Below, piece after piece: positions 1 to 45,512 of a DNA stretch of 45,512 nt (its first letter is position 1; each line of letters begins with the position of its first letter). The stretch is from a virus. Position numbers and translations under genes: made by a program. The notes below the pieces were generated by a model. The model searched no databases. It was not told where the DNA came from and saw only the letters and a list, made by a program, of their open reading frames with translations. The stretch covers positions 1 to 45,512 of IMG/VR virus record IMGVR_UViG_3300030108_002368; one strand, given 5' to 3'.

Positions 1-336
1 GAAAAATTAAAATCATATCGTGAAGCACAACAGCAATATGCTACCCCTACACAAGAAAGAAACAATATACCTAGTAATAATGAAGGAGCACCAGGGGATA
101 CAGTGATTGTTAATCAAGAAGGTTCTAAATCTATATATGTAAAAACACAAGATGAATGGTATAATATTTCACTACGAAGACAATCTGACTCTATAAATAT
201 AGCTTCTTCTACTATTACAACAGTTACAGAAACCACTGGTACTCCAGATGTGTCTATATCTTCATCATTAATTGGTAATAAAATAGTTGAATTAGTATTT
301 AATGTTGTTAATGAAAATTCTTTTGTTATTAAAAGA
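1..336. repeat. Left copy of imperfect terminal repeat
   Basis: Bases 1-336 align without gaps to 45177-45512 with 11 substitutions (about 96.7 percent identity). Both copies encode the same N-terminal part of one fibre gene in the same frame. The differences lie at 27, 36, 78, 90, 156, 172, 176, 198, 234, 283 and 308; eight are synonymous. This fits a circular or circularly permuted genome whose contig ends come from slightly different population variants. A true tandem gene duplication is the alternative. Confidence 0.9.
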
Positions 337-1503
337 AGAGAAGGTAATGATTTTAATACAGGTTCAAATGAAACAACAATATTAACTTCTGGCTCATCGC
401 CTCATAACGATACAACAACTGCTAATTCTACACAATATACTTATAGATTATCAGCAACTAATGGAGGAGGTACTAACAGTGTAGATACTACAATAACAAC
501 ATTAGCTGCATCTACTTCATTTAATATTAATTTTATAGACCCACAAGATGGTAGTGCTGATACTGCTTGGTCCGATGGACAGTTAGTAGAATGTGCTGAA
601 TTTGAAGAAATAGATGGTACAAGTGGTACTGCTGTAAGTGGATTGACTAAATTTTTAAATAATACAGATTTTACTAATGGTGATATATTGTTTAACAATT
701 CTAATGCAAGTACACCATTTGATGGAGAAGCATTTAATACACAAGCAACAGGTAATAATTTTTTTAGCATGGATGGTACTATAGATAAAATATTTCAAGT
801 AGCTAGCAATGGTGTATTATCGAATGTAATATCTTGTATACCAACAGCACCATCTGTTACATTAACAGTTGTAAGTAGTACACAAATTAATTTAAGTATA
901 ACTGGAGATATGAGAGTTGTAAGAAATTTAGAAATACAACGTAAAACAGGCAGTGGCTCTTATTCAACTATTGCTACAATAGCACCATCTGCAAAGGGTA
1001 ATTTAGCAAATACTAATGTAACTACAACACATAATAATACTAGTTTATCAGCAGGAACAACGTTTACTTATAGAGTAAGAGGAAAAAACAATACACATAA
1101 TGGTACATACTCAAATGAAGTATCTGCTTCAACAGCTGCAGCAGGAACATCTTGGTCTAATGTACCTACAGATTTTACTCTTACAGGATTAGGATTTAAT
1201 GGTGGTGATTTTTCAACTGGTAAAACAATTACATTAAGTAATGGTTCAGGAAATACAATTATACAATGCAGTCAAGCAGGTTTAAATGGAGTATTAAAGG
1301 TTGCAGCAAGTACATCTTCTACTCCTAGTACTAGCGATACATATAGTACTTCTGTAACTATTGCTAATGCTACAACATATTATTTAAGATTTCAATATTC
1401 AAGAATTAAAAGTATTAATGATAACAATGCACAAACAATAACATTTACAAATAATACTGTATCTAATACAGATTTAGATATTACGTGTATAGGTACAGGA
1501 TAA
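1..1503 (+). CDS. Fibre/adhesin-like protein with fibronectin type III repeats (5' truncated by window edge)
   Basis: The open frame runs in from the window edge. The missing start is supplied by the right-hand copy at 45159, so the full protein would be about 506 residues with six residues lost here; the GTG at 103 is not the real start. The sequence is rich in Thr, Ser and Asn. A clear FN3 module lies at about codons 281-380, with the typical APSVTLT opening, TTFTYRVRGKN core strand and SNEVSAST end. A second FN3-like module lies at about codons 75-165. FN3 modules in tail proteins usually mediate surface or carbohydrate contact, so a receptor-binding or virion decoration role is inferred. 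It follows the 792-residue tail protein with an ATGA overlap and precedes internal virion genes. Confidence 0.75.
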   Translation, partial: EKLKSYREAQQQYATPTQERNNIPSNNEGAPGDTVIVNQEGSKSIYVKTQDEWYNISLRRQSDSINIASSTITTVTETTGTPDVSISSSLIGNKIVELVFNVVNENSFVIKRREGNDFNTGSNETTILTSGSSPHNDTTTANSTQYTYRLSATNGGGTNSVDTTITTLAASTSFNINFIDPQDGSADTAWSDGQLVECAEFEEIDGTSGTAVSGLTKFLNNTDFTNGDILFNNSNASTPFDGEAFNTQATGNNFFSMDGTIDKIFQVASNGVLSNVISCIPTAPSVTLTVVSSTQINLSITGDMRVVRNLEIQRKTGSGSYSTIATIAPSAKGNLANTNVTTTHNNTSLSAGTTFTYRVRGKNNTHNGTYSNEVSASTAAAGTSWSNVPTDFTLTGLGFNGGDFSTGKTITLSNGSGNTIIQCSQAGLNGVLKVAASTSSTPSTSDTYSTSVTIANATTYYLRFQYSRIKSINDNNAQTITFTNNTVSNTDLDITCIGTG

Positions 1504-1513
1504 GGGGATAATT

Positions 1514-2029
1514 ATGGCAAGTAGAGCAGATTTAATTAAAGCACAATTAAAAGGACAAAGTGCTCAAATATATAAAGAAAAACCTGAAGAATTAAAAGGA
1601 GATGTATTTACAGATTTAGCAGCAGGAGTTACTGCAGCTGCAGCAGCTAAAGAAGCTATGGAAGGCATTGAAAGTGCTGCTGAAAGATTTGAAACAAAAT
1701 ATTTATCTGGAGATTATGAAGGAGAAGGTTTAATAGATAGAATGCGTACACGTATTGGAGAAGCAGCTTATGGTGAAATGACATCAGAAGAAAAACAAAA
1801 TCGTTTATTTGATATTAATAAAAAATCAATGACTGATGCTTTAGGAAATATGCCTGGTATAACAAAAATTGATGACAAGTTTTACAACACTATAACAAAA
1901 GAAGAAATAGATGCTGATGATTTTTTGTTAAATATGTTTGGTTTATCAGGTACAAATGTAGAAATAGACGAAGAAGGTAATACTAAAAAAACAAATTTTG
2001 GACAAGATAAAACACCACCAGGGATGTAA
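1514..2029 (+). CDS. Hypothetical virion-region protein, 171 aa
   Basis: The ATG has a GGGGA ribosome site seven bases upstream and lies 10 bases after the fibre gene. The protein has an Ala-rich helix at about residues 35-55 and an acidic C-terminal half. I recognise no family. It sits between the fibre and the tail lysozyme in the rightward late operon, so a minor structural or assembly role is inferred from position only. Confidence 0.7.
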   Translation: MASRADLIKAQLKGQSAQIYKEKPEELKGDVFTDLAAGVTAAAAAKEAMEGIESAAERFETKYLSGDYEGEGLIDRMRTRIGEAAYGEMTSEEKQNRLFDINKKSMTDALGNMPGITKIDDKFYNTITKEEIDADDFLLNMFGLSGTNVEIDEEGNTKKTNFGQDKTPPGM

Positions 2030-2031
2030 TT

Positions 2032-2616
2032 ATGGATACTATATACAATTATTTATTAGAAAAAGGATTTAGTAAAGAAGCAGCAGCAGGTATTATGGGT
2101 AATATTGATGTTGAAACTGGAGGTACATATGATTATTTGCAAAAACAAGACGGAGGCAAAGGGGAAGGATTGTTTCAATTTGATTTTATGAAACCTTATT
2201 ATAAAGATTATTTAAAACGAAACAAATTAGAAGATTCTGCTAATGCTCAGATAGATTATATGTATGATACTATATATGGGAATGAAGCAATGTTTTCTAC
2301 TAAAGATAAAAAAGCATTACGAGAAGCATTAGAATCTGGTAATGTACAACAAGCAACAAAAGGATTTCAAGATATATTTGAGAATCCAGGAGTACCACAC
2401 GAGGACAGAAGAATGAAAAGCGCAGAAGATATTTATAAAAAATACAACAAACCAACAGAAGAAACTTCTATGATGGCACCAACTAATATGAAAGAACAGC
2501 GTATTATAAATACTAGAAAGATGATATCTAAAGAAGTTGCAAAAGATTTTAACATTTTAAACGTTATGGATGATTTAGGTCAAACATTTCAAATATTTAA
2601 AGAGGAGGATGTGTAA
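2032..2616 (+). CDS. Phage tail lysozyme-like peptidoglycan hydrolase
   Basis: The N-terminal about 110 residues match the pattern of the phage tail lysozyme family (Pfam Phage_lysozyme2, PF18013). There is a helical KGFSKEAAAGIMGNI segment at residues 11-25, the probable catalytic glutamate E28, and GEGLFQFDF at 44-52 corresponding to the substrate-cleft motif. The family cleaves glycan strands of the cell wall during DNA entry. The C-terminal about 70 residues are unrelated and may dock the enzyme in the virion. It is flanked by other virion genes and has no signal peptide, so local wall penetration is more likely than lysis. Its stop overlaps the next start (TAATG). Confidence 0.75.
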   Translation: MDTIYNYLLEKGFSKEAAAGIMGNIDVETGGTYDYLQKQDGGKGEGLFQFDFMKPYYKDYLKRNKLEDSANAQIDYMYDTIYGNEAMFSTKDKKALREALESGNVQQATKGFQDIFENPGVPHEDRRMKSAEDIYKKYNKPTEETSMMAPTNMKEQRIINTRKMISKEVAKDFNILNVMDDLGQTFQIFKEEDV

Positions 2617-3137
2617 TGGACCCAGCAACTATTAGTGCAGGAGTACAAGTCTTTAGTGCTATTAGAGGTATATTTGGTAGTAGTAGAAGACGTAGAGAGG
2701 CAAGAGCTAAACAAAGAAAATTTAAAAGTTTATTAGGACAACAATACGATGCTTTGCAACGAGCTAGAGTAGCTGAAGCTCAAGAGTTTCAACAATTACG
2801 ACAATTTCAAGGAGAAGGGTTTGATTTAAGACAGGATAGACAAATAAATCAATTTAACATTCAAAGAGATAGAGCCATGTCTCAAGCAGGTAGAACAGGA
2901 TTTGCAGGTAGTGGTTCGGCTATGCAAGCGGTAGGCTCGTTAGATGATGCTTTTGCATTACAACAACAAGGATTAGGTTTAGAAAGAAGAACTTCTGCTT
3001 TTGATTTACAAATGAGAGAAGCGGCTTCTATAAGAGATTTGCAAGCAACAGCATTTCAAATGGATGCTATGGCTGCAGAACAAAATATTGGTACAAGTTA
3101 TGGTAAATCGTTATTAGATATGTATGGAGGAATATAA
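2616..3137 (+). CDS. Internal virion / DNA-ejection-like protein, 173 aa
   Basis: A strong GGAGG ribosome site precedes this ATG, which overlaps the previous stop. The N-terminus is hydrophobic, followed by an Arg-rich stretch (GSSRRRREARAKQRK, about residues 22-36) and a long Gln/Arg-rich helical region. This composition, length and position match podovirus internal core or ejection proteins (T7 gp14-like, P22 gp7-like), but I see no diagnostic motif. The glycine-rich SQAGRTGFAGSGSAMQA near residue 90 is typical of such proteins in marine phages. Confidence 0.6.
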   Translation: MDPATISAGVQVFSAIRGIFGSSRRRREARAKQRKFKSLLGQQYDALQRARVAEAQEFQQLRQFQGEGFDLRQDRQINQFNIQRDRAMSQAGRTGFAGSGSAMQAVGSLDDAFALQQQGLGLERRTSAFDLQMREAASIRDLQATAFQMDAMAAEQNIGTSYGKSLLDMYGGI

Positions 3138-3138
3138 A

Positions 3139-3783
3139 ATGGCAACAAATGAAACGTTAGCAAATTTAGCTACACTACTTAGTGCTTTACAGGAATATAA
3201 TAGACCTGAAAGAGAAACACAAATGTATGCAAAAAAAGCTATGATAGATATGGTTACACAAGCTAATTTAGCTAAATATCAATATGATTTAGCAAAAGAA
3301 GAAAGTGAAGAAGCTAGACAATTACAATTATTTAGAGGTGAATCTTTAGTAGAGTCTGCATTACAAACTGGTAAAGAAGCTGAAGATTTTAGAAAAATTA
3401 GTACAAAATTAGATAAATCTTCTGAATTATTAGAAGAAGTAATATTATCAGATAAAGAAGTATATGGTACTGCTGGAATGGCAGGAGGGTTTGCTACAAC
3501 TAAAAGTCAAGTAGAAAAGGTAAGAGGTGAAAATGTTTTAGATAATTTATATTCATTAAATTCAGAATTACCTAGTATTGTAGAAGGTACAGCTAATCCT
3601 GCTGCTAAAACAATTCCAGAATTATTAGCACCATTTCAAGATACATTTGACATGATAGAAGAAAGTAGAACTTTATTAGAACGTTCATTTGAAAATTTAT
3701 CTGAAAAAGACAAAGCTAGATATAATGAACTATTTAAAGGTGATACTTATATTGCTAGAGTGTATCGTCAATTGGAGGGATAA
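3139..3783 (+). CDS. Putative internal virion protein, 214 aa
   Basis: I place the start at 3139 rather than the in-frame ATG at 3124, because GGAGG at 3126-3130 sits eight bases before 3139; this gives MATNETLANL. The protein is mostly alpha-helical and Glu/Leu-rich with no recognised domain. It lies directly upstream of the giant virion protein, which suggests a partner in the ejection apparatus. Function is inferred from context only. Confidence 0.6.
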   Translation: MATNETLANLATLLSALQEYNRPERETQMYAKKAMIDMVTQANLAKYQYDLAKEESEEARQLQLFRGESLVESALQTGKEAEDFRKISTKLDKSSELLEEVILSDKEVYGTAGMAGGFATTKSQVEKVRGENVLDNLYSLNSELPSIVEGTANPAAKTIPELLAPFQDTFDMIEESRTLLERSFENLSEKDKARYNELFKGDTYIARVYRQLEG

Positions 3784-6700
3784 TTGAATCCTAGATTAAA
3801 TTATTTAAATAATCTGTATCAACAGAATATGATTGATAGGAATGCGTACCTATCTGGTTTGCAAAATGCTTATCGTTTTAGTCCATCATCTTTTTCTGAA
3901 GAAGATATAGACTTTATAGAAAAAAGATTGCGTAATGCAGATATATCTTTTAATAGAGATTTAGGCATGTCTGAGCAGTCTATAGGTTCTATTGCTAATC
4001 AATTTGTATCTGGTGTTGTAGAAGGATTTACTACATTAGGATGGGCAGAAGAAGCTGATACAACTGCAGAAGGATTAGCTAGTAAGGTAGGACATCTTAT
4101 TGGTTTGGCACCAGATGTTATTAGTGGTGTATTATCGATGGGTGCAACCTTGCCTGCTACTATAGCTAAACGTACTGCAGGTAAAGCAGCTGGTAAAGCA
4201 GTAGCAAAAAGATTGTCACCAGTAGATGATGCTGCTAAATACATAGACAAAAAACTATCTGATACTGCACAATCCATAAAGTTTGGTAAAGAAGGTAAAG
4301 AGGTTATGCCTTTTGCTAGACCTAAAGACCCATTAGACCCTAAGAAGTATGGATTCCAATTACGTTCTGTACCTATGCGTGCAGCTGATTTTTTATTAGA
4401 TAATGCATCTGCTAGTTTAAATAAAACAGGATTAGTTTCTACTGGATTTTTAAGTAGGGGATTATTTAAAAATAAAAAATTTAGAAAAATTGCACATGAT
4501 TCATTGCATTTAGGTGTAGGACTTGGTGTTAGTGCTTGGAAAGATGGACCTAAAGGTATGGCAGAAGCGGCAATGCATGGAGCTATTGCTGGTGCTGTAT
4601 TTAGTAGTACAAGTGAATTTATTAATATAGGTAAGTTATTAGCTAATCCAAAAACACAAAAACTTGGAGAACAAGCATTAAGACGTAAAGCTTTAGAAGC
4701 TAGAGAAACTGAATCTGTTATGAATTTATTTGCAAGAGGTACTGTAGGTTCTGCTTATACAGGTTTGACTGCAACATTCCAAGGTGCACCATTACCAGAC
4801 CAAGTGTATGAATATCTACTAGGATTTTTCTTTGGTGCTAGTGGTCGTTCTACAGCAGAAAGAGAAATTAGTAAGTACATTACCAAGAAACCTATGCGTG
4901 ACCCATTGCAAAGTATAGATGTATATAAAAAAGAATTAACTAGAGGTAATGATTATCAAAAACTTATTACTGAGCATCCATCTGCTAAAGATTATATTAA
5001 AAGACATTTAGATGCTATTACTGAACAGCAACGTGCTGAATTACAACAATTAGGTACAAGTATTCAAAGTAAGTTTGTTACAAAAGCAGAAGAAAAAAAT
5101 TATGATATTTCAAATTTAAGCAAAAAACAACATAAAGAATTATCAAAAGAAATAGCTGGTGAACTTGAAGTAGATAGTGTAAATCAAAAAACAGTTGACC
5201 ATTATGTAGACCAAGCTGTTAAAGATGCAGACCTTGCAAAAAAAATACGTGAGTCTTTAGGTAGTGAAAACTTTCAAAGCAATATTTTATCTTATGAAGA
5301 TTTGTTATCTAGATTAACTGAAAAAGATGTTAATGAACACGTGATAACACAAAACGAAATGTTGTCATTGTACAAACAAATAAATAACAAGTATCCATCA
5401 TTGTCTTATGAAAGATTTTCTGGTGATTTATTAAATACTGCAACTAAATATAATAATAATTTTGAGCAGTTTTCTAGTGCTATTAAACAAACTTACCCTA
5501 ATGTAAAATTTAGAAACAGATTAAAAACATTTTTTAGAAGAAAAGAAAATTTCATATTACCAGATAGATATATTATAGAAGAAAGCGGTGCATTAAAGAA
5601 AGTAGGGTTTAGAGAACAAGATAGAGATACTGATACTAATAGCAATAGCATTATAGATAGATACACAGAAGCTAAAATTAATAAAAGATACGGACCTGAT
5701 ACTATTAGTGTATTAGATTTTGTAGAAGTACGAAATACTCAAACAAATGAAATTCAAAAAGAAAAAGCATTAGAATATTTTATGAATCGTTTTATTGGAC
5801 CTAATGAACAGGTTAAAAGAGGAGCACAGTTTAAAGATTTAAAAGAAAATATGTTTAAAAATAAAAATAAGTATTTAGCTGGTAGTGCTAAGGATACTGG
5901 TAATTTAATATTTAGAGACATATTAACAAAAGATTTTACTAATGAACAATTTATGGCAGTTGCAAAAGTAATGCAAAAAAATGGTTTATTAGGTTCAATA
6001 GAAACAAAAACATTAACAAAACAACAATCATTTAAAGTAACCCTAGGTGATAAAACTAGAGACATTATTGATGTAGAAATGATTAATAATGCATTATATG
6101 ATATGATGAATAATGGTATTATTACACAAAGTCCTAGAACTTTAACACCTGAGCAATTACGAACAGCTACCGAAACATTAAATACCAAATTAGATTCTGG
6201 TGAAATATTAAACTCACCAATTAAAAGAAATAAATATAGAGGTCTTGATGGGTATGGTAAAGATATACCTTTAAATAATGAAAGGTTTGCTAAGTTTACT
6301 ACAGATGGTACTATAAAAGTTTTTAGATTGAAAGATAGAAAAGAAGGTAGATATGACTTAGAAACAGCAGAAGATGGTAGTGTTTATGTACCTGATTCTT
6401 TTTTCAAAGCTGTTAAAGATTATATAGGTGCAGAAAAAACTGAAGGAATGTTAAAACCTTTATTTAATATTTCTGCAAAAGATGGTAAAGGTCAAATTAT
6501 AGGTAAAGCGTTAATACATAGTGCAAAAACACATAGTAAAGAATTAAATGATTTTCTTGAAGCTAATAAAGCAATAGCTGGTAGAGGTACAGCTTGGAAA
6601 TTAAATGGTGGTTTAAAAGAATATTCTGTAGCTGAATTATTAAAAGCTACTACACCTGATAGCGGAAGAATGTTTCCTAATGAATTGGGTATAAATCCTG

Positions 6701-9700
6701 ATGTAAGAGAGTCTGTAAACAAAAATCAAAATGTAAAACTATACAAACAATTTAGTGATAAGAATACTAGTATGTTATTTTCTGAACAATTCTTTAAAGA
6801 CTTTGGTGCTATAAAAGAAGCTAATAGATTAGGAGACCCAGAGATTACAAAGAAGTTTGTAGATAGTATAGGCAAGGAAAAAGTATTTACAGAGTTTCAG
6901 TTAGACCAGATAGGAACAGATGTGATATTTGAAACATTATCTACTAATTTAAATACACCACAAGCTAGACAATTACTAAAAAAGTTTATTGAACTTAAGA
7001 CTGGAGAGAATCAGTTAAATTATACATTACTCGATGCTAATAGTACAGCTGATGCATTAACTGAATACTACAGAACAAATCAAGTATTAGATAGTATTAA
7101 AAATAATGACTATTCTATATCTTATATAACACAAAATAGTATAAGAAATTATTTATATAAAGCACTTGGCGATTATGTAGTATCAAGAGATGTGAAAATA
7201 AATGTAAAACATGGATTTGATTCTACTATGTATCCATATACAAGAGCATTGGAACGTCAGTTTCAATTAAAAGATAATGAATTTTTATTAGGAGACTTAC
7301 GTAAGAATGACCCTGTGACAGTAGAGTTTAAAAACGGTGCATCAACCATGCGTTTACAAGATGCTTTAAACGAGTTTCAAAAGTCTCCTAAAGGTTCTGC
7401 AAATTACGAAATATTAAAAGATGCTTTAACTTACGCTATAGTAAGAATACCAAATGCAAGTACATATAGTATTAGAATCATGCAATTAAAAGGATTTGCT
7501 AAAGATGCAGGTTATGGTATGATTAATAATACATTTACTGATTATATGTTAGGTGGTGCAGATAAAGACGCAGACAAAGTTACTGGATATCAGTCGTTAC
7601 CATCTTCTATGAAAAAACAATTAGGTAGAAAAGAAATACAATATGGATTCAATGTAGATAAAGACCCTAATAAAAATATATTACCATTAAAACAAAAGGA
7701 AGTAGCTGATTATTTCTTTGGTGCTAATACTGAAAATCCTAATAAACAAGGAGTTAATTTAGCTACATATCAAGACCTTACTACAAAAGCAGGATTGTAT
7801 AATACTGGAGTAAGAATGATATTAGGAGAGTCTGCTTATATTGGCAAAAGAGATATGGGTAAGATTGTTAATGGTGGTGTTCAAATGAATATGATGTTTG
7901 ACATTATGAAACAAAATGGTGGTAAAATTGATTTAGATAAAAATGTAACATTTGAGATTAAACCAGATAAAGAAATTATGCAATTAGTAAAAGAATTAGG
8001 TTTGCAAAAAGAAGTAAAAACACCATATGATTTTTTACAATTAGTAAATAGTGTAGGTTTAAATGTTGCAGCAGATAGTGCTACATTTGGTAATATAAGT
8101 AATGCAGGTGCTTCATTAACTAGAATGTTTAATGCATTTTTTAACATAAAAAAAGATGGAAAAGATGTTCCAGCTAATGCAAAATTTAGAAAGTATTATG
8201 ATTTGTTTAAAACAGAATATGAATACTTTGATAGTATGACTGGATTAGATGTTACAACTTCTACAAAATATGGTACAAATGCTATGCTAGCTATGAGAGA
8301 ATGGTCTAGGGCATTGGAAGGTAAAACTCCTATAAATGAATTGCAGCAACAAGCTGAAACATTTTTAAAATATTGGGATGTATCAAATGAAGGTACAAAC
8401 CCTAAAAATTATTTAGTAGAAAATGCACGTATATTATCTTCATTACCTAAAGTTGAATGGAATAGTATGAGTTTATTTAATTATGTAAACCCTGATAATG
8501 TAGCTGTATATTTAGAGAGAACTACTAAAGCATTGCAAGGCAGTAGCATATTAAGAGAACTAGGTGTTATAGATTATTATAGAAAACCATTAACAGAAAA
8601 AGAATTAGAATTAATTAGAAAAAGTGATTATAGATTATATGAAAAAGTAAGAGAAACTGTAGGTAATGATTTGTTTATTCGTAGTGCAGACCGAATGCTT
8701 ACTGTACTAGAAGCTAGTGGTATGACAAGGGAACAATCAATTAATTTAGTACAAAAAATTGTATCTACTACATATACTATTAAACAAGCAGATTATTTAT
8801 CTAAAGTAAAAATATCAGAAAAAGATAAATTAAAAACTGATTTTGATACTGTAGATAATATTAAAACAGATATTCCAAATACGTTTGATATGACTACTTA
8901 TATGCTCCATCACAAAAGAACTATACTTAATCTTGTTAGAGATATGCAAGTAGACAAACAGTTAAAACGTGGTATGGTAGATATAATAGATGAGGTAATA
9001 GATTTTTCATATTTATCTGCTCCAATTTTAACACCAGAATTAAATAAAATACAAAGTAAATTATCTCAACGATTATTAGATACATACAAAGAAATGGAAT
9101 CGTTAGCAGAAAGTGTAGGTGCTGACAGAGACCACCCACAATTTGCTGATTTACAACGTACAATAAATAGAGTACATGGTATATCTTCACAATTAGTTGG
9201 TAGCTATCAAAAACTACATCAAAATCCTACAATAAGTCCAAGAAGTTTGAAGAAATATAATAATGCTATAGATAGTATTTTAGCACAATCACAAGAAAAA
9301 ATTAAAGCAGACAGACAACCAGAACAATTAAAAACTGCAGAAGAAATACGTATTGTAGCAGAAGAACAACGTCAAGAAATTGATAGATTAAATGATATAA
9401 AAGTAGAAGTACATAAAAAAGTATTAGGTTTAGAGTCTATGAATGACTTATTAAAAAGTGATAAAATATCTGATTATGGTAAAGAACAGATAAGAAGATA
9501 TCAAAAATTTTATGAAGAGAACCCTGGTGTTGGACCATACTTAGATTTAATATTTGAAACAGTATCAGGTGGATTAAATGTAGATGTAAAAGTAGGTAAA
9601 CCATTTGCAGAGGCAACAGCTAGAGATTTAGATTTGTTTATGACATATATGGAACGTAAAGCTACTCCTGGTTTATTAACAAGACTTATGTATACAAAAA

Positions 9701-12700
9701 ATATGAAACCTTCTAAGTTAGCACAATTATTTTTTCCTGAAAGTTTAGAAGCTGCAGAAATGATTAAAGTAATGAAAGGTAAATCTACTGATGCATTAAA
9801 GAATGGTGTAAGATTTCCATTGGTAGATAAAGATAAACAAATAATTTTAAAAGAAGGTATGATACCAACTACATTATTATCGTATAATACTGATGTAATT
9901 TATGGATTCCATCAAATAAATAACGGTGCTAAAGAATTTGTAAAAAAAGAAATAGAAGAAAAATTTGATTTTTTAGAAATAGAGAATGGTTTAATTGGTA
10001 CTAGATTTGATATTATTTTTGAATATACTATGGCATCAAGAGAATATAATAATGGTAATTTTTATAGTAAAACTATAGACGCATTAGAAAAAAGTGCTAT
10101 TACTGAAAACTATAATAGATACAAAGCCGAGTTTGATGTTCTTGTTAAAGAAGGTAAAACATATCAAATAACAGATGCAGACGCAACTAAAGGACAAAAG
10201 AAAAAAGCTACTGTCACTGAGTTATCTGAATTAATTAATACAAGATATACAGATATTATGACAAATATATATGACAACGTTATCAAAAGTCATTATCCTG
10301 CATTAAGAAAAAAACTTATAGGATTAGGTAAATCAGTAGACCAAATAGAAAGAATAATACCAAAAAATGCTACAGACATTGAAAGGTCTATGTTAGAATT
10401 AGATAAACTATTTTTAGATAAAAATGGATTGTTATCTGACTATACAAAGATTAATGCAATGTTTGCAGGTGTAAGAAGTAAATCTAAAGATGACTTTTTA
10501 GAATTTAGTAGAGAGCTGCCATCGCAATTTGATGCTCAGTATATTGATTATTATAAAATGTTAAATAATGTTTTGCAAATTAAATATCCTAAAATAGATT
10601 TTACAAAACCTTTAGAGGTTGGTAAAAATGGTATGACTAAAAAATTATTTGATAACATTATGCGTGATGTAAAAGATATTAAATCTCAATACAAACCAGA
10701 TAAATATATTGCAATAGGTAGATTTATTAACTTAGATAGTGGTAGAGTAGAAAACTATGTACCTCACACAGACCCATTTGGTACTGAAGCAAACAGAAAA
10801 AGAAACACAGAATTTATAAACAAACAAATAGAAGTAGAAAAAAAACGTATAGGTAAAGACCCTACTAAACTTCATCCTCAGTCTCAATTTAAATTACAAA
10901 ATGCTAAAGATGCATTGTATAAAAACTTTGAAGGTGCATTAGAACATCATATAGCTATTACTATTGGTCAAAAATACGACTTTTACAATTTAAAAGGTAT
11001 TAACCTTAGTATGGATTTAGCTGAACAATCTGCTATGGACTTATTAAATAGAAGACCAATGCAATTTATGAGAACTCAATATTCAAATATGCAAAAACGT
11101 GGTAGTAATCCATTACCAGGGTATGACCTTACATTTAATCATTTACAACGTTATGCTGATGGTATGTATAGAAGTTGGTTTAATACATTGGCTAGTATTA
11201 ATGTTGGTAATAATATAGAACGATTTGAAAAGTTAAAACCATTCGGTACAAAAGATGAAGACATTGAAGTAATGGAAAGTTGGGCAGCATTTTATCGTGA
11301 CGTAGCAGTAAATCAAATGGGTATGCCTAGTTTACGTAATTATTCAGTACATGGTATTAGACAAAAAGAATTAAAATTATTACAAGATTACATAGATAGC
11401 GGTGGTAATATGAATTTATATGGTTCACAAAAAAGATTTATTGATTCAGTGTCTGCACAACAAGGATTAGATGTATTACAAAAAATAGAAGTAAAACGTT
11501 CTGGTAAAAAAGGTGCATCTAAACGTGTAATGGAAAAAGAATTACTATTAAAAAATCTCAAAAAGTTAGCACAGCAAAAAAATGTAAATAAAATAAATAG
11601 GTTTGGAAGCTTTACAGATTTATATAGTGATGAAGCATTTGTAGGATTTGTAGAAAAAATGAATGATACTTTTGGTGGTAATTGGTTAGACAATGCGCCT
11701 ACAACAGGTAAAGCTAGACAAATGTATATTGCACGTAAAGCACAACAATTAAGTAATCTAGAAGGTAAATTTGAAATGATGTCATTGTTATTCCACCCAA
11801 GAACATTTTTAGGTAATATTTATGGTGGTTCTAAAAATTTATTAACAGATGTTAGTTGGAGTACAGTACGTAAAGCTACTAATGAAAAATATATGGTAGA
11901 TAATATATTTAGAATTGGTGCTAATAAATTTATTCAATATGAAATTACTAATGCAGATGGTACTAAAAGTGTTAAAACTATTAAAACATTAAAAGATTGG
12001 TATGAATGGCAAACTCGTACAGGTATTTTTGAAGATATTTTTTCACAACAAAATGGATATGATTCTAAACTATTACAAGTTGGTAGTAAAAGAGCTATAA
12101 GTGAGTTTATAAAAAGAATGTTAAGTAATCCAGACTATGTAAGTATGTCTGATATAGATGCAAGAAGATATCAAGAAAGTACCTGGAGAGATATTGTAAA
12201 TGAATTTAAACTGTCACAAAGAGCTGCCAATGCAGGTTCATTTTTTATGAGACAATCTGAAATGATATTACGTGGTACTTCTTGGACTTCTGGATATTTA
12301 AAAGGTAGAGAACTACTTGGAGAAGCAGCTGCTGATTTACCATTCAATCATCCTATATTAATTGATTTTGCTAATAAAACAGTAAAAGCATCTCAGTTTA
12401 TATATCATGCAAGTGAAAGACCAAACTTTGCAAATACAGCTATTGGTCGTATTATGACAAGATTCCATCCTTTTGGTTGGAATAGTATCAGAAGAACTAT
12501 AGATGTATATAAGGGTGGAGCATATGAACGTTGGAAAGGTGGAATGGGTACTGAAAGAGCACAAAAGCAATTAACTGCTGATTTATTTGCATTAGCCCTT
12601 GGTAGTATTTTTGTTAGTTCAATATTTGAATATGCTTTAGCACCACCATATAACTGGTTACAAGATACTGCATCATTATTGTTTGGTGATGATGAAGCAA

Positions 12701-13011
12701 GAGATAGAGCTTTTTATAGTCCTTATCCACATCCAATACTAGCACCACTAACTATTGTTACGCCACCTATTAGTAGATTTATATTACCACCAATAACATC
12801 ATTATTAGAAAATGATTTTGAAAACTTTTGGAAATATCAATTTAGTACATACTTACCATTTGGTAGAGCATTGCGTGATACATATAGAACTATACAATCT
12901 CCAGCTATGATTGTAGAATTTAGTACAGGAATACCCTTACATCAGTTTCATACAATGTCTAGAGATTATTTCTTCAACAAAGACGAAGAATTAGAAGAAG
13001 ATAACGATTAA
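3784..13011 (+). CDS. Giant virion-associated polyprotein-size protein, 3,075 aa (possible ejected enzyme; RNA-polymerase-like motif)
   Basis: A TTG start with GGAGGGA immediately upstream opens a 9.2-kb frame with no interruption. Proteins of this size at the end of podovirus structural operons are usually packaged and ejected with DNA. Hydrophobic segments lie near residues 105-129 and 245-275. A probable membrane segment lies at about 2933-2953, in a C-terminal region that resembles domains found in large polyvalent phage proteins. Around residues 1220-1270 there is an R-I-P motif (1221-1223) followed by GGADKDADK with D1260, D1262 and D1264. This recalls the DxDGD metal-binding loop of two-barrel RNA polymerases, although the glycine is Ala. 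No lysozyme or transglycosylase motif was seen. Membrane-channel, scaffold and virion RNA polymerase roles are inferences, in falling order of confidence. Confidence 0.7.
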   Translation: MNPRLNYLNNLYQQNMIDRNAYLSGLQNAYRFSPSSFSEEDIDFIEKRLRNADISFNRDLGMSEQSIGSIANQFVSGVVEGFTTLGWAEEADTTAEGLASKVGHLIGLAPDVISGVLSMGATLPATIAKRTAGKAAGKAVAKRLSPVDDAAKYIDKKLSDTAQSIKFGKEGKEVMPFARPKDPLDPKKYGFQLRSVPMRAADFLLDNASASLNKTGLVSTGFLSRGLFKNKKFRKIAHDSLHLGVGLGVSAWKDGPKGMAEAAMHGAIAGAVFSSTSEFINIGKLLANPKTQKLGEQALRRKALEARETESVMNLFARGTVGSAYTGLTATFQGAPLPDQVYEYLLGFFFGASGRSTAEREISKYITKKPMRDPLQSIDVYKKELTRGNDYQKLITEHPSAKDYIKRHLDAITEQQRAELQQLGTSIQSKFVTKAEEKNYDISNLSKKQHKELSKEIAGELEVDSVNQKTVDHYVDQAVKDADLAKKIRESLGSENFQSNILSYEDLLSRLTEKDVNEHVITQNEMLSLYKQINNKYPSLSYERFSGDLLNTATKYNNNFEQFSSAIKQTYPNVKFRNRLKTFFRRKENFILPDRYIIEESGALKKVGFREQDRDTDTNSNSIIDRYTEAKINKRYGPDTISVLDFVEVRNTQTNEIQKEKALEYFMNRFIGPNEQVKRGAQFKDLKENMFKNKNKYLAGSAKDTGNLIFRDILTKDFTNEQFMAVAKVMQKNGLLGSIETKTLTKQQSFKVTLGDKTRDIIDVEMINNALYDMMNNGIITQSPRTLTPEQLRTATETLNTKLDSGEILNSPIKRNKYRGLDGYGKDIPLNNERFAKFTTDGTIKVFRLKDRKEGRYDLETAEDGSVYVPDSFFKAVKDYIGAEKTEGMLKPLFNISAKDGKGQIIGKALIHSAKTHSKELNDFLEANKAIAGRGTAWKLNGGLKEYSVAELLKATTPDSGRMFPNELGINPDVRESVNKNQNVKLYKQFSDKNTSMLFSEQFFKDFGAIKEANRLGDPEITKKFVDSIGKEKVFTEFQLDQIGTDVIFETLSTNLNTPQARQLLKKFIELKTGENQLNYTLLDANSTADALTEYYRTNQVLDSIKNNDYSISYITQNSIRNYLYKALGDYVVSRDVKINVKHGFDSTMYPYTRALERQFQLKDNEFLLGDLRKNDPVTVEFKNGASTMRLQDALNEFQKSPKGSANYEILKDALTYAIVRIPNASTYSIRIMQLKGFAKDAGYGMINNTFTDYMLGGADKDADKVTGYQSLPSSMKKQLGRKEIQYGFNVDKDPNKNILPLKQKEVADYFFGANTENPNKQGVNLATYQDLTTKAGLYNTGVRMILGESAYIGKRDMGKIVNGGVQMNMMFDIMKQNGGKIDLDKNVTFEIKPDKEIMQLVKELGLQKEVKTPYDFLQLVNSVGLNVAADSATFGNISNAGASLTRMFNAFFNIKKDGKDVPANAKFRKYYDLFKTEYEYFDSMTGLDVTTSTKYGTNAMLAMREWSRALEGKTPINELQQQAETFLKYWDVSNEGTNPKNYLVENARILSSLPKVEWNSMSLFNYVNPDNVAVYLERTTKALQGSSILRELGVIDYYRKPLTEKELELIRKSDYRLYEKVRETVGNDLFIRSADRMLTVLEASGMTREQSINLVQKIVSTTYTIKQADYLSKVKISEKDKLKTDFDTVDNIKTDIPNTFDMTTYMLHHKRTILNLVRDMQVDKQLKRGMVDIIDEVIDFSYLSAPILTPELNKIQSKLSQRLLDTYKEMESLAESVGADRDHPQFADLQRTINRVHGISSQLVGSYQKLHQNPTISPRSLKKYNNAIDSILAQSQEKIKADRQPEQLKTAEEIRIVAEEQRQEIDRLNDIKVEVHKKVLGLESMNDLLKSDKISDYGKEQIRRYQKFYEENPGVGPYLDLIFETVSGGLNVDVKVGKPFAEATARDLDLFMTYMERKATPGLLTRLMYTKNMKPSKLAQLFFPESLEAAEMIKVMKGKSTDALKNGVRFPLVDKDKQIILKEGMIPTTLLSYNTDVIYGFHQINNGAKEFVKKEIEEKFDFLEIENGLIGTRFDIIFEYTMASREYNNGNFYSKTIDALEKSAITENYNRYKAEFDVLVKEGKTYQITDADATKGQKKKATVTELSELINTRYTDIMTNIYDNVIKSHYPALRKKLIGLGKSVDQIERIIPKNATDIERSMLELDKLFLDKNGLLSDYTKINAMFAGVRSKSKDDFLEFSRELPSQFDAQYIDYYKMLNNVLQIKYPKIDFTKPLEVGKNGMTKKLFDNIMRDVKDIKSQYKPDKYIAIGRFINLDSGRVENYVPHTDPFGTEANRKRNTEFINKQIEVEKKRIGKDPTKLHPQSQFKLQNAKDALYKNFEGALEHHIAITIGQKYDFYNLKGINLSMDLAEQSAMDLLNRRPMQFMRTQYSNMQKRGSNPLPGYDLTFNHLQRYADGMYRSWFNTLASINVGNNIERFEKLKPFGTKDEDIEVMESWAAFYRDVAVNQMGMPSLRNYSVHGIRQKELKLLQDYIDSGGNMNLYGSQKRFIDSVSAQQGLDVLQKIEVKRSGKKGASKRVMEKELLLKNLKKLAQQKNVNKINRFGSFTDLYSDEAFVGFVEKMNDTFGGNWLDNAPTTGKARQMYIARKAQQLSNLEGKFEMMSLLFHPRTFLGNIYGGSKNLLTDVSWSTVRKATNEKYMVDNIFRIGANKFIQYEITNADGTKSVKTIKTLKDWYEWQTRTGIFEDIFSQQNGYDSKLLQVGSKRAISEFIKRMLSNPDYVSMSDIDARRYQESTWRDIVNEFKLSQRAANAGSFFMRQSEMILRGTSWTSGYLKGRELLGEAAADLPFNHPILIDFANKTVKASQFIYHASERPNFANTAIGRIMTRFHPFGWNSIRRTIDVYKGGAYERWKGGMGTERAQKQLTADLFALALGSIFVSSIFEYALAPPYNWLQDTASLLFGDDEARDRAFYSPYPHPILAPLTIVTPPISRFILPPITSLLENDFENFWKYQFSTYLPFGRALRDTYRTIQSPAMIVEFSTGIPLHQFHTMSRDYFFNKDEELEEDND

Positions 13012-13045
13012 TATAGGTTTTACCCTCTAATTCAAACGATATAGG

Positions 13046-13068
13046 ACTATCTTTTATTAGACGATAGT
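13046..13068. terminator. Hairpin between convergent operons
   Basis: ACTATC and GATAGT form a 6-bp stem with an 11-base loop, between the end of the giant gene (13011) and the end of the leftward block (13112). An A-rich/T-rich stretch follows at 13074-13089. Convergent ends need termination in both directions, but the U-tracts are imperfect, so this is only a candidate bidirectional terminator. Confidence 0.35.
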
Positions 13069-13111
13069 TAGTATTAAAAAAATATTTTATCGCCATATAG
13101 CCCTATTCTCG

Positions 13112-13252
13112 TTATCTTTTTTTCTTCAACTTGTCATTTTCTTTAGATAAATCAGATAAAATACGTTTTAATGGAAATTTATCAGTAAATATGTAATTAT
13201 TTTTATTTAACTCATATTCTTTCGTTAAACTCCATGCTTTATCTTCATTCAT
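13112..13252 (-). CDS. Small hypothetical protein, 46 aa
   Basis: The start overlaps the stop of the co-chaperonin gene by one base (TAATG), a layout used repeatedly in this genome for translational coupling. The 46-residue product is highly charged, starts MNEDKAWSLTKEYE and ends in a Lys-rich tail. No family is recognised. It is the last gene of the leftward operon. Confidence 0.55.
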   Translation of the reverse strand: MNEDKAWSLTKEYELNKNNYIFTDKFPLKRILSDLSKENDKLKKKR

Positions 13253-13500
13253 TATAGTACACAAAGTATATTATCTTGACTCATAAACAAAACTTCTTTT
13301 CTATCTATGTCTTGTACAACGAATCCTGGACCAAATAATACTTTGTCTCCTATTTCTACTTCATCAGCATCTTTACCTTTTGCAGTAACTACACCAACAT
13401 TTTCTTTTATGACTTCATCGGTTGTAAGTATAATACCAGCTTCTGTTTTATTATCTCTAGATTGCTGTTTAATTACAACTTCATCTCTTAAAGGTTTCAT
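13252..13500 (-). CDS. GroES-like co-chaperonin (Cpn10 family)
   Basis: This 82-residue protein shows the Cpn10 layout. There is an N-terminal MKPLRDEVVIKQ strand, a mobile-loop region (about residues 13-28, SRDNKTEAGIILTTDE) that would contact GroEL, the GVVTAKGK turn, and the EIGDKVLFGPGF segment ending in a DNILCVL strand. Phage co-chaperonins such as T4 gp31 cap host GroEL to fold the capsid protein; that role is inferred here. At 82 residues it is shorter than the usual 95-100 because the roof region is reduced. AGGAG sits six bases before the start, and a stem-closed RNA module lies just upstream (13516-13655). Confidence 0.85.
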   Translation of the reverse strand: MKPLRDEVVIKQQSRDNKTEAGIILTTDEVIKENVGVVTAKGKDADEVEIGDKVLFGPGFVVQDIDRKEVLFMSQDNILCVL

Positions 13501-13515
13501 ATTGTTCTCCTAGTT

Positions 13516-13655
13516 TTATTGGCCTACGTGTATCTATCATTAATATATGAGCCTAACCAATTAGATTTTCGATAGCTACATATAGCAACTAGTAAGGGTG
13601 AACAGGGTTTAATACCTGCAACAGTCCTTTTAACTGCTATTATGTAGGCCAATAA
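13516..13655 (-). ncRNA. Stem-closed RNA module upstream of co-chaperonin gene
   Basis: A perfect 12-bp inverted repeat (TTATTGGCCTAC at 13516-13527, GTAGGCCAATAA at 13644-13655) encloses 116 bases containing several short hairpins, for example GCTA-CATA-TAGC, CTAA-CCAA-TTAG and CAGT...ACTG. The 3' arm on the transcribed strand ends four bases before the ribosome site of the co-chaperonin gene. It is one of a set of such modules in the leftward operon. An RNase III processing site, a 5' stabiliser or a translational switch are possible roles. Confidence 0.6.
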
Positions 13656-13658
13656 TTA

Positions 13659-13799
13659 TTATTCTTCAAATAGTTTATGTATCTTTTCTAACATTGTCTT
13701 AATTATTTTCTGTTCACCTGGTGATACCCATGGTGCTTTCTTAAAATTAAGTAATGCAGACCTTAATATTAAAAGTTCTTCTTTATTAAATTTAGTCAT
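13659..13799 (-). CDS. Small hypothetical protein, 46 aa
   Basis: An ATG inside the last codons of the 79-residue gene (8-base overlap) opens a 47-codon frame. The product starts MTKFNKEELLILRSALLNF. Its N-terminal pattern (K-E-E-x-x-x-x-L-x-x-A-L) resembles that of the neighbouring 79-residue protein, which suggests a related short helical fold. Function is unknown. Confidence 0.55.
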   Translation of the reverse strand: MTKFNKEELLILRSALLNFKKAPWVSPGEQKIIKTMLEKIHKLFEE

Positions 13800-14031
13800 C
13801 GCAACTCTCACAACTTCCAGTTCTAGATTGCATATCTTCTAAACCTCTTAATATTTCTTTATCTCTTAAATCTTCAGTAAATGGATTCTCTAATTTACGT
13901 AATACATTTCTAATCATATCTGTATCAACATCTAATTGTACATTTCTATATCTATGTTTTATTGTAATTACATTAGCCAAAGCTTTTAAAACCATTTCTA
14001 CTTCTTCTTTACTTAGATTTACTTTTGCCAT
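13792..14031 (-). CDS. Hypothetical helical protein, 79 aa
   Basis: The start overlaps the end of the resolvase-like gene by 23 bases. The helical N-terminus begins MAKVNLSKEEVEMVLKAL and the C-terminus carries a CESC pair (SCESCDD). No family is recognised. It is co-transcribed with DNA metabolism genes. Confidence 0.6.
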   Translation of the reverse strand: MAKVNLSKEEVEMVLKALANVITIKHRYRNVQLDVDTDMIRNVLRKLENPFTEDLRDKEILRGLEDMQSRTGSCESCDD

Positions 14032-14341
14032 TTTTTATCTCCTTCATCATCTTTATCCATTTTTCAAGAGGCATTATAATTAACGCTTCTTTTCTATCCA
14101 TCCTTGTTACCACCGCATCTACATCATCGCCATGATAATCTGGATATAGCCATTGTGCTATCTTCTTTTTTCTTTTTGCTTGTATGGTCCAATCCTCAAC
14201 AAGACAATCAACAACTTCACTAAACCCTAGTGACCTACCATCAGAGGCATAGGCCCTCTTTGCAGAGAGCCCTTCCTCTTTAGCTGCGTTAACAATCTCA
14301 CGTTCTAGGTTGTTACCACGTATTTTATTTCTGTGTGCCAT
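14009..14341 (-). CDS. PD-(D/E)XK nuclease, Holliday-junction-resolvase-like
   Basis: The 110-residue protein has the resolvase-type arrangement: E13 in the GNNLEREIV helix, a conserved R-x-Y-x-S-D-G-R-S stretch at 29-37, D45 in SEVVDCL, and Q54-A-K56 in WTIQAKRKKK, where the usual ExK becomes QxK. This matches small Hjc/VRR-like nucleases that cut branched DNA, for example to resolve replication or recombination intermediates before packaging. It lies next to the primase-helicase. The exact substrate is not predictable. Confidence 0.65.
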   Translation of the reverse strand: MAHRNKIRGNNLEREIVNAAKEEGLSAKRAYASDGRSLGFSEVVDCLVEDWTIQAKRKKKIAQWLYPDYHGDDVDAVVTRMDRKEALIIMPLEKWIKMMKEIKNGKSKSK

Positions 14342-14507
14342 TCCATAACCTTATTGTAAAGTTCAACTCTATTGGTCCTAAAGCAAATATAATACCAAAG
14401 TGTTGTCCTCCCAAGTCTTGAAATGATACACCAATTTGAAATAGATATAGCAACGTTAGTCGTTGCTCAATAATATGTGAATCATTTATAGTATCTATTC
14501 TTATCAT
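14325..14507 (-). CDS. Hypothetical protein, 60 aa
   Basis: I choose the ATG at 14507, which overlaps the primase-helicase stop (TAATG), over the in-frame ATG at 14519. The protein is rather hydrophobic, with LYLFQIGVSF and FGIIFALGPIELNF segments. No family is recognised. It overlaps the resolvase start by 17 bases. Confidence 0.55.
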   Translation of the reverse strand: MIRIDTINDSHIIEQRLTLLYLFQIGVSFQDLGGQHFGIIFALGPIELNFTIRLWNGTQK

Positions 14508-16294
14508 TATTGACTCCAATCAACTTGTCTAAAGGTCATCGTTTCATAATCAAAGAGTGCTGTCATTTCAAACTTGCCATCATCTCTTGATTTTTCACTA
14601 GTTATTACTCTAGCTTTTTCATCACGATTACCTTTAACCATAATTACTTTATCTGCTTTCTGTACAACATTAGTACTACCTTTCAATGAATGTAATGCTA
14701 TTGTATTACCTGCTGCAGATATCTTGTTAACGTGATGCACAGCAACAATAATTATATTATGCTTCTGTGCCATTTCTTTTAATGCACCTATAATAGTATT
14801 CTGTCTTTGTATTTCAGACTCTACTCTATCAACGTGTACTTCGTCAGTAGTATCTACCACAAGAATATTAGGTTCATGTGTAGCTATTACTTTCTTGATA
14901 GCTTCTATTTCTGGTGCTATAGTCATGACTTGTATATGACCTAACTCCTCTTCAAAGTTTGGATTAGGATTCTTATTAAACATATCTAAAACCCATCCTT
15001 CTGTTTTCTTGTATGCTATTTGTATAAACCTTCTAAACGTCAAGAACTCATTCATTTCTAATGATAGAAACAATGTTTTCTTTTGAGCAAACGTTACAAC
15101 ATTCTGTACAAATGCAGACTTACCCATACCAGTATCACCAGAAAACACTACTAGTTCTCCAGGTTTAATAATATAGTCTTGGCAGTTAAATATATCAGCC
15201 ATGTTAATTGACATCTTGGTAATATCATTTTGAAGATATTCTGCTAAAGATGCTGTCAATTCATTAACATCTTTAATATCTAATGTATAATCTTTTCTTT
15301 TGAAGTGTATACATTTAGGGTCGCAATATTCTGACATAATGACATCATTGCAACCATACTGATAATTACCATCATAAACATTACTTACTGTTCTTATTAT
15401 TTCTTCATCATCCATAGTACCTGCAGACCATTGCAGCATACCATTCAAAGCAACTACATAAGGAACTCCTGCTCTTTTATAAGTACTGGACATTCTCATC
15501 ATTTTCATATTACGTTGTCCTTCAATAGGACCTTCATTGAAAGCGTGTTGCATACAAGTAACAATAGATGTTGTATCTTTGCTTTTGTATCCACCACTAC
15601 TTACTGCTTGAGATGTAGAAACAATTAGATGTTGTAAGTAAGGTTCTACTTCTTTATCAACATTTAATGTGTCGTACCAACCATCTTCTTTCCAGTGTTT
15701 GTATGATTTATAATCTGTTGCCATGTGTTTAACATCATCATATTTTAGATTCCAAACAAGACTGTAAGGTATAAATACTTTATACAATCCAGACTTTTTG
15801 TTTAAACTCCATGGTGCTCTAATAATGCGTGTTTTATCAAATATACTATCTGCAAATGATAAATGTTCTTTCATAGTAAGTTTTACTTTTTCGTGTAATA
15901 ACCTACTAGGTTGAAAGCCAAATACATTTAATAGTTCTACATGATATCCATTACCACTAAACCATACATTCACGTGAGATTTATCAATGCCTAAGTCTTC
16001 TATTTCTTTTAAGCATTGTAACAAGTAAGGTTGAAATTGGTCATCAACAATATTACCTTTGTCAATATCCAATATTATAGAATCTAAATAGGTAAGACCA
16101 TCGAATCCTTTAACAGTTCTATGTACATCTACGTGTTGTTTTAGTGTTTCGTCAAAGGAATAATATGATTTATACATTTCACCATTCCACGCATTGTCTT
16201 TTACTAACTGATTAAATTCATCGATGGTACCTATACGATTTCTATTTGAGACACTACCATTGATAATTTCAATTATAGTCTCTTTATTTTCCAT
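14507..16294 (-). CDS. Primase-helicase: AEP/PrimPol-type primase fused to RecA-like (DnaB-family) helicase
   Basis: The N-terminal half has archaeo-eukaryotic primase signatures: LDID with D76 and D78 as metal ligands, SGNGYH at 113-118, and RIIRAPWSLN at 156-165. A cysteine/histidine cluster follows (C315, C324, C328, H330), possibly a Zn or Fe-S site. The C-terminal half is a RecA-fold ATPase with Walker A GDTGMGKS at 386-393, Walker B ILVVD ending at D481, and H520-H521. It would unwind DNA and lay primers at the fork for a host polymerase, since no phage DNA polymerase is seen. It overlaps its upstream gene by 22 bases. Confidence 0.85.
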   Translation of the reverse strand: MENKETIIEIINGSVSNRNRIGTIDEFNQLVKDNAWNGEMYKSYYSFDETLKQHVDVHRTVKGFDGLTYLDSIILDIDKGNIVDDQFQPYLLQCLKEIEDLGIDKSHVNVWFSGNGYHVELLNVFGFQPSRLLHEKVKLTMKEHLSFADSIFDKTRIIRAPWSLNKKSGLYKVFIPYSLVWNLKYDDVKHMATDYKSYKHWKEDGWYDTLNVDKEVEPYLQHLIVSTSQAVSSGGYKSKDTTSIVTCMQHAFNEGPIEGQRNMKMMRMSSTYKRAGVPYVVALNGMLQWSAGTMDDEEIIRTVSNVYDGNYQYGCNDVIMSEYCDPKCIHFKRKDYTLDIKDVNELTASLAEYLQNDITKMSINMADIFNCQDYIIKPGELVVFSGDTGMGKSAFVQNVVTFAQKKTLFLSLEMNEFLTFRRFIQIAYKKTEGWVLDMFNKNPNPNFEEELGHIQVMTIAPEIEAIKKVIATHEPNILVVDTTDEVHVDRVESEIQRQNTIIGALKEMAQKHNIIIVAVHHVNKISAAGNTIALHSLKGSTNVVQKADKVIMVKGNRDEKARVITSEKSRDDGKFEMTALFDYETMTFRQVDWSQ

Positions 16295-16533
16295 CCTTTT
16301 ACCTTTGTTGTTGGGATGATAGTTTCTTCTAATTCTAGACCCAGACGCATTAAAGTGTTACCTTCACGAATCTTTCTAAATGCTCTAGAATATGTACTTG
16401 GGGTATGTACTTTTTGATGAGCCAACCTTCCATACACTGGTACTTCTGCCTCCAAATCATAGGAAGCAAACCAAGGGTCTGAAGAGTTAGCTCTACCATC
16501 AATCCATCTTAATATTATACCTTCTGCAGTCAT
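16273..16533 (-). CDS. Hypothetical replication-region protein, 86 aa
   Basis: Its start overlaps the SSB-like stop (TAATG) and its end overlaps the primase-helicase start. It contains GRLAHQKVHTPSTYSRAFRKI at about residues 35-55, which looks like a compact, positively charged helical unit, but no named domain is recognised. A helicase-loading or DNA-binding role is a guess from position. Confidence 0.55.
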   Translation of the reverse strand: MTAEGIILRWIDGRANSSDPWFASYDLEAEVPVYGRLAHQKVHTPSTYSRAFRKIREGNTLMRLGLELEETIIPTTKVKGWKIKRL

Positions 16534-17072
16534 TAGAAAGGAAGGTCATCAACAGTTTCTTTTGCCTCAACAGGTTCTCTGTTACCAAGCATTTCTTCAA
16601 CCATTGTTTCTTGTGGTTTCTGATAGTTCTTAGGATAACCTTTTGCTATCTGAGCCATAAATTTCTTTTCTAACTCAGCAGTATCATTAGGTGAAGATAC
16701 TACTCCCCAAGTAGCTCTTTTATATTTTCCTGTTGCTGCATAGTTTATACAAGCAACTTCACCATCAATTAGTGTATCAACATTTACTTCGCCTACATCA
16801 GATACGTTTATATCTTTGTTAGCTGCAAGATAAAGTGTATTTAAGTCATCTGGAAATGCCATACCAGTTACAACACCATTCACATCTTTTTCAAAGTTCT
16901 GATTGATAAATGTAGTATAGTTATATCCATTGTCTTTATCTTCTAGTTTTAGTCTTACACTACAATCATTGTATTGAGAATCAATTTGTTCTGCTTCTAC
17001 AATACGACATTGATTGACAAACCAATTTTTATTAGAAGTGTTGGTTTTCACTTTTGTTCCAGTAATAGCCAT
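16533..17072 (-). CDS. Single-stranded DNA-binding-like protein
   Basis: The 179-residue protein has a beta-rich N-terminal part (about residues 1-125) and a low-complexity Pro/Glu linker. It ends in VDDLPF, matching the acidic DDxPF tail by which bacterial SSB recruits replication proteins. The OB-fold itself cannot be proven by eye. It follows the annealing protein with no gap (AAGGAG inside that gene) and precedes the primase-helicase, fitting an SSB or SSB-like recombination cofactor. Confidence 0.65.
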   Translation of the reverse strand: MAITGTKVKTNTSNKNWFVNQCRIVEAEQIDSQYNDCSVRLKLEDKDNGYNYTTFINQNFEKDVNGVVTGMAFPDDLNTLYLAANKDINVSDVGEVNVDTLIDGEVACINYAATGKYKRATWGVVSSPNDTAELEKKFMAQIAKGYPKNYQKPQETMVEEMLGNREPVEAKETVDDLPF

Positions 17073-17639
17073 TTACTTAGCTCCTTCTGTTTTCGTTAAC
17101 GATTCAAAGTACTCTGTACTCTGACTTACTTTAAGTTTTGTATCAAAGAATCCTGCTTGACGTTTTTGTTTATAACGTAAGTAATCATCTTCTGGAAGTT
17201 TCTTAGCATCATTAGCTAACCTTGCTGCCTTGTCCATCGCCTCTAATGATTTGATAGTAGGATTAATTTGCTTTTGTTTTGCTTTTGCATTTTCTACTTC
17301 TTCTTTACTTGCTATTGCAAAGTCACCACCAAATCCTGCAAATGCTAATGCACGACCTACTGCTGATGTTTCACAATTTTCTAGTGCTGATGTTTTGTTT
17401 ACAAATCCTGTATTATCACGTTCAGCTGCTAAACCCATGTAATACCATTCTGGTTGTTGCATAGGATTTGGTCTAACTATTGCTTGTACAACATATTCAT
17501 TACAGGTTTCTCCTGTAGGTGTATCAATAACTTGATTTACACTAATTAGTTTTGATTCAATAGTTGATTCTGGAAACTCATCTGCGAATGCGATAAGTCT
17601 ATCTTTTACTTCGGTATAATCTTTACCTTTAAATTTCAT
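17073..17639 (-). CDS. Single-strand annealing protein, Erf/Rad52-like
   Basis: The 188-residue protein carries ENCETSAVGRALAFAGFGG at 87-105. This S-A-V-G-R-A-L-A-x-x-G-x-G signature is shared by Erf-type and related phage annealing proteins. Such proteins anneal complementary single strands during recombination-dependent replication or circularisation. The charged C-terminal third would be a flexible tail. The start has AAGGAG upstream, and a 16-bp hairpin lies between this gene and the preceding one. Pairing with the SSB-like gene next door supports the call. Confidence 0.75.
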   Translation of the reverse strand: MKFKGKDYTEVKDRLIAFADEFPESTIESKLISVNQVIDTPTGETCNEYVVQAIVRPNPMQQPEWYYMGLAAERDNTGFVNKTSALENCETSAVGRALAFAGFGGDFAIASKEEVENAKAKQKQINPTIKSLEAMDKAARLANDAKKLPEDDYLRYKQKRQAGFFDTKLKVSQSTEYFESLTKTEGAK

Positions 17640-17668
17640 ATAATATCTCCTTATTATATATTTATTAT

Positions 17669-17713
17669 TATTTAGATTAGGAAGTTAAATATAATTACTC
17701 CCTAATCCAAATA
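17669..17713 (-). promoter_or_regulatory. Long simple RNA hairpin upstream of annealing-protein gene
   Basis: TATTTAGATTAGGAAG (17669-17684) and CTCCCTAATCCAAATA (17698-17713) pair over 16 bp around a 13-base loop. The two non-Watson-Crick positions are A-C on the plus strand but G-U on the transcribed minus strand. No U-tract follows, so it is not a typical terminator. The 3' arm lies about 15 bases from the AAGGAG of the annealing gene. A processing or stabilising hairpin is inferred. Confidence 0.6.
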
Positions 17714-17722
17714 CTTTATCTA

Positions 17723-17971
17723 TTAAAATGGTTTATCTACTGTATATATAGGCATACCAAGGGGTGTGTCATATAGATATTTTAAATCCCAACCTCTTAT
17801 CATAGTATTTTCTCTCCATGTACAATAAACATAATATGACCATTCATCTATTAATTTAGGTTCAAGATAATATTTTCGTTGTTCTTCTATCTCAAACCCT
17901 TCTATTCTTTTCATTACAAACTGTTTTGCAAGTAATTGTAATTCATCTTTTCTATATCGTTTCTTAATCAT
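17723..17971 (-). CDS. Hypothetical protein, 82 aa
   Basis: The ATG overlaps the upstream MazG-like gene by 8 bases and has GGAG eight bases before it. The protein is rich in aromatic residues (WSYYVYCTWREN, YLYDTPLG). No family is recognised. Confidence 0.6.
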   Translation of the reverse strand: MIKKRYRKDELQLLAKQFVMKRIEGFEIEEQRKYYLEPKLIDEWSYYVYCTWRENTMIRGWDLKYLYDTPLGMPIYTVDKPF

Positions 17972-18341
17972 ATATCAACTCCATATATTTAATTGTTTGA
18001 TAACAAGTGTTAAACAATATATTACCCATCATATGTGCATGATATCTTTGGTCTTCATCTTGTGCTTTACTTATTAGATTTAGTGCGATAGAAGACAAAT
18101 ACACAATAGCATCACATAATTCTTCGTATGCTTCTTGTGTAAATATTCTACCATCTGAATCTTCTATTGGTACTTGCATACCATACTTTTCAGCACCAAT
18201 ATCCATTCGTTTACCAATATCATCCATCAGATACAATGAATACTTTCTACTTTGTGGTACTATATTTTCAGCATCAAGCTGCTCACGTACCATTTTCAAA
18301 GTATTCTGTATATTAGTTATTATTCTTGCATTATTTTCCAT
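17964..18341 (-). CDS. MazG-like nucleotide pyrophosphohydrolase
   Basis: The core GAEKYG (49-54) followed by TQEAYEELCDAIVYL (68-82) matches the all-alpha MazG/dUTPase-like layout. E70, E73, E74 and D77 are likely Mg-binding residues. Phage members hydrolyse dNTPs or (p)ppGpp-type nucleotides, balancing pools for replication or damping the stringent response. At 125 residues the length suits a single-domain member. AGGAG stands seven bases before the start, which overlaps the previous gene. Substrate is not inferable. Confidence 0.55.
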   Translation of the reverse strand: MENNARIITNIQNTLKMVREQLDAENIVPQSRKYSLYLMDDIGKRMDIGAEKYGMQVPIEDSDGRIFTQEAYEELCDAIVYLSSIALNLISKAQDEDQRYHAHMMGNILFNTCYQTIKYMELIYD

Positions 18342-18588
18342 CAGATTCTCCTAGTCCTTTTGCTCGTATCTCTTGTAGATATTCCATATATTTTTGTAAC
18401 TTAATATTATAGTCGAAACTTAATTCATCTATAATATCTTTCAATACATCTATTTGTGCTAGTTCACCTAATTCATTGTATGACTTAGTAAAAACAATAT
18501 CTGTAGCGACATCATCAGCATGATATATTGTCGCACATATTTTATCATTTTTATCATTATATTCTCTTTTCATTCTGTATTTACTCAT
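18331..18588 (-). CDS. Hypothetical protein, 85 aa
   Basis: It starts in an ATGA overlap with the upstream gene, with GGAG eight bases before. The sequence is charged, with a C-terminal helix (YNIKLQKYMEYLQEIRAKG). No family is recognised. Confidence 0.6.
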   Translation of the reverse strand: MSKYRMKREYNDKNDKICATIYHADDVATDIVFTKSYNELGELAQIDVLKDIIDELSFDYNIKLQKYMEYLQEIRAKGLGESDGK

Positions 18589-18830
18589 AACTCAGCTCCA
18601 TCAGTTTCTCTTTCAGGAAACTCCATATGCTTTGTTCTTAAATGGTCATTACGTTCGTGATTTAAGTTTGATATATTATCCTCAACTTCATCTAATGCTT
18701 GTTTAAATTCTTCTAATATACCATCATAATCTAAACTATAACCTGTTTCCTCATCAAAGCTATAGTAAACATTAACAGTAATTACAGGTGAATTTGAACC
18801 TGTATTCCATTCTACTTGTATGTCATCCAT
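18585..18830 (-). CDS. Hypothetical acidic protein, 81 aa
   Basis: The TAATG overlap with the zinc-ribbon gene and the ATGA overlap at its end show tight translational coupling. The product is strongly acidic in its N-terminal 50 residues (VYYSFDEETGYSLDYDG). Function unknown. Confidence 0.6.
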   Translation of the reverse strand: MDDIQVEWNTGSNSPVITVNVYYSFDEETGYSLDYDGILEEFKQALDEVEDNISNLNHERNDHLRTKHMEFPERETDGAEL

Positions 18831-19087
18831 TACATTCTACTCCCATCCATTATTTCGTCATATTTATCTTTATTGCCTCCGCATTCTTCAGCAATCTTTT
18901 CTTTAAATTCAAAGTATGTTATTGGTTTTACTTCATCTTCACATGTATCACACCAATAATTACTATTGTCCATAAAATCTACTAATGTTTCTGTGTTAAT
19001 ATCAACCCAGGCACCTTGAGATACTTCTTCTGAACCACAATAATCACATACCCACATATCATCCATGTTTTTTTGTACTTGACTCAC
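18830..19087 (-). CDS. Small zinc-ribbon-like protein, 85 aa
   Basis: I prefer a GTG start at 19087 because AGGAG lies five bases upstream; ATG at 19066 is the alternative. Two CxxC pairs (C14/C17 and C46/C49) spaced by 28 residues form a zinc-ribbon pattern. The rest is acidic. Such small ribbons often mediate protein contacts or modulate transcription, but no specific role is visible. Confidence 0.55.
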   Translation of the reverse strand: MSQVQKNMDDMWVCDYCGSEEVSQGAWVDINTETLVDFMDNSNYWCDTCEDEVKPITYFEFKEKIAEECGGNKDKYDEIMDGSRM

Positions 19088-19277
19088 TTGCACTCCTATC
19101 AAATTGTTCTATCCAACTTTTTTGTTTTCTTGTTCTTTTAGGATAACCTGTAAACCAATACCAATGACCAAAACGTTTATAAAACTCTTTATTAGTTTCT
19201 TCACGCCATTTTTTAGTATGTTTTACCTTTGTTTCTATGAAGAACTTTGGTTCTCCATCTATTACTTTCCAAGGCAT
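19059..19277 (-). CDS. Hypothetical basic aromatic protein, 72 aa
   Basis: GGAGGG precedes the ATG. The protein is basic with many Trp/Phe/Tyr residues (RFGHWYWFTGYPKRTRKQK, about residues 35-53). No family is recognised. A structured RNA module lies directly upstream at 19296-19428. Confidence 0.6.
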   Translation of the reverse strand: MPWKVIDGEPKFFIETKVKHTKKWREETNKEFYKRFGHWYWFTGYPKRTRKQKSWIEQFDRSASESSTKKHG

Positions 19278-19295
19278 ATGCCCTCCTTATTGTTT

Positions 19296-19428
19296 ATCAT
19301 CCCCTAGCTGTGTTTACCATCTAGATTTATACCCCACACACCATTGAGAATGGTTAGTCGTTGCGAACCTAGCAACAGTTTTTTATCTCGGTGCTCTGTG
19401 AGGTACCAGGCCATCACTAGGGGACAAT
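19296..19428 (-). ncRNA. Stem-closed RNA module in early operon
   Basis: ATCATCCCCTAG (19296-19307) and CTAGGGGACAAT (19417-19428) form a 12-bp closing stem with two positions that pair only as G-U on the minus strand. Inside are clear hairpins: ACCATT-GAG-AATGGT and GTTGC-GAACCTA-GCAAC. The 3' arm ends about seven bases before the ribosome site of the gene at 19277. The remaining bases up to 19494 hold no gene and no structure I can support. Confidence 0.6.
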
Positions 19429-19494
19429 ATTTTTGGCTGTATCCTGGAGAACTGGACCATTTAACTCACCACTCGGGGAGCACCAATTATTAAA

Positions 19495-19953
19495 TTACCA
19501 ACTACATTCGTAGATAACTCTTTCGCCATCTGCTAATGCTTCTCTTGCAAATTCTACAAATTCTAAATCTTTGTCTTTGTAGTCTTTTGCTGCTTCCTCT
19601 TGAAACTCGTGACCCCAGAAGAATCCACCGTCACAAAAGTATCTGCAATATCCATTGTTTATAGCTTCTTCTAATCTGTCAATGTCATCTTCTAATAGTT
19701 CTATTTTATTCCAAGATATAGGGTTCCAAACAACATCTGCATCTTCTCCATCGTGCATCTTACTTTGTTCCCATTTAGATTGAAGTTTATTTCTTTCCAT
19801 ATGAAGGGTGTTCATAAACTCCTGTAGTCTAGCGTGTTTACGCCATTCAAATGGACCTGCCATCTGATATTTCTCTTCTTTCTTTTCACCTTGTGGTGTT
19901 GTGTATTCGTACACTTTTTCACGCATTGTACCTGCGTATTGGTCTAAACCCAT
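19495..19953 (-). CDS. Hypothetical phage protein, 152 aa (MGLDQY family-like)
   Basis: AAGGAG lies eight bases before the ATG. The N-terminal MGLDQY and the FEWRKHARLQEFM segment (about residues 35-47) recall a common but uncharacterised phage family that starts MGLDxY and has a WRKxxxLxxWM-type motif. The C-terminal half includes CRYFCDGGFFWGHE. Function unknown. Confidence 0.65.
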   Translation of the reverse strand: MGLDQYAGTMREKVYEYTTPQGEKKEEKYQMAGPFEWRKHARLQEFMNTLHMERNKLQSKWEQSKMHDGEDADVVWNPISWNKIELLEDDIDRLEEAINNGYCRYFCDGGFFWGHEFQEEAAKDYKDKDLEFVEFAREALADGERVIYECSW

Positions 19954-19967
19954 ATCATTTCTCCTTA

Positions 19968-20333
19968 TTATAGTTCTGCTTCATAATAGCAAGAACCTTG
20001 TTCTTTTATACAATCAACTATTTGTTTGCCTAATCTTAATCTTGCATACCATACAAGTAATTCTTTAAGTTTATCTTCACTTATATTTAATGCTTTTGCA
20101 AGTTCTTCATGCGTATATGAATCGTGTTTAGCAAAAAATTTATCTATTTCTTTTTTATATTTACCTAATGTATCTAAACATTCTTCAACACCTTCTTCTG
20201 CTGTTTCTAAGTCATCAGAATAATATTGAATATGATTTTGTTGCTCACGCATACCAAAATATTCACCATCATCAGACGATTGAACTGCAAACCAAAACTT
20301 ACCTTCTATATCTCCGTGATAATATCTTCCCAT
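19968..20333 (-). CDS. Hypothetical early protein, 121 aa
   Basis: AAGGAG lies six bases before the ATG. The N-terminus MGRYYHGDIEGKFWFAVQSS is of a type I associate with uncharacterised marine phage proteins. The C-terminal half contains a possible helix-turn-helix-like segment (THEELAKALNISEDKLKELL, about residues 74-93), which could bind DNA. A structured module sits immediately upstream (20352-20444). Confidence 0.6.
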   Translation of the reverse strand: MGRYYHGDIEGKFWFAVQSSDDGEYFGMREQQNHIQYYSDDLETAEEGVEECLDTLGKYKKEIDKFFAKHDSYTHEELAKALNISEDKLKELLVWYARLRLGKQIVDCIKEQGSCYYEAEL

Positions 20334-20351
20334 TTATTTCTCCTTATTGTT

Positions 20352-20444
20352 ATAATAAGGGCAAACGCTTAAAACCCGTAGGCGCATTTGACCAGCTCCG
20401 CAGGTATTACTATATATATGCCTGTCCTTATATGCCCTTATTAT
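20352..20444 (-). ncRNA. Stem-closed RNA module 1 of a tandem trio
   Basis: A perfect 12-bp inverted repeat (ATAATAAGGGCA at 20352-20363, TGCCCTTATTAT at 20433-20444) encloses 69 bases, including CAGG...CCTG and CGC...GCG pairings. The 3' arm on the minus strand lies about six bases from AAGGAG of the gene at 20333. It is the last of three adjacent modules in transcription order. Confidence 0.6.
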
Positions 20445-20456
20445 TATTAATATTAT

Positions 20457-20529
20457 TCAGAACTGAGGTAACTCAGAATACCAATGCATTGTAGGCTAGA
20501 ATATTTCGTTATTGTTACCTCTATTCTGA
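20457..20529 (-). ncRNA. Stem-closed RNA module 2 of a tandem trio
   Basis: TCAGAA (20457-20462) pairs with TTCTGA (20524-20529) and GAGGTAAC (20465-20472) with GTTACCTC (20514-20521), separated by a two-by-two internal loop that gains one G-U pair on the minus strand. The loop side contains CTGAG-GTAA-CTCAG, an alternative hairpin. The lower stem is shared with module 3. Confidence 0.55.
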
Positions 20530-20534
20530 TTTAT

Positions 20535-20667
20535 TCAGAACTGAAATGGCTTGAGGCATTATCCACGTCACACTTAAGAGGGGATAAAGTATTCAATTAG
20601 CACAATTTTATTCCACTAAAGGGCTCACATTTAAGTTACTTTTCCTGTAACACCATTTCTATTCTGA
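20535..20667 (-). ncRNA. Stem-closed RNA module 3 of a tandem trio
   Basis: TCAGAA (20535-20540) and GAAATGG (20543-20549) pair with TTCTGA (20662-20667) and CCATTTC (20653-20659), with the same CT/TA internal loop as module 2. The adjoining arms of modules 2 and 3 (TTCTGA at 20524, TCAGAA at 20535) are themselves complementary across five bases, so an alternative fold joining the modules is possible. Together with modules 1 and 2 this fills the 368-base gap 20334-20701, in which I see no gene. Confidence 0.55.
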
Positions 20668-20701
20668 TTTAACTGCAACTATTGTCGTCTTACGTTATCA
20701 A

Positions 20702-21424
20702 TTAGTCTTGAAGTTCTCCTGTATCAGGGTCTACTTCTTTCATACCATTTTCAGTTTGTTCTAAACTATCTATGATACTAATGTTTTGATTAGCAAGTCT
20801 AACTAACATAAACTTTCTAATTTCTGATATATGCATATCAGCATTCTGTGCTTCAACTAAAGCAAGTTTATCGTGAAGGAACTCTTCAATGTCATCCCAT
20901 TCAAGATTCTTACCTGTGTCATACATATAGTTTACTAACTTGTCATCACCTGGATGTACAGTTTTGTACCATTCAATAGAGTCTTCATTCAAAGTAAATG
21001 TTTCACTTTCAATTTCATACTCTATATCTTCAAGCACTACTTGTTCTAGTTCATTTCTAAATGGTTGTGCATCATCAAATTCAGGGTCTCCACCTTCGAC
21101 TAATACTTCATTTAGATTTACACAATTTGCATATGTATCATATATTTCGTGTTCTTGTTCGTAATAACTAACACGATAATCTGCATTTGCTGGTACTTCA
21201 CCATATTCATACAGATTTTTTGCTGTTGATTTTGCCATTTTATCATAGCAAACACTTAGACCATTGTAAATATCAATAGCACTTAATGTTTGTGTATTGA
21301 TATCTATGACATTCATTATCTTCCAATAGTTAAAGAACATTGTAGATAATGAATCAATACTTGGTGCTTGTTTATCATTATCACCAAGTCTGCTATATAA
21401 GAACCACATAGTTCTATCTATCAT
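20702..21424 (-). CDS. Hypothetical acidic early protein, 240 aa
   Basis: AAAAGGAG precedes the ATG. The protein is acidic, with two helical regions (about residues 20-70 and 185-225), and ends EVDPDTGELQD. I recognise no domain. It is the largest unknown of the leftward block. Confidence 0.65.
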   Translation of the reverse strand: MIDRTMWFLYSRLGDNDKQAPSIDSLSTMFFNYWKIMNVIDINTQTLSAIDIYNGLSVCYDKMAKSTAKNLYEYGEVPANADYRVSYYEQEHEIYDTYANCVNLNEVLVEGGDPEFDDAQPFRNELEQVVLEDIEYEIESETFTLNEDSIEWYKTVHPGDDKLVNYMYDTGKNLEWDDIEEFLHDKLALVEAQNADMHISEIRKFMLVRLANQNISIIDSLEQTENGMKEVDPDTGELQD

Positions 21425-21446
21425 TTTACTCTCCTTTTTATTATTA

Positions 21447-21764
21447 TTAATCTAATAGCGTCATATACGCTTTTGCATTATTATCTCTAAACCAATCTAA
21501 GCCTTGTCTTACAATCTTTTGTAATCCAGGACTTGTCATATACATTGGCATCATTTGAGCACCCATAATCATTGAGTACACACTTTCTTCCACTGGTGTT
21601 AACCTGTATGTTTCTCCACTAAATGGATTTTGTACTGTTAACAACTCGTGTCCTTCTTCAAGGAATGTTGCCTCTTCCATTTCATAAGGAAATTTAGTAT
21701 ACTTTTCTTTGCTTGTAACTTCTTTTCCTGTTCCATCAATGTATGTTATATTATCTTTTTTCAT
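21447..21764 (-). CDS. Hypothetical protein, 105 aa
   Basis: AAGGAA lies eight bases before the ATG, which overlaps the upstream gene by 14 bases. A central NPFSGETYRLTPVEESVYSM segment (about residues 46-65) is followed by a Met-rich stretch. It resembles uncharacterised small proteins of marine phages. No function is visible. Confidence 0.6.
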   Translation of the reverse strand: MKKDNITYIDGTGKEVTSKEKYTKFPYEMEEATFLEEGHELLTVQNPFSGETYRLTPVEESVYSMIMGAQMMPMYMTSPGLQKIVRQGLDWFRDNNAKAYMTLLD

Positions 21765-22017
21765 TATTCATTTCCTTCCATTCTTCTATCCATTCTTTAA
21801 CAATATCTATTTCTTCATTGAACTCGCCTTGCATCATTATCTCGTCAAGTGTTCCATCTTCGTTTAGATATTGTTCTACTTTGTATATGCTTTGTAACCA
21901 AAACCATCCTGCATATGATTGTGCGTCTTCAAGTTTTTTATCTAAGAACCTTACAAGTTCTTTACTACCCGCACCAAATAGTCCTACTTTCTTTTTTGTT
22001 TCAAGTGTTGTACTCAT
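21751..22017 (-). CDS. Hypothetical protein, 88 aa
   Basis: ATGA overlap with the upstream gene. Mixed charged helical protein, MSTTLETKKKVGLFGAGSK at the N-terminus and a Glu/Trp-rich C-terminal helix. The GLFGAGSK stretch is not a convincing P-loop because there is no RecA or AAA context. Function unknown. Confidence 0.6.
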   Translation of the reverse strand: MSTTLETKKKVGLFGAGSKELVRFLDKKLEDAQSYAGWFWLQSIYKVEQYLNEDGTLDEIMMQGEFNEEIDIVKEWIEEWKEMNNEKR

Positions 22018-22238
22018 CTGTAACTTTCCTTTTCATCATTATATTTATCTGCATAGTACTCGGCTTCTCTTGCCCATCTTTCTTTTACTTTTTCTACTCG
22101 CATACGAAATAGTTCGTCATTATCTTCATCATAATACACTAACCAAATCGTATCTCTATCTATTACTTCTTTTGAGGTAACTGAACACTTATGTAATTCT
22201 TTAATGTTCATATTACCATAAAGTTCCTGTTTATCCAT
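22014..22238 (-). CDS. Hypothetical protein, 74 aa
   Basis: AAGGA lies about ten bases before the ATG. The middle reads SKEVIDRDTIWLVYYDEDND, with a charged C-terminal helix. Function unknown. A structured RNA module is directly upstream. Confidence 0.6.
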   Translation of the reverse strand: MDKQELYGNMNIKELHKCSVTSKEVIDRDTIWLVYYDEDNDELFRMRVEKVKERWAREAEYYADKYNDEKESYR

Positions 22239-22262
22239 ATTATTTTTCCTTATAGTTAAAGT

Positions 22263-22346
22263 GTGCTGGCAAGGGAAAGGAAGTTTAGTATTTGCCTATA
22301 ATCCCTAAAACAAATACCCATGAAAAAAAACAAACCTTGCCAACAC
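22263..22346 (-). ncRNA. Stem-closed RNA module in early operon
   Basis: GTGCTGGCAAGG (22263-22274) and CCTTGCCAACAC (22335-22346) form a 12-bp stem whose single imperfect pair is C-A on the plus strand but G-U on the transcribed minus strand. Inside, GTATTTG and CAAATAC form a 7-bp hairpin. The 3' arm lies about 11 bases before the ribosome site of the gene at 22238. Confidence 0.65.
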
Positions 22347-22368
22347 TGTAAACGATATACTTCCTTTT

Positions 22369-22740
22369 TTAGTTAACCCAACTTGGGGTCCATTGCATAT
22401 CAAATGTAATTGTAACTGTGCTATCTTCTTCTACTACTTCATCAAGTATTTTGATAACTTCGTCACGCATACTTTCTATGCTTTTTCTCTCTGATTCTTG
22501 TTCTGCCTCTTTTACATATGATTTATGTAAACTATCAGATACTGCTAATTCTTCTTCAGAGAGTTCTGGTAACACTGGACCATATTGTTCTAAGTCTTTG
22601 TTTGTTACCTTTTCTGGTGTATATTCTGATTGTGACATACTACTTGTTGCTGGTCTGTAAGTATCTACAACCCAACCTAAATAAAATAATACACTCAATC
22701 CTAATAACACTATGATTAATGCTAATCTATCTTTATTCAT
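22369..22740 (-). CDS. Small membrane-anchored protein, 123 aa
   Basis: I place the start at 22740 because GGAGAAC lies just upstream; the longer in-frame start at 22827 would run through the structured gap. Residues about 5-25 form a hydrophobic segment (LALIIVLLGLSVLFYLGWVV), followed by an acidic, mainly helical exterior. A single-pass inner-membrane protein is inferred. In the early block, candidate roles are superinfection exclusion or host takeover, but nothing specific is recognised. Confidence 0.6.
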   Translation of the reverse strand: MNKDRLALIIVLLGLSVLFYLGWVVDTYRPATSSMSQSEYTPEKVTNKDLEQYGPVLPELSEEELAVSDSLHKSYVKEAEQESERKSIESMRDEVIKILDEVVEEDSTVTITFDMQWTPSWVN

Positions 22741-22776
22741 ATTGTTCTCCATTTTTTTGTGTGTAAATATACGAAA

Positions 22777-22848
22777 TAATAAGACAAATAGGTAGGCATA
22801 TCTACCATTATGTAAGCGTTCTCGCAACTTACTCTATCTGTCTTATTA
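22777..22848 (-). ncRNA. Three-way-junction RNA module
   Basis: TAATAAGACAAATAG (22777-22791) and CTATCTGTCTTATTA (22834-22848) form a 15-bp closing stem. Its one imperfect pair is A-C on the plus strand but U-G on the minus strand. Two hairpins fill the interior: GTAG/CTAC (22792-22805) and GTAAG/CTTAC (22812-22832). It is the most downstream of three modules in the 329-base gap 22741-23069. Confidence 0.65.
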
Positions 22849-22868
22849 CTTCTTGCCTCTTGTAATTC

Positions 22869-22959
22869 TTGTAGAATATAACATCTATGCTATCCATAGC
22901 GTGGGATTCGAACCCTTTTCTTAGAACCGTCGTTCATATCTAAATATTATATTCTACAA
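22869..22959 (-). ncRNA. Cloverleaf-like RNA module with T-loop-type hairpin
   Basis: A perfect 13-bp inverted repeat (TTGTAGAATATAA at 22869-22881, TTATATTCTACAA at 22947-22959) encloses three hairpins: TTAGA/TCTAA (22921-22943), a GGG-TTCGAAT-CCC arm on the minus strand (22903-22915), and GCTAT-CC-ATAGC (22889-22900). The four-way layout and the GGTTCGAATCC loop are tRNA-like. The closing stem is far too long, the arm order is wrong and there is no CCA end, so it is not a standard tRNA. Confidence 0.65.
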
Positions 22960-22969
22960 ATTAATCTTT

Positions 22970-23035
22970 TGCTTACATTTAAAAGTTATTCTCTACGGCT
23001 AGTTCTCAACCAAGAATATCATAACTCTGTAAGCA
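22970..23035 (-). ncRNA. Stem-closed RNA module
   Basis: TGCTTACA (22970-22977) pairs with TGTAAGCA (23028-23035) and AGTTAT (22984-22989) with ATAACT (23021-23026), giving an extended hairpin. It is the first transcribed of the three tandem modules between the genes at 23070 and 22740. No gene is seen in this gap. Confidence 0.5.
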
Positions 23036-23069
23036 TTAGTTTCATAATCGATTAATTGAACTAATTTCT

Positions 23070-23288
23070 TTAATTATAGAATGCTGACTGACTACCGCTT
23101 GTAGTAGATAACCTATCATATCCACGATAATCTTTCATCATACTTTTTACTTCTTGTAATGTTTGGCATTCATCTAACGCAAGTAATGCTCTGTATTTTA
23201 AGTTACCAAACTCAAATCTCTTGCTACCGAATGCAACATTCCATTTTCTATTTAATTCACAAATTAAGTGATATCTCATACTTTTCAT
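23070..23288 (-). CDS. Hypothetical protein, 72 aa
   Basis: AAGGAAA precedes the ATG. The product is basic, with an FGNLKYRALLALDECQTLQE segment. No family is recognised. It is flanked on both sides by structured RNA modules, as if transcribed as a separate processed unit. Confidence 0.55.
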   Translation of the reverse strand: MKSMRYHLICELNRKWNVAFGSKRFEFGNLKYRALLALDECQTLQEVKSMMKDYRGYDRLSTTSGSQSAFYN

Positions 23289-23309
23289 GATTGTTTCCTT
23301 TTTTATTAT

Positions 23310-23455
23310 TGTATTAATAGATAATACATAGTTTTTGTCTGCAACACTTATTACTATGCCAATCTACTCGCATTCAATGTTGTATACACATTATCAATTA
23401 TAAAGTAGTGTCGTATTATTCAGTGCACGCTCTATTGTTTTTATCTATCAATACA
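23310..23455 (-). ncRNA. Stem-closed RNA module near the head of the early operon
   Basis: TGTATTAATAGATAA (23310-23324) and TTATCTATCAATACA (23441-23455) pair over 15 bp, with one position that is A-C on plus and U-G on minus. Interior pairings include AATGT...ACATT and CAACA...TGTTG. The 3' arm lies about seven bases before the AAGGAAA ribosome site of the gene at 23288. Confidence 0.65.
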
Positions 23456-23517
23456 TTTTTTTACTTGTAGGGTATTTAAAGTGCATAGAGACACGAATGC
23501 CTCTACACACTATGAAC

Positions 23518-23853
23518 TTATCCTTGGTAAGATGATGAACCAACAAGTGAGACTTGTCCTTCGTATGATATATAAGTTACACCATTCTTAGCGGTAATGC
23601 TCTTAAAGTTAACTTGGTTCACACATAGTTGTCTACCAGCCAATACTTCATTCATCTTAGCCAAACATATCGCTTTATCAGTAGCGTTATCCTCTACTGG
23701 TTTACCATTAAGCGTATCAATAGAGATTAAGTTTCTCACACCAAGTTGTTCCTTGGTTAAGCGTAATGATTGATACATTCCTTTCTTTACATTATACCAT
23801 AATGCTTTGAAAGAAAAGTTAGCGATATGTTTAGTTGTATCTATTTGTTCCAT
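23518..23853 (-). CDS. First gene of the leftward operon, hypothetical, 111 aa
   Basis: I choose the ATG at 23853, which has AAGGA about nine bases upstream; a longer frame to 23979 lacks a ribosome site and crosses the likely promoter. The sequence MEQIDTTKHIANFSFKALW is followed by a segment with VRNLISIDTLNGKPV and a Ser-rich tail. Function unknown. As first gene it may act early in host takeover. Confidence 0.6.
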   Translation of the reverse strand: MEQIDTTKHIANFSFKALWYNVKKGMYQSLRLTKEQLGVRNLISIDTLNGKPVEDNATDKAICLAKMNEVLAGRQLCVNQVNFKSITAKNGVTYISYEGQVSLVGSSSYQG

Positions 23854-23874
23854 AATATTATTCCTTTTTAATTT

Positions 23875-23903
23875 ATTTAAACTAAATGATTGGCTAATTT
23901 CAA
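23875..23903 (-). promoter_or_regulatory. Candidate leftward early promoter
   Basis: On the minus strand TTGAAA (23903-23898) and TTAAAT (23880-23875) are separated by 17 bases, resembling a sigma-70 promoter, and lie just upstream of the first leftward gene. The -10 match is only 4 of 6. Confidence 0.35.
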
Positions 23904-23973
23904 CTAAATTACTAATTAGCAACCAAATAATTGGCGGGGTGTATTGTATATATATTACGCACACACATTCTAG

Positions 23974-24002
23974 TTGCATTTTTGAAAGTTAACCTTTAAT
24001 TT
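23974..24002 (+). promoter_or_regulatory. Candidate rightward promoter
   Basis: TTGCAT (23974-23979) and TAATTT (23997-24002) with a 17-base spacer resemble a sigma-70 promoter in the divergent region. If used, the gene at 24008 would be nearly leaderless, so the target may be genes further downstream. Confidence 0.3.
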
Positions 24003-24007
24003 AGTGT

Positions 24008-24193
24008 ATGAAACGTAAAAAACAGCATTTAGAGAAATTAGATAAAAAAACTGGTAAATGGGTAAAAGTGCCTTTATCGGAAGCTAATGAAGAAATGATG
24101 CAGATTTACGATAGAATGGAAGCTGAATTAGAAATATCAGCTAAGATAGAAGCAATGAAACTTGGGTTGTATATTTTAAAAGAGAAAAATTAA
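24008..24193 (+). CDS. Small hypothetical protein, 61 aa
   Basis: First rightward gene. A short, highly charged helical protein starting MKRKKQHLEKLDKKTGKW. There is no clear ribosome site, consistent with a leaderless message. A regulatory role is possible but no DNA-binding motif is visible. Confidence 0.45.
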   Translation: MKRKKQHLEKLDKKTGKWVKVPLSEANEEMMQIYDRMEAELEISAKIEAMKLGLYILKEKN

Positions 24194-24194
24194 C

Positions 24195-24208
24195 TAATTA
24201 GCTAATTA
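24195..24208. repeat. 14-bp perfect palindrome
   Basis: TAATTAGCTAATTA is a perfect palindrome just after the first rightward gene. Related TAATTAG/GCTAATT sequences recur at 23893-23899 and 23911-23920, so this may be an operator for a dimeric regulator of the control region. Confidence 0.35.
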
Positions 24209-24282
24209 TAAATACGTTTATATATAAACTACGAATATATTAGCGATTAATTATCTTATTTATACCCTACATTAGGAGCAAT

Positions 24283-24492
24283 ATGAAGAAACCAAAGAAA
24301 AAGTTAACATATAAAGAAATGCTTGGCGTTATTGCAGGTATGGATAAATTAATACAACAGCAACAAATGGTAGTTTTCAACGTAGATAAGCTATTACAAG
24401 AGTACATTGACTATAAAAAAGAAACAGAATCCTTTAAAAAATTTTTAGAAAAAAAATATGATAACAATAACAAAGAAGTTAAAGAGAAATAA
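24283..24492 (+). CDS. Small coiled-coil protein, 69 aa
   Basis: AGGAGC precedes the ATG. The product is Lys/Glu-rich and predicted helical (MLGVIAGMDKLIQQQQMVVF, then a charged tail). It overlaps the start of the terminase small-subunit gene by 35 bases. Function unknown. Confidence 0.6.
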   Translation: MKKPKKKLTYKEMLGVIAGMDKLIQQQQMVVFNVDKLLQEYIDYKKETESFKKFLEKKYDNNNKEVKEK

Positions 24493-25255
24493 CTTCCAAC
24501 CTCAAACGTTTCGAGTGTATACAAAGCAAGAAGCTAAGGATTCTGGTTTGAAATGGAAACATTGGGGGGAAGCAAAAGAAGGTGAGTATGGGATATCAGA
24601 CGATGGGTATGTTGCTGAGTGTATATATCGCAAGGTATATGGAGAAAAAGTGGAATATACCTACCCATATGGTAGACAATGGCTAACTGCATGGGGTAAA
24701 TTAGAGTTTGAACCGCATTGGAGGTCTAATAACTTTAGTACGGTGTCTACAAAGAGCTATAATGACATAGAAGTGCAGAAAAAAGGTGCAGATATAGCTA
24801 TGGATGCGTATATAGCGTATAAAATGGCAGGATTATCGCCAGATTGGGAGAAAATAGGCAGATTATACAGGCCTGACCAAGAAAATCCTGTGATTGCTGC
24901 AAAAAGATTGTTTAAAACAAAACAGGTAAAGAAAATGATACAAGATAAACTAAAAGATATTTTGATTGATAAGGATATTGATGAAGGATTTGTACTTGAT
25001 GTAATAAAAGATGCTATTGAGGTAGCTAAAGTAAAAGAAGACTCTGGTAATATGATACGTGCAGCAAAAGAGCTGTCAGAGTTTTTAGATATGAAACCAA
25101 AGACAAAACAAGTTACAGAATCTTTGGAAATGGATATGTCACATCAAATTGCAGATAGTTATGAAAAACAAACAAAAAAATTAAAAGCTACACAAACTAG
25201 GCAAATAGATGAAGAAAACAATAGTTATATCGGGGAAGAAAGCAAATCTGAGTGA
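24458..25255 (+). CDS. Terminase small subunit-like protein
   Basis: The 265-residue protein lies directly upstream of the large subunit. Its C-terminal half has the terminase small-subunit pattern: NPVIAAKRLFKTKQVKKMI (about residues 144-162), then a helical region with ESGxMxRAAKELSEFLDMKP-like order. The N-terminal about 90 residues are rich in Trp and Tyr and may be an added domain. The family recognises the packaging site and assembles the motor. The start at 24458 overlaps the previous gene; later starts cannot be excluded. Confidence 0.65.
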   Translation: MITITKKLKRNNFQPQTFRVYTKQEAKDSGLKWKHWGEAKEGEYGISDDGYVAECIYRKVYGEKVEYTYPYGRQWLTAWGKLEFEPHWRSNNFSTVSTKSYNDIEVQKKGADIAMDAYIAYKMAGLSPDWEKIGRLYRPDQENPVIAAKRLFKTKQVKKMIQDKLKDILIDKDIDEGFVLDVIKDAIEVAKVKEDSGNMIRAAKELSEFLDMKPKTKQVTESLEMDMSHQIADSYEKQTKKLKATQTRQIDEENNSYIGEESKSE

Positions 25256-25319
25256 GTTACTAGCAGTATTGCTAGAAGTTGCAGAGGATTTTGAAGTTAC
25301 CATTGTAATTGAGGATTGA
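25209..25319 (+). CDS. Tiny protein between terminase genes, 36 aa
   Basis: An ATG inside the end of the small-subunit gene opens a 37-codon frame whose TGA overlaps the large-subunit ATG (TGATG). The product alternates short beta-like and helical segments (KKTIVISGKKANLSELLAVL). Its tight overlap on both sides suggests it is translated and couples the two terminase genes. Function unknown. Confidence 0.5.
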   Translation: MKKTIVISGKKANLSELLAVLLEVAEDFEVTIVIED

Positions 25320-26803
25320 TGGATAAAAAAAAGATATTATTAGAAATGCAGCAAGATATGTTGTTATTTGGTCGTATGGTAATGCCAAATATGTTTAGTA
25401 GTGAATCTCCACCATTTCATTACGATTTAACAAAACATTTATTGAATGAAGAAGATAAACAAATAAATATTATCGCACCGAGGGGTCATGCTAAAAGTTC
25501 TGTAGTAGCTGGGATATGGCCATTGTTTCATTTAATGTTTACCCCTGGTATTAAAGTTATTGTTTTAGTATCAAGAACACAATCTCATGCAACAAAGTTA
25601 CTTGGTACTATAAAAGATGTTTTAGACTATTCAAAAGAGTTTCGATATTTTTTTGGGTATTGGGGAATGCAGTCTGCTAGGAAATGGACCAATACAGAAA
25701 TAGAATTGAAAGATGGAAGTTTAATAGTATGTAAAGGTACAGGACAACAAATAAGAGGTATTAAACATGGAAATCAAAGACCGACACTTCTTATATTGGA
25801 TGACCCAGAAGATGAAAATAACACAAAGACTTCAGAAGCTATGGAATATAATCTACGTTGGCTCTTGCAATCTGGTGTTCCATCCCTGGACCCGTTATCT
25901 GGTAGAATATGTGTTATTGGCACACCGCAGCATGAGCGATGTATGGTGGAAACATTAAAAGATATGAAAGGTTGGAATACATTAGAGTATAGACCAATAC
26001 TGGAAGAAGACTATACATTATGGGAAGAAGTATGGCCAGTAGAAAAATTACAACAAAAGAAAGAAGAACTAGAAAGTATTAATCGTTTATCTGTGTTTTA
26101 TAGAGAATATCTTTGTCAAATTGTAGGCGATGAAGATAATTTATTCAGAAAAGACGATTTGAAGTATTACGAAGGGTTCATTGAACGAGATGAGCAAGGG
26201 TTGTCAACTCTCGTTCTGACGAACCTTGATGGTGAGGAAGTAGACGAGAGGAGACCTGTAAACGTGTTTACTGGAGTCGACCCTGCATCTAGCACGAAGA
26301 AAGGAGCAGACTATAGTGTTATTTTTAATATTGCAGTGGATGGTGATAACAATAGGTTCGTATTACCTTACTTTCGTAAGCGTGCTACTCCTTTGGATTT
26401 GGCTGATTCTATTATCAACAATTTCAAAAATTTACGTAGTGCTAAGACGAGGATTGAATCTGTTGGATATCAGGAAATGCTTAGACAATATATCAAAGAA
26501 CAAGCAGAAGAGTTAGGTATGTTTATACCTGGTCTTGAAATAAAAGAAAATCCAAGAACAAGTAAATCATATAGATTAGAAAGTTTACAACCATTATTTG
26601 CTAATGGTAAAGTACATATACAAAAAAATATGCAAGCATTTATAGATGAGTGTACTTTATACCCAAGAGGTAAACATGATGACTTATTGGATGGATTTTT
26701 TTATGCAAATAAAAATTGTTATAGACCTACACACGAATCTCAGGTATCAGAGCAAGAACCTTCTTGGTTTCCAAGAAAAACTAAGTCTTGGAAAACTTTG
26801 TAA
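25319..26803 (+). CDS. terL: Terminase large subunit (packaging ATPase-nuclease)
   Basis: I choose the ATG at 25319 (GAGG upstream, TGATG overlap) over the TTG at 25316. The ATPase domain has Walker A APRGHAKSS at 53-61 and Walker B LLILDD with D161-D162. The nuclease domain has TGVDPASSTKKGADYS with D321, and a late acidic pair D454-D455 in GKHDDLLDG. At about 494 residues it is a normal length for TerL. It powers DNA translocation into the procapsid and cuts the concatemer. The cutting mode (headful or site-specific) cannot be told, but the circularly closing contig fits headful packaging. Confidence 0.9.
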   Translation: MDKKKILLEMQQDMLLFGRMVMPNMFSSESPPFHYDLTKHLLNEEDKQINIIAPRGHAKSSVVAGIWPLFHLMFTPGIKVIVLVSRTQSHATKLLGTIKDVLDYSKEFRYFFGYWGMQSARKWTNTEIELKDGSLIVCKGTGQQIRGIKHGNQRPTLLILDDPEDENNTKTSEAMEYNLRWLLQSGVPSLDPLSGRICVIGTPQHERCMVETLKDMKGWNTLEYRPILEEDYTLWEEVWPVEKLQQKKEELESINRLSVFYREYLCQIVGDEDNLFRKDDLKYYEGFIERDEQGLSTLVLTNLDGEEVDERRPVNVFTGVDPASSTKKGADYSVIFNIAVDGDNNRFVLPYFRKRATPLDLADSIINNFKNLRSAKTRIESVGYQEMLRQYIKEQAEELGMFIPGLEIKENPRTSKSYRLESLQPLFANGKVHIQKNMQAFIDECTLYPRGKHDDLLDGFFYANKNCYRPTHESQVSEQEPSWFPRKTKSWKTL

Positions 26804-26810
26804 ATAATCC

Positions 26811-26840
26811 TTGACAAGAGTCTAAAAATTCCCGTAATTT
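26811..26840 (+). promoter_or_regulatory. Candidate promoter before portal/head genes
   Basis: TTGACA (26811-26816) and TAATTT (26835-26840) are separated by 18 bases in the only sizeable gap of this part of the operon. TTGACA is a perfect sigma-70 -35 box. It would drive the head genes. Confidence 0.45.
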
Positions 26841-26855
26841 AGACCTATTACGTTT

Positions 26856-27008
26856 ATGGACAAAAGCAAGTACTTTTTTACATTTGAAGAATTTATTTCT
26901 AAAATAGATAGTTTAGATAAAATAAAAGTACCAGAAGGATATACGCAGATAGATGCCCAAAAAAATACAAAAGAAAGTACAAAGCACAAGAAAACAAAAT
27001 CAAGATGA
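26856..27008 (+). CDS. Small hypothetical protein, 50 aa, overlapping portal
   Basis: An ATG 16 bases after the promoter-like -10 opens a 51-codon frame in a different phase from the portal, overlapping it by 56 bases. The product starts MDKSKYFFTFEEFISKIDSL and ends Lys-rich. No ribosome site is seen. It may be a real leader gene or a chance frame. Confidence 0.4.
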   Translation: MDKSKYFFTFEEFISKIDSLDKIKVPEGYTQIDAQKNTKESTKHKKTKSR

Positions 27009-29274
27009 TTTACAGTTTGTTTTTGATTATGAAACTGGAAATGTAAATCAAGTTGAGATAGATGAAGAAGTTCAATATACAAGAGAATTATTTCATGATT
27101 ATAAAAGTGCAAGAGAGCTATGGGCACAAAAATTTCAAGAATCTTTAGAGTTTAGAGCAGGTGCGCAATGGACAAATGAAGAACGTGATGTATTAGAAGC
27201 ACGTGGTCAAGCACCTATTGTAGTAAATAGAATACATCCTATTGTAGAAACTGCTAAATCTCTTTTAACATATAACTCACCTCAGTTTCGTTCTACTGGT
27301 CGTGAAGACTCAGATAGAGAAACAGCAAAGGTTTTTTCTGATTTATTTCAATATATATGGCAAATATCTGCTGGTGACGAAGAATTAAAACAAGCTATAG
27401 ACGATTACTATGTTGGTGGTATGGGAGTTTTGCAAGTATATCAAGACCCTGATGCTGATATGGGTAAAGGTGAAGTGTATATTAAGTCTATAAATCCATT
27501 AGATGTATATATAGACCCAAATTCAAAAGATGTGTACGCTAGAGATGCTGCTAATATATTAGTAACAACTTATATGACAGATGAACAAGCAATGCAAACA
27601 TATCCAGAGTTTTATGATATTATTGAACAATCTGCTATGCATCCTGATGAATCAGATGATTACCCAGTTACAAACTTAGCTGCTACTGAAGGACAGCTTT
27701 TTACTACAGATGGTACAGAAACAGTTCATAATAGAAGACAATATATAGAACGTTACTCAAAAGAAATGCATTCTTACTATAATTGTTTTGAAATTTTTTC
27801 ACAACAAGAACATTTGTTAGATGAAGAAGAATATGAACAGTATTTATCTACAATGTATATGAAGGTTAAAACTATTAAAGGTGAGGAAGTAATATTATTT
27901 GAAGAAGAATCTGTAGAAGATATGTACAAGATTATTGAAGAAACAGGGATGATTTTTCATTATGAACTACCAGAACCAAAATTAAATGAAATGGGTCAAG
28001 TTATGCAACAAGCTCCTGTAAGGGTAGCTGGACCAGAAGATGAAAAATCTATACCAGGTAGTACTACAATATTAATACCTATGACAGTTGAAGAATTAAT
28101 TGGAACAGGAAAGATAGTATCTAATCAAATAGAAGAGTGTAGAGTAAAGATGGTAGTAAGTGTAGGCGATAAAAAGTTGTATGAACGTTTATTACCTACA
28201 GAAAATTATCCTATTATACCTTTAATGAATATACATCATAGAAATCCATTTCCAGAATCAGATGTTAGATTATATAGACCATTACAGGAATATATTAATA
28301 AAATTCGTTCTTTAATTATTGCACACGCAAGCACAAGTACTAATGTGAAACTATTAATACCTAGAGGTTCTGCTGATTTAAATCAAATAGAACAAGAATG
28401 GAGTAAGGCAGGTACAAGTGTTATTGAGTTTGATGCAGAGTTAGGTGCACCGATTGTGGCTGGCCCAGTCCCATTACCAAATGAGCTTTATAAAAATGAA
28501 GCTGATGCCAAATATGACCTAGAATATGGATTTGGTATTTTTGAATTAATGCAAGGTAGTGGTAAAAGTGCACCATCTACATATAGAGGAACATTAGTTG
28601 TAGACGAGTTTGGCCAGCGTAGAATTAAATCAAGAAGAGATGACATAGAAGGAATGTTGAATCAAGTTGCAAAGGTAGCTATTCCACTTATGCAACAATT
28701 ATATACAGAAGAAAAAGTGATTAGACTTATACAACCAAATGGTAATGAAAAAGAAGAACGTTTTAATTATTATAAAGAAATGGATAATGGACAAGTTTCA
28801 CGTTTCCATGATATAGGTGTAGGAAAATATGATGTTGTAGTTGTTTCTGGTTCTACATTACCTACGAATAGAATGGCATTATTAAATAATTACATGGAAA
28901 TGTACAAGATGGGACTTATAGACCAAACAGAAGTATTAAAGAAATCAGAGCTTGTAGATGTAGACGGAGTATTGGAACGAAGTGGACAAATGAAACGTAT
29001 GCAACAACAAATGCAAGCTATGGCAGAAGAATTGAAGAAAGTCAAGGGCGATTTACAAACTGCTCAACGTGAAGAAGTTCACGCTAAGAAACGACTTGAA
29101 GTAGAAAAATTCAGTGGAGAGTTAGATAAAGTATCTAACAGAGCTGATATGGCAACTACGCTTTATAAAGCAAGGTTGAACGATGCAAAACAACAGTTGA
29201 TGAACTCTGATGCAAGTCAATCGGATATTGAAGATATGGATATATTTGAACCGATGACTGAAGAAGAGAGTTAA
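26953..29274 (+). CDS. Portal protein, P22-like
   Basis: The 773-residue product has the layout of P22-type portals. The N-terminal part contains WAQKFQESLEFRAGAQW and ARGQAPIVVNRIHPIVE. Next comes a wing region with a conserved SINPLDVYIDPNSKD, then a stem/crown region with QGSGKSAPSTYRGTLVVDEF. The C-terminus is a long helical, Gln-rich coiled coil (about residues 680-760). It forms the dodecameric DNA gateway and binds the terminase and head-tail adaptors. The family is typical of short-tailed phages. Confidence 0.85.
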   Translation: MPKKIQKKVQSTRKQNQDDLQFVFDYETGNVNQVEIDEEVQYTRELFHDYKSARELWAQKFQESLEFRAGAQWTNEERDVLEARGQAPIVVNRIHPIVETAKSLLTYNSPQFRSTGREDSDRETAKVFSDLFQYIWQISAGDEELKQAIDDYYVGGMGVLQVYQDPDADMGKGEVYIKSINPLDVYIDPNSKDVYARDAANILVTTYMTDEQAMQTYPEFYDIIEQSAMHPDESDDYPVTNLAATEGQLFTTDGTETVHNRRQYIERYSKEMHSYYNCFEIFSQQEHLLDEEEYEQYLSTMYMKVKTIKGEEVILFEEESVEDMYKIIEETGMIFHYELPEPKLNEMGQVMQQAPVRVAGPEDEKSIPGSTTILIPMTVEELIGTGKIVSNQIEECRVKMVVSVGDKKLYERLLPTENYPIIPLMNIHHRNPFPESDVRLYRPLQEYINKIRSLIIAHASTSTNVKLLIPRGSADLNQIEQEWSKAGTSVIEFDAELGAPIVAGPVPLPNELYKNEADAKYDLEYGFGIFELMQGSGKSAPSTYRGTLVVDEFGQRRIKSRRDDIEGMLNQVAKVAIPLMQQLYTEEKVIRLIQPNGNEKEERFNYYKEMDNGQVSRFHDIGVGKYDVVVVSGSTLPTNRMALLNNYMEMYKMGLIDQTEVLKKSELVDVDGVLERSGQMKRMQQQMQAMAEELKKVKGDLQTAQREEVHAKKRLEVEKFSGELDKVSNRADMATTLYKARLNDAKQQLMNSDASQSDIEDMDIFEPMTEEES

Positions 29275-29287
29275 CATAGGAGATAAA

Positions 29288-30157
29288 ATGGAAGAAAATA
29301 AAATAGACACAGTAGATGAGCAAGCAGTAGAAGGTGTAACGACTGAGCCGACAACTGCTTCAGAAGACATTTTTAACGAAATATTTGGAGAAGCACAACA
29401 ACAGGTTGCTCCTGTTAGCCAAGAAGTAGTTGAGGGTGAAGCTCCTGAGACTCAGACTAATGTGGAACCAAAGAACGACCCTGACCAGTTTCAATACTGG
29501 CAAAGTCAAGCTGATAAAAGACAAGCAGAAGTAGATATGTTGAAATCACAAATGGCAGATGTTATGTCAAAAGTGGGACAACCTGCAACTGCTCCTGAAG
29601 TTGAAAAGGAAACAGTTTTAGAAAAACCTGTTAAACCTTCTAAACCAGCTGACTTCGACCGTTCTGAAGCTTTGACTGACCCTGATAGTGCATCAGCAAA
29701 GTACTTAGCAAAGCAAGAATCTTATTTGGAAGCTATGTCTGATTATGTAGCAAATTCAAATGAAAGAGTTATGCAAACGATGACACAGACAAAAAGAGAA
29801 CAAGAAGCTATAGCTAGGGACCAAAAAGTTGTAAGAGACTTACAGTCTAAATACAACTATACTCCAGAGCAAGCTAATGATTTTCTATCACAAATGTCAT
29901 CACCAGAGTCATTATCGTTAGATAATTTAGTGCAACTTCATAAGTTGAAAATGAACACAGGTTCACAGCAGGTTACACAGATAACCCCACAAGCTCAACA
30001 GAAAGCAGCAGTAATGAATGAACGTAATGAAAAGCTAAGTATACCTAAACCTATCGGAGTACAGCCAGGAGCTAGTGACCAGTCGCCAACAAAAAACGTA
30101 GAAGATAAAATGATGGATGCGATGATTAGTAATTTTAACAAGCGTAATCCATTTTAA
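29288..30157 (+). CDS. Scaffolding protein
   Basis: The 289-residue protein sits between portal and capsid genes. It is acidic, Gln- and Pro-rich and low complexity at the N-terminus (about residues 1-90), with helical segments QYWQSQADKRQAEVDMLKSQ and QTKREQEAIARDQ. Composition and position are those of phage scaffolds that direct procapsid assembly and then leave. No protease motif is seen. Confidence 0.75.
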   Translation: MEENKIDTVDEQAVEGVTTEPTTASEDIFNEIFGEAQQQVAPVSQEVVEGEAPETQTNVEPKNDPDQFQYWQSQADKRQAEVDMLKSQMADVMSKVGQPATAPEVEKETVLEKPVKPSKPADFDRSEALTDPDSASAKYLAKQESYLEAMSDYVANSNERVMQTMTQTKREQEAIARDQKVVRDLQSKYNYTPEQANDFLSQMSSPESLSLDNLVQLHKLKMNTGSQQVTQITPQAQQKAAVMNERNEKLSIPKPIGVQPGASDQSPTKNVEDKMMDAMISNFNKRNPF

Positions 30158-30173
30158 TTAAGGAGAAGGCAAA

Positions 30174-31619
30174 ATGGCACAAGACGCAAACGGAGTATTT
30201 AGTCCTAGCATTGGTGTAACACCACAAGGTGTTTCTATCAATGATAGTAGACGAGTATTCAATTTCGGTGAAAGAGTAGCTGAATTAAACCCAGCTGCTT
30301 CGCCTTTCTTCGCATATTTATCTAAAGTTGCTAAGAAACCTACAGATGACCCTGTATTTAAATTCTTAGAAAAAAGACATCAATGGCAACGTAGAAACTT
30401 CTTTGTAGATGGTCCTATCGAGCATACTGCAGGCGGAAGTCCTACACAAGCTACTTTTAACTTAGTTAAAGCAGACGACAAAATTGATGTTGACTATGAT
30501 ATTTATGGAAGAAAAGCAGGAGGACCTTACAAGGCAGAATTTATTACAGTTGGACAGATGATTGCAATCGAAGGATTGTTAGATGCTGCAGCTGGAGCAG
30601 GTTCTGATAAAAACCTTGTAGTGTATTATAGAATAACAGACGTAACTCAAAATTCATTAGACACAGGTATATCAGCTGAGTTTGTTAAAGCTATTGAAAC
30701 TGGTGTTGAAAACGGCGCTATAGACGTTACAACATTAGCTAGTGGAGACAAAATCGTACACGCTGATAACAAACCTGGTCAAGTAATTGGTTCTGCATAC
30801 GCAGAAGGCGATACAGCACCTGATGGATGGAGAGACGAGTTCTATTCTAGAGAAGGATACTGTCAGATTTTTAAAACTGCAGTACCTTTATTTTCAGGAA
30901 CTTCTTTAGCTACACGCTACAGAGGTGACGCTAACGAATACATGAGAGTATATCAAGAGAAACTTATGGAACATAAGATGGATATTGAGAATGCTTTACT
31001 ATTCGGTTATGGTGAAGTTGACGAAAGTTCAACATCACAACAAAGAAAAACATGGGGTATCTTACCTTACACTGAAGTATATGGAAAGGTTAAAACCTTT
31101 ACTTACGCTTCATCAGGGTACGATGACTTCGTAGATGCTATGTCAGATATTTTTGATGCAGAATCTGCAGCAGGTGGTAGTAAAATGGTACTTGCTTCAC
31201 GTTCTATCATGAACTGGCTTAACAAATTAGGTGGACAGTCTTTCTTAGGAAATACAATGGCATCAGGAGTTGGAACATCTGCAGCAGGTGTACCTACTTC
31301 AGCACCATATGGTGTTTCTTTAGACAAAGGACAGTCACTATTTAATGGTGTTAACGTAACACAAGTAGATACTTTATATGGTACTCTTAACTTTGTTATG
31401 GAACCACTATTTAGAGGTCCATGGGCTAACCATGCTGTAGCTATTGATTTAAACAACGTAGCTTACAGACCACTTGCTGGTAACGGTGAGTCTAGAGATA
31501 CTCAAGTTATTACTAATATTCAGAACAACGATGTTGACGGAAGAAAAGACATGATTCTTACAGAAGCAGGTCTTGAAATTCAACTACCAGAAACACACGC
31601 TGTATTGAAATTTAGCTAA
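30174..31619 (+). CDS. Major capsid protein
   Basis: The 481-residue protein follows the scaffold with AAGGAG before the ATG. The N-terminal FNFGERVAELNPAASPFFAYL and the later VPLFSGTSLATRYRG and GKVKTF segments, with an Ala/Gly-rich central part, fit an HK97-fold capsid protein. A terminator-like hairpin follows, as is common after highly expressed capsid genes. The assignment rests on order, size and composition rather than a diagnostic motif. Confidence 0.75.
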   Translation: MAQDANGVFSPSIGVTPQGVSINDSRRVFNFGERVAELNPAASPFFAYLSKVAKKPTDDPVFKFLEKRHQWQRRNFFVDGPIEHTAGGSPTQATFNLVKADDKIDVDYDIYGRKAGGPYKAEFITVGQMIAIEGLLDAAAGAGSDKNLVVYYRITDVTQNSLDTGISAEFVKAIETGVENGAIDVTTLASGDKIVHADNKPGQVIGSAYAEGDTAPDGWRDEFYSREGYCQIFKTAVPLFSGTSLATRYRGDANEYMRVYQEKLMEHKMDIENALLFGYGEVDESSTSQQRKTWGILPYTEVYGKVKTFTYASSGYDDFVDAMSDIFDAESAAGGSKMVLASRSIMNWLNKLGGQSFLGNTMASGVGTSAAGVPTSAPYGVSLDKGQSLFNGVNVTQVDTLYGTLNFVMEPLFRGPWANHAVAIDLNNVAYRPLAGNGESRDTQVITNIQNNDVDGRKDMILTEAGLEIQLPETHAVLKFS

Positions 31620-31629
31620 TAGTTGATAC

Positions 31630-31653
31630 GGGGGAGTTGCAATATACTCCCCC
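31630..31653 (+). terminator. Hairpin after capsid gene
   Basis: GGGGGAGT (31630-31637) and ACTCCCCC (31646-31653) form a perfect GC-rich 8-bp stem with an 8-base loop, followed by AAAAAATTTT. The U-tract is displaced by six A bases, so it may be a partial terminator or a stabilising 3' structure that sets capsid mRNA level. Confidence 0.55.
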
Positions 31654-31682
31654 AAAAAATTTTAAATTAAAAGGAGAATACA

Positions 31683-32018
31683 ATGGCAAATCCATTATTA
31701 GTAAGAGCAGCAAGAAAAGCAATTATGAAATCGCCTGCAGGTAAAAGATTAAAGAAAAAAGGAATAGAAGGTGGAAAAAAACTTGTAGAAGGTATAGGAA
31801 AAACTACACGTAATTATATACAAAAAAGTACAAGTAATTCTACTGTAAAAGATGGACTTACAAAAGGTATGATGCGATTAAATCCTTCAGGTCAAATGTC
31901 TAGAGGTATAGCAATGGGTGTTAAATTTGGTAAAGCTCAAGCAGCTAAAGAGGGTGTAAAAGCAGCTTTAGTATCAGGTGGAGCTGGTTATCTTTTAGGT
32001 AAAAAAAAGAAAAAATAG
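31683..32018 (+). CDS. Small basic Gly/Ala-rich protein, 111 aa
   Basis: AAGGAG precedes the ATG. Very basic with Lys clusters (GKRLKKKGIEGGKKLVEGIGK), a C-terminal Gly/Ala helix (about residues 85-105) and a GKKKKK end. It could be a minor virion or membrane-active protein. No family is recognised. Confidence 0.6.
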   Translation: MANPLLVRAARKAIMKSPAGKRLKKKGIEGGKKLVEGIGKTTRNYIQKSTSNSTVKDGLTKGMMRLNPSGQMSRGIAMGVKFGKAQAAKEGVKAALVSGGAGYLLGKKKKK

Positions 32019-32026
32019 GAAAGTAA

Positions 32027-33322
32027 ATGAGTTTTCAAACAAATATAGAAGATATTACAGGTAGTATTAGTGGTAAAACTGCACAAGCTGCTAGATATTT
32101 AGCAGAAGGTGTAAAATTTATTACAAAATATGTAATGAATAATCCTGATATGGAACAAAGACTTACACAGGTTGCTACTTTAAATACTAGTTCGAGTACT
32201 TTATCTACAACTAATATTTTACATATTGCTAGTGTTACAAGAAGTGATGCTACAAGATTTAGAGAAGCATCTGAAATACCAGTTGAAAATGCTGCTGATT
32301 ACTCAGATGCTAATAGTATTTATGTAACAAGTAAGTTTGACCCTGTTTATTACATAGATGAAGATGTTTTAAATATTATACCAACTCCAAGTAATGCTGA
32401 AACAGCAAAAGTAAGACATATTACACCAGATACAAGTGTTGCAGTTGGTGACAGTAGTATTGATAATTTTCCACCTGAACTTGAAAGAGGTGTAGTATTG
32501 TATGCATCTAAAGAAATTTTAAGATTATTTATGAATGACAGGAATGCTACATTAGTTGGTTTATCACCTGGTGATATAGACCCTCCATCAGTTTCTATAG
32601 ATACTGTAACTTATAGTGCACCAGGTAATTCAGATGTTGGTGATTCAACAGCAGGTAGTGTTTCTGCTTCTACAGCTGTAACTGCAGGCGATAAAATAAC
32701 TTTTGGACCTGCGCCTTCTTATAATAAAATAGATGCTGGGTTAGACTACGATACTGGTACTATTGCTGTAAATGATTTTTTATCTAGCGAAGATGTAGAA
32801 TTAGCACAAATAGCATTACAAAAAGAACAACAAAAATTAACTGAACATTCTTCTAATATACAAGATGAATTAAATGAATTTAATAAAGAAGTAACTATAT
32901 ATCAGGCAGATATACAAGCAGCATTAGATAAAGCACAAAGAGATTTACAAGCATTAATTAGTAAAGCAAGAAATGATTTAGAAGCAGCTCAGTCAACAGC
33001 ACAACTTGCAACAAATGTTTCTATACAAAATCAATCTGAAAAATCACAAAGATTGATACAAAATGCTATTAATACAATGCAAGCTCTTGTAAGAACAAAT
33101 GATGCTAAAATTGCAGCATATAATGCAGATATAAATAATTATACTGCAAAAGTTAATGAAGAAGTGCAAAGATATACTCTTGCTTTTCAAGAAGTTGTTC
33201 AAGATTATAATTGGTATTCTCAACAGTATCAGTTAGCAACACAAGATTTATTTTTATTTTTACAACCATATATAACATTAGGAGTTCCAAATGAAGTTGC
33301 AGCAGATGATAGAGCAAGTTAG
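32027..33322 (+). CDS. Structural protein with long coiled coil, 431 aa
   Basis: The N-terminal half is mixed alpha/beta. The C-terminal half (about residues 260-400) is an extended Gln/Glu/Ala-rich coiled coil (QKEQQKLTEHSSNIQDELN and on). It follows capsid genes and overlaps the adaptor gene by 32 bases. A head-tail connector or internal rod role is inferred; no named family. Confidence 0.6.
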   Translation: MSFQTNIEDITGSISGKTAQAARYLAEGVKFITKYVMNNPDMEQRLTQVATLNTSSSTLSTTNILHIASVTRSDATRFREASEIPVENAADYSDANSIYVTSKFDPVYYIDEDVLNIIPTPSNAETAKVRHITPDTSVAVGDSSIDNFPPELERGVVLYASKEILRLFMNDRNATLVGLSPGDIDPPSVSIDTVTYSAPGNSDVGDSTAGSVSASTAVTAGDKITFGPAPSYNKIDAGLDYDTGTIAVNDFLSSEDVELAQIALQKEQQKLTEHSSNIQDELNEFNKEVTIYQADIQAALDKAQRDLQALISKARNDLEAAQSTAQLATNVSIQNQSEKSQRLIQNAINTMQALVRTNDAKIAAYNADINNYTAKVNEEVQRYTLAFQEVVQDYNWYSQQYQLATQDLFLFLQPYITLGVPNEVAADDRAS

Positions 33323-33575
33323 AAAACATCATCCAGAATTAAGTACAAATGAAATTGTTATTATGTTAAATGAAGCACAAGATGAATTTAGTGCTAGAAC
33401 ATTAATATTACAGGAAGCTACTCAGTTTACTACTGTAGCAAATCAACGTTATTATGGATTAAAAGATTCAATATTGGAAGTAAAATCTGTTGATTTAACA
33501 GATGATGATGGCAATGCCAAAACAATTAAACGTCTACAAGGTAGACCTAAATATAGGGATTTAGATAATGTCTAA
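33291..33575 (+). CDS. Head-tail adaptor-like protein, N-terminal part
   Basis: The 94-residue product contains LNEAQDEFSARTLI and the RYYGLKDSILEVKSVDL segment, typical of small adaptor or tail-completion proteins of podoviruses. Its end overlaps the next gene by 8 bases, and the next product looks like the C-terminal half of the same kind of protein, so this may be a gene split into two. Confidence 0.55.
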   Translation: MKLQQMIEQVRKHHPELSTNEIVIMLNEAQDEFSARTLILQEATQFTTVANQRYYGLKDSILEVKSVDLTDDDGNAKTIKRLQGRPKYRDLDNV

Positions 33576-33981
33576 TAATTATTCAAGAGTATATAATCGT
33601 TCAGTAAAAGAAAATGTGTATTGGATTGAAAGAGATTCAATAGGGTTAGCATTATATGACCCATTAGCAAGTGAAGTAAATAGGTTTACTAGTTTAGATA
33701 GTGCACACACAGTGACATTATTTTATTATAAAAAAGCTGACCATTTCAATACATTGGATAAAGCAGCTAGTGCAATGAATGAAACTAGTGAATTGCCAGA
33801 ACAATTTCATCAATATTTAGTAGATAGAGCTATACAAAAAGGATATGAGTTTAAACCAGAAATGATACAGATGGCTCCATACTTTGAAAGAAAATTTGAA
33901 AAAGGAATAAAAGAAGGTAAGATGTATGCTAATAGAGGGCGTATATCTGGTATGAGACACGTTAGACAATCGAGTTATTAA
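33568..33981 (+). CDS. Head-tail adaptor-like protein, C-terminal part
   Basis: The 137-residue product has VYWIERDSIGLALYDP, LPEQFHQYLVDRAIQKGYEF and APYFERKFEKGIKEG segments, which in related phages I would expect downstream of the previous segment in one polypeptide. The overlap AATGTCTAA at the junction allows either reinitiation or a frameshift. Together the two total about 231 residues. Confidence 0.55.
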   Translation: MSNNYSRVYNRSVKENVYWIERDSIGLALYDPLASEVNRFTSLDSAHTVTLFYYKKADHFNTLDKAASAMNETSELPEQFHQYLVDRAIQKGYEFKPEMIQMAPYFERKFEKGIKEGKMYANRGRISGMRHVRQSSY

Positions 33982-34280
33982 TGGCTAATAATTGGAAAGA
34001 TGGTGAATTAGGAATTAACTATTTGAATTTAGTTAATGGCGCATCAAATGAAATGAATGATTCATTTAATGATGATATAGAATCATTGTTTACAGATAAA
34101 GAATCATTATTAAATACAACGTTTACTGACAAAAGTACATTGCAACCAGATATATATACAGATAAACCTTCTTTGAGCAATGTTATTTATGTTGATAAAC
34201 CAACATTAAAAAATGTAACATATACAGATAAACCTAGTTTAAGTAATGTAACTTATGACGATAAAGGAGTAAATGCATAA
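33981..34280 (+). CDS. Repeat protein, 99 aa, with DKPSLSNVTY-type repeats
   Basis: The C-terminal about 60 residues are tandem 11-12-residue units of the form Y-x-D-K-P-S-L-x-N-V (TDKSTLQPDIYTDKPSLSNV and relatives). Such short repeats form a solenoid or spacer. Position between adaptor and fibre genes suggests a tail or neck component. The TAATG overlap with the previous gene gives the start. Confidence 0.6.
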   Translation: MANNWKDGELGINYLNLVNGASNEMNDSFNDDIESLFTDKESLLNTTFTDKSTLQPDIYTDKPSLSNVIYVDKPTLKNVTYTDKPSLSNVTYDDKGVNA

Positions 34281-34534
34281 TGGGTGGTAGTTTATCAAAA
34301 CCAAATAGAATTAAAGATGTATATACTAAATTAGTATTTTACGAAAACAATAAATTTAAAACAGATAATGGAACACAAAATGTAACTATTACAGAAGCAG
34401 ATAATTTTTCTTCTTTAGATATAGTTGCAGGCACTGGTATTGAAACTAGTACAAGTGGAGGACAGACAACAATTAGTGTAAAAGATGCAGATGTTCTTTT
34501 ACAAAATGAGGATATAAACGGAGGAGCATATTAA
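34280..34534 (+). CDS. Hypothetical fibre-associated protein, 84 aa
   Basis: The start overlaps the previous stop (TAATG). The C-terminal part, TGIETSTSGGQTTISVKDAD, resembles short beta-rich segments found in tail fibres. Function unknown, probably a fibre or baseplate piece. Confidence 0.55.
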   Translation: MGGSLSKPNRIKDVYTKLVFYENNKFKTDNGTQNVTITEADNFSSLDIVAGTGIETSTSGGQTTISVKDADVLLQNEDINGGAY

Positions 34535-35373
34535 TGCCTAATACAATAACAATTAAGAAAAATGCTTACAATAGTACAAGTGCACCAACAAGTTTAGCGT
34601 TTGGTGAATTAGCTGTTAATAATAATAACGGCTCTGGTGCAAAACTATATGTAGGTTCAAGAACAAGTGGTAATGGTGCTGATGTAACTGATTTTCAATC
34701 AACTATATTAGCAGCAGTTCCTATAGCAACAGCTGCATCAAGCGATTCAGGAACAAAAGGTAAAGCACAATTTAGTAGTGATAATTTTGCAGTAACAGGA
34801 AATGGTTTTGTTACTATTAAAGACAGTGGTATTGTAGCTGCTGAGCTAGCAAGTAGTTCTGTAACAACAGCTAAGATTGATTCAGCTGCAGTAACTAGTG
34901 CTAAAATTGCAGCAGATGCTGTAACAAATGCAAAGTTAGCTGACAATGCAGTAGATAGCGACCAAATAGCTAGTGGTGCAATTACAAATGCAAAATTAGC
35001 AAGTAATTTAACATTGCCAGGTAACGTTAGCACTGGTGGTACATTAACAGTAGGTGGAAACTTAACTGTAAATGGTACTACTACTACAGTAAATTCAACA
35101 ACTACAACACTAGATGACCCTATTATGACACTTGGTGGAGATACAGCACCAGGGAGTGATGACAATAAAGATAGAGGTATAGAGTTTAGATATTATTCTG
35201 GAAGTGCAAAAGTTGGATTTATGGGTTGGGATGACTCAGAAGCAAAGTTTACATTGATGACTGACGCTACAAATAGTAGTGAAGTATTTTCTGGAACATT
35301 AGCTGCATTAAAAATGGGAGCACTTACTGCAAGTTCAGTAACTGGTGCTACTATTGATGGCGGCACATACTAA
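34534..35373 (+). CDS. Tail fibre protein with repetitive stalk, 279 aa
   Basis: An N-terminal attachment-like part (TIKKNAYNSTSAPTSLAFGEL) is followed by tandem AKIxxxAVTxAKLA-type units at about residues 95-150, which form triple beta-helix or stalk regions in fibres. A TLTVGGNLTVNGTTT segment follows. A receptor-contact role for the trimer is inferred. It is followed 12 bases later by another fibre gene. Confidence 0.65.
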   Translation: MPNTITIKKNAYNSTSAPTSLAFGELAVNNNNGSGAKLYVGSRTSGNGADVTDFQSTILAAVPIATAASSDSGTKGKAQFSSDNFAVTGNGFVTIKDSGIVAAELASSSVTTAKIDSAAVTSAKIAADAVTNAKLADNAVDSDQIASGAITNAKLASNLTLPGNVSTGGTLTVGGNLTVNGTTTTVNSTTTTLDDPIMTLGGDTAPGSDDNKDRGIEFRYYSGSAKVGFMGWDDSEAKFTLMTDATNSSEVFSGTLAALKMGALTASSVTGATIDGGTY

Positions 35374-35385
35374 TAAAGGAATTAC

Positions 35386-37890
35386 ATGGCAGTTGACAAT
35401 ACTATATTAGTCAGACGTGGGTCTGGTACACCTACTTACAGTGATTTTACTCAGTATGAATTAGCGTATGACTACACTAATGATAGACTTTACATACGTG
35501 ATGGCAATGCTATGGTTGAAATTGGTGGTAGTTCTGGTGCAGTATCAGCAGTAGCCAATGGTGCAAATAATAGAATAGCAACATTTAGTAGTTCTGATGC
35601 TTTGAATGGAGAAAGCCAACTTACTTTTGACGGAGGTGCATTAGCCTTATTAACAACAACAGCTAATAGAAGAATTGAAATAGGCTTAGGTGCAACGCAA
35701 GATGTAACATCTTATATAGATTTAATTGGAGATACTACATATACAGATTATGGCGGTAGGTTTATTAGGTATGGTGGTGCTAATGCTATTACTCAAATTA
35801 TGCACAGAGGTACTGGTGATTTAAGACTTTTAACACAAGATTCAGCTGCAATATCTTTGCTAACAGGAAGTACTGAAAGATTAAGAATTTTATCAAGTGG
35901 AAATGTTGGAATAGGAACTACATCACCTTCAAACGAACTTCACGTTGCTGGTAGTGTGAAAGCAGATACAAGTTTATTAATAGGTAGCAATTCAAACTTT
36001 TTAACTTCACAATTAAAAGTTGGTGATGGAACAAGAGATATTAGACTTAATGCAAATCATAGTTCAAATGCAGTAGTAGGAACAGTAGGGTCGCACAGTT
36101 TTAGTATAATGACTGCAAATACTTTTAGAATGACAGTAGATAGTGCAGGTGTTGTTGATATATTAAATAAAATGACACTTCCTGCAAGTCATAGTGCAGA
36201 TAAAATTACAATGTATGATGGTGGTAATGAAAAGATTGGCACAGAAGCCAATACATTATTGTTTACAGCAGACAACTATAAATACAAAGACGTTGGTGGT
36301 GCCGTAAATTTTGAGCTTGATAGTTCAGGTATTCCAAGTTTTGAACAAGGTGCAATAATAGGTGGTTTTGGTGCAAGAACAACAGGTGGAACTACTGACT
36401 GGAATGATAGCACAAACGCAAGAAGTGGTAATGGACATACTTTATTATTATCTACAGCAACAAACGGTCCAGGTGCAGATGTTGTAAATTCAACAAATAC
36501 TACTTATATACATCCATTCAGCTTTGAATATTCCAGCTATGACAATGATGGTAATATGACACAGATTGGTATTCCTTATTATTTCGCAAATAATGATGGA
36601 GTAAGACCGTGTATTAGAAGTAGATATAATGGAACTTGGAGTAATTGGCATTCATTAATTACAGGAAATAATGCAGGACAAATACAAGGCTCAGGAACAG
36701 CTGGAGCATCAGCACCTGCTTATTCATTCAACGGAGACGGAACAAATGATTTAGATACTGGTATGTATAGGTCAGCTACAAATCAGATTGGATTTGCTAC
36801 AAATGGTGTACAAAGAATGACTATAGGAAATACAGCATTAAAAGTAGATGATATACATAGTTTAAGCAATGATAATAATAGATTAATACTTGATGATGAT
36901 ACCAATTCTTCACAAGGAAATGGAGTATCATTGACAGGTGCAAATCATATTTATCTATGTCCTGATGAAACCAACAATGGTACTGGAGAAGTAAGAGTTA
37001 TCAAAGGAACTGATAATGATTTAGATAGTGGAACAGCAACAGAATTATTTAGAATTACAAATGCAGGTAAAGTAGGAATTACAGAAGATAGCATAGATGC
37101 CAATCTACATATTACAGGAAGTCCAGTAGTTCTTAAAATGGAAAGAGCAGGGCATAGAGCTATGAGAATGGGAATACCTGACAATAGCGCAAAATTTATT
37201 TTTGCAGATTCTGATGATTTAAAAAGCAATATTGCTATTGCAATAAATTCATCAAGAAACGTAGGAATAGGAACTTCATCACCAAGTACAAATACATTAC
37301 AATTTGGAAGTGCAGGAGATACTATTGGTGTAGATTTGTCAAGTGGTGGTACAACAAGAATTGCAGAAATAGAATTATATAATAGTTCTGATGGTTCATT
37401 AAGATTAAAAACCGATAATGCTTCTACTGGTGGTATTGAGTTTCATACTGAGGGCAGTAAAAGAATGGAAGTTTTACGAGGTGGAGATATAAAAATTGAA
37501 AAATCTCTTGGTGTTGGAGTTGCTGCAAATGGTACAACTGGTAGAGCTGATTTTAGCAATGATGTAGTAGCATTCTCAACTTCTGATAAACGACTAAAAG
37601 AAAACATCAAACCATTAAATCAAGCATTAGACAAAGTATTGAAGATTAGTGGTGTGGAATTTGACTGGAAAGAATTAACTGAAGAAGAAAAGAAAACTAT
37701 TCATGGAAATGAAGGACATGATGTAGGTGTAATAGCACAAGAAATAGAAAAAGTCTTACCTGAAGTAGTCCATACAAGAGATAATGGTTATAAAGCAGTT
37801 AAATATGAAAAGATTGTGCCTTTATTAATAGAGGCAATAAAAGAACAACAAGAACAAATTAACGAACTTAAGGAGAAGTTAAATGGCTAA
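35386..37890 (+). CDS. Tail fibre/spike with C-terminal S74 intramolecular chaperone
   Basis: The 834-residue protein is a long beta-rich fibre with repeated GNVGIGTTSPSNELHVAGS-type units (about residues 174-192 and again near 625). It ends with the S74 chaperone domain, starting at S733 in TSDKRLKENIKP, with GNEGHDVGVIAQEIEKVLPE after about 45 residues. In the family the chaperone trimerises the fibre and then cleaves itself off at the conserved Ser, so the mature fibre would end near residue 732. It is the main candidate receptor-binding fibre. Confidence 0.85.
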   Translation: MAVDNTILVRRGSGTPTYSDFTQYELAYDYTNDRLYIRDGNAMVEIGGSSGAVSAVANGANNRIATFSSSDALNGESQLTFDGGALALLTTTANRRIEIGLGATQDVTSYIDLIGDTTYTDYGGRFIRYGGANAITQIMHRGTGDLRLLTQDSAAISLLTGSTERLRILSSGNVGIGTTSPSNELHVAGSVKADTSLLIGSNSNFLTSQLKVGDGTRDIRLNANHSSNAVVGTVGSHSFSIMTANTFRMTVDSAGVVDILNKMTLPASHSADKITMYDGGNEKIGTEANTLLFTADNYKYKDVGGAVNFELDSSGIPSFEQGAIIGGFGARTTGGTTDWNDSTNARSGNGHTLLLSTATNGPGADVVNSTNTTYIHPFSFEYSSYDNDGNMTQIGIPYYFANNDGVRPCIRSRYNGTWSNWHSLITGNNAGQIQGSGTAGASAPAYSFNGDGTNDLDTGMYRSATNQIGFATNGVQRMTIGNTALKVDDIHSLSNDNNRLILDDDTNSSQGNGVSLTGANHIYLCPDETNNGTGEVRVIKGTDNDLDSGTATELFRITNAGKVGITEDSIDANLHITGSPVVLKMERAGHRAMRMGIPDNSAKFIFADSDDLKSNIAIAINSSRNVGIGTSSPSTNTLQFGSAGDTIGVDLSSGGTTRIAEIELYNSSDGSLRLKTDNASTGGIEFHTEGSKRMEVLRGGDIKIEKSLGVGVAANGTTGRADFSNDVVAFSTSDKRLKENIKPLNQALDKVLKISGVEFDWKELTEEEKKTIHGNEGHDVGVIAQEIEKVLPEVVHTRDNGYKAVKYEKIVPLLIEAIKEQQEQINELKEKLNG

Positions 37891-38128
37891 AGTAATAAGT
37901 GCAACAACAGGTGAAGCATCTGAATCACCAAAGTTAGTATCAATTAAACATACTAGAGTAATGAAAAATCCAAATGGTAACAATGTTACTGTTTTAGATT
38001 ATGAAGAAACTAAAGATGTTGATATAGCTATAGCAGATGCAGAAGCTCAAAAAGCAAGTTTAGAAGCATCATTAGCAGAAGTAGAAGCTGAATTAGTAGA
38101 ATATAAAGCAATTAAAGACGCTGATTAA
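37883..38128 (+). CDS. Small coiled-coil fibre-associated protein, 81 aa
   Basis: It starts inside the end of the S74 gene (8-base overlap), with AAGGAG nearby. The C-terminal helix is Ala/Glu-rich (IADAEAQKASLEASLAEVEA). It may assist fibre assembly, but no family is recognised. Confidence 0.6.
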   Translation: MAKVISATTGEASESPKLVSIKHTRVMKNPNGNNVTVLDYEETKDVDIAIADAEAQKASLEASLAEVEAELVEYKAIKDAD

Positions 38129-38131
38129 TAC

Positions 38132-39217
38132 ATGGCTTTACAATCATCAGGTGAAATAAAGATAAGTCAGATACTTACTGAGTTAGATTATGCTAGTAAT
38201 AGAGCTAATTCTGAATTAGAAAATCTATCTACTGGTAGTGGTGCATTGTATGGACATACTATTAATACAGCTAATGCAAGTGCTGATAGACCTGATGGCA
38301 ATGCACCTCATGCAATGTCTGAGTTTTATAGTTATGACCACGATGCTGGAGTATCTTGGTCTATTAGTGGTAATACTGGATTACATTGTACTGGAGAAGC
38401 TGGACAAACTGATATGGCAAATAGTTTTGCAACAATAACATTATCTGGTGGTAGTGGAGGTGTTGATGTAAATAACTTTACTACTAGTGGTGGACCATTT
38501 GGTAATTTAAAATTTCAATTTACTACAGATGGAAGTACACCAAGCAGTGGTACAAGTGGAGCATCTAGTATTACTCAGTTACAAAATTCATTAAGTAGTT
38601 TTAATTCTGGTACATTGAAGTTAAGACCAGGTTGGCAACATACACCTTCTAATAAAGATGGTACTGGTTCATTTAGTTTTACTTTGGTAAATAATGGTGC
38701 TAATACTGCAGCTATAACTGGTAATATAACTTTCCAGTCTGGTGGTTTAGGACAAGGATTGTGTATACATGGTAGTATATTAGTCAATACTCCTGATGGT
38801 ATGAAAAGCATATATGACTTAGATAATGGTGATATTATATATTCTTATAACTTTGAAACAGAAAGTATAGAAGAAGTACCAATATTAGATACATTATTTG
38901 TAGCACATAATAATTTAATTAAAGTTATGTATGATGATAACGATGAATTGAAAAATATAATAGTAACTAGAGACCACCCTATATATTTAGCAGATGGTTC
39001 TATGGCTAGTTATAGGCCACAAAGAACAAAAGATTTATATGATTTAGATGCAAATCAATTAGAAGTAGGTAATACTATACAAATGATTGATGGCACAAAA
39101 GTAATACATAGATTTGAGTATATGGCAGATAAAGATACTACATATACTATATTAACAAAAAACAATAACTTTTACGCAGGTGGCGTATTAGTACATAGTG
39201 AAATAAATGAAAGTTAG
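38132..39217 (+). CDS. Tail/fibre protein with C-terminal Hint (hedgehog/intein-type) domain
   Basis: Residues about 1-210 form a Gly/Ser-rich structural part (FN3-like TTDGSTPSSGTSG and others). Residues 211-361 are a Hint domain: C211 in GLCIHGSILVNT, a block-B TRDH motif (T279, H282), and a terminal VLVHS with H355. The usual terminal Asn is S356 and there is no following extein, so splicing is not expected. Thioester-driven cleavage or attachment at C211 is possible, as in hedgehog and bacterial BIL proteins. It would release or modify the preceding fibre segment. Confidence 0.7.
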   Translation: MALQSSGEIKISQILTELDYASNRANSELENLSTGSGALYGHTINTANASADRPDGNAPHAMSEFYSYDHDAGVSWSISGNTGLHCTGEAGQTDMANSFATITLSGGSGGVDVNNFTTSGGPFGNLKFQFTTDGSTPSSGTSGASSITQLQNSLSSFNSGTLKLRPGWQHTPSNKDGTGSFSFTLVNNGANTAAITGNITFQSGGLGQGLCIHGSILVNTPDGMKSIYDLDNGDIIYSYNFETESIEEVPILDTLFVAHNNLIKVMYDDNDELKNIIVTRDHPIYLADGSMASYRPQRTKDLYDLDANQLEVGNTIQMIDGTKVIHRFEYMADKDTTYTILTKNNNFYAGGVLVHSEINES

Positions 39218-39407
39218 TGAATACAGAGAACAAATGGCTGAAAGAGTTGCTGTTATAGAAGCTCAAGTAATTGATATTTATCATGATATAAAAGAGATAA
39301 AACAATTAGTAAAAGAACAAAATGGTAGAGTACGTAAAAATGAACAAAACATTGCACGTATAACTGCTGTAGGGGTTGTAGTGGCAGTTTTATTAGGTTT
39401 ACTATAG
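39207..39407 (+). CDS. Small membrane protein, holin/XhlA-like, 66 aa
   Basis: It starts in an 11-base overlap with the Hint gene. A charged amphipathic helix (about residues 1-48) is followed by one C-terminal membrane segment (ITAVGVVVAVLLGLL). This arrangement matches haemolysin XhlA-like phage lysis proteins. A role in lysis or membrane anchoring is inferred. Confidence 0.55.
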   Translation: MKVSEYREQMAERVAVIEAQVIDIYHDIKEIKQLVKEQNGRVRKNEQNIARITAVGVVVAVLLGLL

Positions 39408-39416
39408 GAGATAACA

Positions 39417-39713
39417 ATGGAAGTAAGTAAAGATACTAAATTTAGTCTTAGTATAGAAACAGCAATAAGTGTAGTTGTATCTATTGGTATGATTGTTGGT
39501 ATGTGGTTTACACTTCAAGGTGATATTGAAGAAGCAAAATTATTACCTGAACCAGAAGTGTCACGTATGGAATATGATTTAAAAGACCAAATGATTCGTG
39601 ATAGTATTGTTAATACTGAAAGTAAAGTTGAAAAACTTGAAGAAAAAGTAGATGACATTAAACAAGATACTAAAGCTATTACGCAAACACTTATAGACAT
39701 GAATAACAAATAA
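39417..39713 (+). CDS. Membrane-anchored coiled-coil protein, 98 aa
   Basis: GGAGATAACA precedes the ATG. One N-terminal membrane segment (SVVVSIGMIVGMWFTL, about residues 18-33) is followed by a long coiled coil with heptad-like leucines and valines. It could be a spanin-type or holin-partner protein next to the XhlA-like gene; not certain. Confidence 0.55.
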   Translation: MEVSKDTKFSLSIETAISVVVSIGMIVGMWFTLQGDIEEAKLLPEPEVSRMEYDLKDQMIRDSIVNTESKVEKLEEKVDDIKQDTKAITQTLIDMNNK

Positions 39714-39725
39714 TGAGGTACAGAG

Positions 39726-40106
39726 ATGAATTATTATTATGGTATAGCATGGTTATTGGGATTATTACTATCTCAATCGCCTTTATACTCACAATCAGTT
39801 AATTTAAATAGCTTTGAAAAAATACAATTAGTAAAACTTGAAGAGTGTGCAGTAGTTCAAGTAAATGCTAGTTGGAATTTTAAGAATAGATTAGCTATTG
39901 AAAAATTAGAAGATTGCTATATTGCTGAAGTTGATTTAGCAAATAGACAAATAGGTGCTGTCATTCAAAAAGAATGGAAAGTTAAAGTAGTTCCTACTAT
40001 TATTATATTTAAAAATGGTACGGAAGTAAAAAGATTTGAAGCAGGTGTATCTATGAAATTAGATGAAAAAAGTATTTTAGAAAGTATTAGGAAAGAAATT
40101 AAGTAG
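39726..40106 (+). CDS. Secreted thioredoxin-fold protein lacking the redox cysteines
   Basis: A signal peptide (about residues 1-22, with a SQS site) precedes a thioredoxin-like fold. The beta strand leading to the active site reads VQVNASWNFKN (44-54), where a thioredoxin would have the W-C-x-x-C turn, so both catalytic cysteines are missing. The later strand VVPTIIIFKNGTEVKRFEAG keeps the cis-Pro (P90). It would be periplasmic and redox-inactive, perhaps a binding or scaffold module. Its place in the lysis-like cluster is notable. Confidence 0.6.
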   Translation: MNYYYGIAWLLGLLLSQSPLYSQSVNLNSFEKIQLVKLEECAVVQVNASWNFKNRLAIEKLEDCYIAEVDLANRQIGAVIQKEWKVKVVPTIIIFKNGTEVKRFEAGVSMKLDEKSILESIRKEIK

Positions 40107-40123
40107 GTTGTATATTTTACATC

Positions 40124-40264
40124 ATGCGTAAAGTATTCGGACCAAAACAAGTTAGACATACTAATGGAAAGAAGAAAACTCGTCAAGGTCAAAGTCATAG
40201 AACTAAATACGGAACTAAAACAAGTAAAAAATATTATAAAAAGAAATATAGAGGACAAGGATAA
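40124..40264 (+). CDS. Tiny basic protein, 46 aa
   Basis: MRKVFGPKQVRHTNGKKKTR opens a 46-residue protein with about 40 percent Lys/Arg, ending in KKYRGQG. It begins a run of such genes coupled by TAATG overlaps. DNA neutralisation in the head is a plausible role but unproven. Confidence 0.55.
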   Translation: MRKVFGPKQVRHTNGKKKTRQGQSHRTKYGTKTSKKYYKKKYRGQG

Positions 40265-40398
40265 TGGCTAAAACTGTAACATGGATGTGGAAAGGTAAAC
40301 GTCATTCAGGTACATTGATACGTGAAACTGCTACACATAAATATGCTAGAACTAAAAATGGTAAAGTAAAAACCATTGTAAAGAAAAAGAGAAAGTAA
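40264..40398 (+). CDS. Tiny basic protein, 44 aa
   Basis: The TAATG overlap with the previous gene sets the start. The sequence begins MAKTVTWMWKGKRHSGTLIR and ends in KKKRK. Compact, possibly beta-rich, with a basic tail. No family is recognised. Confidence 0.55.
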   Translation: MAKTVTWMWKGKRHSGTLIRETATHKYARTKNGKVKTIVKKKRK

Positions 40399-40685
40399 TG
40401 GCTAGAAAAAAAGACCCAAAACTAACAAGAGCTGGTGTATCTGGTTATAATAAACCTAAAAGAACACCAAGTCATCCTAAGAAATCACACGTAGTGGTAG
40501 CAAAAGTTGGTGATAAAACAAAATTAATAAGATTTGGACAGCAAGGTGTAAGAGGAGCTGGTAAAAATCCAAAGAGTAAAAAAGATAAAGCAAGACGTAA
40601 GTCTTATTATGCAAGACACAATGCACAAGATGCAAAACCAAGTAAATTAAGTGCTAGATATTGGTCGCATAAGGTTAAATGGTAG
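40398..40685 (+). CDS. Small basic protein with KTKLIRFGQQG motif, 95 aa
   Basis: It carries a recognisable pattern: GYNKPKRTPSHPKKSHVVVA near the start, KTKLIRFGQQGVRGAG (about residues 40-55), RRKSYYARH, and a C-terminal SARYWSHKVKW. I recall proteins with these motifs in marine phages, where they are uncharacterised small virion-type proteins. A virion or DNA-associated role is inferred. Confidence 0.65.
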   Translation: MARKKDPKLTRAGVSGYNKPKRTPSHPKKSHVVVAKVGDKTKLIRFGQQGVRGAGKNPKSKKDKARRKSYYARHNAQDAKPSKLSARYWSHKVKW

Positions 40686-40694
40686 GAGATAACT

Positions 40695-40895
40695 ATGAAA
40701 CATGGAATGAAAAAACAAAAAAATAGTACTGATAATTATGCACAAAAAGAAAAAGGTAAAGGCATGAATAGTACTGATAATATGAATGATGGTGCTATAG
40801 ATAGACAATTAACACCTAAACAACGTAAGCTTCCAAAACAATTAAAAGAAGCTATTATAAAAGGTAGAAGAGATAAAGCTAAAGCAAATATGTAG
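40695..40895 (+). CDS. Small polar protein, 66 aa
   Basis: GGAGATAACT precedes the ATG. The sequence MKHGMKKQKNSTDNYAQ is followed by a Lys/Gln-rich C-terminal half (LTPKQRKLPKQLKEAIIKG). The MKHGMKK start is shared with the next gene, hinting at a duplicated N-terminus. Confidence 0.5.
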   Translation: MKHGMKKQKNSTDNYAQKEKGKGMNSTDNMNDGAIDRQLTPKQRKLPKQLKEAIIKGRRDKAKANM

Positions 40896-40904
40896 GAGAC
40901 TATT

Positions 40905-40994
40905 ATGAAACATGGTATGAAAAAAAAGAAGAAAGTAGTTAAGAAAAAAAAGAAGACTATGAAAAAGAAAACTAAGAAAGGGTATGGTTATTAA
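40905..40994 (+). CDS. Poly-lysine micro-protein, 29 aa
   Basis: GGAGAC precedes an ATG that opens a 30-codon frame. Sixteen of 29 residues are Lys, and the tail is KKGYGY. The TAATG coupling to the next gene supports translation. A DNA- or RNA-neutralising peptide is a reasonable guess. Confidence 0.5.
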   Translation: MKHGMKKKKKVVKKKKKTMKKKTKKGYGY

Positions 40995-41143
40995 TGAAAG
41001 TTAAAGCACCAAAGGGGTATCATTTTATGAAGAAGGGTAATAAAATGTCTTTGATGAAAAATCCTAAAGGTGGATATAAACCACATAAAGGAGCTTCATT
41101 GACAATGAATTTACCTATTATGAAAGTACATGGTAAAAAATAA
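40994..41143 (+). CDS. Tiny basic protein, 49 aa
   Basis: The TAATG overlap sets the start. The sequence begins MKVKAPKGYHFMKKGNKMSL and is rich in Lys, Met and Gly. It continues the series of small basic proteins. No family is recognised. Confidence 0.5.
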   Translation: MKVKAPKGYHFMKKGNKMSLMKNPKGGYKPHKGASLTMNLPIMKVHGKK

Positions 41144-41322
41144 TGGCTAAGAAAAAATCTAGAGTAAATGAAGCTGGTAATTATACTAAACCTTCTATGC
41201 GTAAACGTTTGTTCGAAAAAATAAAACGTGGTAGTAAAGGTGGTAATCCAGGACAATGGTCTGCACGTAAAGCACAAATGTTAGCAAAGCAATATAAAGC
41301 AGCAGGCGGGGGATACAAATAA
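41143..41322 (+). CDS. Small basic phage protein with GGNPGQWSARKAQ motif, 59 aa
   Basis: The motifs KPSMRKRLFEKIKRGSKGG and PGQWSARKAQMLAKQYKAAG are ones I recall from uncharacterised small phage proteins. It is coupled to both neighbours by TAATG overlaps. A virion or DNA-associated function is inferred only from context. Confidence 0.6.
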   Translation: MAKKKSRVNEAGNYTKPSMRKRLFEKIKRGSKGGNPGQWSARKAQMLAKQYKAAGGGYK

Positions 41323-41561
41323 TGGGATTAGCTAAATCTCAAAGAAGTTTGAATAAATGGACTGCACAGAAATGGAGAACAAAATCTGGTAAAAAATCTT
41401 CAGAAACAGGTGAACGATATTTGCCAGATGCTGCAATAAAATCATTAAGTGCTCAAGAGTATGCAGCTACTACACGTAAAAAAAGAGAAGATAAAAGAAA
41501 AGGTAAGCAACATTCTAAGCAACCTAAAAGAATAGCTCAAAAAACAAAAGCTTATAGATAA
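41322..41561 (+). CDS. Small basic protein with KWRTKSGKKSSETGERYLP motif, 79 aa
   Basis: It has SLNKWTAQKWRTKSGKKSSE followed by TGERYLPDAAIKSLSAQEYA and a basic tail. This pattern occurs in phages and large DNA viruses; I believe it is a Pfam DUF family, number not certain. It ends the tightly coupled series begun at 40124. Confidence 0.65.
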   Translation: MGLAKSQRSLNKWTAQKWRTKSGKKSSETGERYLPDAAIKSLSAQEYAATTRKKREDKRKGKQHSKQPKRIAQKTKAYR

Positions 41562-41579
41562 TAAAACAGGAGACCAGAA

Positions 41580-41777
41580 ATGGCAAAAGAAAAAAAAGTA
41601 GACCTAAGACAAGAAGCTGAGACTAAAATGGAAAGTTTAGTTGAGCAACATAACACTCTTGTACAGGAGTTACAAAGTGCTAATGAAAGATTAGCAGAAG
41701 TTAAACAAATGATAATCGAGCATCAAGGATATATGAAAGGCCTAGAAGCTTGTGAAAAAGACTGTGAGGTAAAATAA
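41580..41777 (+). CDS. Small coiled-coil protein, 65 aa
   Basis: AGGAGACC precedes the ATG. Acidic/basic coiled coil (HNTLVQELQSANERLAEVKQ) with two late cysteines. It overlaps the next start (TAATG). Function unknown. Confidence 0.55.
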   Translation: MAKEKKVDLRQEAETKMESLVEQHNTLVQELQSANERLAEVKQMIIEHQGYMKGLEACEKDCEVK

Positions 41778-41935
41778 TGGGACCAGTATTAGGAAAAGTA
41801 CTAACTAGTTTAGGAACAGAAAAACTAATTAAAGCTGTAATCATGCATTTAGGTGATTGGCTTGTAGCAAAGTCTTCAAATAAACTTGATGACAAACTAT
41901 GGGCTGAAGTTAAAAAAGCTTTAAATAAAAAATAG
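41777..41935 (+). CDS. Small hypothetical protein, 52 aa
   Basis: TAATG overlap sets the start. Amphipathic sequence MGPVLGKVLTSLGTEKLIKA with a helical C-terminus. It lies ten bases before the metallophosphoesterase. No family is recognised. Confidence 0.5.
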   Translation: MGPVLGKVLTSLGTEKLIKAVIMHLGDWLVAKSSNKLDDKLWAEVKKALNKK

Positions 41936-41944
41936 GAGGTTTCA

Positions 41945-42712
41945 TTGAAACTTAAAAAACGTGGTATTGTAATACCAGACCAGCATTATCCATTAGAAGA
42001 TAGAGCTGCAGTAGAATGTGTTAAAAAAGCAATACTAAAAATAAAACCAAAGGTGTTTATAAACCTTGGGGATGTTGGAGAATGGGAGTCTGTATCAGCT
42101 TGGCGATATAAAGACAAGAAGTTACCACCTTTAGAGTTTCAACTTCCATTAGTAGAAGAAGATATAAGATTAGTAAATGAAGGATTGGATGAGTGGGATG
42201 AAGTACTTAAAAAAGTTGGATGTAAAGAAAAGCATTTACTCCAAGGTAACCACGACCTCTGGTTGGATAATTTTGCTAATAAGTATCCTTATCTCAACGA
42301 TTACACTTTTGAAAAAAAATGTAGAATTAAAGAAAGAGGATACAAATACAAAGAACACAACCTCCCTATAGAGATAGGTAAGTTAGCGTTCTTCCATGGT
42401 GCTTTTGCAACTACATATCATGCAAAGAAACACCTGGAAACATATGGTGAGAATGTGATATATGGACATACTCACGATATACAAAGACATACATTGACTA
42501 AGCTTAATGGCAACATTGGTGCTTGGTCAATGGGTTGTCTTAAAAAAATGGACCATGAAAATAACAGATGGTTGAAAGGTAGATTACATAATTGGGGTCA
42601 TGCTTTTGCTATTATAGATTGGTTTGATAATGGAGAATTTAAAGTTGAAGTCGTTGAAATAATTGATGGCAAAACAACAGTGTGGGGAGAGTTGATAGAT
42701 GGTACCAAGTAA
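41945..42712 (+). CDS. Metallophosphoesterase
   Basis: TTG start with AGGAGGT upstream. The calcineurin-type motifs are in order: PDQHYP with D12 and H14, NLGDVGEW with D43, LQGNHDLW with N102-H103-D104, FFHGAF near residue 150 and YGHTHD near residue 171. All metal ligands expected for a dinuclear phosphoesterase are present. Substrate is unknown (RNA, DNA 3' ends, cyclic or signalling nucleotides, or protein phosphates). It is unusual in that it sits among virion genes rather than in the early block. Confidence 0.8.
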   Translation: MKLKKRGIVIPDQHYPLEDRAAVECVKKAILKIKPKVFINLGDVGEWESVSAWRYKDKKLPPLEFQLPLVEEDIRLVNEGLDEWDEVLKKVGCKEKHLLQGNHDLWLDNFANKYPYLNDYTFEKKCRIKERGYKYKEHNLPIEIGKLAFFHGAFATTYHAKKHLETYGENVIYGHTHDIQRHTLTKLNGNIGAWSMGCLKKMDHENNRWLKGRLHNWGHAFAIIDWFDNGEFKVEVVEIIDGKTTVWGELIDGTK

Positions 42713-42812
42713 AATGTCAGGTACTAGTATTAATAATTCTAGAAGATTATACAACTTAAAGAAAAAAAAGAAGAAGAAAAAAAATGCCAAAAAGAAGTAT
42801 AAACGTAAATAA
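42699..42812 (+). CDS. Lysine-rich micro-protein, 37 aa, overlapping two genes
   Basis: GGAGAG seven bases upstream supports the ATG at 42699, inside the end of the phosphoesterase gene in another frame. The product carries eight consecutive Lys and ends KKKYKRK. Its last 29 bases are also the start of the large tail gene in a second frame. It may belong to the small basic protein set, or be a chance frame in an A-rich stretch. Confidence 0.45.
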   Translation: MVPSKMSGTSINNSRRLYNLKKKKKKKKNAKKKYKRK

Positions 42813-45162
42813 TTTTAGTGGAGGATTAAATAATAACACTAACTCAAGGGATATAGCAGATAATCAATTTCAAGTTTTAAATGGATTTGATAATGAAGTA
42901 CCTGGTAAGTTAAAATTATTTGGTAGTATAGCTAATTATGAACCTGCTAGTGGTTCTAACTATAGTGAAACACATAGTGCTTTTAATTATGGTAATGGTT
43001 TATTACATCTTTCATTAGATAGAGATATTGACAATGCAGGAACTATAGCAACAAGTGAATTGGTTTTAATTAATGATGTAAATGCACAGAATATAGATTT
43101 TTACAATTTAACTGATGGTGATAAAGATACTGGTTTATTTAGTTATGGTTCTACTGCATCACCTATTAATTCATTTATTGTAGATGGTCAAATAAGATTA
43201 TCTGCTACATCTACAACAGCAACAAACAATATTCCTAAATGGTATGGATATATAAGTAAAACATATAATTTAGGTAATACAGATGGAAGTTTAGCTACTG
43301 GTGATGGTGTTAGTGACAGTGATGATGAAATAGCAAAAGCATATAATAGTTATTTTTCTGCAGATTCATATATAGCACCATTATTATTAGCAACTGATGG
43401 ATATGCTTATGATGTAAAAGATAATTCTTCTACATTTTTAAGTAAACAAACATTAGCACAAACAGAAATTGTATTAAATCCTAGTTTAACATATCCTAAT
43501 GATGTGACTGGTCAAACAATAGATGGCGGTACTCCAGATGATAGAGCAGGTTTACATGGAATATTAAACGATAATACTAGTGCTATTGCTAATGGTTATG
43601 GTGGTTTTGCAGCATATGCTTGGTTTAATGATGACGCTTCACAAGAAGGTGATGTTCAAGAAGGAAATAAACGTTCTAATATACCTGTTTATTCAATAAA
43701 ATTTAATACAACTTATGCTTTATTTGCTTCTAATGTATATGATAATCAAGAATCTTATCCTGTATATATAGGAGATATTAAGCAACCAGATAGTGGTGTA
43801 TTTGGAGCAGGAACTTCTAATATTTTTAAACGACCTGCATATTTTTTATTAGCAGGAAGGATGCCAGAAAAACCTAGACAATCTGGTATTAACATTTATT
43901 GGGCATTAAAGGAAGATAATTCTTTTAGTCAAAAATATTTATTTGCAGAAGTAAATTTTGAAAAAGGCATACGATATGGTGGTGAATCAAATTACACAGG
44001 ATTTGGAGATTTTACATCAACACGTAAATATTACATACATCCTGACAATAATAATTCAGATATTATGAATGCTAAAGTAATTTACTCTTTATCTCAAAAC
44101 GAGCCATATTTGAATTTAAATCAATCAGCTGTGGGTAGACAAGGCACAAGCTTTAAAACGTCTACAATAGCTAATAGAAGAGCTTATATAGGCAATGTAG
44201 CATTATATGATGGTATAACAAGAGAAGTTAAGAGTGATACTATACTTAAATCAGATGTAAATAAATTTGATACATTTAGAACTGATAATTTTATAGATGT
44301 AGAAATAAACGATGGTGATGAAATTATAGCATTAGAAACACTTAATAATCAGTTATTACAATTTAAAAGAAATACTTTATACATTATAAATATATCAAGA
44401 GATATTGAATTTTTAGAAGGAACATATGAATTTAGAGGATGTGAGAAAGAACACCATGTCGTAAGAGGTGAAGGATTTATAGCTTGGTTTAATAAATCAT
44501 CTGTATTTTTATATGATGGTCAAAGAGTTGTTGATATTAATTTAAATGAAGTAGGACAACCAAGATTAGCTAACTGGAGAACTTCTTATTATGAAGATAA
44601 TGCTGTTATAGGATATCATCCTGATAAAAAATCATTATTTATATTTAATAGTACAGATAATATTTTGTTGCAATATGATATAAAATCTCAATCATGGAGT
44701 TCTACCCCATTAACAATAGGTACTATATCTAATATTATTACTAACAATGCTGGTGAAATGTTGTTTTTAGATAATCAAAGTAATACAAGTGTTCTTAAAA
44801 AATGGAGCACAACACCTGTTGCATTTGATATAAATGATGAAGGAGTTTTATTGAAAACAAAAGAATTTGATTTTGGTAATCCAGATACAAAGAAAAATAT
44901 AAATACTATTTATGTTAATTATAAACAACCTACTGATGACCATGTACAAATACAAGGGATAGCAGATGGTGGTTCTGTAGTAGATATAGGAGTATTAAAT
45001 GCTGCATCATCATTTACAACTCAAAAAATTACAATGCCATCTGGTTTTAAAGGTATAAAATCGTTTACATTATTAGTGAGTCAAAATACAAATGATGCAA
45101 TACATAAAGATTTTGAAATAAATGATATACAAATTGTTTATAGAGAGTTGGTAAAAAGATGA
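42784..45162 (+). CDS. Large tail/stabilisation protein, 792 aa
   Basis: The N-terminus INVNNFSGGLNNNTNSRDIA followed by DNQFQVLNGFDNEVPGKL is a signature I associate with podovirus tail-nozzle or head-stabilisation structural proteins (T7 gp12/P22 gp10-like role). The middle has propeller-like repeats with NNQLLQFKRNTLYIINISRD and VVRGEGFIAWFNKSSVFLYD. It would form the tail tube end or close the head. It is followed by the FN3 fibre in an ATGA overlap. Confidence 0.7.
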   Translation: MPKRSINVNNFSGGLNNNTNSRDIADNQFQVLNGFDNEVPGKLKLFGSIANYEPASGSNYSETHSAFNYGNGLLHLSLDRDIDNAGTIATSELVLINDVNAQNIDFYNLTDGDKDTGLFSYGSTASPINSFIVDGQIRLSATSTTATNNIPKWYGYISKTYNLGNTDGSLATGDGVSDSDDEIAKAYNSYFSADSYIAPLLLATDGYAYDVKDNSSTFLSKQTLAQTEIVLNPSLTYPNDVTGQTIDGGTPDDRAGLHGILNDNTSAIANGYGGFAAYAWFNDDASQEGDVQEGNKRSNIPVYSIKFNTTYALFASNVYDNQESYPVYIGDIKQPDSGVFGAGTSNIFKRPAYFLLAGRMPEKPRQSGINIYWALKEDNSFSQKYLFAEVNFEKGIRYGGESNYTGFGDFTSTRKYYIHPDNNNSDIMNAKVIYSLSQNEPYLNLNQSAVGRQGTSFKTSTIANRRAYIGNVALYDGITREVKSDTILKSDVNKFDTFRTDNFIDVEINDGDEIIALETLNNQLLQFKRNTLYIINISRDIEFLEGTYEFRGCEKEHHVVRGEGFIAWFNKSSVFLYDGQRVVDINLNEVGQPRLANWRTSYYEDNAVIGYHPDKKSLFIFNSTDNILLQYDIKSQSWSSTPLTIGTISNIITNNAGEMLFLDNQSNTSVLKKWSTTPVAFDINDEGVLLKTKEFDFGNPDTKKNINTIYVNYKQPTDDHVQIQGIADGGSVVDIGVLNAASSFTTQKITMPSGFKGIKSFTLLVSQNTNDAIHKDFEINDIQIVYRELVKR

Positions 45163-45512
45163 TACTTAAAAATATAGAAAAATTAAAATCATATCGTGAA
45201 GCTCAACAGCAGTATGCTACCCCTACACAAGAAAGAAACAATATACCTAGTAACAATGAAGGAGCGCCAGGGGATACAGTGATTGTTAATCAAGAAGGTT
45301 CTAAATCTATATATGTAAAAACACAAGATGAGTGGTATAATATTTCATTACAAAGACAATCTGACTCTATAAACATAGCTTCTTCTACTATTACAACAGT
45401 TACAGAAACTACTGGTACTCCAGATGTGTCTATATCTTCATCATTAATTGGTAATAAAGTAGTTGAATTAGTATTTAATGTTGCTAATGAAAATTCTTTT
45501 GTTATTAAAAGA
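45159..45512 (+). CDS. FN3 fibre protein, 5' part (cut by window end; same gene as 1-1503)
   Basis: ATG at 45159 overlaps the previous stop (ATGA). The N-terminus MILKNIEKLKSYREAQQQYA is helical, followed by a TQERNNIPSNNEGAPGDTVI linker and the start of the beta-rich region. From base 45177 on it is collinear with window base 1, so it supplies the true start of the left-edge gene. Compared with that copy, three residues differ (R/Q, I/V, V/A). Confidence 0.8.
   Translation, partial: MILKNIEKLKSYREAQQQYATPTQERNNIPSNNEGAPGDTVIVNQEGSKSIYVKTQDEWYNISLQRQSDSINIASSTITTVTETTGTPDVSISSSLIGNKVVELVFNVANENSFVIKR
45177..45512. repeat. Right copy of imperfect terminal repeat
   Basis: Partner of bases 1-336 with 11 substitutions and no gaps; see the left copy. 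The repeat lies wholly within one coding sequence. Confidence 0.9.

Follow-up and report, generated by a model that had tools for sequence, protein, structure and literature searches.

Stem-closed RNA modules in the early-operon gaps of a phage and their turnover among its relatives

The long intergenic gaps in the early operon of this phage and its relatives are mostly filled with structured RNA modules, which bear the marks of selection on the operon strand and occur independently of the gene downstream. We suggest, at slightly less than even confidence, that these gaps encode a fast-exchanging repertoire of self-contained structured RNAs within the early transcript, in which the portable modules act in trans and a few slot-fixed ones act in cis. 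The analysis concerns positions 1 to 45,512 of IMG/VR record IMGVR_UViG_3300030108_002368 (45,512 nucleotides, hereafter the window), with all elements read on the minus strand.

Closing stems in the long gaps of the window

In our gene model, the gaps of at least 80 nt between early genes were exactly the seven named in the original prediction, with lengths of 158, 83, 217, 368, 130, 329 and 229 nt. An apparent 165-nt gap (14342–14506) was rejected because it corresponds to an ORF (14325–14519) with coding-like behavior. The model places the start of gene 22369 at 22740 and that of gene 23518 at 23853, so that E8 is intergenic. All 11 closing stems proposed for these gaps were re-derived from the sequence at their predicted positions on the minus strand (Table 1). 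The list of 11 elements was nevertheless an undercount, as the UUCG-capped hairpin and one additional conserved element belong beside them. The stems of E8 and E9 extend further than first drawn, and that of E7 is only one helix of an H-type pseudoknot. At the imperfect positions of the stems, the reported absence of A–C pairs was borne out, whereas the number of G–U pairs on the RNA strand was nine rather than eight; the two A–A mismatches fall at equivalent positions of E5 and E6.

Table 1. Elements located in the early region of the window
Element	Position	Strand	Description
E1	13516..13655	-	closing stem (P1), P2 hairpin with invariant AGGA, P3 hairpin, loop–P2 pseudoknot, conserved TTGGTTGGCA-type segment
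E2	17669..17713	-	simple long hairpin before ERF-like gene
E3	19296..19428	-	closing stem, conserved core; long and short forms; 14 sequences listed
Additional conserved element	19433..19486	-	homologous sequence in L015 and also, at another slot, in L104; weak fold
E4	20352..20444	-	12-bp closing stem; singleton
E5	20457..20529	-	class-A module, arms TCAGAATAGA ... TCAGTTCTGA
E6	20535..20667	-	class-A module, in tandem with E5
E7	22263..22346	-	second helix and loops of H-type pseudoknot
E7 helix 1	22359..22367 (5' strand) with 22276–22284	-	9 pairs, 100% paired
E8	22773..22852	-	three-way-junction-like module
E9	22868..22960	-	18–20 bp clamp; canonical T-loop GGGTTCGAATCCC and GG-containing 6-nt-loop hairpin inside
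E10	22970..23035	-	short-stem module; near-identical copy in L018 only
E11	23310..23455	-	large module, 15-bp clamp; singleton
UUCG-capped hairpin	23481..23510	-	14-bp, after first early gene

Dinucleotide shuffling (100 shuffles per gap) produced a stem as good as the best one in only 0–4 cases for each of the seven gaps. Folding z-scores ranged from –2.2 to –6.2, with the exception of the gap at 20334–20701 (–0.9), and averaged –1.3 in 39 coding windows. Stems were accordingly beyond those of shuffled sequences in 7 of 7 gaps, and folding energies in 6 of 7.

Covariation and turnover among related phages

We compared the window with approximately 100 IMG/VR loci obtained from three protein scans, some contigs recurring between scans. 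These included 17 helicase relatives at 76–92% identity, more at 55–60%, and 80 terminase-linked loci. The cultured-phage collection yielded no close relative, and a host search over genome contigs returned just one distant helicase match (24%). Among 1454 co-directional junctions (redundant contigs included), 68% were shorter than 20 nt, 3% measured 20–60 nt and 29% were at least 60 nt long, and 240 of 316 distinct long gaps contained at least one strong closing stem. The 261 distinct modules, mostly ~40–350 nt in size and many per genome, fell into ~150 sequence families, of which 107 were singletons; these family counts are approximate, as they hang on the blastn single-linkage threshold. 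The modules therefore do not form the single family originally proposed, most being unrelated in sequence.

The inference of selection on the transcribed RNA, in contrast, was upheld. In the related phages, the ratio of G–U to A–C positions in stems was 287:77 in gaps compared with 262:159 in coding sequences (Fisher test, P = 4e-7, G–U and A–C being scored equally). Class A, described below, lies on the operon strand only, and compensatory changes were observed in E1, E7, the UUCG hairpin and the class-A arms. The original prediction was to be refuted by an absence of covariation across related genomes; this check, applied to elements with enough homologues, did not refute it. E4, E10 and E11 have too few homologues among these loci for such counts.

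The clearest case was E1, with 27 members and 11 distinct closing-arm pairs. Base pairs were counted on parsed arms, because MAFFT, run on the full set of members, placed the closing 3' arms wrongly. All nine counted pairs of P1 were always formed and showed two-sided changes, and none of 2000 arm swaps among members reached the observed P1 pairing. Two-sided changes also occurred in three of four pairs of P2 and in all four pairs of P3. A pseudoknot is supported by comparison of the sequences: in most members the P2 loop can pair with a segment 3' of P3, and in the related loci L016 and L019 (by eye, L020 as well) the partners are altered yet complementary. The E1 copy of the window shared 94% identity over 134 nt with that of L030, compared with 75% for the best neighboring match and 56% for the helicase protein. 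E1 was found in three gene contexts, including none: six modules of the main E1 family, from several distant relatives, have no downstream gene and lie at the operon end before a convergent gene. A small peptide encoded by E1 was considered and rejected, as the short ORF of one variant is broken by single-nucleotide indels between aligned members.

Class A, to which E5 and E6 belong, comprised 33 distinct modules. Their outer arms (TCAGAATAGA/TCAGTTCTGA) were nearly fixed around ~10 unrelated interiors, the inner arms covaried, and the arms contained a fixed 2x2 internal loop (UA/AG). All modules of this class lay on the operon strand (60 versus 0 in the opposite orientation, the 60 being inflated by overlapping loci), and they were found before several gene families. 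E6 was 99% identical to a module of L010, the flanks of which were 80–87% identical. The clamp of class A may serve as a constant platform and its interior as interchangeable cargo.

The interior of E9 consists of a GAAC-GACG-GUUC hairpin, a T-loop (GGGUUCGAAUCCC) and a further hairpin, with a covarying stem and a 6-nt loop that bears GG. The T-loop was identical in four distinct sequences, and the GG hairpin was complete in three of the four (GCUAUGGAUAGC, GCCUUGGUUGGC and GCCACGGUUGGC). Between the window and L242, this interior was kept while most of the clamp was replaced. The tRNA elbow brings together a T-loop hairpin of canonical form and a loop containing GG, and the interior of E9 resembles its two halves, a likeness that we regard as a lead. 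However, its clamp is 18–20 bp long, whereas a tRNA acceptor stem has 7 bp, and ARAGORN found no tRNA or tmRNA cloverleaf in the window or in 35 related loci. When the early region was searched against Rfam at laxer settings, nothing credible emerged, the sole hit being a 13-nt fragment of a tmRNA T-arm at E9. Extension of the tRNA/T-loop reading to all modules was rejected, since T-arm hairpins were not enriched in gaps (two cases), and it was kept for E9 only.

E2, E7 and the UUCG hairpin appear tied to their slots. Orthologues of gene 17073, which follows E2, were preceded by a long gap in 37 of 37 cases, 26 of them with a stem above the threshold, and the slots before genes 22014 and 23070 were filled in 10 of 10 orthologues each. 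The gene context of the E2 and E7 slots was constant. Covariation was weak in E2 (one two-sided pair); helix 1 of E7 had four pairs changed on both sides, L010 being the only relative to contribute. The UUCG hairpin was 98% paired, with two-sided changes at seven pairs and a covariation score reached by none of 500 shuffles. UNCG hairpins were commoner in gaps (0.36 versus 0.09 per kb), mostly owing to the UUCG slot. Because a long gap is always present before genes 17073, 22014 and 23070, a cis role is likely at these slots. E2 is probably cis-acting, and E2, E7 and the UUCG hairpin are more likely to act in cis on the processing or stability of the mRNA. As judged by shape only, E2 and the UUCG hairpin have the long near-perfect hairpin form of RNase III sites, and the branched or pseudoknotted modules do not.

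Other genes were found both with and without a module. Modules preceded 8 of 22 orthologues of gene 22369, 8 of 16 of gene 19059, 7 of 10 of gene 19968 and 13 of 15 of gene 13252; the remaining orthologues, with gene starts as predicted, had no real gap. The placement of the 3' arm shortly before the next Shine-Dalgarno sequence was confirmed (the median distance from its end to the following start codon is 28 nt), but position does not prove a leader role for that gene, since in several relatives the operon stops at E1, orthologues of a given gene may carry a module or lack one, and one interior precedes unrelated genes.

Action in trans or in cis

The T-rich tails of Rho-independent terminators were rare, with at least five T residues in the next 8 nt of only 13 of the 261 modules. 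Promoter-like sites occurred at 2.6 per kb in gaps and 2.1 per kb in genes, with a total no higher than in shuffled sequences. Being neither terminators nor clearly promoter-enriched, the modules therefore presumably travel in early mRNA. In the proposed mechanism, they would be transcribed as 'cassettes' within the early polycistronic mRNA, each clamped by its closing stem. The portable set would comprise E1, class A, E9 and probably E3–E6 and E8–E11; these modules would fold co-transcriptionally, would probably be excised or shielded at the clamp, and would bind host factors in trans as decoys or inhibitors. Portable, self-acting RNAs are favored because the modules are independent of the downstream gene, their interiors are conserved and their clamps are interchangeable. 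Somewhat more tentatively, the phage group may share a pool of structured RNA cargo in stem-clamp cassettes, exchanged among phages much as accessory genes are, that is used early, in trans, against host RNA-handling or defence proteins. The T-loop and GG-loop of E9 hint at tRNA-handling proteins as candidate targets. Most families are singletons here, and a sequence-specific function for those is conjectural. The short sequences GGUUGGC and AUAUCAGUUAG are shared by several families, in part an effect of the clustering, which divides E1 into several groups; as a common motif they are too weak to indicate a shared target. Among the proteins scanned, Pfam and PHROGs recognized no phage-encoded RNA-binding protein; the giant 3,060-residue protein, considered as an N4-type RNA polymerase, had no domain match.

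The main competing explanation is a generic role in cis, with the modules serving as processing sites, nuclease roadblocks or insulators that tune the stability or translation of adjacent genes; we consider it only somewhat less likely than the reading above. Shape alone would matter, and sequences would be kept apart by the tendency of repeats within a genome to recombine. The modules always lie inside the operon, class A on its strand only, usually with the 3' arm just 5' of a Shine-Dalgarno sequence; some slots are filled in every orthologue, and the class-A internal loop could be a cleavage site. Exchange via homologous flanks would, moreover, look alike for cis elements. However, E1 has no following gene in several relatives, orthologous genes often lack a module, and the sequence-specific interiors of E1 and E9, together with the E1 pseudoknot, exceed what a generic roadblock needs. 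A riboswitch-like or antitermination switch acting on the downstream gene is improbable: complex aptamer-like folds ahead of Shine-Dalgarno sites would suit it, but members of the same module family are followed by different genes or by no gene, T-rich tails are scarce, and no Rfam riboswitch matched.

Small mobile DNA elements bounded by terminal inverted repeats, or folds required when the DNA is single-stranded, would account for the inverted-repeat ends, the movement between genomes and the tandem copies. This DNA-level explanation is nonetheless very improbable, as stems prefer G–U over A–C on one strand, class A has a single orientation, and internal RNA covariation and pseudoknots are present. 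We give the least credence of all, next to none, to terminators and to chance or assembly artefacts. Although hairpins form easily in low-G+C DNA and the gap at 20334–20701 has an ordinary folding energy, the modules recur in ~100 loci from independent contigs, covariation refutes chance for E1, class A and the UUCG hairpin, and the T-rich tails expected of terminators are few.

Relation to known RNAs and significance

The early mRNA of T7 contains RNase III processing hairpins, which are simple and related to each other. Like the modules, they are structured elements lying between the cistrons of an early polycistronic phage mRNA, and the class-A clamp shares with them two short helices around an internal loop. 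Most modules are, however, multi-branched or pseudoknotted, diverse and portable, so the original distinction from T7-type hairpins is true of most of them; E2 alone among the modules looks T7-like. ROOL and GOLLD are likewise linked to phages. They are described as elaborate structured RNAs of unknown function (PMC12286853). They are single large RNAs, in contrast to the many modules per genome of mostly ~40–350 nt found here. Rfam 15 at the gathering score gave no match in the window and 14 related loci, and these scans yielded no covariance-model match to ROOL or GOLLD, assuming that release 15 holds their models. Comparative genomics has also provided structured RNA candidates, partly from marine metagenomes (PMC2864571, PMC2704228); the present modules are similarly structured and similarly found, but match no Rfam 15 model in the loci scanned. 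We found no description of a cassette-like exchange arrangement in the open-access literature, a search whose coverage leaves out most subscription journals. Structured RNAs of phages are known as such, and it is their exchangeable, cassette-like arrangement that appears to be new.

With 27 covarying members and a pseudoknot, E1 is suited to an Rfam entry. Accessory functions of phages have been sought almost solely among proteins, and here nearly all the intergenic space of the early operon in a phage group is given over to folded RNAs of ~150 kinds, with a turnover like that of accessory genes. Should the modules act in trans, they would constitute a large reservoir of natural RNA inhibitors or decoys, as yet untapped; should they act in cis, they would represent an extreme organization of polycistronic mRNA by shape rather than by sequence.

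Proteins of the window and the end of the operon

Searches of Pfam and PHROGs returned no domain matches for the giant protein encoded on the rightward strand, and counterparts of this protein were found in related loci with conservation of about 29-56%. At the position of the Cpn10 gene, several distant relatives carry no gene, and the operon ends with E1, one of the folded-RNA modules of the early operon.

Features of the window and of two related phage loci
Feature	Location	Strand	Remarks
Giant protein, 3,060-3,075 residues	window 3784-13011	+	
Phage-encoded GroES-like co-chaperonin (Cpn10)	window 13252-13500	-	adjoins E1
Tail-region protein, HINT-type domain at C-terminal end	window 38132-39217	+	Pfam PT-HINT and AXH matches
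Thioredoxin-like match, weak	window 39726-40106	+	slightly under curated cut-off
Module, roughly 255 nt	L010:12231-12490; L018:12789-13050		directly after E1

An additional module and a shared string

The roughly 255-nt module of L010 and L018 is closed by the arms AATATTGTAATG/CATTACAATATT, and is absent from the window. The string ATATCAGTTAG occurs repeatedly within otherwise unrelated modules in many related loci (e.g. L020, L038 and L216).

The P2 loop of E1

AGGA in the P2 hairpin loop of the E1 family (e.g. L029:12712) is invariant, even where its pseudoknot partner has changed. This tetranucleotide resembles the Shine-Dalgarno core. It may be retained for some reason other than pseudoknot pairing.
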